DNA of 64,000 nucleotides from Haliotis asinina (lineage: Eukaryota; Mollusca; Gastropoda; Lepetellida; Haliotidae): contig NC_090281.1 of NCBI RefSeq assembly GCF_037392515.1, positions 43,128,645-43,192,644 on the forward strand, written 5' to 3'. The notes beneath the pieces are model-generated. The model did no database searches and was not told the origin of the DNA. It saw only the letters and a list, made by a program, of their open reading frames with translations. Each line of letters opens with the position of its first letter. The stretch's first letter is position 1. Of this stretch, positions 1 to 64,000 are shown piece after piece. The position numbers were made by a program, and so were the translations under genes.

Positions 1-777
1 ACACCTCAGTAAATAATGAGGTTCATCAGATATTGGGGGAATCGCATGACTTACACGTTCTGTTTGTTTTCTGTGGTTATGCTCTCCTAGCAGTAATGTC
101 TCTCTGCCACTGTCAGGTGGTAGCCGGTAGTTAGTTTTTTTAAATTTCAGAATTGGGATATAACGTCTAGTCTAGGAACTTCTTTTTGAGTGTTCTTTTA
201 GAAGTTGGGATGTACAATATTGAACAAATGTTCTGGATAATGAGGTCTTTGTTTCGTGCGGGAGACATATCGATGGTCATTCTTGTACTGTTGTCAAGTA
301 GGTATAGTGTCTGAAAGTAAACATATTTCACAGAAAAAAACACAGTGAAAAGTGGGCGTTTCAAAACTTTCCTGTGGCCTAAATGTGACACATATTCAAC
401 ACTTGGATTGTACTGAGTATACGTGTTTCCAGGTCTGAAACAGCACAATCTGTTTTGATGTCTCTGAAGAAGGGTACATACATCTTCAGAATCAGATTAA
501 TTTCGACAATTCACGGTAAATCATAATGCAAGCCTCATCCAGATGTACTTGGTGTGAATCTTTCAGTCTGATATTAAAAGTTAACCTGTGTAGGGTGGGA
601 TGTAGACGGCAATTGCTACCATAACGACTTGTCAGAAATAGGACCGCTGTTCCTGGCCCGCTGTTGTAAGGTCGCCACATGACCAGCTGACACTAAACTG
701 CCAACCTCTGCGACTGTTCATTGCAGTGTGTATGAATCAGATATCAACTGTCGATCCCGTTATCTCATGAACCCTGA
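1..777. other. Intergenic, no gene seen
   Basis: I see no exon-like stretch, RNA gene or recognisable repeat here. The open frames are short, AT-rich and lack protein-family motifs. Confidence 0.5.
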
Positions 778-975
778 CCCTCTGCATGGCGTAGTGGACA
801 TAGTACATGTCTGCTTACAGGAAGGTGGGTGGTTCGATACACGCCCGGGTCATACCAAATTATGTTTAAAAATGCCACTTGATGTTACCTTGCCTGGCGC
901 ACGTTAAAGGCACACCTACCGACGTTAAACCCCATTTCACGTCAGTTTGCCTTCCTCTATGAGACAGTGCAAGGA
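778..975 (+). repeat. tRNA-derived SINE
   Basis: The head looks like a tRNA-type RNA polymerase III promoter: an A-box-like TGGCGTAGTGG near 787 and a B-box-like GGTTCGATAC near 831. It is followed by a body with CTTGCCTGGCGCACG, which resembles a conserved SINE core seen in molluscs (from memory). The 3' end is not sharp and is placed by eye. Confidence 0.55.
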
Positions 976-2250
976 TTATGCTGCTAATAGCAATTATCAT
1001 CTGGCGGGGGACATCATAAAAGGACTTAAAAAAATGTTGGGAATCTTCGGCGTGAAGACGTTGTCTGGGACACTGTATTTGAAGCAATCGAATCATGCTC
1101 ATTAATTCCAGACTTGTCTACATTTACCACCAACATTTCGCCATAGGTACTTTATGGCATATATACTACAGCAGTTTATAAAAAATGTGAGCCATAACTT
1201 CAGCTGGTTTATTCACAACCCTCAATGCAAAATGAAAACTTTCATTTTTGTCATCTGCTTCATTGGGACGAGTCGTAAGTTACGACTTCTTCAGTCTAAA
1301 ACCAGCATAAATACTTCATACCAACGCATTTTGTGCCATCTATACTTTATTAGGGAATGTCATATCTGAGATATTAGAGAAGAGGATAGTTTATTCTGTG
1401 TCACACATCTGTACAAAATACACTGTTAAAACAGGTATATTAAAATATACCTAAAAATCAGATGTCCAGCCATAAGGCCTATGAGACACGTTGTTTATCA
1501 ATAAAACAATAGTATGAGATAAAATGACATTCAGACATAAAAAAACAAACGTAAAAAGGATATATTAGAAGGGTTTCTGGAGGGTACTGAATGTAATCGT
1601 ATGATTGCTCGAATTCTTTAGTGTTTGAGTAGTTGCAGTAAGCGGCTGTAAAATAACGCATCTCATTAGGAAAGTAAACTTCATGTTTTCATTACTGTCT
1701 GAAAAGGATGGGTTTATTGCCTCTGCTTCTTTCCACAGATCAAACTTCAGGGCTGAATGAAATTCACAACTCATTGAAAAGTGTTGTTCATCTTCAATAC
1801 TATTTGTATTAAGGCTGTGTCCACATGTTCTATTTTCCAGCGGAATGGGTGGTCTGGATATGTACGAAACATAACAGTACGAGTTGATGGTTTAACACCG
1901 GCAACTGCTAACTGTGGGCTTACACAACCAACTTAGTGTTCTTGCCGTTTAAATTGTGGATATCCCATATAAATGACTCCGTGCTGAGGAGATTGTTCCT
2001 TTCCAGACTTGATGAAAGTTATTGCTATTTCTAATCGTACTCACACTCGATGTGACAGGCGATATCAAGAGGTCCATACATTTCACACATTCCCGACGTG
2101 AGTATAACGGGGTGGTTTTAAGTACACACTTCTTGGTTGTCTGAGGTTCTGAAAAATGCCGAATTATTACTAAAGACACTCGAAAGTACTTGGTAAAATT
2201 GCCATATCAAATAATGCCACATCCTAGCATACGGCCAGTATTGTACTAGA
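976..2250. other. Intergenic, no gene seen
   Basis: AT-rich DNA with only short open frames. No splice-linked coding blocks, RNA genes or clear repeats were recognised. Confidence 0.45.
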
Positions 2251-2254
2251 GGAG

Positions 2255-2470
2255 CGAGTGAGTTTAGTCTTACGTCACTCAGTTATATCCCAGCCACATG
2301 TATATGGCGGCAGTCTGTAAATGCCTAACCAGACAATCCAGTGATTGACAGACTGAGCATCGATCTACGTCAACCAAGTTGGCGAGTCTGACCACTCGAT
2401 CCCGTTAGTTTACGACAAATAAGGGCTGTTGAAGAGCAGATGTAACCCAGATCTTCAGGGGCTGTTTTCT
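2255..2470 (+). repeat. Dispersed GAGTGAGTTTAG repeat, degraded copy
   Basis: This starts with GAGTGAGTTTAGT and continues through blocks meaning 'tatggcggcagtctgtaaat', 'accagacaatccagtgat', 'gagcatcgatctacg' and 'gaccactcgatcccgttag'. The same blocks in the same order recur at about 7830, 37325 and, reversed, at 26938, 36835 and 58245. The family is familiar from abalone sequence. This copy has internal deletions relative to 37325-37575. Confidence 0.7.
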
Positions 2471-3540
2471 ACAGCACTAGGTATTACCCTGCTGCTAACA
2501 GGATAGCTCCCATGTACATGTATGTCAGTTACCTTACTTCACCCCAATAGTGCAACAGACCATAATGTACCGGCCGAGAAACTTCCAATTGTCAGCATTG
2601 CCTTCGTGCCTTGCAATGTTCGGGCGACTCCAGACTTTGGGCTACTACTTTGTTTCTGATTGATCAGTCTCGTATGGTGGGATACGCTCACCTTTTGTCG
2701 AAACTATTTACTAATGTTTCAGTTATTTGTAGTATATAGTCGGAATCGACACCCCTGGAAGAAATATTTTCATGATTATAATAAGTATTATATTTATAAT
2801 TATTATTTAAAAATGGTAAACATGTGTTACTGCTTAAAGCAGCAAGTGCTGTTTACATCAGTATCCCAGCTGTTTACACCTGTCTCATTAATGCAACATT
2901 CTATAGCTGTATTTTTTGTGGTAAACGTTCATTCCGAGGAAAAATGATAATAGTTCTCTTATCTCAGTTTTCCTTAGATACAACCATATCATAAAACGCC
3001 CTCTTACCCTTGCGAGCTCAGAAAAAAACATGGCAGGGTCTTTTCGCACCTACATTTATATTTTGTAAAAATGTTTTTGTCCTGATCTACACAATGGATG
3101 AATTCAAAAACTATTTTCAGGTGATCCCAATTTAAAGTTTCCATAAACATTAGCGGTATTTTTCACCCGTCTGTCCACTTGAAGATGACTGAGATGAGCA
3201 TCACACACATGAAAACGGATGAATAAAACCCAGACAGTATTTATTTCAACAACCTTAACAAACATGTATTCGCCAGCAACTATCAACTTGTACAGTTTGG
3301 CATTGTAAAATATCACTGACTACATTCATCCCACAAAGGTTATACACTGCTAGAAACCCTAAAATACCCTAATGAAGCGAAAAGTGACTCAAATTTGAGC
3401 TTGTATGTATGGAATGCCTTTTCCACGTCGTCTAGACTAGCACAAGGGAGCTTACTCTAGCTCTACAAGCTCTTGACCAGCGCGTGGGGACTTCGCCGAC
3501 CGGTTTGTTACTGTGCGGAGCTTGCTGAAAATAACTAAAG
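2471..3540. other. Intergenic, no gene seen
   Basis: No coding motif or repeat recognised. The right end adjoins the likely promoter of the ankyrin gene at 3637. Confidence 0.45.
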
Positions 3541-3636
3541 GGGAGGTAATAAAAATGGCGACCATGTAAACAAGTGCTTGACAACGACAAGCTTGAATAG
3601 CGTTTCGTGTGAAGGGGTCGTCAGAACGGCGTCATT
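3541..3636 (+). promoter_or_regulatory. 5' leader of the ankyrin gene, with a tiny upstream ORF
   Basis: Upstream of the start codon at 3637 lies AAAAATGGCG, an ATG in a decent context at 3555. It opens a four-codon frame (M-A-T-M) that stops at 3569. If the transcript starts upstream of 3555 this upstream ORF would be translated first and could dampen initiation at 3637. The transcription start was not identified, so this is inference. Confidence 0.35.
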
Positions 3637-6307
3637 ATGGCTAAGGAAGTTCTTTCCAAAATCTATATAGGAAAAGAGACTGAACAGCGATTAATCACCG
3701 CCTCAGCAAATGGAGATCTATCAACCGTTATCAAACTCCTGAAAAAACGCGTCAATCCAAATGTTTGTGACGAATACGGACATACGGCTTTATCTAGGGC
3801 GAGTGCAGGTAAAGATATTTTGCTAATGTCCTTAATTGTAGTATTAATAGTTCAATAAATGGTTGTATGTTTAATGGTAGGTTCGGTCCTCGCATACAAC
3901 CTGAAATAGTTAGTAAACGCGTCTCTTTTGCAAACGCTTGCCTTAAGGCTCAAAAGGGAGCATGTTAGGCTTGAACTTGTCACACTGTGCATGAAAATAC
4001 CACTAGTCGGCATCGTCCTGAATGTGTTTCTGGTTTTAAGATTGTCGTGGTCTCACCTATGTCAAGTGAGTTTGTTCACATTTACCTATGTTCACCCAAC
4101 AGAAAATGGGTACCCGGTTGAATAAAGTCATGTGACTATAACCTTCTTGACAGCGCCAGACAGGCAGACAGCTTGGGTTATCCGGGGTAATAATAACCCA
4201 GTTCTGATTACAGCGTCCATTGAGCAACTAGTCAGATGGACACTGGCGCTATATAAATGTAATAGTATTATATCAACATGTGAACTGCATTTCGAATAGC
4301 AGAGCACATTTTACAGAAGCTTCGATCGCCTAACAACACTTAGTGCTGAGAACAAAATATATTTTTCAAATTCAGTGACTGAATAACACGAATTAATTAC
4401 TTGTGGAATAAACTTTCCAGAAATTTTGATAACTATACAAATTTTGAAGACGAACACCTTTTTATGGATAGACAACTTCTTTATTCGAATGGATGCCGCG
4501 TTTAGGCGTACATCCTAACACGGTATCAACTAAATGATGCACAACATGTGCACCAGGACAACATGTGCATCAGGACAGATATATACATGGCGGATATTTA
4601 AGTTTATACAAAGGTTGATGTATAGTATGTGGACGTTTTTGGCAGCCGGTTGTGATTATAGAGATGGATCTGAATAATGGCCATTACAGTTCACTTCTTT
4701 GTATAAAGTATTTTGTACAACTCTCCCCTTTTTAAAATTACGGACGTAAGTCGCGAGGCAAGTGAGAAATGCTTGCAAAGTTGCTTAGGTATAGTCAGGG
4801 AACTTGCGGTATAGATAATACTCCAGCTCATTGAGGTCCTATATATGCAGTAACTTCTACATTATTAGATTGATCATTATTTGTGCAGTTTAAATCGGTT
4901 CCCCTACTAATTCACATCCACGTTTAGTGTGTTTGTAAAGGGATGTTTAACATCTATATATAGTAAATGTGATGAAGATCCTGCTTGATTTTGTTCATGC
5001 AGCTTTGAACGCTAGAGACGGCTACCACCATTGGAGTGGTATCGGAGACATTGAAATATGACGACATAAATAAACCACAACAGACATACCATTATCGCCT
5101 TTCAAGTGTTCAGTATAACCATTTACATTATCTTTTGTCTTCACGTAAACGAAAATGATAAAAGATGACAACATATTTTACTTCTCGTAATTTGCGGATT
5201 TTTTTACATAATGTTTTTCGTGCTGGTATGGACTGGTATTTGTTATGCTGGTATGTGCTGGTATTTGTTATGCTGGTATGTGCTGGTATTTGTTATGTAT
5301 GATGAAAACGAACGTCGTGTAATGTTACACGGCGGATCACAAGGAAACAGTGTTACCAGTTTCCATAAGATGAGAGAAAAAAATAATGAATCCTCAACGG
5401 CAAGTATGTATGCGTCTGTGACGTTGTTGTTCATTCTATATTTAATGTTTGTTTGCTTTTTCCAGGGGGCTACACGGAGATTGTGGCATTACTAATTACT
5501 TCCGGGGCAAAGCTCGAGGCTGTAAATGCTTCAGGGGTAACCCCCCTTCATCTGGCTGTTAAAGGTAAACATGTCGAATGTTCTTCATCACTCATTGACA
5601 ACAGGTTGTGAGCACATACAGACTTTAAATGTACATTTTCTTAAATTTGAGGAAAATGTTACGAAGGCGAGGAGCATGGGAGCTACAGTCGTTTAATGCG
5701 CCGTGCAGAATTGTGTCCCCTGGGTTCACCAGAAAGCGATGACTGCTGACTGGAATCTTTGTTCACCCCTGTTATATACTGGCATATATGTAGACCCCTG
5801 GTATTTTGGGATTGTTTCCCATAGGTGAGGCTGATTAGTTGCATCTATTATTTAAATCACAAATAAATCATTTATTGATTTAAGTTATTATAACAACCTT
5901 AATTATACATTCATAATCATGAGAAAAATGTTTTATTGTTGATAAATTTGAGTGTCTACGGCATGGTAATCTCAATGCTTCTCTCGACAGGAAACCACCA
6001 AGAATCTGTCAAACATCTGATCCTTAATGGCGCACCAGTGGACGCTAAGACGGCCTCTAAAGTCACCCCAATCGACTTCACGACACACGAAAGCGACGTA
6101 TGGAACATCGTCAACGATGCCAAACAAGGAGAGATGCCGGAGCTCGACGAAGTCAATGACGTCCCCGACGTCCCCGATTTTTCTATACCAGACGGGGAAA
6201 AGAAGAAGAAGAAGTCCGGGAAGAAGGGAAAGAAAGGAAAGAAAGGCAAGAAGGGGAAGAAAGGCGGCAAGAAAGGGAAGAAGAAAGGAAAGAAGAAGAA
6301 GAAATGA
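3637..6307 (+). CDS. Small ankyrin-repeat protein with a lysine-rich tail (three exons)
   Basis: Coding exons are 3637-3808, 5466-5564 and 5991-6307. All junctions are GT/AG (donors GTAAAG and GTAAAC) and both introns interrupt at phase 1, giving a 195-residue protein. The start ATG has A at -3 and G at +4. Residues about 15-120 are ankyrin-like: 'GHTALSRASA' at the end of exon 1 joins 'GYTEIVALLITSGA' in exon 2, then 'GVTPLHLAVK' and 'ESVKHLILNGAP', so roughly three repeats. A short acidic stretch (DEVNDVPDVPD) follows, then about 36 residues that are nearly all Lys and Gly. Ankyrin repeats bind proteins. The basic tail suggests nuclear or nucleic-acid/acidic-partner contact, but this is inference. 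No orthologue was recognised. Exon boundaries are well supported because the repeat consensus runs across both splices. Confidence 0.85.
4090..4275 (+). repeat. Short interspersed repeat in ankyrin intron 1
   Basis: The block from GGGTACCCGGTTGAATAAAG through GGTTATCCGGGG to GGCGCTATATAAATGTAAT looks like a SINE-type repeat whose 3' end is a common molluscan tail. This is recognised by eye only, without a second copy in the window. Confidence 0.35.
4276..5221. other. Rest of ankyrin intron 1
   Basis: No exon-like or repeat structure recognised apart from a near-duplicate 'caacatgtgca.caggac' around 4543-4576. AT-rich. Confidence 0.4.
5222..5296. repeat. 25-bp minisatellite, three copies
   Basis: Units 5222-5246, 5247-5271 and 5272-5296 share GCTGGTATGTGCTGGTATTT plus GTTAT; only the first differs, by two bases. 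It sits in ankyrin intron 1, about 170 bp before exon 2. Confidence 0.9.
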
Positions 6308-6610
6308 TAGTCCCGATTGGTCTTGTGTTGGTGCTGACATTTCGGAGAGACATATAAAGTGACTGCAGTTGGATCAGGTGTTCAACAGTTTGCCAGCTTT
6401 CAGTCAAAGTCTAGGTCTACCTGACCTGAGAGAGTTTCTCTGTTTAAAGAGAAACAATCTTATATACATTATATAAATTAGCTAGCATGAAAGATGGGGA
6501 GGAACGTCGTGAACATACCAGGTTGATCAATTCTAATTAACGTTTTAACATACAAACTCGGGAGCACTTACTTGTCTGTCCATACGCAATTGTTTCTTTA
6601 TAATATATGT

Positions 6611-6648
6611 AATAAATTATATGGAACGTATTTATATTTATTAATAAA
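6611..6648 (+). terminator. Polyadenylation signals after the ankyrin gene
   Basis: AATAAA occurs at 6611-6616 and again at 6643-6648, about 300 bp after the stop codon. This is a typical distance for an animal 3' UTR. No cleavage site can be fixed from sequence alone. Confidence 0.5.
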
Positions 6649-6683
6649 TACGTTTAAACACATTTTGTATATTAGTTCATGAA

Positions 6684-6842
6684 CAGAGGATACTAAACGA
6701 CCTTCCGTGTAATACCATATTTATTAATCGGCTTCATGATTTGGTATCAAATGATTTGGTATTGGCGAAAGTGAGGTTGATACTAAATCTATCACGAATT
6801 TCATAAAAATGGTCATTTCACGGAAGCGAGTTTAGTATTCTG
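6684..6842. repeat. Imperfect inverted repeat, possible MITE
   Basis: GGATACTAAACGACCTTCCG near 6686 is nearly the reverse complement of a block near 6818 (CGGAAGCGAGTTTAGTATTC). The arms are about 22 bp, separated by about 110 bp. This fits a small palindromic transposon or a hairpin; no target duplication was identified. Confidence 0.4.
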
Positions 6843-7004
6843 TCTATTAATCGCCAACATAAATTGATAGAAACTGCGGCGAAATTGCCTGCAGTGTGAG
6901 GACTCACCTTTCCGCGAGTCAAGCAAGGTCTTACTAGTACCATTGCGAGAGCAACATCAGCATTGTGACGTCATTGCTGTGAACCATCGCCCGTGGAAGA
7001 TACT

Positions 7005-7048
7005 GGGCCTAGATTTTCGAAGCTCTCAAATCGTTTGGTGTTTTGCAC
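7005..7048. repeat. End fragment of the GGGCCTAGATTTTC palindromic MITE family
   Basis: GGGCCTAGATTTTCGAAGCT at about 7007 matches the arm of the complete palindromic element at 29967-30066. Only one arm is visible here. Confidence 0.45.
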
Positions 7049-7348
7049 CGATTTGAACAGGGAACATATGGGAGATATACCTTCCATTTCAGCGGGGTTC
7101 AGAGAAGGAATTAGAATAGGGTTCCGCCAATCTGACAGTTATGTGTAATTGTGTTTTTATGTACTGGAAACGAAAATGTCTTGCATAATATGTTACCGAT
7201 TCTATCGGAATATCGCCATTTAATGAGAGCGAGTTTCGTATGCAAACTGACTTCAGTAGTTAAACGTAATTCCAGTATGTGAAATGACGTAAGTTGGTAG
7301 GATGGCGAAATCTGTGTTACAAAATCAGGCAAATTATTCCGACACTGA

Positions 7349-7432
7349 AACTTTAGAACGGCGTGTGTAATTGGATAGATGTGAGTCATGAACTTTAGAA
7401 CGGCGTGTGTAATTGGATAGATGTGAGTCATG
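7349..7432. repeat. Perfect 42-bp tandem duplication
   Basis: 7349-7390 and 7391-7432 are identical by eye. The unit starts AACTTTAGAACGGCG and ends GTGAGTCATG. It is a recent local duplication with no visible gene link. Confidence 0.9.
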
Positions 7433-7539
7433 GGGGGAACAGTGACATTGGGCGTGTTCTGTAGTTTCTTACATAAAAGGGTGTGTTTGCAAATTGACTC
7501 ACATCACCACCATTGTGCCACAATAAATATGTCCCTATG

Positions 7540-7795
7540 CAAACAAGGGCGATGGGGTAGTCATGTACTTAAAGCGTACAGCCGACACGCAGAAGACCCG
7601 GGTTCTATTCCCCACATCATGGGCACATGGTTACGATGTGTAAAACCCATTTCTTGTCTCCCCGGTCGTGAGCGGCGTAAAAACATACTCACCACCTGTT
7701 GTATGTGTTAACTGTCGCTTATGTATATCGTCACTGTTTAAGCATTCTCCTATCTCAGGCGACTTAAAACTAAACTCACTCACTCACTCACTATC
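7540..7795 (+). repeat. Abalone-type SINE with ACTC tail
   Basis: The tRNA-like head has an A-box-like GATGGGGTAGTCATG and a B-box-like GGGTTCTATTCCCC. Next come the body blocks 'gggcacatggttacgatgtg', 'aaacccatttcttgtctcc' and 'gcggcgtaaaa'. It ends in a run of ACTC units at about 7774-7790. The same body recurs at 26405, 30067, 43965 and 57012. Confidence 0.75.
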
Positions 7796-7829
7796 TCAGT
7801 ATTTACGATTTCTTTTTTGTTTGTCCTTC

Positions 7830-7955
7830 GCAAGGACCAGCCTGAACCAGACAATTCAGTTACATCACATGCATCGATCTACGCAATTGACATGACTGTG
7901 TCAACCACCCGACCCCGTTAGTCACCTCTTACGACAATGTCCTCCCATTAGTCAT
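7830..7955 (+). repeat. Dispersed GAGTGAGTTTAG-family repeat, partial
   Basis: It carries the internal blocks 'ctgaaccagacaattcagt', 'catcgatctacgcaattg' and 'gaccccgttagtcacctct', shared with 2255-2470 and 37325-37575. The family's 5' end is missing and the ACTC tail of the SINE lies directly upstream. Confidence 0.6.
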
Positions 7956-9120
7956 ACGTTAAAACAACATATGCTATGACTGACTGCCCCAGTTAGTATC
8001 TTTATAAGGTTTACTCCCGGAATGCCAACATGTTACGGTTGTTGAACTAGTTTGTTGTTGTTTCAAACATGGGGGTCGTATCAAATGTGAACGTACAATT
8101 TACAAGGGATGGTACATGTATCACTGAAGAAAATGGAAGAAAGAACTATGTATATGTGAAAAACAAGCAAATGACCTTTTATTCTTGCAGAGCAACTGCC
8201 ATAATTCAATAACCGTTACATTATATTAGACAATAAAACGACATTTATAAAATTTACAATAACACATCCGAATCATTCACAGTCCCACATCGTGGCACTG
8301 CTCTTGACTTGCACATCATTTCACAAGCTGGCGTTTGGCTGATTCAAGGGCGTTGTCGAGAGCCCTAAAAAAAGTGGAATAATGCAAGAAAAAAACATGC
8401 AACTTCCATCATTGAACTTTAATCATCTGTCTTCGGCATACTATACATGTATAATCTGATACTGCTCATAGAAATATTATCATAGGACAAGACTAATGTC
8501 GTTTACAGTTACCTTGGTATCCTTCTGTATTTGAAAACATTGAATAATGGCAACAATAGCCCCCACTTCATAATGGATGCGTTGAGATCTGCCTTACTCT
8601 TGGTTCTAAAGGACTGGTTTTTAGCTTCAGTAGTTCTTAAGGATTGTTATTTTCCTTGCATTACATATCTTGGACAGATACATTAAATCAGAAGAACTTG
8701 ACGACTCGAGAGAGCTATCAGCTGTGACTGGACAGATAAATACAAGTTCAACTGGGGTGAAATATGTGTCCGTGTTCTGCAAACATTTGTAGATCATCAA
8801 AAACAAAGGTTCAAAATTACAAACAGTGTCATGAGGCTAAGAGGTGTTAGACGACAGTGCGTGTTGTGACCGTGTGCAGTGGTGGACAGGCTGGATAGAC
8901 AATGTTAGTACCATGCCACGTAGAGCTTTAGAACTCAGCTCCTTCTTCACATCGACTCATTATCAATGTCAGGTTAAGTTCTACTACTGCTTTACTTCAT
9001 CAACAGAACCAGTTTCTTAGGAGAGTGGTTAAAACCACACAAACACGAAATGTTGATGTTGGGCATATCAGAAAAATGGAGTCACTATTTGTTTTTGTTA
9101 ATCTGTGGTATTTTCGTTTC
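7956..9120. other. Intergenic, no gene seen
   Basis: No coding motif, RNA gene or repeat was recognised. The right edge approaches the C-terminal end of the GPCR pseudogene on the minus strand. Confidence 0.4.
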
Positions 9121-9124
9121 AGAG

Positions 9125-9617
9125 AACGTCAGTTTCTGTTTGACGTGTCGCGGGCCTCGTGGTATCCACCGCTGGTTTTCCAGACAGTAGAGTGTGGTGT
9201 TCGAAATACCCCAGACAAGACCTCATTGTCTCTTGGAATGGTAGATATTAGTATAGGTATGCCCAGATCTTCATGATCTTAAAGAAAAACACCATCAAAG
9301 TGGCCCGCGCTGTCCAACCCTTGGGCATTTGCAAAACCTGGACAATGTGGATGACTGTACAGGAGAGAATATAGTGAACAGAAAGCAGACGAGATTCATC
9401 CTGATAGATTTCATCATCACCAGTGACCTCGCAAATCCCGACCACGTTGACTGGGACAGGAAGAGCCAGTGTTTCTTGATCCGACTTTAGCAGAAGGTCA
9501 ACACGATAACTGGGAGACTGTTGAGTAGAACAACGAATCCGAACCACCAGGATTGGGCGTCAAAGGCGACCTGAACCTTGTCAGACAAGCCATCCACAGT
9601 GTAAAATCTCCCCTGAA
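9125..9617 (-). pseudogene. Rhodopsin-type GPCR pseudogene, C-terminal half
   Basis: Read on the minus strand from the retrotransposon edge at 9617. Extracellular loop 2 and TM5 come first ('WWFGFVVLLNSLPVIVLTF'). A frameshift then leads into loop 3 and TM6 ('VHYILSCTVIHIVQVLQM'). TM7 follows, with 'KIWAYLY' at the NPxxY position, an in-frame stop, and a helix-8-like 'FQETMRSCLGYF'. Together with 19305-19758 this would be a single-exon receptor of roughly 310-320 residues. Such intronless rhodopsin-class receptors are common in gastropod chemosensory families, but the ligand is unknown. At least one frameshift and one stop lie in this half. It is split from the N-terminal half by the LTR element at 9618-19304. 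Confidence 0.7.
9614..9617. repeat. Target-site duplication (left)
   Basis: TGAA precedes the left LTR, and TGAA follows the right LTR at 19305-19308. A 4-bp duplication with TG...CA LTR ends fits Ty3/Gypsy integration. The next base (T) is shared with the LTR, so a 5-bp reading is possible. Confidence 0.75.
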
Positions 9618-10922
9618 TGTAACCGGGTTTGTGCGTGGATTATAATGACTCCAGGACACTGGTTACGGGGGTGAGAATATTTATTCCGTTCTAATAACGT
9701 CACCCTGAAACAACACATGATTCAAGAAATACATAAGTCATAATATATACAGGAGTTGTAAAAGGAGTTGTTTAGGTGAAATACTATCGTTACATATAAA
9801 CTACAAGGGCGATCGTAATTGCAATGAATATTAAGTTAGGGAGACATATAAATACAGTAAACATGCCCCGATAAAGTATATACAACACGCAAAACAACAT
9901 AAATATACATTCCTACCCGGTGTATGGCACTAGGGTACACAGTGCAGCCCTGTCAAGCCGCCAAGTCAGTCAATCGCACGTATAATCTGTATAAACAATG
10001 ATCAACGTTAAAGTTAGGATAACGTAAACTAAACATATACACTCTACCATTTCAACGCCTAGGACATAATATAACTAGTTCAAATTTCTATCACATTCAT
10101 ACATACATACGCACACACACACACACACACCATACTTTCTCTCGTATATAAAATCAATCAATCAACCATCCAAAAGTGCAACCTTTACTCATGGAAGACT
10201 GAAAACCCTTCAATGAAATGGATAACTTATTTGAATTCATATTAAATATTACACACTAAAACATTATTGACTTACTAGCAAGCTTTGTAACCCTAACACG
10301 CCGAGACTAACTTGTACAAATACATACAAGTTGCAGTTTATATTTACACATAAATTACAGCTTTTATTAACACATAAACATCAACAATATAGCATTTAAA
10401 GGTATACACACTAATTAATTGATATAAAGATTAAACTGACCTTTGGTGGTGTTCTAAGATGGTATTATCCAGCACGCTATAAATGTCTTGTCAGTGCAGG
10501 CAAAGAGAGTGGAGTGAACACTTGGGTTAGTGAAAGAGGACAAGAGTTTGAATGATCCAATCAGATTGGATCAATTAAGGGCACATAATAATGTAATGAC
10601 CCTACCTAACCACCCTTAATGAAACTAGAATAGCACTGACCTCATGGCTATTAATAGATATGTTTCTGACTGACAATACTGAGTATAGTCTGTTTCAAAA
10701 TGTTATACCTGTTGATAGTAAAGCATTCATTACTATAAATACAGAACGTTATACCTGGAATGCAAAGTGATTGTTATACAATTGTGAATAACTATACAAA
10801 TGTGAAGTAATATCTCTGCAATTGCAATAAACTGTTAATATACAAACATTCATAAAATTGCTAAATGAGTTAAAACTAATATGTACATAATTGTAAAAAT
10901 ACAATATCAAATATCGGCCACA
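9618..10922 (-). repeat. LTR, 3' copy in element orientation
   Basis: It starts TGTAACCGGG and ends GGCCACA on the plus strand, so it has TG...CA ends. At 1305 bp it pairs with 18009-19304. A CA microsatellite near 10104-10132 differs in length between the two copies. Confidence 0.95.
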
Positions 10923-10941
10923 CACTTCCCCCCCACAAAGA
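10923..10941 (-). other. Polypurine tract of the Gypsy element
   Basis: The plus strand is CACTTCCCCCCCCACAAAG; its complement is a G-rich purine tract directly before the 3' LTR. This is where plus-strand DNA synthesis is primed in LTR elements. Confidence 0.8.
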
Positions 10942-10954
10942 AATGACGTCCTCG

Positions 10955-13900
10955 TCATTTGTCTTTACCGGTGATGAGATCCAAAATAGCATCTGATGCT
11001 CTGTGCTGTTGGCTGCCAAATACACCCTGGGCTAGGAGTGAACTAAGATAATTAGCTCGCACAAGCCATTCGGGTTGAGCTACTGCCGAGAGAGCAAATT
11101 CTCCTCCTGACATCCACTTTGGCTGTGTCCTAGCCCGTGTAGATCGCCGCGGTAGGGGAGCAGGAGTCTGCCTCTGGGGTGCTGCAGCTTGCTGTCCCTC
11201 CTCTGTATCTGCAGCAGTCATAGGATGATCTTGAAATTGTGTCTGTCCATGGGCATCATGATCAGCATCAGCAGCTTCTTCTTGAGATGGATTCTGTCTA
11301 CGTGAGACATGATCAATATCATCAACTTCTTCTGTGACAACGATATTGTCTCCCGATTCTAGTTCCCGTTCTACTTCATCTTCAGTTGGCCTGTCTGCTG
11401 TATTGCCAGCAAACACTGACGTATCCACAGTATGTTCACAGATCCTGACTAACTCCTCATCTCCATCTCTATCTTCTCCATCATCAGATGCAACTGGAGC
11501 TGGCTGAGGTTTAAGTGAAGGTTTACTCTGTTTCCGTGGCTTTGGGACTGGTTTGGACTTCGCCATTAGTGGATCTGTTTTAGATGCAGGCGAAGCTTTA
11601 CCGCACTTCCTCAGCTTTTGAACTGGTACTTCCTGTCCTGGAAGTGACCCAACTGGCAACAACAGATTCCGATGTAGAGTCTTCTTCTTCCCATCTCCGT
11701 TTTCCTTACCAACAACAAACACTGGGATGGAAGGAGTAGGTTGATCCAAAACGACATAAACATCTGATTCCCATCTATCCGCCAACTTGTGTCTCCCGTC
11801 ATAAGCAACAATCTTCACCAGTACACGGTCTCCTATCTCTAATATGGCAGCTCTGGCTGTATGATCATAATAGGTCTTCTGTTTTGACTGGGCCTTCTTA
11901 GCCGATGCGGAAGCTACATCATAGGCATGTTTGAGACGCTCTCAAAGAGATCTGGTATAATCCAACCTTGACATAGACCTTGATGGCTCGATATCAAGTC
12001 CGAAAGCGAGATCGACTGGCAAGCGAGGATGTCTCCCAAACATCAAAAAGAATGGAGATAGTGATGTTGTCTCATGGCGAGTACAGTTGTAAGCATGGAC
12101 TAACGGTCCAACATGTGCCTTCCAATTCTTCTTGCTGTCTGGATCCAAGGTACCGAGCATGTTACAAAGAGTGCGGTTAAATCGTTCACACATCCCATTC
12201 CCCATAGGATGATAAGGGGTGGTACGTGACTTGTCAATTCTCAACAAATGGCATAGTTCGGTCATCAGTTTCCCAACGAAATTGGCACCTTGGTCTGAGT
12301 GAATCCTCTTTGGCAGTCCATAGTGGACTACAAAGTTATTGAAGAATATCTCAGCTGTGGTCTTTGCTGTCATATTCTTGGTTGGGTATGCTTGAGCATA
12401 GCGTGTAAAATGGTCCGTAATTACAAGAACATGTTCTTGTCCACCTCTGGAAGGCTCCAAACTGAGATAATCCATACACACTAGCTCTAAAGGCTGTGAG
12501 GTTTGAATGTTTACGAGCGGAGCACGACTTGTAGTAACTGTCTTTCGACGCAGGCACCTTGGACAGTTCTGCAGATGGAGTTCAACGTCCCTTGTCATCC
12601 CTGGCCAGTAAAACCTGTCTCTCAGGAGGGAAATTGTCCTGTCTCTGCCTGGGTGACCAATGTTGTCATGTAGACTAAGCAGAGCTGCTTGTCGACATTT
12701 AGATGGGAGGACCAGTTGCTCCTGATAAGCTCCATCAATACAGATTACTCTGTATAACACGCCTCTCTTCAGCCTGAAGTGATGGTAATTCTTCAGCAAT
12801 GTAGTCATCTCCTTGTCCCCAATGTAGCGAGATCGATCTGGTTTCGTCCTTTTTGTGAGATATTGAATGATCTCAACTAAGGCAGGGTCCTTCGCCTGCA
12901 ATCTTCTCCAGTCCCTTGCATTCAGGTCACATCTGTCTTCTGTCACTTCATCATCTCCAACTATGAAAGCTGATAGAGACAAACTCTCCACCAGGTTGGT
13001 TGTGTGAATAGTTCCACAGATGGCGCTAACCGAGTCCGTAGGAATGGTTTCCGTTGATTCTGATCTGTTCCAGTGTGGTAAACGAGACAGTGTGTCTGCA
13101 TCAGTATTAGCTATTCCTGGTCTGTATCTTATGCTGAAGTTGTAACTTGCAAGGGCTGCAAGCCATCGATGTCCTGTGGCATCCAGACGAGCTGTGGTCA
13201 AGACATATGTAAGTGGGTTGTTGTCAGTTACAACTCAAAGTGATGGCCATATAAGTAATCATGGAATTTTGCAGTGATAGACCATTTGAGACACAGAAAT
13301 TCCAGTTTATGAGCTGAATAATTCCTTTCAGATGGACTCAAACTCCGGCTGGCATACGCAATGACACGAAGCTTGTCATCTTGTCGTTGATACAAAACAG
13401 CACCTAAACCATGTGTTGACGCATCAGTATGCAATTCAAAAGGCTGTGAATAGTCAGCGTACCCAAGTACAGGGGGTGAAGTAAGTCTGGTCTTCAGTGT
13501 CTGGAAAGCCTCACTTTGAACTAGACCCCAATTCCAATCAACACCCTTGGCTTGTTTACCTGACTTCTTGGATCCAGTCTTGGGCATAAGCTCTGACAAA
13601 GGTCGGGCAATCTTTGAGAAGTCCTTTACAAATTTTCTGTAGTACCCAGCAAACCCTAGGAACCGTCGAACATCCTCTGGTGTTGTTGGTGTTGGCCAGT
13701 CTTTGATTTTGTCCACCTTTTCTGGGTCAGCTTCAATTCCCCCCTCTGAGACAATATACCCCACATATCGGACTTTGCGTTTGAAGAATTTGCACTTCTT
13801 AGGTGCAAGCTTCAATCCACACTGCTCAAGTCTCCGGAAGACCAATTCCAACCGTTCAACATGCTCTTCATAAGTCTTTGAAAATATAATGAGGTCATCC

Positions 13901-15315
13901 AGGTAGATCAGACATATCTTGAGATGTAGACCTTCTAGACATTGCTCCATCAACCTTTGGTATGTGGCTGGTGCATTTGACACTCCAAAAGGCATCCTAT
14001 TGAACTCAAAAAATCCGAGGGGGCCAACCGTGAATGCTGTCCTCTGTTTATGTGCCTCCTCTAATTCAACTTGGTGATATCCACTTTTCATATCCAAAAC
14101 CGAGAAATATTTCATTCCACCCAAACAGTCCAATAATTCCTCAATGCGTGGCAGAGCATAAGAGTCCTTAATTGTCCGATTATTTAGCTGGCGAAAATCT
14201 ATACACATCCTTAAACGTCCGTCCTTCCTCCTTGCTAAGACAACGTTAGAAGCCCAAGGGCTATGTGATGGCCGTATGACTCCTGATGATAGAAGCTCTT
14301 GTAGATGTGTCCGAACTTCATCATACATGGCTGGAGGGATACGCCTATGTCTCTGCTTGAAAGGAATGGGATTATCAAGGTCTATCCGATGACGAACTAT
14401 ATCAGAGTGTCCAAGATCTTCAGCGTGCTTAGAGAAAATGTCCTTAAACTTCATTATGACATCCAGTCCTGCCTGTAATTCATTTGATGTAAGTCCCTCT
14501 TTATCAATCTCCACTTGGTCGAGAAGTGTTGTAGAGTCTACTGGCAAACCAGGTGGTGGACCTTGAAGCGTGACTGGCTGTATCTCACAAAGTAGAGATC
14601 TGGGTGGTACTACAACTGTCCTGGTTGTAATATTGGAGACATGAACCTCTATTGTATCTGTTTGTAATCCATCATATGAAATTAGAGTAGGGGCTATGTC
14701 TACGTCATCTGGCAAATATGAGTGTAGAGTTGGCTGTAAAAGGGCACAAACGGTCGCTGACCTGATTCCTCTTGCAATGTATCCTCTAATGACGACATTA
14801 CTGTTTGCGGGAATGACGACATTCCTTGCCTCTGCACTCTTAACTAGTCCCAGCTTACCGCCATTACGTGAGAGATTCCTGTCATGCAAAACCATACTCC
14901 GATAGGCTAAATACCAGGGGCTGTGTAAATCCGCTTTCTGTAAAAACCTTTGTCCGTGAGACTTCCTACAGTCATCAAGTAGACATCTCAAAATGTTTGT
15001 TCCAAGCAAAGCCGGTACACGAGCATTGTATCTTGTATCCGGTACAATCAGGAATAAGCAGTGTACTTCCTCCTTTGTGGCGACTCCTCTACCTTCAGCT
15101 GTAACACCAACTTCTATAAATCCTCTATACGGGAGAGATTCTCCTCCTGCACATTCGATATCTAAGACATCATCCAGTGGCTCTATGGGAATATGTTGCA
15201 AATGTTGAAGATAGAATGATTCTGAAAGTACTGATACTGTGGCTCCTGTGTCCAATAAAGCGCTAACTGGTACACTGTCAATCGCAATTTCCACTTCATT
15301 GGCTGTCCCCACCAA
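10955..15315 (-). mobile_element. pol region of the Gypsy element (PR-RT-RH-IN)
   Basis: Running down from 15315: aspartic protease with DTGATVS near 15260; reverse transcriptase at about 13650-14420 with YLDD at 13893; RNase H around 13250-13450 (HTDAST). The integrase has a zinc-binding HHCC domain near 12560-12720 and a DDE core near 12180-12480 (MDYLSL, DQGANF and a downstream E). A basic, TRARTQPKW-containing C-terminal tail lies at about 10960-11200. Domain order is that of Ty3/Gypsy. The region is fossil-like, carried in more than one frame with about two interruptions. Confidence 0.9.
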
Positions 15316-15356
15316 TCTGCCGGGTATCTGCTTATCCTTAGGGCTCCCAAGTAAAC

Positions 15357-16637
15357 CTATAGGTGGCCCTTCCCCATAGGCTTGGGAAAGTTTAAAGGGT
15401 GCCTAAGATGATCCAGTCTGACTCGACATCCCCGCGCAATATGGCCAAGATATCCACATCTGTAACATTTAGGTGGTCCATGTCTTTGTGGGTAACTGTT
15501 TGAAGATAGGCCGGATGACGACCCAGGTACGTCAGTGACATCTTGTCTCGGCTGTTGTTGATCCCCTGTAAATGATCTAGAAGATCCAAATGCAGATGGA
15601 GGGGTGAAGTATTTGTCCTTTGCTGACAGAGGGTGTCTGGGATAAGCATCTTCAACGTTAGACTTTGACGCATTTACCAGGTATTTGTGGTATTTATTGG
15701 AAACTCTTTGGGCACTGGGTGGATTGTGTATTTGCTGTTGATTTACTTGTGCCTGAACCTGACTCTGTTCCTTCAATTCAGATACCTCCCTCCGGATCTC
15801 CTCCATCATGGCTTTAAGATCTGTAACTTCCTCCTTTGTTGCAGCAACACCAGATGGATTCAAGGTATTGACCATCTTAGCTGAGGCTGACTGCTTCTTC
15901 ACAGGTACTGCGGACTTGTCTCTCCTCAAGTCAAATTCTGTTTCCCTCAAACAAAGTCGTAGATCATCAAAGTTGGTGATGGCATCAAACTTGTGAGCAG
16001 CTACACTCTTCAGTCCTGGCTTGAGTCCATCCCACATGCGAGTCCTCAGCATCTCATCCTGTTCATCCTCTGGGATAGACCGGTGCTCTGTTATCTGGTA
16101 TAACATATTCTCAAGCCTACAACCCCACGCAGTGACGTCTTCATCATCCCTTTGAGAACAACTGTAGAACTCAGACAGAAGAGTAGCTCTCCTTCTTAAG
16201 GTCCCAAAGGCACTCTTCATCTTGGTTAACAGGGTTTCAACCGTAGCATTTCGTCCGAGTTTCATGGCTATGAGAGCAGCTTCTCCTTTCAAAGATGTCC
16301 TAATAGCCTGCAGAATGACATCATGTGGATAGGTCTTTGACTGGAGTAGGCAATCAACTTCAAAGCGCCATAAGTCATAGGGAGTGTCTTTACCTACTTC
16401 TCCACTGAAGAAGGGTTTCTTCGGGAAATAGTGAAAAGAAGCAGTTGGAGTCTGTTCTGCCTTGGCCGATGCTGATGGAGGGGGTGGTTTGACATCCGGC
16501 CCCTGCAATGGACCTTCTTGTTTGGACATGTCACCGAGCCAAGTCTTGAAGTCTTCCGTACTATCAGTCTTTGGTGACATTCCCATCTTCTCAAATATGG
16601 TGAGCATATTCTTGAGTTCTTCTTGAGTGAACTCCAT
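15357..16637 (-). mobile_element. gag region of the Gypsy element
   Basis: About 426 residues, apparently whole. A central retrotransposon capsid-like segment (residues about 80-260) is followed by a coiled-coil-like stretch and a CCHC zinc knuckle, CYRCGYLGHIARGC, at residues about 388-401. The knuckle binds the element's RNA. pol lies directly downstream in a different frame, as is usual for families that use frameshifting between gag and pol. Confidence 0.9.
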
Positions 16638-17988
16638 AGTTATGATAGGCAGAGTAGCGATATTATTGGTGAATAATGCCTTCAGAAAGAGGGAAAGAGG
16701 TAACTACCCAAAGTAACCCACAGTTACTAAACCAAAAGCCAAATGTTAATCCAAATGAGTGCCTTCAGAGAAATATGACATCCACAGAGTAGAATTGCCT
16801 GTGGTAATAATGTACTGGATGTAAGCAACGCACCAATGTTACTGATGGAATTCAATAACAACTACTACTGGTAACCAACTAACTAAACACTAACACTAAA
16901 GCGACACTAAAGCGAACACTAAAGCGTTCTAAAGAAGGGAGTCATGTGTAAACACCCATCAGCAAGTCAAGAAGCTGAAAGAAAAAACAAGTTAGTAATG
17001 TTCTGCATCATGCCTGGAATGAAATAAGTTGTCTTCAAACATCAACTTGAGAACAGCAGACTGGAAGCGGCGATTTCCAAACCCAAAAGTTGACTCCTGC
17101 AAACTAAGTCACTACTGGACAAAATAACTATATGTGACTTCAATTAGAAACTAAGTTAGACTGACCTAAATATCACTGAATATACTGATCCGAGTACAAA
17201 CCCAACATATCAACCACTAACACACACTGTCCAGTTAGATATGAGAGATATACGAAGACAGTAAGTATTAATGTGCAAAGGACAGGGCAAGTGCAGTGGT
17301 GCAGCAGTCAATTGGTCAACTATTGTTTTTGGCTATATGATTATATGAATGGTTTACCAGTTATGTACTATAACTTAACTTTAATACTGGTTGGCAATAC
17401 AGTTGTATGTGTGTAGATTATTTTATTTTAATATTTATTTAGGCAATTGTTGTAACAAGTATAAAGAATACCTTTATGGTGCAAACAAGAGTCAAACTAC
17501 ATCACTTACCCACACACAACCACACCAAGAAATCAATGACTATGGTAGATGCAAACAAGTATAAATGAAACACAAACACCGTATGGTGTCAAGTGAACAA
17601 CTAAGAACAGAATTAATCACATCTTTATTGCTTGGCTTTGGTAGGATGCAAGAAATATACTATAAAGTATCTAATAACTATGTGTTGGTATCAACGGAAG
17701 TGTTACATGATGAGCCGGCAATGTGACTGTAAACAAAAAAAACCAAAACAACCTAGCTGCAGCAATGGGGGACCAAGACAATGGTATACAACTGTACAAT
17801 ATGCAAGTATCGATGATATGAGCGTCTCTAGAAAGTCCACATAATTCAGGTGCACCACACAGTCCAGGTATGCTAAAACAGTCTTCACAACGATCTGTAT
17901 AGAGCTATGATCACCTGGATCGGAATCTGCTGACTGGCTAACTCTGTTGACTGTCCTCTCTGGCTGTACTATCTCAAGGAATGATAAT
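16638..17988 (-). other. Gypsy 5' leader
   Basis: This is 1.35 kb between the primer-binding site and gag. There is no coding motif. It probably holds packaging and translation-control sequence, which is inferred from position only. Confidence 0.5.
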
Positions 17989-18006
17989 CCTCACTGGGGG
18001 CTCCAA
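17989..18006 (-). other. Primer-binding site of the Gypsy element
   Basis: In element orientation the 5' LTR end ...GGTTACA is followed after two bases by TTGGAGCCCCCAGTGAGG. The TGG that pairs with a tRNA CCA end is present. The tRNA identity was not determined. Confidence 0.7.
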
Positions 18007-18008
18007 TT

Positions 18009-19304
18009 TGTAACCGGGTTTGTGCGTGGATTATAATGACTCCAGGACACTGGTTACGGGGGTGAGAATATTTATTCCGTTCTAATAACGTCACCCTGAA
18101 ACATGATTCAAGAAATACATAAGTCATAATATATACAGGAGTTGTAAAAGGAGTTGTTTAGGTGAAATACTATCGTTACATATAAACTACAAGGGCGATC
18201 GTAATTGCCATGAATATTAAGTTAGGGAGACATATAAATACAGTAAACATGCCCCGATAAAGTATATACAACACGCAAAACAACATAAATATACATTCCT
18301 ACCCGGTGTATGGCACTAGGGTACACAGTGCAGCCCTGTCAAGCCGCCAAGTCAGTCAATCGCACGTATAATCTGTATAAACAATGATCAACGTTAAAGT
18401 TAGGATAACGTAAACTAAACATATACACTCTACCATTTCAACGCCTAGGACATAATATAACTAGTTCAAATTTCTATCACATTCATACATACATACGCAC
18501 ACACACACACACCATACTTTCTCTCGTATATAAAATCAATCAATCAACCATCCAAAAGTGCAACCTTTACTCATGGAAGACTGAAAACCCTTCAATGAAA
18601 TGGATAACTTATTTGAATTCATATTAAATATTACACACTAAAACATTATTGACTTACTAGCAAGCTTTGTAACCCTAACACGCCGAGACTAACTTGTACA
18701 AATACATACAAGTTGCAGTTTATATTTACACATAAATTACAGCTTTTATTAACACATAAACATCAACAATATAGCATTTAAAGGTATACACACTAATTAA
18801 TTGATATAAAGATTAAACTGACCTTTGGTGGTGTTCTAAGATGGTATTATCCAGCACGCTATAAATGTCTTGTCAGTGCAGGCAAAGAGAGTGGAGTGAA
18901 CACTTGGGTTAGTGAAAGAGGACAAGAGTTTGAATGATCCAATCAGATTGGATCAATTAAGGGCACATAATAATGTAATGACCCTACCTAACCACCCTTA
19001 ATGAAACTAGAATAGCACTGACCTCATGGCTATTAATAGATATGTTTCTGACTGACAATACTGAGTATAGTCTGTTTCAAAATGTTATACCTGTTGATAG
19101 TAAAGCATTCATTACTATAAATACAGAACGTTATACCTGGAATGCAAAGTGATTGTTATACAATTGTGAATAACTATACAAATGTGAAGTAATATCTCTG
19201 CAATAGCAATAAACTGTTAATATACAAACATTCATAAAATTGCTAAATGAGTTAAAACTAATATGTACATAATTGTAAAAATACAATATCAAATATCGGC
19301 CACA
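18009..19304 (-). repeat. LTR, 5' copy in element orientation
   Basis: It is 1296 bp, starts TGTAACCGGG and ends GGCCACA on the plus strand. It is almost identical to 9618-10922; I see about two base substitutions plus a 5-bp and a CA-repeat length difference. Confidence 0.95.
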
Positions 19305-19758
19305 TGAATAAGATGAAGACACGACAAGCCGGTGTTCCAAATCCAAGTAAGAGCCAGAAAAAGGACGGATTTGCGGACCGTACTGAAAGTTGCATATTTC
19401 AAAGAATGACACACCTCGACATAGAGAACTAGAGCGTGACAAGTCATGGAGTCGGAACCCACGCTATACAGAATCAGAATAACGGTGTTCGACACGAGTT
19501 TCACGTCGTTTGTTGACGAGGACACTACACAGACGTATGAAAACGCCAGTCAGAAAGTCAGACACTGCGGTGTTCACTGATCAGAATCACTGGTTGCCAA
19601 AGTACCGTTTTGATCAATGCGATAATGATGATTATGTTGACAATGATGTCAATCACGTCGACAACCGACAGAGCGCTCAGGGACATGAGTCTCAGTAAGG
19701 GGTTGGACTGCTGAACATAAGAAATGCTTTTCTCGATATTGCCAGAAACATCCATCAT
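19305..19758 (-). pseudogene. Rhodopsin-type GPCR pseudogene, N-terminal half
   Basis: Read on the minus strand from ATG at 19758. TM1 comes first ('DIIVNIIIIIALIKT'). TM2 follows in another frame with the classic 'AVSDFLTGVF'. A third frame holds TM3, intracellular loop 2 and TM4: 'LILYSVGSDSMTCHALVLY', 'CHSLKYATFSTVRK' and 'LALTWIWNTGLS'. Two frameshifts therefore lie between TM1 and TM3. The loop-2 block and the TM4 Trp are strong class-A receptor marks. The coding strand runs into the right LTR at TM4's end and resumes at 9617 in the same frame once the element and one TGAA copy are ignored. Confidence 0.72.
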
Positions 19759-20405
19759 GTCATCTCACCAAACCTCGAAAGACGTTTCTAGCTGATAATA
19801 CATGTGCACAGAAATATGTGTGCATTACCTTTCATCAGACCCTACAGTCCAATCATTTCATGAACCCCGTGACAGACCCAATCGTTAAAAACGGGATTAG
19901 TGTTGGCCATAGATGTATGAAGCGACAAGCCAAGCTGATTGTCTGATTGCAACAACGTTTATACCTGTTCCTGCTCGTGAGATGTAGCATTATGAACTGA
20001 GGAAGGCATCGCTAATTCGTGGGTGAAGTAGCAGGTTGGGGTTAGGGTGGCAGGGATCCGTAAAGTACAGGTTTATCTATATAAAGAAAGTGGTTAGATT
20101 ACGGAGTGTACAGTAGTGCATATATAAGAAGAAAGTTCTGAAATAATTGCACGATTACTTCTCCACCATATTTTACTTCTACTTTTATCTTCACAGAGGA
20201 ACGATTACAGTTAAACAGGTTAAGACGTCACTTTCTTTTCTCTTTTGAACTTGTGGGAACCAGTGGGAATGGTTGAATGATCGTGTGAATGTAGCTCTCC
20301 CGGCAATGCCAATTCATGTTACCCTAAATAATGGACATCAAACTAACTGTCGTTGCGGTACTGACATTTTGATTTGACGTTGAAACGTCACAATAAATTT
20401 TGTAT
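19759..20405. other. No gene seen
   Basis: No coding motif or repeat recognised. It lies upstream of the GPCR pseudogene start and would have held its promoter. Confidence 0.4.
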
Positions 20406-20409
20406 GGTA

Positions 20410-20890
20410 GTTGTTTATTTGCAAAGGGTACATGCAGGCCATGGTACATTGATCGTATAGTACACATACATCATTGTCCACACAAATTCAGTATTCAACA
20501 CGTTTCATAGTTTCAACATTAGTATACATATATCATTAATTAATGGTGTTTCAGTATTTGGTAGCACACAGTACAGTCGTTGCAGCACGTTTAGTGGTAT
20601 GGGCCATGGTACATACATACACCATAGTCCAAGGAGTTTCAATCTCTACTTGCTCGCAATACAAGCAGTACAACATGTTTCAAGATTTCAATGTTAGTAT
20701 AGGCTTAGTGCAGACATCGTAGATTACAGAGTTTCGATATTTAATCGCACGTAGTACAAGCATTGCAACACGTTTCGTGATTGCAACATTAGTATTAGCC
20801 CATGGTACACATACCATTTGTCCACAGGGTGTCGAAATTTGCTCGCACGTAGTACAAGCATTGCAGCACGTTTCATGATGTCTATATTAC
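20410..20890. repeat. Diverged tandem array, unit about 90 bp
   Basis: Five diverged units can be followed by the landmark 'cacgtttcatgatttcaaca' and its variants at about 20498, 20584, 20671, 20767 and 20862, spaced 86-96 bp. Each unit also carries 'catggtacacatacca', 'gagtttcgatattt' and 'gtagtacaagcattgca' blocks. Old satellite-like DNA; no gene. Confidence 0.75.
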
Positions 20891-20929
20891 TTGGACAACA
20901 GGAGGTTAATCTTGTTGATTGTAAAGTTT

Positions 20930-23130
20930 GTGAAATAGTTACGTCATAACCTGTTTTCTAAGATTATTGCATGCGTTGCATACATGGAGAAATAAAATTC
21001 ATTTTCGACATTACCATTATTACAGAGTTTAGAGTGCCTTTGATTTCTTGGAATGTTATGATACCTTCCCGTTTCGATGTTTAAAGAATGAGAACTGAAA
21101 CGTGCCAAAGCTGTTCTAACCTTATGAAGGTTTAGTAATAGTAAGTAAGGATCAACAATGAAAGCAGTCTAGAAATTTAGAATACAAACACATCTTAGGG
21201 CTATTTTCAAGAGCAGAATGCCAATTCTGTTCGTAAATTGCTTTTAATCTAGATTCAAATTCTGCCAGAAAGGAGTCAAGGAAATCTACACTTTGGACTT
21301 TCCAGATATAAGTGAAAGCCATAAGTATAAAGCAAGGATTTAATTTTAGATGCCAAATTTGTCCCCCCACGAGAAGCCTAGAGATACAACATATTATACC
21401 CTTTTCTAGGAAAATGGGGTAGATTCAAAAGTTTACACCAGTATGCCAGACAACGTTTGAAGACTGAAATACAAAGGGGATATCTTCCACACTCACCGCG
21501 AACACAGTGGTCGGCAGAACGTTTAACAGTTAAAAATACCTGAGCTGATAATATTTCGCCAATGTTATCTAGTCCCCATACTTCAGCCCCATACAAAAAG
21601 ATAGGAACAACCTTTGAGTCACATATCTTGAAAAGTGCGTCATTATCTATTGGTTTAACATTGTTTAGTGACTTTATTACACAGAATGCAACCTTCCTGG
21701 TATGAAGTAAAGCATCAAAAAGATGCTTATTCCAACTCAAATTCCTTGCGAAAGTGAATTCCATGTACTTATAAATGATGGAACACGCTCTATCAACTTA
21801 TTACCATAGTACAACTTTTCATTCTTAGATAGAAGTCAGCGATGTTTGAAAACGACCACCTTTGTTTTCTCCAGATTTCTTAACATCTCTGGCAGAAATC
21901 ATATTGAAAATATATTCTTTTTTGAAGGCCAAAAAAACGTATCTGTAATGAGAGTAATATCGTTAGCAAAAAGGAACACCTGCACCAATTCAGGGTGAAA
22001 GTGAACGCCCGGGAAACATCTTAACTCGATTTCCTAAATCATTAATAAATAAGTTAAACAAGATGGGACTTAGATGCAGCCCTGACGGACACCAAATGTA
22101 CCCTCAAAGCTACCCGAACATTGATTACCAAACTTCACGCTAGCTGATTATAAATAGAACGGATGCAATAGAAGATTTTAGGCAAGATTCCATTTTCCTT
22201 CAAAATCTACCACAGACGAGACCTATCAACACTGTCGAATGCTTTGGGAAAATCCACATAGTGAATGTACTTTTGTTACATAGATACCGCTGGATGACTT
22301 CATGCAGGGTAAAACTATTGTATGTAGTGAGTATCCTACAAGAAAACATGCTTGTGATTCTGTAGCAGGGTCAATGTGGGGTGAAACAACTACCAACACT
22401 CTGCTGGGTGTGAGGCTGTTTATTTCTGCCTGGATGATATGATTGGTAAGTGACACCCCTGTGGGTGGTACAAGGGTGTACACAATCAGGCACAGCACCG
22501 GTATTACGGACCGTCTGTCTCATTTATCTTTAGGTGGCAAAGAATCAGTGCAGAATGAGTGTAATTGTGCAGGGAATTAGTGAGACCAATCAACTGAGAA
22601 GCGTCATGGCTTGGGCAATTAGTCGGTGTCACCAAGCTCTAGAGCTTAACCCGTAACCTGCCTAATAGTAATACAGCTAAAAAGGTGAGAAGGAGAATAA
22701 TTAAGAGAATAAGACTAAAATAATATATTTACACTAAAATACGCCTGCCACAGTTCAACGATATCATTAAAGGCGTGACACCAAAACCGCAATCTTGTAT
22801 TAATGATGAATATGTATTCTTTACTGAAGATACTAAGTATGGTTAGTTCTCGACAATTTGATGGATAGTTTAAGTCACTTTTTTGTGATGAGGAACAATA
22901 ACGCCCTGCGACCAGTGAGACGGAAAATAATCAAATAAATCACTGAGCAACAACGTCAAAACTGGAGCTAAAACATCCACTTTTAAACATTTCAGATAAA
23001 AGTCCAGCATTTCCAGCCGACTCCCTCACCTTCAAGCCATTTATTGCATCGATAACTTCATCATGCTGGATAGGAGAATCAAGAATATTCCTCGACATAG
23101 AATCATAAGTATCTGCAGAGGCAAAATTAA
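20930..23130 (-). mobile_element. Broken LINE (non-LTR retrotransposon)
   Basis: Read on the minus strand. Near 23040 an RT N-terminal motif 'DEVIDAINGLKVRESAGNAG' is followed near 22880 by a block like 'HWSQGVIVP'. The RT core comes at 22200-22260 ('YVDFPKAFDSVDR') and near 22070 ('INDLGNRV'). The C-terminal domain is at 21378-21764 ('VVPIFLYGAEVWG'), then 21152-21370 ('QNWHSALENSP'), and ends near 20950 with 'IETGRYHNIPRNQR' and a Cys-containing tail. Many stops and frameshifts interrupt it, and about 400 bp at 22280-22700 does not look like LINE sequence, so something may be inserted there. The 5' (endonuclease) part is missing. Confidence 0.8.
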
Positions 23131-23138
23131 CTTCAGTA

Positions 23139-23445
23139 TCACAGCAAGAGCTGTGAACGTCGATCTGCAAATGGGTACCCTGCGTTAAGACATCTTCGCA
23201 CCGTTTGAGCGCAGACATGACGGTGTCTTGTCCCATTTGTCCTCTTTGCAGTATCAGCAACTGTTTTGAACCGATTTCGCAAGTGTGAGACTCGGACATT
23301 GCGGTCCTGTCGAGCTGCCGTCAACGGTGGTGCGACAGGTCGTGGACAAATGCATCACTTCCGGTGGCCCGAAAACGTTGTCTGAGTTGACCAACGGCGG
23401 AAGGATGCAGATTACGGTGCCTGACAAACATCACATCTGAAGAAA
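23139..23445 (-). mobile_element. Tc1/mariner transposase fragment (DNA-binding part)
   Basis: The minus strand encodes 'TAARQDRNVRVSHLRNRF', then 'AQTVRRCLNAGYPFADRR'. These are the two helix-turn-helix segments typical of Tc1-like transposases. An upstream block in another frame, 'SAVGQLRQRFRATGS', is the expected preceding motif, so there is one frameshift. No catalytic DDE part and no terminal repeats are seen. It abuts the broken 5' end of the LINE. Confidence 0.75.
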
Positions 23446-23452
23446 CGCCGCC

Positions 23453-23735
23453 CTACACACACACCTCCCACAGAACAACGCCCCCTACAGACACACCTCC
23501 CCCAGAACAACACCCCCTACGCACATACACCTCCCCCAGAACACCCCCCCCCCGACACATACACCTCCCACAGAACAACACCCCTACGCACATACACCTC
23601 CCCCAGAACACCCCCCCCCCCCCGACACATACACCTCCCACAGAACAACACCCTTACACACACACCTCCCCCAGAACAACACCCCCTACACACACACACG
23701 CCTCCCCTAGAACAACACCTTCGCGCACCCCACCC
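23453..23735. repeat. C-rich minisatellite, about 8 units of 32-36 bp
   Basis: The unit is approximately ACACCTCCCCCAGAACAACA plus CCCCCTACRCACAT. Eight CCTCCC landmarks lie at about 33-bp spacing. C runs of up to about 14 vary between units. The complementary strand is glycine/cysteine-coding only by composition and is not a gene. Confidence 0.9.
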
Positions 23736-24395
23736 CACCACACACACACACAATTCATGACACAAACACACGCACGCGCGCACACACACAATGCAGCCAT
23801 TAATCATTAACAGTCCCTTTTTGACTCGTGAATGTCAGTGAAATCATTACTGACCACAGCCTACTTGAGCCAGTAAGTTCATACATTTACATCCTGCAGG
23901 CTTCGAAGGTGATAGATTTTGCTAAAGTCTAAGAAATATTGTCTGTATATGCAAGATAAAATATTCAAGTCCGGTTTTCATTTTTAATGTTTATATGGCA
24001 TCGTCATTTTAAATCTTGCTGAATGAAAAGATAATGTACTCATGTGTTGTACTACTTTAATAAATTGAAAATTTAGGTACAAACTGAAACACGTAGCTAC
24101 TTGAAGACAGGACAGAAGTGACCAGTCAGATATATTTTACGTCATGGACGAGTAAAAAAGTATTGCTATCAAATCAGCGCGATTTTTCCTGTGGACATCA
24201 TTTGTTATGCAAACATATATAATTCCGATTTTGCAGTATTAGATTATGAGTATTTCTCTTTTAACACGTCAATCATCAGTTAAAATAGTTTTGTTCACAG
24301 TGACACGCCCACTCACCAACACGTGCTGATGTTTACATTTTGTTGTTGCTACAAGGGATCGTGAATGCAAGCATTTTCATTGGTTTGACGACTTC
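23736..24395. other. CA-rich tract then gene-free DNA
   Basis: 23740-23790 is CA/CG dinucleotide-rich. The remainder is AT-rich with no coding motif and leads into the SMYD3-like gene's 5' region. Confidence 0.4.
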
Positions 24396-24554
24396 ACTTT
24401 GCCGCCATCTTCTTTTCAAACATGATAGGCGTGCGCAAGGCTAAGCTGGGCCCCGTCTCGCATGTCATACGTATACTTTTCTTCTTGTGCACGCTGACTA
24501 GTCGCAAAGAAAGCTGGGCACCAGTTTGAGGAAACGTGCATTACTCTGTGAGAA
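24396..24554 (+). promoter_or_regulatory. Likely promoter/5' end of the SMYD3-like gene
   Basis: GCCGCCATCTTCTTTT at about 24401 contains the YY1-type core (CCAT in reverse orientation) often found at animal transcription starts. The nearby sequence is richer in CpG and GC than the flanks. Assignment to this gene is by position, so it is inference. Confidence 0.4.
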
Positions 24555-24681
24555 TGTTGGAAGTAAAAACGTTCATTTGAGTCATGGGCTGGAAGAAAGG
24601 AGATGTCATTGTACAGGTAGATCCATACGCCCATGTTCTCGGACAAAAACATCGTGGGACAAGATGCGATAGCTGCTTCAC
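24555..24681 (+). CDS. SMYD3: SMYD3-like exon 1 (start uncertain)
   Basis: The frame ending in 'VIVQVDPYAHVLGQKHRG' and 'TRCDSCF' is clear and stops at a GTGGTG donor in phase 2. Upstream in that frame there is no ATG after the TGA at 24527. ATG 24555 (A at -3) opens 'MLEVKTFI', which looks like the family's start, but it is one base out of frame with the rest. Either a T is missing from the run near 24577-24580 (assembly error or true indel), or translation begins in an upstream exon. Confidence 0.6.
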
Positions 24682-27600
24682 GTGGTGCGACTGCGAGTTT
24701 AACATTTCTATGAAACAAATTTTCCACTTTGGTCAGTTTGGATAGGACTAGGAGTTCCGCCCGTATTCGCTTAAAAAAAACCAGAATTACAAACTGACAT
24801 GTATACCTCACCCGAAATATACATTCAGTAAACTGGACAGATGTGAAAAACAATCACTGAACTTATCTCAGTCTACATTGTGAGAAAATTACGGAAGGGC
24901 TACTTGTGGAAATTTACTGTGTAAATTAGAGTGGGTTACGGGCGGAACTCTTTCCCTTACGAACTGCAATAGACGTTAGAGAATCAGAACCTAAAGCGAG
25001 AGCTAGACTTGTCACATTTAGAACAGAAGGGCATTGGTGATTGAGAAAATCAGAAGGTGGGTAACTGAAGCAGACAAAGTTATTAGTGGTGGTGATGATG
25101 ATTTTAATCAGTAAGATCCTTTGGTGAAAACTTTTCAAATGGAAAGCAAAATAAATAAAGAATATCAGAATGTGTTTCTACCACCTGAGGCATGGCAGTT
25201 ATTCTTCAGTTTATCAACTGTTTGATCAGCAGTTTGATCAGCAGATTGATCAGCAGTTTGATCAGCAGATTGATCAGCAGTTTGATCAGCAGTTTGATCA
25301 GTAGATTTGTCAGTTAACTTGTCTAATAACCAGTCATGGTGACAAAGCTTGGTTTGCTTTTCTGTTTCAGTGGCAAGGTTCTGAAGAAATGCACAGCATG
25401 TATGTTTCTGCACTACTGTTCCCGAACCTGTCAGGTAGGTAGGGTGTTTAAGGGGCACTGATCAAAACTAAATGTTTTTTCCTGCACTATTAGGCTGATA
25501 GAAGTCAATACATGCAATCAATATCTGGTGGTATGAAATTGGAGTTTTGCTCCTTGGTGTATACACTACTCTGTCATGCTTTGCTTTATGTCATACAAAA
25601 TATATTTTCATCTCTTAGCCCATGAGATTTGTAATGATACCATGAAGCTGAGATACAATACATACCCTGATAATATTTGCTGATTCATATTCCAATACAG
25701 TACTTATTTTTAAGAAGTGTATGTTCTCCTATTTTTGGCAAGCAAATCATGAACTGAAACACTTTTATGCCAGTATCAGATAGCAAAGATGAAATAAGCT
25801 TGATGTGCAGATTCTGCTGTTTATGGTGAACCACAAAATACTACGTTTTACATGAACATTACCGTATTTCCTTTATTAACATACTTCCAGACCTGGTGCT
25901 TATTAGAGACTTGGCCCGGCGCTAATTGTGCTTACCAAGTGTACAGTAATTGTTAGTTAGCGTTATGTCAGAGTTTTGAAAAGTTCCTTAATAAATCATA
26001 AATAATAAACATACCTTCCACTTATTGGAGACCTTGCGCCTATCGAAAGTCTGGGCTTTTTAGAGGAAATACGGTACTTATGATATAATGATTTGTGTGT
26101 ATTGCAATGCAGGAGTTTAAATATTCATGTATCATAAGCTTTATGTCTTTAGTTGCTTCTGACAATTACTACAGATATGTTTACACAGAAAACACCTACA
26201 CATATGAATATTATTAAGGAGTGTGATGCAATAGGGTAGCAGTCATAAATATTTTGAAAGACTGAACCCACTGAGTTTTTTTCAACAGAAGAATGATTGG
26301 CTGCTTCACAAAGATGAATGTCCATGTCTGAAGCGTGTTGCTCCAAGAATTCCAACAGACAGTGTGCGGTTGCTACTCCGACTTCTTATAAGGTTGCAGG
26401 TAAGCCCCTCTTTTGCTTGTCATGCCAGAGACCTGGGTTTGAATTCCCACATGGGTACAATGTGTAAAGCCCATTTCTGGTGTCCTTGGCTCTGATATTG
26501 CTGGAATATTGTAAATGCAGTGTAAAGCTAAATTCACTCATTCATTGCTGTGAGCATCCAGGAAAATTGCCAGGCCACAAAACCTTGTAGCACTGGTTTA
26601 CAAAAACACAGTAAGTATATCTTGATAAGAAAAGTCATAGGTATGGTATTTTAAATTTATTTTTATTTTTTCCAGTTTTCATGACATATTTCAATTATGA
26701 TCCAAGTGGTCTAGAATTGGTTACCTTTTATACTCTAGTCACATTGTTGACCTACGGATTGTTGGTTCTGACTTAATTATATGCAGATGAGTGTGGCGTT
26801 ATACTCAACTCACATTTTGTTTTTCATGGTTGTTATTATTGCAGCGTGGAGACAATCAGAAGGCAGTATGTGACAGTGCAAACTGGCGACCCTTTGAAGA
26901 GCTTGAAACACGTGAGTTACTGAGATTAGTGACACATGTAAGTCCCATGCTTGTTGTAAGAGATGACTGATGGGATTGGGAAGTCATGCTGGTTGACTTG
27001 ATTGGCCCTTGTCATTGTATCTCAGTTCTGAAGATTGATGCTCATGCTGTTGATCATTGGATTGCCTGGTCCAGACTCGATTTATTCCATTAGCTGGAAT
27101 ACTGAGGCTAAACCTGGCTGAGAAAGGATGAGATAAAATGTCACATGGATCCAAACAGGAGATTTTCTGCAAGCCTTATGAGATTTAATGGTTCATGATC
27201 GTTCAGAAGAAAAGGAATAAATGACAATCAACTTCAAGTCAACCAATCATGAATTATACAGATGACCAGGGTGTGATTTTAAATCGCTGCAGATAAATTT
27301 GAGCGTGATTTTATAGCAACTGATGTGAGAAAATTGTGAATTTTTTACTTACCTTACCATAGGTCTATAGCATATTACCTCAAGCTTAACAGGAGATCTG
27401 ACGGAGATGAATTGCATTCAAACTTGAATGGCTACCTCGCAATCACGACGTCAGGTTACGGAAGTATCTGGATCCCCTCACTGCGCATGCGCACTGATTC
27501 CTCGAAAGCTTACTTTTACTTCAAGCGTCGTCTGTGACAGACGGTTGTGGATTGCATAGAATTTTTTCTTGATCGAATAAAGTCGTAATTTTTTCGATAC

Positions 27601-30600
27601 TTGCTTGTTTTTTCCCAAGAGTTTTGCAACTGGTATGTATTCTTTCTGTCATTGTGTCGATTTTACATGTAATTGTAAAGTTTTACACGTGTGGGCTACC
27701 TTGCGTGACACATGTCATCATGTCTCAAATTTTTTCGTGCATTTACCTCCGTGTGTTTCTCGGATGGTTATTTGTTACGTTAATGCATTTATTTTCTTTC
27801 TTTGATGCCCTCCTCAGCCAGGATTATTCAATTTATTGCTTTGTGCAGCTAAGGTGATAGTCATTTCACTTGTCCATTGCACACGTGTAGCACGATGTGT
27901 GGCGCGGTTCATTTTGTGTTAGAGGGGTTTGTTTTCCACCGTTTTATCAGAGTGTTATTTCGTTTGTTGCAGCTGTTGTGTATGACACAACATTTTTGTC
28001 AGATTTGCAGAGTCGTAAATCCGGCAAGGATCCCCACGCTGTTTGTCCGGATTGTGCGGCGGTACCCTGCTCCTTAAGTCAGAGGTGCTCGGTTTGTGCG
28101 GACCTCTCTCCACAAGACTTCAAGACCTATTTAGCAGTCGTTAAAAAGAGAAGGTCTCAACAACTTAGGAAGATGTCCAGATCGCCAGTGTCATCGGCGG
28201 GCTCTAGACTGTCTCTTCCCGGCTCACCGGAGTATCTATCATCGGACTTCCCTTCGTCTTGTTTGGGAACGCCTGCTCTTCTGGGGGCATGTCAGAGGCC
28301 TGAGCCGTCGCAGGCGCCGAGGTCTGGTGCTGCGCCTGCTCCGTCATCTATCCAGCTTTCAGTGCCTACGCCTACGCCTTTGCCTTCCACCCAGGCAGGG
28401 GGTTGGGTTGATGTGATGAGGTCAGACGCCCTTGCTCATCCTGAAGTACAGAGGATTCTTAGGGCGTTACTGGTGCCTACCCCCGGATTATCGCCAAGCA
28501 CATCTAACGTGACACCGCTGATTGGCTCAACTCAGCTTGGATCGGACTTAACTTCGGCGCAGGGCAAAGATAGTGGTTGTGCGCCTGCGCCAGTGCTTAG
28601 TGGCGTATCCCAAGCCAGACCTGCTGTGAGCAGACCGTCGTCTGGATCGGAGGTGTTTGCTTTTGGTAACGCAAACAATGTGCCTTGGGATAGGAGATGT
28701 TCAGAGTTTTCTGGTGGTAGGAGATCGCGATCTAGGAGCCCTCGCAGTAGTTCATTGAGTGCTTGCAGACGCCGACGCTCAACGTCTAGATCGCCGGAGT
28801 GCCGTGGTAGATCAGGCTATCGTAGACACAGAGATAGCCAGTCTAGCTTTACGTCAGGATCGCCACGTCCTAGGCAGTCATCCTTCAGGAGGCGTACACC
28901 AGAGCGTAAGTCTACTGTGTTGTGGATGGCAGACGAAGAACAGTGTTTTTCCCCTGACTACGAGGAGGATCCTACACAGCTTGAGGATGATGAGGGATCC
29001 GTCTGGTGTTAACAATGACAAGGCTATTAGGATTGAGCCGGAACTGTTGATCCCGCCTCACCCGATGGTAGCAGATGCTATTTCTTCGCTCAACGAGGAC
29101 TTCACCAAGTTGTCACTAAATGCAACCATAAGGGCGCCTAAGGTTAAGAAACAGGATTATAAGATGCATGGATTGGATTTTGCTGATTTAGACGCAGGAC
29201 TGGACGAGGCTATCAAGAGGCTATCTTCGTCGACGTCCTATAAGGTGCAAGATTTGATGCTGCAAGCTATTGATGCTGAGTTGCGACGCAGTTTGAAGCC
29301 GATTTCGGCACAGGCTTCAGCCACTTCAGTGACAGCAGTAGATCTTACAGAGAATAACGAATCTAGACTGGAGCACTTGTCATCACACAAGAGAATCAGT
29401 AGTGGTCCGTCTACCCCGAGACGTATGTGGGAATTATTACACACTGGTGGTCCTCGGGAATCCGTCACCACCATCCAGGCTGTTGTATCCATATGCTATA
29501 GACCTATGGAAGGGTAAGTAAAAAATTTATTAAAATCTAAATATTTTAGATATTTAAATACTTACCTTACCATAGGACGTTATTCCCTCCCAACGCTGGA
29601 TGCTCCTCCCCACTTCGGATTCTTCGGACCGGGAAGTAAAAGTGAAGTTTTCGAGGAATCGGCGTGCATGCGCAGTGAGGAGATCCAGATACTTCCGTAT
29701 CCTGATGTCATGGTTGCGAGGTAGCCATTCAAGTTTGAATGCAATTCATCTCCGTCAGATCTCCTGTTAAGCGAAGCTTGAGGTAATATGCTATAGAACT
29801 ATGGTAAGGTAAGTATTTAAATATCTAAAATATTTAGATTTTAATAATGTTGTGGCCCAAGTCAATCTCTGCTCATTCACTCATACTCAACTGTAGGGAC
29901 ATACAGGGCAGTTGCTCACTGTCTTGACAGTTCTAATGGGTTGGTGCACTAATACACTGGAGACCAGGGCCTAGTTTTTCGACGCTTTCTTAGCGCTGAG
30001 ATAGTTGTACGTTAAGGTATGGCACTTACGACTATCTTTGTTCTAAGAGAGCTTTGAAAATCTAGGCACTGGTTCCATTTCCCACTGGGTACAGGGCCTA
30101 TTTCTGGTGTCCCCTTTGGATATTGCTGGAATATTAATAAAAATGGCATAAAACCAGACTCATTCACTTTGCAGAAAGAATTTTTATCTCAGTTGACCTT
30201 TTTCAACCTTCAGATTCTTGTGAAATCCTACAAGATGAAAAAAGAAGTGATCTGCTTGCCAAGGCCACCTTCACCTTAAGACAGATGGTGGGGGACTCTG
30301 TGTCGCTCCCTGAGGCAGGAGACATTTTGGATGTGTTCGGGAGGGTCAGTACTTCAACCAAGCTTAATGGCCACGAAATACAGTCTGTGCATGTTGAATT
30401 AATTATGTATTCCATGTCAAACTTTGATGTAATGTTTGTGTCAAAGAAGCGACCGTAAAATACACTCACCCACGAGTAGCCTCCCCTTTTTCTGAGTAAT
30501 GGGTCAGCTGTGACCACGCTTGTTACTCTCTTCTTATCGCCTGATGACGGTGCCTGGAGTTATATTGGGTCTCCACTACGGTGACTTTTCAACTGTTTCG

Positions 30601-33600
30601 GTCCTTTAACAATATTTATGTCGAAAGCGGTATTTGGTTTATTTATACGTATCACAATTTGTTTATTTGTGATTATTGTGTGTTTATATAGCACATATTT
30701 CGTGTTTACAGTGTAGATTACGGCTGTCAGCAGTTGACCCGCTCTTACTTTCTCCAGCGTGTAAGCCCTTACGTTCGTCCACTATTTGCTGTGAATTTTG
30801 CAGAAATTCATCTGTTTCAGATTTATTGTATAAATTCGTTCTTTTCACAGGCGTGCGATGGACAGGCAATGTTGACATTCATTAGTCATGTCTAATCGGG
30901 TGATTTAGCTTCAGGTAACCTTTTTTTTTTCATTACCAGTCAGGCGTGTCCCCGGGGTTATGCCTTGGGTCCAGCGAGTCATCCCCTAGACCACAGAAGA
31001 GTACTTCATTGGGAACAGGGTTGTCGCAGCCTAAGAAGTCAAGATCACCATCGTCGCCGAAGACGAAGTCACCTGCAACGAAGTCGATGCTATACTTGGA
31101 GCAGAATGTCAACTGGCATTGAAACTCTGGGTTGTCAGTCAATGTAGACTTTGTCAGCAGCCTCGGTCATTGCAGCAGACATCTCTTTGAGTCAGACGTC
31201 ACTGCACTCAACGCAGCCGTTCGACGCAGACACTTCTTGCAGCATGAGTCTGGGAAAGGTCATATTGAAAAAGAAAGAAGACTGCAATCTTCAGCTACGT
31301 CGACAGCTGCTCTGGGTGAGCACTCATCTAGATCTGCACTCCAGAGGATGAAGAGGAGGTGTATGCATGCACCTGTTCATTCACTGTCGTCCTTATCATC
31401 ACATAGCACTTTGGAGAGAGATCCTCCTACCTCGTGTGAGTGACTATGCTCGTGTGAGTGAGGAAGCTCACGTGGGTGAGTGCACTTACAGGTCTACTCG
31501 TCAACGGAGAAGATCTTCAGCACTCTCCCCAGCTCGTTGAAGGCGCCGTCAGCATTGTCGTCCCCTTCAGACCTGGAATACATCGCACTCCCGGAAGGAT
31601 AAAGACAAAAAGCTCTGCTATCTACAATTTCTGAGAAGTTATCTACGGCATGAAAGTCAGCAACAACAGCCTTTTCCACCTTTCAACGCTCGTCGTTTCC
31701 ACCTTCACCGTATGGAGCCCTCCATCAGAGCACCAGTTGTAGACAAGGCATACAAGATCATCAGTAGTCCCCGCAACAGATCTTACAGGATAGACAACAA
31801 GCACCTTCTTCGGATGGAGCTGTCAATGAGACTCTCATCTCATCTCAAGTTCAGCAATCCTGCGAATGAGGAAGAGTGAATGATCCTGTCTACTTAGTCA
31901 CTCAGAAGAAGGATCAGCAGTTTACATCCGAGCAGCTTGTCTCAACTATTGCGGGACTGAATCTACTTCCTCAACAAGATAGATTGAAGATGTAGTAAGG
32001 ATGATCAACCAAAACTCCAGAGAAGCCATGATGATCAAGTCCATCGACACCTTGACAATAGTGTTTAAGCAGATAAGTCAGTGTTACACTAGCAAATCCA
32101 AGTTCTTCAGAGTCAAGAGAGCGAGAGATAAGATGTTTAAAACTGGAGCGTCCAGGAGGTAATCATTGAAGATCAGGGTCGGAACGACTGGAGATTTCCA
32201 CTCTGATGTCTTCAACTCTGCTGGAAAAATTGGGGAATTCGCAATGATGAATACGTCACAAAGATTCTTCGAGAAGACTACAACATATTACTGCAAACTA
32301 CACCTCCGATCACAAGAGATGACGGTATTATCTTTGATTTGAAAAATTGTGACACATCTACCTGGAAGACAGTTTGTCTACATCAGCTTCAAGCGGCGTA
32401 AGTCTCTCACCAAATAGCATGGTTATGGACAAGTCTAAATGCTAGCAAGGGTATCACCGGTTGAACAAGATTTCATGATGATCAGTCGTTTCCTACACCG
32501 GTGACATCACGTCTACAGTCTGATTGGTCTGCGAGAGACAACGCCCTGCGAAGAAAGATGATGACGTTACATCTAAATCTGATTGGTCCCCGAGAGACAA
32601 TGCCCTGCGCAGAACGTGATGTTATTCTTCCAGTGTCAGGAAGTCGTCTACATTTGACTTTCAACGATGGAAAGATGTCGTTTATACACTAGATTACCAG
32701 TCTACAGCATCATCTGATTCTTCAGGCGGCATAGAGATCTTCTAACAGCATACTCAATGTTGCCTATCAGGAGGCTTGCAGCAATGAATGGCAGTTTCTG
32801 ATCTGACAGCCAGCCAGCTATAAATAGACTTCCTTGGAATGTCAGCTCGTTCATAATGAACAGCATTGATGATCTGAAGACGAAGAATGACGCATGTTCA
32901 TGGCATACAAGCTCATCATGAGAGAAGTCAACTCAGTCTACAGTTGGACTTCACTGTCAGGCTACTAACTCGAATGACTTGAGAATCCACACTCCTCAGG
33001 ATTGGATTCATCACTACATTGAATACGTTGATCAGTGGGTCAAAGTTCAAGCTGATGATTAGATTAGAATTAGTTCTACTCTCTCTGTTATCACTACGTC
33101 AGTGACAATATCTACTTGATCTGATCACGTCACCTCAGGATATGACCAGACGAAGATGCCTACTACAAGGTCTATGAGAGCGGTTCCTGAGTCACAGTTT
33201 CACGTCCTGACCGGGTTACGACGATGGACCTCTTGAGACCATACCCGCTTTAGTAGACTCGCCAGTCAATGTCTGCACAGGAACTTGCATGTTAGAGATG
33301 GCATTCAACAACCATCTCTCTCCAAGGATAGAGTGTCCATCTAAACAACAAGGTTTCAGCAGGTTTCTGGAAGAAGGAAGATCGAGCTCTTCATATCAAC
33401 CAGTTGGAGATGAAAATGGTGATGCATGTTTTCCATCATTGGTTGACAACACTGAGAGACAAGCTACTGATGATCCACATGGACAACTCAACAGTAGCCT
33501 TCTACATAAACCAGGGTCAACGAGACCTCCATCTCTACTACACTTGATGTTTCTACTATTCAACGTGGTAGACAGTCTGTATCTCCAAATAAAAGCATCT

Positions 33601-36600
33601 CACATACCAGGAGCCTGCAACATCAAGGCAGACATCTTATCTCATCCTCTTCATCCATCACCAACAGAGTATATGCTGCATCGAGAGACATCTCAACAAA
33701 TCAGCTGAAGATTCAGATCACTCCAAATTGACTTACTTGCAACAAGGTTCAACTAACAGACAGCAACCTTTTGTGTCACCGGTACCAGATCTAACTTGGG
33801 CATCAGACGCTCTCGGCATCTCGTGGGAAGGACTAAACGCATCCGTGTTCCCCCCTCCAGTGCTGCTACCAAGAGTCATCAAGAAAATCAGACAGCTGCC
33901 AGGTCAACCGGACAGGCAGTTCCCCATACCAGCCTTGTCTTCAGTCCTTGGATCTGTTATACTGAGAGCCAAAAAAGCAGCAGGATTGGAACATCCACAA
34001 GCCTCCAACCCACATGAAGTTAGAGCCTTGGCCTCTACTCTAGCGCTACTTGGGAATTGCTCGCTATCAATTATAATGGAGGGCTTCTTTTGGAAGTTAA
34101 ACATGGTGTTTGCCAACCATTGCCTACAAGACATAGCCACGGAGGACATCGCTTGCATTCATCAGTTTGGGCCTCTTGTCACTGCTCGTGGAAAGTCCAT
34201 GCACATGTCTTAAACGGATTAGCAGGAGTGATTATGACCCTGTACTCGTAATGAAGATACTTGTACGTGGAGAGGGGTCAACTAGTCTGGATTACAATAT
34301 CTTGACAGTTAGTTCTAGCAGAAACTAGCAGGACCCTAGTTATTTCTGATGTCATCACAGTCCAGTCAACGAAGCCTTCTGCAGAAGACAAGTTTGACTG
34401 GATGTGATCCCCCACAATCTACAATGAATATTAGAAGAACAGGGCCAAATTATCGCCATTACAAGTTCCCTTTGGGGTGGGGGAATTATTGGACGTAATT
34501 TTGACAGCCAGCAGAATCCAGCGTGGCCTGACCCACTGCCGTTTCTGTCGGATTCTGCAAGCAATTAAGCATGAGTCAGGATAAGGAAAAATATGTAATC
34601 TACTGAATAAAATTGATATTTTATACTTGTCCTAACTCACAACGAAAGCCCTCCCTGCTGCCCCTCACAGGCATGCTGAATTCCTATAATTCTCGTGTCA
34701 GGTGTTTTACAGGGGCGAGTGACAAGCGTGGTTGGTCAGCTGGCCAATTACGCGGGAAAGGGGAGGCTACTCGTGGGTGAGTGTATTTTTTCCGTCTGCT
34801 TCTTTTAGAAGGGAACTTCAAGGGATTTCAGGTATTCCACTACCTTCGACAAGGAAGAGGAGATAAGCAATTAAGCATGAATTAGGATAAGTATAAAATA
34901 TCAATTTTATTCAGAAAATTACTTTGTCATTTATTGATGGCTTAATATACCTTACTGACCGTGAAAAATCAAACAAAGAAAGTTTAAGTGTACAATGGCA
35001 AATGAAAAGTGCAATATTTTATTTTGTTTCTTTACTTTGGTTTACTATGCTTGAAATGAAGCACCTGGGATACTGAACCAAGTAAGAGTTGGTGAGAGAC
35101 AAGTCAAGTGTAATGAAGATTTTCATTGGCTGTGGGTTTTTTTGTTATTTTTATACCTTCCAGGCTATTTGTTTACACTGTATAGCCTGATAGGTGTTAA
35201 GTTCAAATTGTATGAGGTCGATTCAGTTGTTTGTTGCATATTGACATCACATGTCAATAAAACAGACAGTGAGTTTTGTCTGTGACGTAGGCTGCTTGTC
35301 ACAGTCAGCATGTTTTTGTTTTTTTATGTCACAAGTAGTCTATTTACTTGTTTGTGTCCGCCAACTCCTGCTCATGACCCTATAATCTGGGCATCCTGCT
35401 TCAAATTGCTAGGATGTATTCACTGAGCATGTGCTATGTATCCAGTTAAAAACCACTTTTCACCCCACCTTGTTTTTCAACTATAGAAGTTGAATTTGCA
35501 TTTTTGATGATTTGTGACTAAGTCCATACTGAAAGGTGTCAGGGTCTGCAAAGTTGTGTTTTGCATAGCATGTAGGGTTTAACCCGTTTGCGTTGAAATG
35601 ATGTTGGTTGTTTAATTTCAGATGGTAATTAACACATTCTCAATCTGCGATGGTGAGATGCAGCCGATTGGGTCAGGAGTATATCTCAGGTGTGTGAACA
35701 TAATAGTTCCAGATACAATTTCTTGTGATTTTTCTTTTGTTAAAGTACTGGTTGTTTGTAACTGAATCACCAGCAAAACTGGAAGGAAATGCATCAGGTG
35801 CTGATTGTTATTTCCATTTTAGTTTAAGAGATATTCACACTTGCGTGGCCCTGTGCAGGAGGAGAGTGGTTACCTGGTGAGATAGGTTGTATGGCTATAA
35901 CCTTTTAGTGCCTCACAGATGGGTATTCGGGTAATATTAATGAGATTGGTAGGACATGGAGTTAGTTCGTGGTGCCATGGTATGTCTAGAGATGGACAAC
36001 CAGACAGCTCTGAGTTACATCCTGGAGCAAGGCTGCATTATGTCTTGTCACTCCTTTAGGAGACATTGCTGTTTCTACTGTGGTGCAGGCAATTCAATGT
36101 ACTGTTGATGTCAGTTTATCTCCAAGGAGTAGACAATTCATGCAGATGCTCTCTCAAGGCATATACTAGCCCCAGATGAGTGTACGCTCGATCAGAGGAT
36201 TTTCAGGATTATCCCTGTTGTTGGGGTCGTTCCAGGTGGATTTGTTTGCCTGTAGAGTGACGAACCAGATACTGATGTTTTGCTCTCAGATTCCGGATCC
36301 AGTGGAGAAAACAAACGCTTTTCAGCTTGATTGAATAGACAGGGTGTTCCCACTGATACGTTATTTCCAAGGTCCTATCACAGCCAGCTGCTCAACCAAT
36401 TTGACTTCTTGTGCTCCTGGCACCTCTGTGGTTGGCTCTAAGTTGGGATTTGACCGGAACTACTATGCCAGATTGGGTGGGCAATTCGAGCATGCATTAT
36501 ACATGGAGAAATGCACATCATAATGCAATAGTAATTTAGACTGCCATGGAAACTCATTTTTTGTACTATTCTTGTCTTCTTTTGAACAGAAAAAATCTGG

Positions 36601-39600
36601 TAACCAATCAGAAAGGAATGTATGGTCTGCTATATGTGTTGTTATAATTCTTATTGTTTTTGCAGCCCCTCACTGTTAGACCACAGCTGTGTCCCTAATG
36701 CTGTTGCTGTGTTCACTGGGACAACCCTCTCAGTCAGGTGTCTGACAGATATACCTGGTGACCAGCCCACACAAGTAAGTGTCCCTCCCTCACATGCATT
36801 TCATCACCTGTGAAGATCTTGTTTAGAATTGATCTTCAGTATCCCATTCTTGTTGTAAGAGGTAACTGATGGGACTTGCTTGACTCATGATATCATATCT
36901 CAGTTGGATTGTCCATACTTGATTGTTTACAGACTGCTGCCATATGGCTGGAATATTGCTGAGTGCAACAACCGACCAACAAACATTTCATTTGTATCAC
37001 AAATAATACCAACTTGGCAGTATGTCTGGAGGTAGTAAACAGTAAAATATACTAGTCCTGTCTGATCTTGGATGGTCCAGGACAAAGTTATTAAGATGAT
37101 TCCTAATTAGTTTCTCTTTGTCTTGTATGTACTATTTCTGCAAGAATATTTACAATAAATGAAGACAAAATTGCAGGTTAATTTATGAAAAATTTGAAAG
37201 TACCTATTGAAAAATAGTTGGATGGTAAACACATCTGTTAGTGAGAAAATTGGCTGAAGTAGAGCCACTGGACTAACACTTGCTATTTACGACCAATACT
37301 GGCCATATGTCGTCTGTTTGGGAGAGAGTGAGTTTAGTTTTACAACGCCTTTAGCAATATTCCAGGTATATGGCAGAAGTCTAAATGATCGAGTCTGAAC
37401 CAGACAATCCAGTGATAACAGCAGGAGTATTGATCTGTTTGATTGGAAACCAATTATGTGTCAACAAAGTCAGTGAGCCTGACCACCTGATCGCCTCTTA
37501 CAACAAGCATAGTCGACTTTTATGGAAAACATTGATTACTGAAGTCCTATTCTACCAATCTTCACGGGTCTCCTCAGTTTGCAGCACATTCACAAACAGA
37601 TGTTAGGTCAGCCACTCTGTCCAATATATAGAAGCTGTTGGTCCATTTGGTGTCAGGTCCATCATGTTGTCTCATTGACTTTCCACATTTAATGACTACA
37701 CCCTTTCACTTATGAGTTGCAGTCTCTGGCAAATTATTCTATGTATTCACAGCAGGATTTGGGATTGAGTAGTTTGGTCTGTTATCACTGTGCCATTTCA
37801 TCTGCATTATTTTTCCTTATCCTGACTCATGTTTAATTGCTTATCTCCTCTTTCCGGATGAAGGTAGTGGAATACCTGAAATCCTTTGAGGTAGGCTTCT
37901 AAAAGGAGCATACGTAAAATGCACTCACCCACGAGTAGCCTCCCTTTACACGCACACATGGTCAGCTAATCGGCCATGATTGTCACCCTCTTCCTATAAT
38001 GAGGGCGTCTGGAGGCACCTGGGGTCCCTGATACGGCAATAAGTTCTTCAGTTATTTTGGTCCTTTAACTAAATTTATGTTGTATGTGGTATTTGGCTTC
38101 GTATATGCATCATATTTTATCAATTTTGTGATTATTGTGTCTTTATTTAGCATGTATTTCATCAAGCGAGATTTAGTCTCAGTTGATGAAATAGTGTCTA
38201 CAGTGTAGATTACAGCTGTCAGCAGTTGACCTGCACTTAGTTTACCCAGGGTGTAAGCCCATATGTTCTTCTGATAGTAGTAAATTTTGCAGCAATTTAT
38301 CTGATTCAGAATTTACTTTATATACTCGGCCTGTTTACAGACGTGTGAGGGACAGGCAATGTCGGCTTACATTAGCCATGTCTGAAGTGGGTGAATTGAA
38401 TTCGGATAACCGTTTATCTGTTTCTGCTGAGATTCATTCCAGTGGTATGTCTGGCGTTTCTCCAGATCATATCTGGGGTCCAGCGAGTCGTCCCCTAAAC
38501 CACAGAAGAGATCTTCTTTAGAGACAGGGCCGTCGCAGTCTAGGAAGTCTAGATTGTTGAACACCAAGTCCTCTTCTTCCAAATCATTGCAGAATCAACA
38601 TTCTTCAATGAAGGAATCGTTTGGGGAAGAGATCGTCCCTCTGCACGAATGACACATCTTCGACGAGCCACCGTTGATTCTATGCAGCGAGCAAGATATC
38701 AAGCAACATAGTCAATGTGCATCGTCGTCTAGATCGACCCCCCGAGGGCATCATCAACGCCTCAGACTTTGTCAGCAACATCGGTCATCGCAGCAGACGA
38801 CTCTAGAACTCAGCCATCACTACACTCAACGTAGTCGTTCGACACAGGCGCCTTTCTGCAGCAGCTTACGACGCAGATGATTAGCTTAATGGAGTGGTGG
38901 TTTGATGAAGAAAGAGAACTGCATTCGTCAACAATGTCATCTAGATCTGCACTCACACCTGAAGATGAAGAGGAGGCATATGCACACACCCGCACGAGAT
39001 CGTCACCAGAGTCCGTCATCTTGCCGCAGTCCAGAGAGAAATCCACCCACGCCGATTGAGTGCACCCGCACGAGTGGTTATACTTGTGCGAGTAAGGATT
39101 CTCACTTGCGCGGGTGCACTAGCGGGTATACTCGTCAATGCAGAAGACCTTCCTCTGTCTCCCCAGCTCATCAAAGGCGCTGTCAGCAGTCATCATCCCC
39201 TTCAGACTTGGACTCACATAAGAGGGATTGTCGGCATACAGTGAATGTGTTGCACTCTCAGAGGGAAGATCGATACTGCCAAGCATCATCGCCAGAGGAA
39301 GGTCTCTTTTCAGACTGTGAAGTCACATCATTGATCACGAATGGCTTCTACTTAGTCTCACCATTCAAGGACTCCAACGAAGTTAATACTTATAAGATGA
39401 AGAATGACGACATCAATACGCTAACGTTCCCGCCGATAGCTCCGATTTCTACAATTCCTGAGATTTTATCTACAGTGTTCAAGTCAGCAACCAAGTTTCA
39501 TCAACAACATGTGCCGTCCTTCAACGTCCTTCAACACTTGTCGTTTCCCTCTTCATCGCATGGAGCCCTTCATCAGAGCACCAGATGTAGACGAAGCATA

Positions 39601-42600
39601 TAAAGTCATCAGCACAGCCTGTAACAGATCTTACAAGGTAGACGACAACAGGCTTGCTCAACTCGACACCACTATGAGACGCACCTTCTTTGATCTAGCT
39701 TGATCTAGAGCCATCAAAGTCCACTACACCAACAAGTCCCCGTTCTCCAGGGTACAAAGAGCAAGGGATAAGAAGTTTAAAGCTCGAGGAGAGAAGTCAA
39801 CTTCTTTTCGTCGCCCCTTAGGAGGAAACAAGCACCCTCAGATGTCCGGCCGTTCGTCTAGGGATGGAAGAGGCGGTACATTGAAGATCAGGTCCACAAC
39901 GACTGGAGTCTTCCACCCTCAGCCGTTCCCGTACAGCTGTCTCAAGTGGGTGGACTCTTCAACTCTACTGGAAGAATTCTCAATGACGACGACTACATCA
40001 TGAAGATTCAGCCAGACAGCAACAAAATTCCCCTGGAAAATACCCCACCGCTCACAAGACTAGGATGGTTAGTAAATCATCTGAAGTCGGTATTGGAACC
40101 TCAACAAGATTTGAAGTTCCTCGGGATCCGTTTCATCATAACATTGAATCAGATTGTTGTCCCAGAGGACATATAGGTCAAGATTTAAAGACATGATATA
40201 GCATGCACTACTCTCTCCATTGACACTTTAACAATGGCAGTGTTTACTAGGTCTCCTCATGTCAACACAAGATATGACCAGAAGAGGAAGAATACGGCTG
40301 CGTCCGTTACAAAGCTTCTTGAATCTTCATCTCTTCATCTGACATTCCTCTCCCAGACAGTGTGAAGCCCTTTCAACTTTGGTGGACTCGCCAATCGAAC
40401 GTCTGCGCAGGGACTTATATGTTAGAGCTGGCATTCAACAACCATCCCTACGTAGACGCATTCTCTGCAAGGATGGGGAGCCTATCTAGACAACGAGGTA
40501 GCAGCAGGGATCTGGAACAAAGAAGATCAAGCTCTTCACATCAACCAGTTGGAGATGAAGGCAGTCATTCATTCCATCCATCACTTGTCGACAACACTGA
40601 GAGACAAGCCACTGATGATTCACACAGACAACTCAACAGTGGCCTTCTACATAAACAAACAAGGGTCAATGAGATCGCCATCTCTATTACACCTGATGTT
40701 TCAACTCTTTGACAAAGTCGACAGTCTGAATCTCCGAATAAAAGCATCTCCCATACCAGGAGCCTGCAACATCAAGGCAGACAACTTTTCTTGTCCTCTT
40801 CATCCATCACCAACAGAGTGGATGCTGCATTGGGAGGCATTTCAACTAATCAGCCGGACATTCGGATCCCCGCAAATTGACTTATTTGCAACAAGGTTCA
40901 ACTAACAGAAAACAAACTTTGTGTCACCAGTACCAGATCCGTTAGCCTGGGCAACAGATGCTGTCAGCATCCCGTGGGAAGGACTAAATGCATTTGCGTT
41001 TCCCCCTCCAGTACTGCTACCAAAGGTCATCGAGAAGATCAAACAGACAAAGCGCCTACAACTGATTTTGGTTGCTCCTTACTGGCCAATGAGACATTGG
41101 TTTCCCACATTTATAGAAGAGTTAGGACAACCAGCGCTACAACTACCAGGTTTGAAGAATCTTCTCGTCCATCCCCACACGAAACAGGTGCACGGCAACC
41201 CATCTGCATTCCGACTTCACATGTGGACCTGTTTAAAACACAGAGGATACTCAGCGAGAGCAGCGAGTGAAAGTTGTTACTTTAGCCTTACGGAAATCCA
41301 TTCGCACCCTATATGATGACAAGTGGAAGCGATTTGAGACATACGCCAGAAGAAAGGCTTCACGGCGATGAAGGTGACACATCTGCAGCTAGCAGGTTAT
41401 TTTATCATCTCTGACATTCCAGAGGTCTGAAAGGCTCTACATTATCCACATCCTTAGCAGTGCTAAGCTCAGTCATCACCATGAAAACAGGGATCAAGCT
41501 GACTAAAGTACCCGAGCTACTCAACTTACTACGCTCCTTCAAGTTGGAAGATCAACAACGTAGATTTAGAGCTCCAACATCTCACAAGTGATGCATACAA
41601 GCCACTTGACCGGACTTCATTTGAACTGCTGACTCAGAAGACGTTTTTACTTGCCTGCACAGCTGCACGAATGTCAGAAATTCATGCTGTAGACTTCAAC
41701 TGCACATGGTTTGATGCAAGTGATCAAAAGACAGCTCATCTTTATTGTGAAATATCAACTGCCAGGTCAACCGGATAGACAATTCCACATACTGGCATTA
41801 TCTTCGATCTTTGGACCTCATCATACTCAAGGCCAATCATTATGTCCAGTCAGAGCATTGAAAATATGCCTCGCACGTACCAAGTCTAGAAGGCAACATT
41901 TCAAGCGCCTCTTTATCCCTGTATCTACTGAGACACCTACGGAAGTATCCTGCAACTCTATCTCAGTGTGGATCAGAGCTGTTATATTGAGAGCCTACAA
42001 AGCAGCCGGATTGGAACCTCCACGAGCCTCCAACCCACATGAAGTCAGAGCCTTGGCCTCTACACAAGCGCTACATGGAAATTACTCACTATCAACTATA
42101 ATGGAGGGCTTCTTTTGGAAGTTAAACATGGTGTTTGCCAACCATTATCTACGAGACATAGCCACGAAGGACGTCTCTGGCATTCATCAGTTTGGGCCTC
42201 TTGTCATTGCTCAGCAACTAACAGTTGTACTTGTAATGAAGATACTTGTACATGAAGAAGGGTTGCAGCTAGTCTTGATTACAATATCTTGACATTTAGT
42301 TGCATCAGAAACAACAGGACGCTAGTTATTTTTGATGTCATGTTCCAGTCAACGAAGCCCTCTACAGAAGACAAGTTCGACTGGATGTGATCCATCCAGA
42401 ATCTACAATGAATATTAGAAGAACAGGACCGAATTATCGCTGTTACAAGTTCCCGAAGGGAAGGGGGAGGGTGGGAATATTGGACGTAATGTTGATTCAT
42501 GACGAAAGCCCTCCCAGCTGCCCCTCACAGGCACGCTGAATTCCTATAATTCTTGTGTCGGCCGATTATTAAGGAGAGAGTGACAATCATGGTCGATCAG

Positions 42601-45600
42601 CTGACCATGTGCGCGGGTACAGGGAGGCAACTCGTGGGTAAGTGTATTTTTTGCGTCCACTTCTTTTAGAAGGGAACTTAAAGGGATTTCAGGTATTCCA
42701 CTACCTTCTCCAGGGAAGAAGAGATAAGCAATTAAGCATGAGTCAGGATAAGTATAAAATGTCAATTTTATTCAGAAAATTACAATTTGTCCTTTACAGG
42801 TGCTTATCAGTTACATCGACCAGCTAGCGCCCTCTTGTGAGCGGAGGAAACAACTCAAGGAGCAGTACTACTTCACATGTCAGTGTCGAAGATGCACAGA
42901 GGCAGACATGGTAGGTGAAAGTAGGTTGATTTTGTAGCAGGATAAGGGGTGCTACGGTTTCAAAGACGACCAGTGCCTGCTGGGGTGTGAGTTGTGTCTT
43001 CTGCCATAAGTTTTTTGTGCTCAGATATATATTTTGGTTTTCTTTCCTTTTCACTGAGATAAATGATGCTCAGGTGATGGTGTGCAGCATCTACCTCAAT
43101 GATACAGCATTTCTGTCTTAAACACAGAGCACTGGTAGATGAGCAGGGAGCAGAAATCAGCTGTCCGTCCGTCCGTCATGTCATATGTACAAGGTGCTCC
43201 TAGACTATCTAAAATGTGCTGATGATTGTAAAGAATAAAACAGACAACTTAAAACCGGCCAGTCAGAGTTTAAAGAATAACTTGCCCTCTAAGTTGAGAA
43301 CAAAAGAATTGTTCTCCCACAGTAGAGCAAGGACCATCTTGGGGTAATGAAGCTGGAGATAAATATCATACTTACTGTAATAAAATCCTACTCCAATAAA
43401 TTCTACCACAACCAAACTCTTTAAAAATGATACCCTATTTACACAAATAAATAAAATGTGAAAATATGACTCTACCTCTTCTGTCATTGTCTTAACGCTT
43501 GCATTCATGGCCCGAACAATGCTGCATAAAACAACGTTTGCTCACCATGTTTCTCTGGTTCCACTTTTTCCCCATTTTCCCTGATGTCATCCTACTACAG
43601 CTGATCTTTTTCTGCTTTTTATGCAACATGCAAATGTGCTCTCTGTACGCCCAATGAAGAGGAAGGACACATTAAAAATAATCACCTCTTCAAAAATGCA
43701 CAATATTATTTATTGAATGCACAGCTGATGTATGACTTTCCTCGTGTTTTGTTGTTTCTTCCAGGACAGTTACGTGCATTGTTTCATCCACTAGTCAACA
43801 TGATCCATGATTCATTCCAGGCTTTAAAGAAGTTATCAAAACATACATTTCTGTACACTTTTCCTTCACAGGACCAACATATTCCCTACAAGGGCCATTA
43901 AATTCCCCGGACTCCAATGTTTATGAGTCAAGATGCCTTGATATTACTTGAATCGAACCGTATCACTTCATGAAATCAAGAAAGAGACTTTCGCTTGTCA
44001 TGTCGGACACCGAATTCGATTCCCCAGATGGGTACAGTGTGTGAAGCTCATTTCTGGTGTCCCTTGCCATGATATTTCTGCAATATTGCTGAGAGTGGCG
44101 TAAAATAATACTCCCAGACATGTCTTCATGAACTGTGGAATCTTCGTGTCCTTGTACTGTGGGCATGTGCAGAACCTTCATATTGCCACCTCAAGGGCCA
44201 AGGTGCCGTTGTCTTCGACAGCATATCAACTTAGTTTTGTGATTTTCAGCACTTAACAGTGCGAGAAACATTTTATTGTGGGTTCAAATTTCAGATCTGC
44301 CAGATTTGTAACTAGGGGTGAAGTGGTATGCCTTGCCATGGTTCAGTATGTGTCTCAGTTTGCTACAATGCGGTGTGGTTCATTAACAATAGAATTAGGA
44401 TGAACATTTTGTGGAAAGGCACTGTTGGTTTGGTTAAAGTTCTGAGCAAAAATCCTCTTAGAATTGGAACCCAAACGAAAGTGCCTTATTACACGATCTC
44501 TTTCATCCAATCGAAGTAACATGAGTTGTTGACAATAGCGGCACAGAGACGTCAGAAACTGTAGCTACATGAAGATTTCACCTAGAATTATATTACATGG
44601 AATATTTGTGATGTGCATACAGTAAGAAGATACTTTTGGTACCAAACACACCATATTTTCAGAGTGAATTTTGGTGTATTGAACCGAAAACCCAATACCA
44701 CGGTATGAATACACCACAGTATGCTGCTCCATCCCAATTTGTTACATGAACTGTCTGCTAGCAATTCACAGAAGAGGTGACCAGGAGGCTGCCATGCTGT
44801 GGCATTACTGAAATACTACACAGATGGTCAGATAATGCTACATTGTTCATTGTCATGTAGTTAATATCCATTGAATGTGTTGAGTATCACATTTATTTCT
44901 ACTTTTGAAACAGCTGTTGTTTTCTCAACAATTGCTTTGAGTTTTTTCAATTTATTCCATAGGGATTTGTTTTACTATGCATAGTTAATAATTGACCTGG
45001 TTGTGTGAATCATATTTATCCCAGTCTGTTCCATACTGTAGTACTTGTGGAACAAGTATCAGTTTCCCAGACCTAGACGGAAGTTATGAATACACTATGC
45101 CTTTTGGAAAGTAGTCAAATATCCTTTATATTTGGGTTGAGACTTTCTTAGTAATTCACAATTTTTTCTGTATCCTGACTCATGCTTATTTGCTTGTCTC
45201 CCTCTTCTATCCAAAGTTTTATTGGAAACTTGAAATCCCTTGAAGTTCCCTTCTTCAAAAGAGGACATAAATCATACTCTCCCGTGTATACCCTCCCTTT
45301 CCTCCATATTTGGAGCCAATAGTGGTCACATGACAAGCCATATTTGTCATTCTCTCCTTCACCCATCAGGAATGTTGTGTGGGTGACTTGGGGTCCCTAT
45401 ACGGCACATATCTCTTGTTTATTTTGGTCTTTAATCCAAATTTTGCTGTATAGGGTTTTTAGTGTGTGTATTTAATTGTATGATGTTAAACTTTTGTGTA
45501 TAAATTACCTATTTTACACGTGTTTGCAACTTGTAACTATGGTTCATAGTTTGTTTACATGTTGATGAAAATTTGTTGATACCGGTTGTCAGTGTTCGAT

Positions 45601-48600
45601 CCTCACCAATTATGTCTATCTTGCACAACAGTCTGTGCTTCTGATGTCCGCTGTGATCTTTGTCAACATTTATCGTCTAAAGAATTTAATCAACTTTTAT
45701 TTGCTATTCTTAGACGTTCAAGATAGAAGGTAAGACGGTATCCATCAGTCTTGTCGGGTAAGGTAAATAATTGCACTAAGTACTGTGTTCTTGCTACAGC
45801 TGATGTTTGTAATTATTTTGAGATGTCGGGTGTATCTCAAGAGCGTGACTTTCTTTTTGTGAAGGACGCTGTATCGGCCAGAAGAGATCAAGATCAAAGG
45901 AATCATCTGTATCTTAGAGTAAGCGATCTAAATCTTCATCATCTACTACAAAGACTCGTTCCATCAGGACATTCTGCCTCCGGGTGCCTTCCACAAGTAC
46001 CAACAGATCTAAATCTGCTGGACTGCTACTGCAACTGCTATGCAGCATAAGTCAATGGATGATTACCTTTGACGCAGACATCTTCAACGAAGGATGGCAG
46101 GTCTGCCAATTCAGCGCATGTACATTGTAGGTCAGGTGATGCATCAGTATTCGCTGATGAATATTCACCTTCACGAAATTCTACATTTTGATCCCAGACA
46201 TGTCATGGAACAGCTCACGCAACACATGATGTCCTTCATAGAGTGGCTCTTTGCAGAAGAGAGAGCTGCCATGAAGGCACCCACAGCGAATGTTTGCATC
46301 CATGAAGACGCATCTTGTTCTCAAACCCAGTTGAATATTGAAGAGGACATGTGCAAATATTTACGTTCTCACATATTATCCCCTTTGTTAACTTCAGCGT
46401 CACTAAATCTGGATACATTCGTGAATTTGGCTCAACAGTAGTTCTCCAAGGATGAGATTCTAACAGCTTTCAACATCATAGTAGAAATGATTTTCCATGC
46501 AGAAGATCTCCTTGGAAATGAAAACGTTACATATCACCTTCACCATCTGATTTGGAAACACACACTTGTGTGCAGGTATCCTCTACCACAGGATGATTTC
46601 TCATTGAAGTATCAGTCTCTGTGCAGATATAGGAAGCCTTTACCAATTGCGTGCACAGATTACCGACTTCAAGATTCGTGCAGGAAAGATAGTACATGAA
46701 GGGACATATGTGTAGATGATAAATACAAGGAATTATGTGCTGAGGATTCACGCTTGGATAAATTTTCATGCAGATATAGGAGGCCTTTGCCAAGTGCACA
46801 CAGGAAGTATCGGCTTGAAGATTTGCGCAGGATGGAAGATGCATAAACACCTGAAGGTTGCAATACAACTCCTTAGATAGATTCTTGGATGAAGGAGTGA
46901 AAGTTATTTTTTCTGTTGTGGATGTAATTGGGATGGTTATAGATTTACCGTTGAATGAATCTATGCTTGTATTTGAATACTGGAAGATCTCCAATGTTCA
47001 TCGCAGGAATGATGATGGATGTGCGGTTCTACTCAGTCATTTATACATGTGCTCACTCGTGTATCTGCTGGACAAGCTGAACAGTGAAGTTACAGACAAG
47101 CCCGAATGTTACTGAAGGAATCGGTGATTGCACAAGATTTCATGATAATCATTTGACTATTCCAACATTAGAAAGACTTCACTTACAGCCCAGATAGCAA
47201 TCTACTGTGTCTTCACGAGGCACAGATGTTTTATAGCAGCAGATTCAGTGTTGTTTATCAGGCAGTTTCTAGCAACAGATGACAGTTTCTGTCACGACAG
47301 CCAGCTATTAAGTCTTTACTGGAATGACAACTCGCTCACAGCGTAGAGTGTTGGCCATCTAAAGACGAAGAATGACACATTTTCATGGCTTATCGTCAAG
47401 ATTCTAGTATCAACACCTAAAAGAATTCACCTTTCACAACTGCGGCACCTCGTTCATCCTCATGATGAAGCCAGCATAGACCTGCAAGACGCGTATCTGC
47501 ATGTTCCTATACATCCACAGTCAAGGAATTCCTAAGATTCCTTTTCAATGGAGCATCCTACCATTTGGAATTTCACTGGCCCCTTTGTTGTTTACGTGGA
47601 TAACAAAGCCTGTAGTAAATTACAACCGAAACAGGATCTGCAGTTTCTGGAGATATGGTTTGTCACATCTCTAAGCCGTAATTTGATTCTGAACAATCGG
47701 TGGAGCAAGATTCAAGCCGGAATTTCTCAAGCACTACTCTTTCCTTTGAAACTCTGCGATTTGCAATGCCTTCTAGGACTTCTAACCTCAGCCCAGGACA
47801 TGACATGCAGAGGGGAGGTTACATTTACAGCTGCTTCGGCTGTTTGTGAATCTACATTTGACCAGCGTGCACCTGATTCAGTTATTGGAGAATCTGATAC
47901 CCTATCTCCTCTGGTGGACTAAGGAATCAAATGTCTGCACAAGAACTTAAGTATCAGAGCCGGACTGCAACACTCATTTATGTTGCCACATCCCTTTAAG
48001 GATGGTGTGCTCGCTTCAACAACAAAGTGGCAGCAGGGACATGGTCAAATCAGGATTGTCGATAGCACATCAATTACAAATCAAGGCAGTAATCAATGCA
48101 ATACAACATTGGTTGGAAGGGTTAAGAAATGCATTACTCATGGTCCACACAGACAACTTCACAGTGGCTTCTTGCATAAACAAACAGGGATCAACAAGAT
48201 CGTTAAATCTGCTTCAACTGACTTTTCAACTTTTCAACATAGTCAACAAGTTGAACATTTACATAAAAGCATGTCATATTCCAGGAGCGAAGAACATTCT
48301 TGCAGTGTGAGACAGCCATCTCCAACAGAATGGATGCTACTCCAAGACGCTTGTCAGCTCATTGCTCAGGCGACAGGATCTCCACTCATAGATCATTTAT
48401 TCTACCTGGTTCAACAGTCAGATAAGCATGTTTGTTTCTCCGGTTCCCGATGTTCGAGCATGGGTGACACAGACACTCTCAGCATATCCTGGGAAGGTCT
48501 GAATGCATACACATTTCCACCACCGGCATTAAAGGGGCACTGATGCAGAGCCATTTCCGTGGATTGGTGAAAACTTTTGTTATTGTTTTTCTCCTGTTAG

Positions 48601-51600
48601 TTACCCGGATGATATCCCAGAATTCGTGACTGGTTTGTGACCTCTGCTGTGCAGTCCGTAAGCGCAATTGATAGTTTAATTATAGACAGATCAACTTAGG
48701 TGAAGTCATTTTTACTTCATTACAAATGTATTATGAAAACAAATGAAACCCTTTGAAGGTTAATCATCTGCCAGTGGTAGAAATGGTAAAAAACTATTAG
48801 GACTGAAAAATAACGAAGCCAATGTACGTCTCTATATTTTGTCTCATAACCCTAATTTTTTTATTGTCAAATTTGTATGATTCTGAAAATTAATAAAAGA
48901 ACACACGATCTGCTTATACTCATAGTAAATTTCTAACATAACAGCAACATTTATACATTGTATAGATGGCCAATGTGGATCCTATTTCACACACATACGC
49001 AATCTAGTGTGTGTTTTCTGTCATACAGATTCTGCTGAATGCTACAACAAATAAATTAAAACACTGCAAATAATGAATGTAAAACAGACTAATTTTATAG
49101 CAACAGTGTCAGGCTACTACCTTGTTCAGGAATATATCCATCAATATCCACGTAAAAGAAATCATATTCCGTTCATCTGCAGCTGGTAAATAATCCTGCT
49201 CTGTGTCGCGTGTCTTACAACTGTCTCATTTGCGAAAAAGTAACACATCGTTTCACGTCTTTCGTTAGTGAAAAACAGGGTGTAGTCATCTACACACACT
49301 GCCTTTTGACAAATCCGCTAGAAGATAAAAGTAATTAATCAGTTAGTGTGTTATCGGTTAATCCTTTGATGTTTGTTTGTTTTTGTAACTCAGCTGATAA
49401 ACCCTCTTACATAACTTACGTAACATACAATAAATTTGCCATTACAGACCTTAATTTACAATGTTGAGTATTTACTCCAGACGGGAGAAATGCCAAATGG
49501 GCACCTTTGTTTAGTAACTGAAGTGGTGTTACAACTAATTATACCTGTTAGAAATTCATTAATTGACCATCCAGAGAATGATGACAAATAACACGTGTAG
49601 GTTTACACCATCAAATGCGAGTTACAGCAAGGAAGATGTAATCTCTGTGTCACATGCAGCCTGAAAACACTTATGGGCCGAAACTGTTTTGAGGATACCA
49701 ACGGAATTTCATGACATAAGGAATACACACAGGCATTTGCTGTGTACTTGGGTAAATAGGTGAAATAAAGGTTTTTTTACGTAAGAAAATTTTCAGATTT
49801 CTCTACCAAACGCAAAGTCATCGTTTTTTGTTTACGAATTCAAATAAATCAACTGTGTGTTTTTATTATCATAAATTATAAACCATTGTAGCTACCATAG
49901 CTACCAAAATTTACGTATGATATTTGCTATCACAGCTGAACCAACACTCAAAACTACCTAAGTATAAAGCTTTGCAATCTTTTGGACTGAAACAAATGGC
50001 TTGATACGTGCCTGTAGACATCATATTTTCATGTAACATGATTAAATATCGAGGTTAAAAACACAGAAATAGGATCAAATTGGATCAGTAACTATACCAT
50101 CCAAGCATCCGAAAAGAACTACACTGCTTGGATATTTTGTTACGATTAGACAAGGAATACCATGGATATCTTTAAACAAATGGCATATGATGGGCATCCG
50201 GCCTCCTGACTGTTGAGGAGAAGAAATTCTGCTAATATGGACAGGAGCCCAGTTCCTTTGTCCGTCATGGTCGAAGGAGCGGGTGCTGACCAATTTGTGG
50301 TTTGGTTTCGTAATTAGACCGTTGGCAAGAAACATTATTCGCTCCGCATCAGTGCCCCTGTAATACCTCAAGTACTAACAAAAATCAAACAAATAACAAC
50401 ACTGCAACTGACTTTGGTTGTGCCTTAGTGGCCAGCGAGAAAGTGGTTTCCCATACTCATTCAAAAACTCTGAAATGCAACAATGAAGGTGCGAAATTGG
50501 TCACACCTGTTAGTACATCTGCACACCAAACATGTGCACAAGAATCCAGGAATACACATATGGATTGCATCAAAACATGTTTGAAAAAATGAGGATAGTC
50601 CGCAAAAGCGTCAAAAGCAGTTACTTTTGCACTAGAGATCTACAGGCAATTTATACAATGACATAAGTGATTTGAATCGCAGAGGATTTATGGTGTTGAA
50701 AGCATTTAAGCATCTGTTTATTCCACTGTCTACAGAGATATCTGCAGTGTCAAGAATGACAGTGTCACTCTGGATGTGAACAGTTAGTTTATGTGCATAT
50801 AAGGCAGCTGGACTCAAGTCTCCACAAGTCTCCAAGTGGGGGGTATTCAGGATCTTTTGAAGTAGCATGAACCACCACCTTTTCTGTTGGATATTACAAG
50901 CAAATAAGCATGAGTCAGGATATGAATATGGTATCAATTTTATTCAGAAAATTACATATTCTGGTACTTTTGGGTTGCGTCCCATATGAGATTTCAATTC
51001 ACATCTGAATGAGGTGCTAGCACACGATGTTGGCCATGCACCCAACTCAGCCACTACAACTTATACAGAAACTGCAACTGGTAGTTTAGATCTCATGTAT
51101 CATGTCATTTACTATGGGTGATACTGGTATGTTGAAAATAGTTTACAATTGTGGTAGCTAGATGACGTCTTTATGTTCGTGATCAATCAAAACGTAACTT
51201 CCACAGATCATCCTTAACATGATTGGTCTAAAGTTTGCTTTCAGTGACCAGATTAGTTTTGTTAAATTTGCTGTTGTGCATGTTTACTTTTCACAAGGAG
51301 TGTTACAAATCCCAAGTGCTAATTGCATGAAGAACATGTAAAGACAGACCATTCTTGCCAGAGATACTGATACTCAGCTGGTCTCATTGAAATGACACTG
51401 ACACTAATTGAATCAACAGGGACCACCAGGTTATACTTTGTGAAAATTGCTCTTGCACACGTTTAAGTTTACCTCACTATAAGCAGTTCTTTGATAACAG
51501 TATTTTAAGACGTTACCTCAGTTTCCTGTTTTTAATACAGGGCTGGTTGTATGTTCACAGGGCCAGCAACATTTTGCAGTTATCAGCCCTGTGGGCTTCC

Positions 51601-54600
51601 TGTTTTTTTAGGACTTTCATACACTGATTATAGCCACTTTGATTGTTTCATAATAGTCATGTTTTCATGATGCATTTGTGATACAGGGTCTGTCAGAGCC
51701 TGACATCTGGATATGGCTGTGAGACCAGGTGATACACCCTGATCTCATTAATATCCGGCATGGACACGGCCAGGCATCCCTGGCTACTGTAGCTCAAACC
51801 TGTTGGTCTTTTCAGTCCCTGGTCTTTGTCAACAACCACACCCAGATATTGTCCAGTGCTGGAAAACAACACTACTCTGTCATTACCAGAGTCTGCAATG
51901 AAAATGTTGCCAAAGATGTCAAAGCAGATAGCTTTGGGGTACCTTAGTCTCCCATCATTAGTACCATAGCAACCAAATTTGTACAGAAATGTTCCATTCA
52001 TGTCGAACACCTTGATGGCATGGTTGCTTGAATCGGAGATAAAGATATTGCTGTACTGACTGACAGCAATGTATCCTGGGTTATCAAATCGATCTTGTGT
52101 ACAACCGTGAGATCCAAACTGGCGTTTGAGGATTCCAGATGCAGTGACGATGCTGACGTTTTCGAAGATCATGTCGGTGAAGATGAAGAGGCCTGTTTGA
52201 GAAGTGGCTAAGCCAAAGGGAAATGTTGCCCCAACAGGATTTAAGGTCAGCTTTAGGTTGCCCCCCGAGTCATAAACCTTGATGGTTTTTGAAAGTTCAT
52301 CTGTGACAGCAAGGTCTCCTGATGGTGTTTGAGTGACACATCGGGGTATGATCTCACCACTCCCAATGAATTCGATAGATTCCCCATCAATATTAAACAC
52401 TTGGAGTCGTCTGTTTCCGTTCTCTGCAACCACCAGTTTATCGTCTGCAGTGAAACAAATGTTGTATGGAAGACACATGTTTCCCATTGACCGCCCGTAG
52501 CTTCCAAACACACTCCTCAGCTGGAGAGGTGTTTTGTAAGGGAGATCCAGGTTCGAATCTGGGGTAGCAGACGTTCCAGTTCTCATGAGGAGCCCATGGT
52601 CATTTGCCTCATCATCATCATCTGACAGGTCCAAACGATCATCCGTATCAGCTACGTTTGTAAGAGATGTTGGAATGAAGGTCTGGGCATCAGGCTCCAC
52701 ACCAGAGTTGTTGCTGTCGCTGGTGTCGAGAATGGCCTCTTGTGGGACCCCTGTACTTCGTCCATCCTTCACCTCCACCTCCAACAGCTTTCCAAGCTTA
52801 AAATGGCCAGGTCTGAACTTGACGAATGTCAGTAGGGTTTGTGAATTCAGTAGATCAGAGGGATGGCGTATCTTCTCCAGCTCTTCACTCAGAGTGGGAT
52901 ACTTTATGAGCAGTTCATGAAGGTCGTCTGCACGAAGCAATGTCCCAATTTGTGACTGAAGAGTCTCACAGGATGACAGTTTCTTTCGACACTTCTCCTT
53001 CATCTTGAAGACTTCACTGCATTTGGTGTCATAAATGGCTTCCAGTTCCTTCAGAAGCTGTCCTTCATCAGCAAGGATACGATTGATGAGTTTCCGGGAC
53101 CTCTTCTTGATCTGCAGTCGTGACTCTTCAAACAGCCCCTTGAGTTTGCCCTCCAGACATGTAAGGTTGAACAGTGTCTCATGGGTGGACCAAATCTGTT
53201 CTCTTATGTGGCTCATGCTTTCATGGAGCTCAGTGCGCTGGAGGGAGCTGGATGGGTTCAGATGGGCAATGTTGTGGAATTTGTGTTGGCCCATCACACA
53301 GATGACACACACCGGGAGCGTGCAGGTACTACACACATACTTGGCTGATTCTTTGGGATGAGTGTGGCAGGATGGTCCAGCACCCTGACCATCCACAGGG
53401 AGATCCAACATAAAGTGATGACTTAGGACTGGAGTCACCCGATGTTTCAGGGAACAGTCATTGCAGAAGTACTTCTGACAGTCGGCACAGAACTGTTGAG
53501 CGCTCCTGAAATACTCCTCAGTACAACAGATGCCACACAGACCTTCCTTTTTGAGGTTGACAATCGTCTTGAGTGCGTCAGTGAACTGGATGAGTCTGAA
53601 GTCACGGGGGAAGGCATCCGTTCCACCAGGGGGCAGGTCTGTTGAAATACGGCAAGATGGACAGTTGAATTTTCTTGGCCTGAACCTACTCACGCCAGTA
53701 GTGGTCCTGATGTGAGTGGCTAGACAGGATTCACAGAAGGAGTGGAAGCAGGGGAGGACACGAGGATGTGTAACAGTGCCCAGACATACTGCACACTGTA
53801 GCAGTTCTTGTATAGGGTTCTGCATGATTCTACAGTTGCTATGGAAACCAACAAGCCGTAATGAAGTCAGCTTCTCTGACGTCTCATTTTAGAAATAATA
53901 GTTCTGGATTTAAAAGTGCTGTGTCTAAAATGTCACCGTGTTCCAGGATGTATTCTCAAATAGATATATGGTACTTGTTGTCTTGTGTCCTTGGGAGTTA
54001 TCATATAACACTGGTAAGATTGTCTGGCAGTATCCGTATATCACTGTTATCTTGGATTATCTCAGATTGTTACGGGATACCAAGTCTAGTGGGAAGAAGC
54101 CAAATATAATTTCACATCCTCCGTTACAAAATCCACAGAGTTTTGTAACTTCAGTCCACAATCCAAGTTTTCATCAACCTCAAGAATCCTCATCAGAAGA
54201 CAAACTGAGATGAATTTTCTGTATGCCACGTCAGACAGAATTAGCACTCCCCTTCTCCATCACAATCACAAGTCTAAATTGTCACATTCTGAATTTATGA
54301 CATTGCAACAGATGTCTGGTCATACATATCCACACATGCATCCACATATTGATTATGCACTGTTGGTTTTGTGTGCTATATGGTGTATATTGCACAGCTG
54401 GTGGCTATTGATTTCATATCACCTAAAGTGAACCTTTGCTCATATCACTAAGTCTACCTGTCCTCTATTGTTTAGGTGATTTATACAGATACAGCCCCAC
54501 CTCCAGGTATTACTGGATAAATGGAACACTGTTATATTGATAATGTGTAATTAGATGTGATGGAATGGGGGGGATATTCAGATTCGGACAGGTGAAGCCA

Positions 54601-57600
54601 GCTATTCTTATGAAAATGGAATATTTAATTGGGTTTTCTATCATATTTTTATATATTATCATATTATATATTATAGTTTATTTCACATGCTGTTTATCTT
54701 CACAACTTTAGCAGGTTCTGGTTTATAAATATCGTGTGTTCTTTTTTATATTTGTTTGGGTCTGTACATTTTTGTTTGAATATTTGTTAACTTTTATTAT
54801 AATAATTATATTTTCGTCATGAAGAGAAACACAAAATAATATGTTTCTGTCCAATATTAGTCTTGCACTTCTGCCTTGTTATTAATATATCATTCAATGA
54901 AGCCATTCTCTGATAAATTAAGTGAAGGGAGAACAGTATGTCATTAATGTTTTCATGAACCACAAGAAAATCAACATTGAAATTTGTCACACCATCACAG
55001 TTGTGTTGTATTCCTTAAGTTATTGTGAAAAAATAAACTTTACCAAACATAATTTTCTTTTTCATCAGAAACATGGCAGCTTGGGGCATGCTGATAATCA
55101 TTTAAAAATGGTCTGGCTCTGACCTAATGCATATGTCTAGGGCAGTTCATCTCACAGTTTTAAAGGTCACATGCAACCAAACAATCTAACATGATTGAAA
55201 CACAGTTATCACTTGTTCATGTTAAATAAAATGCATTGGTGATTGTGAAAAAACAAATAAACAGAATTATAAGCGCATAATCATAAATCAAAAGTGCAAT
55301 ATTTTGTACTTGGGGTATTGAAGTTGTGCATTGCATACTGTCATCAGCAGACAGGCAGGCAGACATATAGGTGTCAATGAACCAGACATTGAGCTTTCTC
55401 TGTGACAGTCTGCTTATCAAAATCAACATGGCTTTGTTATGTAATGAGTAGATTATGTACTTGTTTGTGTACACAACCAAGATTAGACTACTGCTCACGA
55501 CCTCATACTCTGGGCATACATACTGTTTCAAGCTCCGCGAACCAAATCACTGCATATGCGTTATGAGCGCAGTGCAGCATGGCGGTTTAAACCAGTTTTT
55601 GCCCCATTACTGGGGGAAAATCGGTGAATCGTTTGAACTCTGATTTTGCGGGCTTGTTTTTTATCGCATTTTTTTTTTTTTTCAACTTTATAGGTTGAAT
55701 TGACATTTTTTATTTGTTTCGGTAAGTGCATACCGAAAGGTTTCAGAATCTGCAAAGTTGTGTTATACGTTGCATTTGACCTTTCATGAAAGTGCACCTA
55801 AAAACCTTTTATCAGACATGAATTTGTTGTTAAATAATATCACCCATTGTGTCATTTATTATTTATTCTAGGAAGAATAATTGTGAAAAGATCTTATTCA
55901 ATGTACATGGATTGTACACAAAACCCTGAGGAAGTTCAAATCATGCCTGTATAACTCTTTCTTCTTTTTTTTGAATAACAATCGGCAGACTGAAGTGACC
56001 AATCATATAACAGTTGTTATCTTGTTGTCTCATTGGAATTTATGGCTGTAGTTTGTGTCATTGCATAGACAGCCATTCGTTCCTTACCAACACTTCCTAA
56101 CATTGTTTGCTCATACAGATGTATTGTGAAATATTCCATATCGCCATGATGCATGTTGTAAATACTGGACCATGTTATACAAATTTCAGTCGCAGGAACA
56201 AGGAAAGTTGATCATCTGCCTGTACACATAAGAAACAAAAATGTAAACATAGGAAACAAACTACAGTTCAGCAAAGCAATGACTATCTGGCCACAGCTGA
56301 CGTTGTTATTGAATAGTTTGTTACAAACAGCCAGACGACTGTTAAAGAGTTAAAAATATCAACAGGGTATGAAACTTCCACAAATTTCAGCCAGACCACA
56401 GGGATGGTTATATGTAAAACTTTCCAGCCCTGACCAAAACTTGACTGCAGGCAAATAATTTGACAAGCGACATACTAGGTTTATCATCCAAGTACAATTC
56501 ATCATGCACAAGGCTGATGTTATAGCTGACAGTGTCAAATATCTGTCTGCAGCAGGTTTGCTGGATGGGATTAAATCATCTTTGTGTGAATATGATTTAA
56601 ATTGATATTTTCATTGTAATCACTAATGATGAATACTCTATTTATTAATATTTTGTTTCTGATAATGATTTTGTATAAAAGAAACTTAATTGATATAGAA
56701 GTGAAAAAGTCCATGTGTGGATTTGTTTTGTTTATATTTCACATGTTCAAATACTTTGACTTAACATGATGATTGTAGGTCAATTTATTTATTGATTTTT
56801 AAGCATAAGGTCTTGATTATCGATTATATGCTTATGTTTTTCTCTCACTTGGAGAGCCATTTAAACATGTTTTAAAGAACCCATTACAAACTGTTGTAAT
56901 CATCAGCATAGATCATAGATTGATCATAGATCATTGTTATTGCTTCCCTAAATATTTGTGATCAGAATGTTTAAAGATACCTATTGTACACAGCAGTCCT
57001 TTCCTAAAGTTTGTTGGGATGGTGGGGTAGCCTTGTGGTTAAAGCATTAACTCATCACTCAGATGACCTAGGTTCGATTCCTCACATGGGTACAATATGT
57101 GAAGCCCATTTCTGCTGTCCCCTCTCCTTCATGTTGCTGGAATATTGCTAAAGATGGTGTGGAACTAAACTCAATCACTCACTCATATTGCTTGTCATGC
57201 CAAGACTGACGTGAGTGTATCTGATGATAGTGTATCTGATGATAGTGTATCTGATGATAGTGTGTCTCATATGCCTGATTGGCCTTGAGTTCAGAGACTG
57301 AGGCGTGATGGGACTCAACACGTCTGGCGATGCTGTGTGTAATTACGTCTACACACAGTTGGTGACCTGAATACATGCTGTAATGTCTTTATCTTGGCTT
57401 GTCACAACCTCATCATGTGTAGCAGAAGTAACTATCTGCATGGGCAGTGTTTGTCATGGCTGTATTTGTCAACCACTCTTGACAGTTGGAGATATTAGAA
57501 ATATGTTGTACCAACTTATGGTCCTGAATAGATTTTTGAAAAGTTTCAATAATGTATGTGTTGTTAAAATAGGAACAATGACATTGTTATTTGGGATGAT

Positions 57601-60600
57601 TGGTCCTCTGTTATTAAGGTCTTCTTAGTCAGATTGCAATGAATACACTATGAAGCGAATATGATACTTGTTTCATGAATGTGTTGGGTTGAATACAAGT
57701 ATTTCCTCATTATTACTTTATTGTATATCAAGAAATTAAGAAATACACATGTCATGTATTTGCTTTATAGGTTGAAATAATTTCGGTAAAGGAAAAGTGC
57801 CATACATCACATACAAAACTGCTTATAGCAAATGATTGCTGCGAAAGGTCTTAGGAACATGACACAAATCAGACTGTAAATACTCGCAAACATATTGGTA
57901 AATATTTGGTTCTGGTGATCATGCATAATGAATTGAATTCATGAAGGATACAGTTGGATCCAATAAACGAATGAATCATTTGTAACATTACTGCAGGGAG
58001 GTATATGTACGGCAAAAGTATCTTTTGAATGGATCAAGTCGTGTGGACCCATTACATCACCTGTTTACCAATCAAATCAGGAATAATGGGCATCCACGAG
58101 ACAAACAATCAGGACAAGTCTACAGTTGATTATAGCAAAACTTGATTGCATGGAAGGAAAAGTTCATCAATGTGTTAGGTTTTGAAGATAAGTAATATTT
58201 AGGTTTGGACAGATGACTCGTATTTTAGAAACAGCAACCCCTCAGGGATTTTGGGTGAGAATATGTCTCCAGTCTGTGGTGAGGTTGCCAGAGGAGGCTG
58301 GTTGACTTTGAAGGTCAGATTTGTTTGCCCACCCACAATATTGACCTTTAGATTGTCTGGTCCAGACTTGGTTATCTACGAACCCCCATCATATAGCCGA
58401 ATTATTGTTAAGTGTGGCGATACAGAATGAACAAGCTTCAGGTTAAGAAAGAAAAAGAGGCTGAAAGATTGGGTTGAATTTCCATCGTAACTGAATACAT
58501 GTATTGTGTTAATTGAAATTATGGTCACCTGAATCTACATAATGACTGACAAAAAGCTTTTTTGTACTCCTGGCTAATGCTTAGTGATGCATCACTGTAT
58601 ATAATTCCATGTTAAATATACCAGCTGATACATGAAAACATGTCCAATATACTGACTATGGTCCATGCTCATACAATTCAGAAAACTACAGTGCATCTTA
58701 TCCATGGGAGAATGGATAGAGTGAATGCTACATTTAAAACCATAACTGGGAACATAGGCCTTTAATCTCAATTGTCATTTTTACTGTTTTCACATTGGTT
58801 AGTATTTCACCATGCGTGTAGTGATAATAGGGCTCTTTCCTTGACATGCTCATTTCACTGCAGCATGTGAGAAGCTGGCGTATTCAAGCACCTGTTGCTC
58901 ATGTATTGCACTCAGTCAGCCGTGACAGCTGACAAACATGGACAGGTTGCATGTTCATTGCAGGGCCTGGTTGGCCTCATTTGTGTATTCAGCCCTACCT
59001 AGTTGTAATGTGTCAATGTTGTTTATTGTGTGTTTATGCCCTCTTTCTGTTTGTAGATGTCGTATTTGTGACTGAAACCATCTGTTTGAACTTAGTCAGT
59101 GGGGCATTGTGATACATCAGCTCACAACACAGTACTGTTACATTCACAAAGTATTATCATTTCACAAAGTATTGGTACAAAATGGTACTCTTGTTATCCT
59201 ATAACTTATACTGTGGTGTAAACATATTTTATTCAGTTAGAAATGGATTGGCAAACAAGCCTGTATGGCATATATTAATGCCTCTCCAGATTACATGCTT
59301 TGTTCACATTTGTACGTGGAAATTTTACGTAATGCTACTATACATTGACATAATATTGTACTAGATGAGTCAGAATGTTGCGTACAATAAACAAATCAGT
59401 CACCAAAATAAGAACAGATTGCATTTGTATGATAAGCTTTAAATTACATTAAGAACATTGATATTTGTTTTGTGGCCAGTAAATACAAAGAAGTAAAAAC
59501 GAGTCAAATCATTTTGATGCAATGATTAACTGATGATAGAATATCCATATTTGTCTGATATGAAACTGAATTATTGCCATTCAGTGTGAAACCTTTCTTA
59601 TAGAAATATGATTCATATTGTATACTGTTATATTTAGGATACGTGAAGAAATCACGGAAAGCATCCTCAGAAACATGTGAGCAGGAACAAGAGGCATCAG
59701 AAATGAAATGGTTGTATTTGTCCTTGTCTCAGTCACTGCATCCCAGTCTAAGGTGACTGTGTATTATTTGACAGAATCGACTACCATGGTCTATTTCAAA
59801 CTTAATATCAGTATTTGTGCGGGGTGTGATTTGATTCTTACACTGTCCAGCAGAAGAAGCCCTAGTCACATTTGTAGGTAGAGTATTCCACAGTCTGACT
59901 GTATCGGGTAGAAACAAATTGGCGTAATTTGTAGATCTGCATCTGATAGTGTGGTCATTTTCGTTATTTCTAAGATTATAATTATTGTCAGATATATTCC
60001 CTGGAATTAGATCACAAAGATAATCAGGAACCATGTGGTTTACCAGTTTATAAAATTTTATAAAACAATGTTAATTTGGATCTTTCTCTTTCCTTTCGCT
60101 AAGGAGGTTTGATTCGCCTCATTGTACAACTTATCATGGCTCGTGCCTCTGACTGCACCGCATATTGTGCGTATGGCATCTAAGTGAAGGTGTTCCAGTG
60201 ACAAGGATTGCTCATTTGTGCAGTTGTCCTGGAGATGACAACAATAAAGGATTTGGATAATAAAGGATATAATGGCAGTAGAATAAAGGATTTGTACATT
60301 GTTTCCAGTGTTTTGCGTGACAGCCCATATTTAAAACTACGAAAACAATTAATCATGAAGCTTATTTTGCTGATCATTTCGTTGATGTCGGAATGCCAAA
60401 GTAAGTTATCCTGAAAGGTAATACCTAAGTGTTTATGAGTCTGAACTTCTTTTATAATCGTGCCATTCATGGTGAGGGGAGGTTTTACAGAATGTTCAGT
60501 TTTACGTGAGAATTGGATGGTTTGAGATTTGTTCGGATTAAATTTAGCTTCCCAGGTTTCTACCCATTGGGATACACTGTCTAGATCTGAGTTTAGAGTA

Positions 60601-63220
60601 AATGCACTTCTATAAGGATCATCAGTTATCATGTACAGTGACATGTCATCTACGAAGAGATGTATATTACTTTCGATTCCATCAGCTATGTCATTAGTGT
60701 ATGCTAAGAATAGAAGAGGCCCGTGAACTCATCCTTGGGGAACTCTGGCTATTATCGGTTTGGATTCTGATTTTTTTACCATGAATAGCTACTCTCTGCT
60801 TTCGATATTGTAGATAACTTTCAAACCATTTCAATAATGTTCCGCCTATTCCACAGGATTTAAGCTTGTGAATAATTTCTTTGTGCCAAACTTTATCAAA
60901 TGCCTTGCTTATATCGCAGAATACAGCTCTAACTTCCTTTCCGTTATCTATGGCTTTAGCAATAAAATTATGCAAATGTGTAAGTGGATATGCTGGTGAA
61001 TCTCCTGGAATAAATCAAGATTGTAAGTTTGAAAGGAGCTTATTATCTGTCATGAAATTAAAAACGTATTTAAATACACATTTTTCAAAGACTTTTGATA
61101 AGCAAGATGTCAAGGTAACCGGTCTATAATTACAACGGTCTTTAACAAATGATTCTTTCCATGTACCTGGGAAGACTGATGTTTGGAGTGACTTGTCAAA
61201 AAGATGAGTTATTTGGTAGAGACTGTTATGCTGTTATGAGTATGGTACGTCAGTTATGTCACCATCTGTTGAATATACAGTACACTAGCAGGAGCTTTAC
61301 ATATTTGGGATTGCAGTGATTTTACCAAAAACTACATACTGTACCTGGACATGGTTGGAAGTATAATTTGTTTGGAGGTTTTCTTAAAAGTTTTAAGTGA
61401 CCATACATGTCCTAGTAATACACAGTGGGCCCTTACTATTCATCTATCAAGCAAGCTTACTTACTTTTTCAATGAACTGTTGCTGTAAATCATAGAATCA
61501 GAATGGAAATGTTTGTGTATATGCATTTCAGGAAAATATAATACTTATGATACTGTGATTATGCTTGTAAGAGGCAAAGGGATCGGGTGGCCAGGCTTGC
61601 TGACTTGGTTGACATATGTCATTGGTTCCCAGTTGTGCAAATGGTGGGAGTTTCAGCATGTAACAGATTATGTGATGGTGTATGTTTCAGGATAGTGTGA
61701 TGTCATGTAACAGATTATGTGATGGTGTATGTTTCAGGATAGTGTGATGTCATGTAACGGATTATGTGATGGTGTATGTTTCAGGATAGTGTGATGTCAT
61801 GTAACAGATTATGTGATGGTGTATGTTTCAGGATAATGTGATGTCATGTAACAGATTATGTGATGGTGTATGTTTCAGGATAGTGTGATGTCATGTAACA
61901 GATTATGTGATGGTGTATGTTTCAGGATGGGCTGATACCATGTAACAGATTATGTGATGGTGTATGTTTCAGGATGGGCTGATGCTGGGTGCAGCCTGTC
62001 AACAGAGAGGTTGTGATGGCACCCTCATGTATGATGGTAGGTGATACAGTTACTTCACCACTACTTCTACAGCATCTTGGCTCAGTGTTTGTCATGGGCA
62101 GCCGTGGCTGATAGACGTCCTTGTGTTTTTCTTACAAGTGCTGATATTTGTGTCTGATGTTGTCATGTTGATGATGGGTGGGTGGTAACCAGTGATTATG
62201 CAGAATTCCCAACTTAAATGTTGAATGTTGAAGTATCTCTGTGATCTGCTAGTGTCATCTTTTATGGTTTTACACTGACTTATCATTTTGTGATATAATT
62301 GGACCAATGCTTGGTGCTTTTTAGCTTTTTTCATGAAAGAACTTTCTCAGAAACCACTGAAGTTACTTGAATGAAAGGGAATAATGATAACACTGTGTTT
62401 TCTCTGATGTCAGATGGTTTGAATGCTGCTGACCAGTGTAAAACTATCACACCCTTTGTTGCTTTGATTGCGTTGACACATTACCTTTTGTTGATTACAG
62501 GTAAAACCTTCTTGGCCTGCCAGACCTGTCAGTCCAGGAGCAGTGACGAGGCATACAGGTTAAAGGTGCAGACAGTGATGGAGGAGTCCCAGACAGCACT
62601 GAAGACACTGGACCACCTGAAGACATCTGGAGGTGCGATATACAGACAAATCAGTTGTTGACAAGTTGACAGTGCCTGTCACAGACTCCTGACAGTGTTG
62701 AGGTCAGAGATGGATTGGTTCGATAGACCATTAGTCCTGGGTTTGAACCCAGATTTGCCATAGTTGTGATGCTTGTGAGTTGCAAGAAAGTGGTAAATGA
62801 CTGACAGTTGCTGCACACACAATGTGCTGAAAGGTTTAGTCATATCCGAGATTGCCCTGAGTAGGTTTATTGTTTCCACCACAGTGATAAAGCTCTCAAC
62901 TGCTAATTAGGTTTATTGTTTCCAGCACAGTGATAAAGCTTTCAACTGCTAATTAGCACAAGGGTAATGACCTCAAACTTGTCCATAAAATAACATTTTC
63001 AAGCTAATGTGGTAATGTTTATGGGTAGCCTGTTCTCTTGAGCTACAGATCCTGAGACCAGGCTGCAAGTCTGCAAGGAACTGCTGAGGAAGCAGAGAGT
63101 TCTCTCCCCTTTCAATGTGTACTATGTGAAGACACTGGACCAAGCAATGGATGTCTGCATTGACAGCCAACAGTGGGAACAGGCAGTAGACTTTGGTCAG
63201 CAAACTGTGCAGCCATATGT
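24555..63220 (+). CDS. SMYD3: SMYD3-like SET/MYND lysine methyltransferase, 11 exons, 3' end outside window
   Basis: Eleven exons with GT/AG borders and consistent phases encode about 385 residues. They run in family order: N-terminal SET strand, MYND zinc finger (CDSC, CTAC, YCSRTC, HKDEC), the 'PRIPTDSVRLL' linker, SET core ('FSICDGEMQPIGSGVY', 'LLDHSCVPN', 'LISYID'), post-SET cysteines (CQCRRC), an extra Cys-rich segment, and the start of the helical TPR-like C-terminal domain. Family members transfer methyl groups from S-adenosylmethionine to lysines of histone and cytoplasmic proteins. The ICDGEMQPIG block points to SMYD3 rather than SMYD1 or SMYD2. Human SMYD3 has 428 residues; here about 40-100 are beyond the window. 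Odd points are the uncertain exon 1 frame, Asp in place of Asn in 'NHSC', and introns filled with retrotransposons. Exons are listed separately. Confidence 0.88.
24682..25370. other. SMYD3-like intron 1
   Basis: Contains the 12-bp tandem array at 25217-25307. Otherwise nothing recognised. Confidence 0.5.
25217..25307. repeat. 12-bp tandem repeat, about 8 copies
   Basis: The unit is TTTGATCAGCAG, alternating with ATTGATCAGCAG. Each unit holds the palindrome TGATCA. The array ends about 60 bp before the exon 2 acceptor. Confidence 0.9.
25371..25434 (+). CDS. SMYD3: SMYD3-like exon 2 (MYND centre)
   Basis: The exon follows TTTCTGTTTCAG and ends before GTAGGT. It encodes 'GKVLKKCTAC' and 'MFLHYCSRTCQ', the second and third zinc-ligand sets of the MYND finger. 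Its phase fits exon 1's donor (AC + T = Thr). Confidence 0.95.
26289..26399 (+). CDS. SMYD3: SMYD3-like exon 3
   Basis: 37 codons, phase 0 at both ends, with acceptor CAACAG and donor GTAAGC. It encodes 'KNDWLLHKDECPCLKRVAP', the last MYND His and Cys, then 'RIPTDSVRLLLRLLIRLQ', the family's linker helix. Confidence 0.95.
26405..26547 (+). repeat. Abalone-type SINE (5' part missing)
   Basis: A B-box-like GGGTTTGAATTCCCAC is followed by 'acatgggtacaatgtgtaa', 'agcccatttctggtgtcc' and 'tattgctggaatattg', with an ACTCATTCATT tail. It starts within a few bases of the exon 3 donor. Confidence 0.75.
26845..26911 (+). CDS. SMYD3: SMYD3-like exon 4
   Basis: The acceptor TTATTGCAG and donor GTGAGT are good. 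22 codons plus one base: 'RGDNQKAVCDSANWRPFEEL'. This is the variable helical insert between MYND and the SET core. Confidence 0.9.
26938..27130 (-). repeat. Dispersed GAGTGAGTTTAG-family repeat, reverse copy
   Basis: The reverse complement shows the family's blocks in order: 'tccagactcgatttattcc', 'gattgcctggtccagac', 'gatgctcatgctgttgatca', 'cccatgcttgttgtaagag'. Both ends are worn. Confidence 0.65.
27339..27522 (+). repeat. Left inverted terminal repeat of the gag-only DIRS element
   Basis: Reads CTTACCTTACCATAGG...GATGAATTGCATTCAAACTT and matches the reverse complement of 29634-29846 with scattered differences. Confidence 0.85.
29491..29575. repeat. Internal complementary region of the gag-only DIRS element
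   Basis: ATGCTATAGACCTATGG...GGTAAGTAAAAAATT complements the left terminus. TAAAATCTAAATATTTTAG through CCATAG complements the right terminus. Joined in this way, the region could template the fusion of the two ends in the circular DNA intermediate known for DIRS elements. Confidence 0.8.
29634..29846 (-). repeat. Right inverted terminal repeat of the gag-only DIRS element
   Basis: The inverse of 27339-27522, plus an outer AT-rich segment (TAAATATCTAAAATATTTAG) not shared with the left end but present, inverted, in the internal complementary region. Confidence 0.85.
29967..30066. repeat. Palindromic MITE inserted in a SINE
   Basis: About 100 bp. The left arm, GCCTAGTTTTTCGACGCTTT CTTAG, is the near reverse complement of the right arm (CTAAGAGAGCTTTGAAAATC TAGGC). 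Adjacent inner arms with GATAGT and ACTATC also pair. It sits between the 'gagacc' and 'ggttcc' parts of a SINE B-box region that resumes at 30067. A related arm is at 7007. Confidence 0.65.
30067..30168 (+). repeat. Abalone-type SINE, 3' part
   Basis: 'GGTTCCATTTCCCACTGGGT', 'gcctatttctggtgtcccc' and 'ggatattgctggaatatt', with an ACTCATTCAC tail, match the SINE body at 57012-57182. Confidence 0.65.
30214..30344 (+). CDS. SMYD3: SMYD3-like exon 5
   Basis: Acceptor ACCTTCAG, donor GTCAGT. The first two bases complete a His codon with exon 4. It then encodes 'SCEILQDEKRSDLLAKATF' and 'LPEAGDILDVFGR', the helical segment before the SET core in SMYD proteins. Phase 0 at the end. Confidence 0.92.
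30442..34923 (+). mobile_element. DIRS-type retrotransposon, degraded (intron 5)
   Basis: About 4.5 kb. The left inverted repeat lacks its outermost part and begins near the shared block 'CTCACCCACGAGTAGCCTCC'. The right inverted repeat (about 34655-34923) contains its complement and ends 'caattttattcagaaaatta'. An internal complementary region at about 34555-34650 joins the reverse complements of both termini. Interior remnants include an RNase H-like stretch near 33430-33700 (DNSTVAFYIN-like, 'HIPGACNIKAD') and a tyrosine-recombinase piece near 33960-34200 (HEVRALAS, then YLRD-like). Fossil with many interruptions. It shares a family with 37808-42784 and 45157-50957. Confidence 0.8.
34940..35590 (+). 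repeat. Dispersed repeat, sister copy of 55162-55786
   Basis: Blocks shared in order with 55162-55786: 'aaaagtgcaatattttatt', 'gtctgtgacgtaggctgctt', 'tatttacttgtttgtgtcc', 'ctataatctgggcatcctgc', 'tcaactatagaagttgaatt', 'aggtgtcagggtctgcaaag' and 'ttgtgttttgcatagcatg'. Terminal repeats are worn in this copy. It ends about 30 bp before exon 6. Confidence 0.6.
35622..35689 (+). CDS. SMYD3: SMYD3-like exon 6 (SET core)
   Basis: Acceptor TTTAATTTCAG, donor GTGTGT. Encodes 'MVINTFSICDGEMQPIGSGV YL', the SET segment most specific to SMYD3. Ends in phase 2. Confidence 0.96.
36050..36490 (+). mobile_element. DIRS-like RNase H region scrap (intron 6)
   Basis: Pieces in more than one frame resemble the RNase H to recombinase linker of DIRS-type elements: an 'ADALSRHILAPDE'-like block near 36155, a 'VDLFACR'-like block near 36240 and a 'NAFQLD'-like block near 36310. 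The match pattern differs from the three long copies here, so it is probably another lineage. Very degraded and without ends. Confidence 0.45.
36666..36774 (+). CDS. SMYD3: SMYD3-like exon 7 (SAM-site SET motif)
   Basis: Acceptor TTTTTGCAG, donor GTAAGT. Encodes 'SPSLLDHSCVPNAVAVFTG' and then 'TTLSVRCLTDIPGDQPTQ'. It aligns with the SET motif 'LLNHSCxPN'. The usual Asn before His is Asp here. Phase 0 at the end. Confidence 0.95.
36835..36990 (-). repeat. Dispersed GAGTGAGTTTAG-family repeat, reverse copy
   Basis: Reverse complement carries 'gcaatattccagccatatgg', 'cagtctgtaaacaatc' and 'cccatcagttacctctta' blocks of the family. Internal deletions. Confidence 0.55.
37325..37575 (+). repeat. 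Dispersed GAGTGAGTTTAG-family repeat, best copy
   Basis: The most complete copy in the window. It runs from GAGAGAGTGAGTTTAGTTTT through 'agcaatattccaggtatatg', 'gaaccagacaatccagtgat', 'cagtgagcctgaccacctga' and 'caagcatagtcgacttttat' to 'cttcacgggtctcc'. Confidence 0.75.
37808..42784 (+). mobile_element. DIRS-type retrotransposon, degraded (intron 7)
   Basis: About 5 kb with inverted termini. The left end reads TTTTTCCTTATCCTGACTCA. The right end contains the complement GAGTCAGGATAAGTATAAAA and finishes 'attttattcagaaaattac'. Interior parts in order: an N-terminal Ser/Arg-rich gag-like block (38400-39300), a central block, an RNase H block at 40549-40905 ('IHTDNSTVAFYINKQGS', 'IPGACNIKAD', 'QIDLFATRFN'), and a tyrosine recombinase block at about 41840-42200 ('SNPHEVRALAS' and 'YLRDIA'). 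Fossil with many interruptions. It ends about 15 bases before the exon 8 acceptor. Confidence 0.85.
42800..42910 (+). CDS. SMYD3: SMYD3-like exon 8 (SET end and post-SET)
   Basis: 37 codons, phase 0 at both ends. Acceptor TCCTTTACAG, donor GTAGGT. Encodes 'VLISYIDQLAPSCERRKQ', the Tyr-containing end of SET, then 'YYFTCQCRRCTEADM', whose CxCxxC is the post-SET zinc site. The branch-point region upstream is supplied largely by the right terminus of the DIRS element. Confidence 0.96.
42911..43964. other. SMYD3-like intron 8, left part
   Basis: No exon, RNA gene or repeat recognised. Confidence 0.4.
43965..44115 (+). repeat. Abalone-type SINE, partial
   Basis: 'cgaattcgattccccagatg' (B-box-like), 'gggtacagtgtgtgaagctc' and 'catttctggtgtcccttgcc' are followed by 'gagagtggcgtaaaataata'. 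The A-box head is lost. Confidence 0.65.
44116..45156. other. SMYD3-like intron 8, no feature seen
   Basis: AT-rich, no coding motif or recognised repeat. Confidence 0.4.
45157..50957 (+). mobile_element. DIRS-type retrotransposon, degraded, with a nested DNA transposon (intron 8)
   Basis: The left terminus TTTTTTCTGTATCCTGACTC and the right terminus (GAGTCAGGATATGAATATGG, then 'caattttattcagaaaatta') are the same as in the copies at 30442 and 37808. Interior remnants are a gag-like part (about 45830-46440), a reverse-transcriptase block near 47490 ('DLQDAYLHVPIHPQS'), and an RNase H block near 48130-48300 ('VHTDNFTVASCINKQGS', then 'HIPGAKN'). The recombinase and most of the right inverted repeat are missing. 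Many interruptions; older than the Gypsy element. It is itself cut by the insertion at 48537-50359. Confidence 0.78.
48537..50359. mobile_element. DNA transposon, about 1.8 kb, nested in the DIRS element
   Basis: Ends are inverted: AAGGGGCACTGATGCAGAGC on the left, and the complement of AGGGGCACTGATGCGGAGCG on the right. The DIRS sequence reads straight through the empty site ('ccggcatta' then 'atacctc'), with TA or TAA duplicated. A TA/TAA target and GGGGCACTG ends suggest the PIF/Harbinger-ISL2EU or mariner range, but no transposase motif was recognised, so it is probably non-autonomous. A 98-codon minus-strand frame at 50075-50371 lies at one end ('TKPNHKLVSTRSFDHDGQR'); its origin is unknown. 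Confidence 0.7.
50958..51692 (-). other. Downstream flank / likely 3' UTR of the TRIM-NHL gene
   Basis: No coding motif. The nearest minus-strand AATAAA (plus TTTATT) that I noticed is at about 50939, inside the right end of the DIRS fossil. The gene may therefore use a polyadenylation signal from that element, which is inference. Confidence 0.3.
51693..53825 (-). CDS. TRIM-NHL E3 ubiquitin ligase, intronless
   Basis: One uninterrupted 710-residue frame; start ATG has A at -3. The RING finger is at residues 11-58 (C11, C14, C26, H28, C31, C34, C55, C58; E2 binding). B-box 1 is at about 97-137 and B-box 2 at about 153-188. A coiled coil at about 195-300 serves dimerisation. An acidic linker (DLSDDDDEANDH, near 400-410) precedes six NHL repeats at about 436-704, which form a beta-propeller that binds RNA or protein partners. 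No filamin domain separates coiled coil and propeller, unlike TRIM2, TRIM3 and TRIM71. The architecture is closer to TRIM32, but with two B-boxes. No orthologue name is assigned. It lies antisense inside intron 8 of the SMYD3-like gene. Being intronless, it may be an old retrocopy that kept its function, or a member of the many single-exon TRIM-NHL genes of molluscs. Confidence 0.93.
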   Translation of the reverse strand: MQNPIQELLQCAVCLGTVTHPRVLPCFHSFCESCLATHIRTTTGVSRFRPRKFNCPSCRISTDLPPGGTDAFPRDFRLIQFTDALKTIVNLKKEGLCGICCTEEYFRSAQQFCADCQKYFCNDCSLKHRVTPVLSHHFMLDLPVDGQGAGPSCHTHPKESAKYVCSTCTLPVCVICVMGQHKFHNIAHLNPSSSLQRTELHESMSHIREQIWSTHETLFNLTCLEGKLKGLFEESRLQIKKRSRKLINRILADEGQLLKELEAIYDTKCSEVFKMKEKCRKKLSSCETLQSQIGTLLRADDLHELLIKYPTLSEELEKIRHPSDLLNSQTLLTFVKFRPGHFKLGKLLEVEVKDGRSTGVPQEAILDTSDSNNSGVEPDAQTFIPTSLTNVADTDDRLDLSDDDDEANDHGLLMRTGTSATPDSNLDLPYKTPLQLRSVFGSYGRSMGNMCLPYNICFTADDKLVVAENGNRRLQVFNIDGESIEFIGSGEIIPRCVTQTPSGDLAVTDELSKTIKVYDSGGNLKLTLNPVGATFPFGLATSQTGLFIFTDMIFENVSIVTASGILKRQFGSHGCTQDRFDNPGYIAVSQYSNIFISDSSNHAIKVFDMNGTFLYKFGCYGTNDGRLRYPKAICFDIFGNIFIADSGNDRVVLFSSTGQYLGVVVDKDQGLKRPTGLSYSSQGCLAVSMPDINEIRVYHLVSQPYPDVRL
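53826..55161. other. 5' flank of the TRIM gene, then intronic DNA
   Basis: A CRE-like TGACGTC occurs at about 53877, about 50 bp upstream of the TRIM start on the minus strand, and could be a promoter element. No other gene or repeat recognised. Confidence 0.35.
55162..55786. mobile_element. Non-autonomous DNA transposon with AAAGGTCA termini
   Basis: About 625 bp. The left end AAAGGTCACATGCAACC pairs with the complement of the right end (TGAAAGGTCAAATGCAAC). No transposase. Interior blocks recur in order at 34940-35590. A target duplication was not clear. Confidence 0.6.
55787..57011. other. Intronic, no feature seen
   Basis: AT-rich DNA in intron 8; nothing recognised. Confidence 0.4.
57012..57182 (+). 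repeat. Abalone-type SINE, complete
   Basis: A-box-like GGTGGGGTAGCCTTGTGG, B-box GGTTCGATTCC, body 'acatgggtacaatatgtgaa', 'gcccatttctgctgtcccc', 'tgttgctggaatattgct', 'ggtgtggaactaaactc' and tail AATCACTCACTCAT. The best full-length copy of this family in the window. Confidence 0.85.
57216..57260. repeat. 15-bp tandem repeat, three copies
   Basis: TGTATCTGATGATAG three times in a row without a mismatch, followed by a degraded fourth. Confidence 0.95.
57261..58244. other. Intronic, no feature seen
   Basis: No coding motif or repeat recognised. Confidence 0.4.
58245..58430 (-). repeat. Dispersed GAGTGAGTTTAG-family repeat, reverse copy
   Basis: Reverse complement shows 'ggttcgtagataaccaagtc', 'tggaccagacaatctaaagg', and 'cagcctcctctggcaacctc'-type blocks in family order. 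Strongly diverged. Confidence 0.45.
58431..59559. other. Intronic, no feature seen
   Basis: AT-rich; nothing recognised. Confidence 0.4.
59560..61210 (-). mobile_element. 5'-truncated LINE (jockey/CR1-like group)
   Basis: Minus-strand order: RT core 'AVFCDISKAFDKVWH' at about 60910, 'GIGGTLLKWFESYLQYRKQR' near 60810, then 'DDMSLYMITDD' near 60640. A 'WVETWEAKFNPNKSQTIQFS' thumb lies near 60540. The C-terminal region is at 59729-60034 ('YNLRN', 'LFLPDTVRLWNTLP', 'HSHLRLGCSD'), running on past a stop to a Cys-rich tail ('CSCSHVSEDAF', 'FFTYPKY') near 59640. The endonuclease end is missing and a few stops and frameshifts interrupt it. It lies in SMYD3 intron 8, antisense. Confidence 0.85.
61656..61972 (+). 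repeat. 47-bp tandem repeat carrying seven splice-acceptor copies
   Basis: Units end in TGTATGTTTCAG at 61690, 61737, 61784, 61831, 61878, 61925 and 61972. The spacing is exactly 47 bp. Only the last copy is followed by an open SMYD3 exon. The copy at 61925 is followed by GATGGGCTGAT, the first bases of the true exon 9, so the array grew from the intron-exon border. Confidence 0.95.
61973..62036 (+). CDS. SMYD3: SMYD3-like exon 9 (extra Cys-rich segment)
   Basis: Donor GTAGGT. Encodes 'DGLMLGAACQQRGCDGTLMY D'. Phase 1 at the end. It follows the post-SET site and supplies two cysteines of a probable extra zinc site completed by exon 10. Confidence 0.9.
62501..62632 (+). CDS. SMYD3: SMYD3-like exon 10
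   Basis: Acceptor TTGATTACAG, donor GTGCGA. Encodes 'KTFLACQTCQSRSSDEAYRL', whose CxxC completes the Cys-rich segment, then a helix 'QTALKTLDHLKTSG'. Phase 1 in and out. Confidence 0.9.
63049..63220 (+). CDS. SMYD3: SMYD3-like exon 11 (start of TPR-like domain)
   Basis: Acceptor GAGCTACAG, donor GTAAGT, phase 2 at the end. Encodes 'LLRKQRVLSPFNVYYVKTLD' and 'QAMDVCIDSQQWEQAVDFG', matching the family's C-terminal helical repeats (compare 'LDCAMDACINLGLLEEALFYG' region in human SMYD3). The next exon lies outside the window. Confidence 0.93.
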
Positions 63221-64000
63221 GTAAGTATGTATTGTGTAGTTAGGTAGTAGTAAGAAAATTAGACTGTTGTGAAGTCTGGTATCTGTTTCTGGTTCAGCTG
63301 CTTATATTGCTTACTAGCAATAATCAGCAGAGAGTTACTCAATGCATGCCATTTGTGACATTTAGAGCACACACTGTTCTGGCCCTTGATTGAAGTTTCA
63401 CATGCTCAGTGCATATCTTCTGAATGGTCAAGTATCTTCAGAAACTTTTGAAGTTAAATGAAGTCAAATCAAGCCATAGTCCAAAATTGGTGCCATAAAT
63501 CAGTTTCTGGGAGACAATTTTTGTCTTTTTTTTTTAGTTAGTATTAATTCCCTTATTATTGGTTTAGTCTATAATCGCCTACGTCTCAATTCACCTACAT
63601 CTCTATTTGCCTACATCTCTATTTGCCTACATCTCCATATGCCAACAAAACCAAAGCTGGCTAGTTTGGATGCAAAAATGCACCCCTACTTTCATCATGA
63701 AACTGCCTGACCGGGCTATAGTCATCTTGCTTGACTGTTGTTATAAGAATATTTAGTGGAGAAGGAAGATAAGTATATCCAATATGAATTCCATTATTTA
63801 TTAGGGTGAATGAAAAGCATTGGCAAATGAATGTTTTTCTTTTAGTAGTGATTATTTTCATGAATGGCCTAACATGTCAAAATATATATAAAATATATAC
63901 TTTTTTTTTCATGTTAGCTTGGTCGTCGTGTGTAAGGCAGTAAATTTACATGAATTGTTGTATTTTTTTGATATCACTTATAATCTGTGAAAGTTTGGTT
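63221..64000. other. SMYD3-like intron 11 (incomplete)
   Basis: No exon is visible before the window ends. About four diverged copies of a roughly 18-bp unit (CCTACATCTCTATTTG) lie at 63577-63645. Confidence 0.5.

Follow-up and report, generated by a model that had tools for sequence, protein, structure and literature searches.

The acceptor of exon 9 in a SMYD3-like gene of the abalone Haliotis asinina stands in a row of seven copies with identical splice-site cores, only the last of which keeps the reading frame, and the correct copy must be chosen from this row each time the message is spliced. Judging from the sequence, we consider it slightly better than even (a probability of roughly 0.55) that the array is a tolerated minisatellite that spans the border and leaves the frame intact, with the 3'-most acceptor used most and some transcripts lost to decoys and decay. 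A 47-bp segment that holds the last 34 nt of intron 8 and the first 13 nt of exon 9 would have been duplicated, and unequal exchange would then have multiplied and homogenised the copies, every one of which resembles a full 3' splice site. Most transcripts would probably be spliced, through exon definition, at the 3'-most copy, which adjoins the true 64-nt exon with its donor; others would use a decoy, reach a stop after 18 codons and probably undergo nonsense-mediated decay. Such an array may be tolerated because a correct acceptor still adjoins the exon after the duplication.

Within the window (the whole 64,000-nt stretch that was analysed), TRF reports a 47-bp unit repeated 6.8 times (61657-61975, 96% matches), and reading by hand gives seven head-to-tail 47-bp units at 61657-61985 (Table 1). 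The earlier note, which had described a 47-bp array of seven equivalent acceptors at 61656-61972, was right about the repeat and its locus; the start is 61657, and with the exon-head copy included the end is 61985. Each unit comprises 34 nt ending in GTATGTTTCAG and 13 nt beginning with GAT, and carries a candidate branch point (UAAC, counted 27 nt 5' of the AG in every unit), TGTATGTTTCAG, and either a copy of the exon head or its remnant. The 20+3-nt acceptor core is the same in all seven, and the 34-nt intronic part shows a single base change, in one of the seven units.

The exon-like part of unit 6 agrees with the true exon 9 head at 12 of 13 bases, making it the only upstream unit that nearly repeats the exon's first bases, as the note had pointed out; in units 1-5 the corresponding sequence is GATAGTGTGATGT, or differs from it by one base, and agrees at 8-9 of 13. 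Matches of at least 9 of 13 bases occur at 0.1% of intron positions, which favours the proposal, made in the same place, that the array probably originated at the border. Just 5' of unit 1, a possible degenerate half-unit resembles the unit's end at a level (13 matches) reached by none of the 389 other CAG-ending 18-mers of the intron; its match over the full 34 nt is not unusual (4 of 389 are equally good), and its acceptor score is low. In the 1.14-Gb abalone genome, searched at up to three mismatches, the 34-nt part has seven matches, all in this array, and none outside it. The repeat itself is beyond chance and its position at a border is within chance: the 22 TRF rows, once merged, represent 16 arrays occupying 2.3% of the window, and their random placement would be expected to cover 0.43 of the 19 borders of this gene (including one guess, the acceptor of exon 11), against one observed.

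Table 1 Coordinates of the array, the exons of the SMYD3-like gene and the arrays in other genes (positions in the window).
Feature	Positions	Strand	Remarks
Possible degenerate half-unit 5' of unit 1	61639-61656	+	13/18 bases as in the unit's last 18
Array unit 1	61657-61703	+	AG at 61689-61690, decoy acceptor
Array unit 2	61704-61750	+	decoy acceptor before 61738
Array unit 3	61751-61797	+	decoy acceptor before 61785; one A>G, unit position 9
Array unit 4	61798-61844	+	decoy acceptor before 61832; one G>A in exon-like part
Array unit 5	61845-61891	+	decoy acceptor before 61879
Array unit 6	61892-61938	+	decoy acceptor before 61926
Array unit 7	61939-61985	+	34 nt of intron with frame-keeping acceptor 61971-61972, then exon 9, nt 1-13
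Upstream exon, MYND finger, first part found	25371-25434	+	inferred borders
Upstream exon, MYND second part	26289-26399	+	inferred borders
Upstream exon	26845-26911	+	inferred borders
Upstream exon	30214-30344	+	inferred borders
Upstream exon, SET region	35622-35689	+	inferred borders
Upstream exon, SET region	36666-36774	+	DHSCVPN; inferred borders
Exon 8	42800-42910	+	post-SET cysteines CQCRRC; ends in phase 0, ATG/gtaggt
Exon 9	61973-62036	+	64 nt; donor ATG/gtaggt
Exon 10	62501-62632	+	inferred borders
GRK2/3-like kinase exon (L085)			8 identical acceptors, 58 bp unit
Cytochrome P450 exon (L087)			6 acceptors, 55-63 bp units
Another kinase exon (L051)			6 acceptors, about 65 bp units

Exon 8 connects to exon 10 in frame through only one of the seven acceptors, the last (exon start at 61973). 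From each of the six others the frame meets a TGA after 18 codons, close to the 20 or so that had been estimated, and these stops lie 54-289 nt 5' of the exon 9/10 junction; together with the unit geometry and the identical cores, this supports a tolerated minisatellite. That 47 is not divisible by three had a 2-in-3 chance and adds little weight.

With borders placed by homology, reading frame and splice consensus, nine exons in the window give a continuous 285-aa open frame, whose best match is SMYD3 (E 2.7e-47), followed by SMYD2 (7.4e-35) and SMYD1 (8e-31); on these matches the gene is SMYD3-like, as already proposed. The 156-aa C-terminal piece alone matches SMYD2 (2.8e-12) slightly better than SMYD3 (2.9e-11). 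A further 5' exon was sought and none was found; the label exon 9 is correct if exactly one 5' exon is absent from the model. Past the unit 7 acceptor the protein aligns with SMYD3 across the border (DGLMLG versus DADMLT, after the post-SET cysteines), which also favours the minisatellite reading, as does the strength of the site: on a matrix from the gene's eight other acceptors it scores 8.9 (5.8-10.1 on seven-member matrices; the eight others, left out one at a time, 1.9-11.9), a value reached by 9 of 1062 intronic AGs. Its pyrimidine fraction, 0.56, is the lowest of the nine compared (others 0.61-0.78) and counts against that reading.

Three further acceptor arrays were found at coding exons of other abalone genes, and in all three the conserved exon begins at the 3'-most copy, a recurrence that again speaks for a tolerated minisatellite. 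Mean pairwise unit identity is 0.79 in the P450 array and 0.85 in the L051 kinase array, divergence which indicates that acceptor arrays can persist; since the arrays are kept in all three genes, and two consist of well-diverged units, the sequences suggest that decoys cost little.

Tandem arrays are difficult to assemble, and a wrong copy number or an artefactual array might be feared; the units differ at seven columns and arrays of equal geometry built from other units occur at three other genes, leaving this explanation a very slim chance. Hardly more probable is that decoys make protein, either as an in-frame extension or as a 36-nt microexon that keeps the frame, adds 12 codons (e.g. DSVMSCNRLCDG) and runs from an acceptor to GTATGT in the next unit. 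From each of the six decoys that 36-nt frame is free of stops, and two decoys of the P450 array are in frame and would retain 63 and 126 nt with no stop ahead of the last acceptor. However, the donor-like site scores 2.7, a value equalled or bettered by 151 of 1213 intronic GTs, and splicing onward to unit 7 would leave units 1-5 an intron of 58-246 nt and unit 6 one of 11 nt, which is too short.

From the identical cores and the early stop behind every decoy it is possible, though in our judgement unlikely, that the seven acceptors compete almost equally, with about one transcript in seven productive and copy number setting expression; the earlier note had suggested such tuning, and its interpretation as a whole is partly supported. 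A seven-fold drop in output would probably carry a cost, yet the GRK2/3-like gene has eight identical acceptors; diverged arrays persist in two genes, and only the last copy adjoins a real exon and donor. We give still less credence to a brake, in which several U2AF/U2 complexes on the array at once would slow spliceosome assembly, the loss being delay or intron retention and not decoy use. Each unit has its own UAAC at a constant distance, but these branch points are candidates, and the precedent in the available text of PMC5389562, where both of two acceptors can be occupied on a single RNA and double occupancy inhibits splicing, covers two copies. The same text favours a tolerated minisatellite, as duplicated 3' splice sites in vitro were spliced exclusively at the distal site with 14, 55 or 205 nt of exon on the upstream copy; splicing was also very inefficient, which weighs against it, and an earlier report is mentioned in which exon length on the upstream copy affects site choice. 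By contrast, a minigene library of human contexts with acceptors 2-59 nt apart is described, in the accessible part of PMC6783452, as showing that, of two equal acceptors, neither is preferred by its order; the two studies disagree on site choice, and the latter would predict much decoy use here, against the minisatellite reading and in favour of near-equal competition. Tuning by copy number has a parallel in ABCA7, where, in the text available from PMC5954066, VNTR length tracks splicing and expression.

The 47-bp array at the border of intron 8 and exon 9 of the SMYD3-like gene is real, with the seven tandem acceptor copies that the earlier note had described. TRF places it at 61657-61975 (period 47, 6.8 copies, 96% matches), and division by hand gives seven units over 61657-61985, each composed of a 34-nt part ending in TGTATGTTTCAG and a 13-nt part starting with GAT, such that every unit holds the splice site of the adjacent coding exon. 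The acceptor core of 20+3 nt has the same sequence in all seven units, and, counted on the units, each carries a candidate UAAC branch point 27 nt 5' of its AG. When the 1.14-Gb genome was searched for the 34-nt part with up to three mismatches, all seven matches were those of the array itself, and an origin of the unit from a dispersed repeat or transposon was rejected on this ground; a 445-bp query found just two weak matches elsewhere, to a CAT-rich repeat. That the genome is that of an abalone is indicated by its six Egg_lysin (PF01303) matches and by an exon region that resembles egg lysin in the PDB (best E 3.9e-11). An RNA fold that hides the acceptors was also rejected: the 390-nt segment 61657-62046 is less stable than most of its shuffles (z +1.56), 94 of 100 folding at least as well. 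In intron 10, TRF additionally reports a 46-bp unit in 2.1 copies at 62862-62956.

The nine exons in the window, with inferred borders, join into a single open frame of 285 amino acids, which in the PDB matches SMYD3 best (E 2.7e-47), followed by SMYD2 (7.4e-35) and SMYD1 (8e-31); this match, a MYND finger (PF01753, E 3.6e-9) and post-SET cysteines identify the host gene as SMYD3-like, and a 156-residue C-terminal piece taken alone fits SMYD2 marginally better than SMYD3. The Pfam SET domain (PF00856) is absent from the joined-exon matches at E 0.001, and the genome's 54 SET matches all lie outside this gene; the PDB alignment to SMYD3 does cover the SET region, which is split over exons. The phase-0 end of exon 8 is at 42910, followed by gtaggt and a 19-kb intron, and the SMYD3 alignment runs on across the junction past the acceptor at 61973 (DGLMLG versus DADMLT). 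A missing 5' exon was looked for and not found, and the number 9 is valid if exactly one is missing. No retrocopy displaying the spliced junction emerged among the best candidates scored, all four protein matches being exons of the SMYD3-like gene. Exons 9 and 10 (61973-62632) encode a cysteine-rich stretch (CQQRGC ... CQTC) outside the best-aligned parts of the PDB SMYD matches. By eye, intron 8 also holds, on the minus strand, a 731-residue open frame resembling RING/B-box/NHL (TRIM-type) proteins at 51693-53888, and reverse-transcriptase-like open frames at 60180-61233 that stop some 420 bp short of the array.

Use of any of the six upstream acceptors (hereafter decoys) would lengthen the transcript by 47-282 nt. 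In line with the earlier claim of a frameshift into a TGA within about 20 codons, all six decoys reach a TGA after 18 codons, 54-289 nt short of the exon 9/10 junction; skipping of exon 9 breaks the frame as well. Nonsense-mediated decay usually follows a 50-55 nt rule, under which all six decoy transcripts would count as targets, because a further exon lies 3' of exon 10 (a separate protein match). The array acceptor reaches 8.9 on a matrix built from eight other acceptors in this gene (5.8-10.1 with seven-member matrices), within the range of those eight (1.9-11.9, each scored with itself left out), and 9 of 1062 intronic AGs equal or exceed it. Its pyrimidine fraction, 0.56, is the lowest of the nine acceptors, the others ranging from 0.61 to 0.78.

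The array probably arose at the border, as the earlier note had proposed, because matches to the exon head as good as those of its units are rare in the intron. Unit 6, the one before the true exon, does repeat the first bases of the exon as claimed (12 of 13 positions), with 9/13 in units 1, 2, 3 and 5 and 8/13 in unit 4; a match of at least 9/13 occurs at 0.1% of intron positions and at 1 of 389 positions after CAG. The four differences from the exon that units 1-5 share are all confined to the 13-nt part (P 0.004 under an even spread), and the variable columns are likewise concentrated on the exon side (6/13, versus 1/34 on the intron side; p 0.001, the columns not being independent). A likely cause is exchange that keeps the units homogeneous as far as the AG, with removal of changes that enter the coding copy. 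Two other arrays lack such a contrast, with variable columns at 11/20 on the intron side versus 27/46 on the exon side for a kinase array and 9/20 versus 15/41 for a P450 array, and the proposal that selection keeps the decoy acceptors was dropped for this reason. Tandem arrays make up 2.3% of the window, so that 0.43 of 19 borders would be expected to be covered and one was observed; in any array lying across a border all units contain that border, and the geometry alone is thus no proof of function.

Comparable arrays occur at other conserved exons. As a base-rate sample we took 60 conserved-exon loci (30 of 138 Pkinase and 30 of 107 RRM matches), which are not independent because several come from tandem gene clusters, and scanned up to 450 bp upstream of each match, the orientation being doubtful for two loci, for arrays with units of at least 20 bp. 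Four of the 60 had one: L045, L051, L061 (2.0 copies) and L080 (1.9 copies). L051, the one of the four inspected at its border, is an established acceptor array at its exon (1/60); the L045 array ends about 365 bp upstream and, by script, its unit lacks an acceptor-like stretch. Arrays downstream of the match were seen at four sample loci. At L051 all five decoys reach a stop, in a phase that rests on the kinase frame since an upstream exon was looked for and not found, and four of the six copies read AG/GTAA, with acceptor and donor coinciding, making recursive splicing possible there.

A genome-wide pattern search listed about 100 places, and from the roughly 14 non-dispersed arrays among them we took ten on C1. 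Two open into conserved exons, six (L086, L088, L090, L091, L093 and L094) show no coding exon by eye, and two are undecided, L092 being cut inside the array and L089 repetitive to its end. The fairer count is one in nine, two of the nine undecided, because L085 was picked for abutting a known kinase match. The L085 exon matches GRK3 (E 2.6e-38), and the array units there, 9.3 copies by TRF, each extend 35 nt into the exon head; of the seven decoys, the first six each meet a stop after 31 codons and the last is out of frame. The L087 exon matches CYP4B1 best (E 4.1e-16), and three of its decoys reach a stop while two are in frame and stop-free up to the last acceptor. In all four genes the conserved exon is opened by the 3'-most copy.

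Positions of the SMYD3-like exons at the array and of further acceptor arrays and TTTCAGGAT arrays in the genome
Feature	Sequence	Position	Strand	Description
Exon 9	window	61973-62036		64 nt; inferred borders
Exon 10	window	starts 62501		inferred border
L051	C4	1034-1404 (locus)		kinase exon behind six acceptor units ~65 bp apart; last opens kinase frame
L085	C1	76510800-76511900	minus	GRK2/3-like exon behind eight identical 58-bp acceptor units
L087	C1	86586180-86586980		six diverged acceptor units, the last opening a P450 exon
TTTCAGGAT array	C1	99166900-99167396		pattern search
TTTCAGGAT array	C3	82447416-82450230		pattern search
TTTCAGGAT array	C4	20415897-20415987		pattern search
TTTCAGGAT array	C4	22332756-22332996		pattern search
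TTTCAGGAT array	C4	55766862-55767070		pattern search
TTTCAGGAT array	C5	45414948-45415136		pattern search
TTTCAGGAT array	C6	42955825-42956267		pattern search

Across the genome, three TTTCAGG motifs at gaps of 28-58 nt gave 2500 raw matches versus 894 for the reversed control, and the TTTCAGGAT pattern 180 versus 107, whereas the donor pattern AGGTAAGT gave 730 versus 732; the acceptor excess is only suggestive, because individual matches rather than arrays were counted and the large arrays weigh most in the totals. A tentative and rather improbable extension is that tandem duplication across 3' splice sites recurs in this abalone and builds arrays of complete and often identical acceptors at many conserved coding exons, which, if copy number varies, would act as control knobs for expression or isoforms, some decoys (as in the AG/GTAA kinase array) perhaps resolving by recursive splicing.

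Spliceosome choice among identical acceptors has been studied with artificial pairs (PMC6783452, PMC5389562), and the outcomes conflict: in a minigene library, two identical acceptors showed no preference by order (PMC6783452), whereas duplicated beta-globin acceptors in vitro, the upstream one followed by an exon piece of 14, 55 or 205 nt, were spliced poorly and at the distal site only (PMC5389562). The latter paper also describes double occupancy of the duplicated acceptors by U2AF and cites earlier work in which the size of the exon piece influenced acceptor choice. The reading we prefer is that 61973 is the dominant site, with leakage to the decoys (probability about 0.55), because the decoys resemble the 14-nt construct and because diverged arrays persist at conserved exons, a persistence that suggests a low cost. 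Equal competition among the seven acceptors, for which the minigene result would speak, appears unlikely. A brake on splicing through simultaneous occupancy of several acceptors would fit the doubly bound U2AF and the poor splicing in vitro, and is less probable again.

For the choice among identical acceptors the abalone arrays offer natural cases: one conserved gene has seven of them and another eight, and two further genes carry diverged arrays.

Among known systems, tandem acceptors of the NAGNAG type have competing AGs three or a few nucleotides apart, and the window array does not belong with them, its AGs lying 47 nt apart, each with its own upstream signals. In intron gain by tandem genomic duplication (PMC3443670, PMC2891723), duplication copies splice signals, as here, but an exonic AGGT gives rise to a new intron, whereas here an existing acceptor is multiplied; the window units read AG/GATAGT, AG/GATAAT or AG/GATGGG, so their junctions lack a donor and the AGGT type was set aside, the L051 kinase array lying nearer to it. 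The beta-globin construct (PMC5389562) shares the identical tandem acceptors and a similar exon head on the upstream copy (14 versus 13 nt) and differs in being artificial, in two copies and in vitro. Among the papers listed by searches of the open-licence literature, we saw neither tandem acceptor arrays in molluscs nor seven- or eightfold identical acceptors recurring within one genome. The splice-junction VNTR (ABCA7/FAM20C kind) is nevertheless already known, from two human cases. One is an array that spans an intron-exon junction, as here, and is reported to affect alternative splicing. The other, in ABCA7 intron 18 (PMC5954066), is like the window array a minisatellite at a coding-exon border whose unit contains the splice site and has a length, 25 bp, not divisible by three; when one unit is retained, a frameshift and early stop result. 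It is the mirror image of the window array, on the donor rather than the acceptor side, and longer (about 12-427 units), with length polymorphism and its effects on RNA measured.
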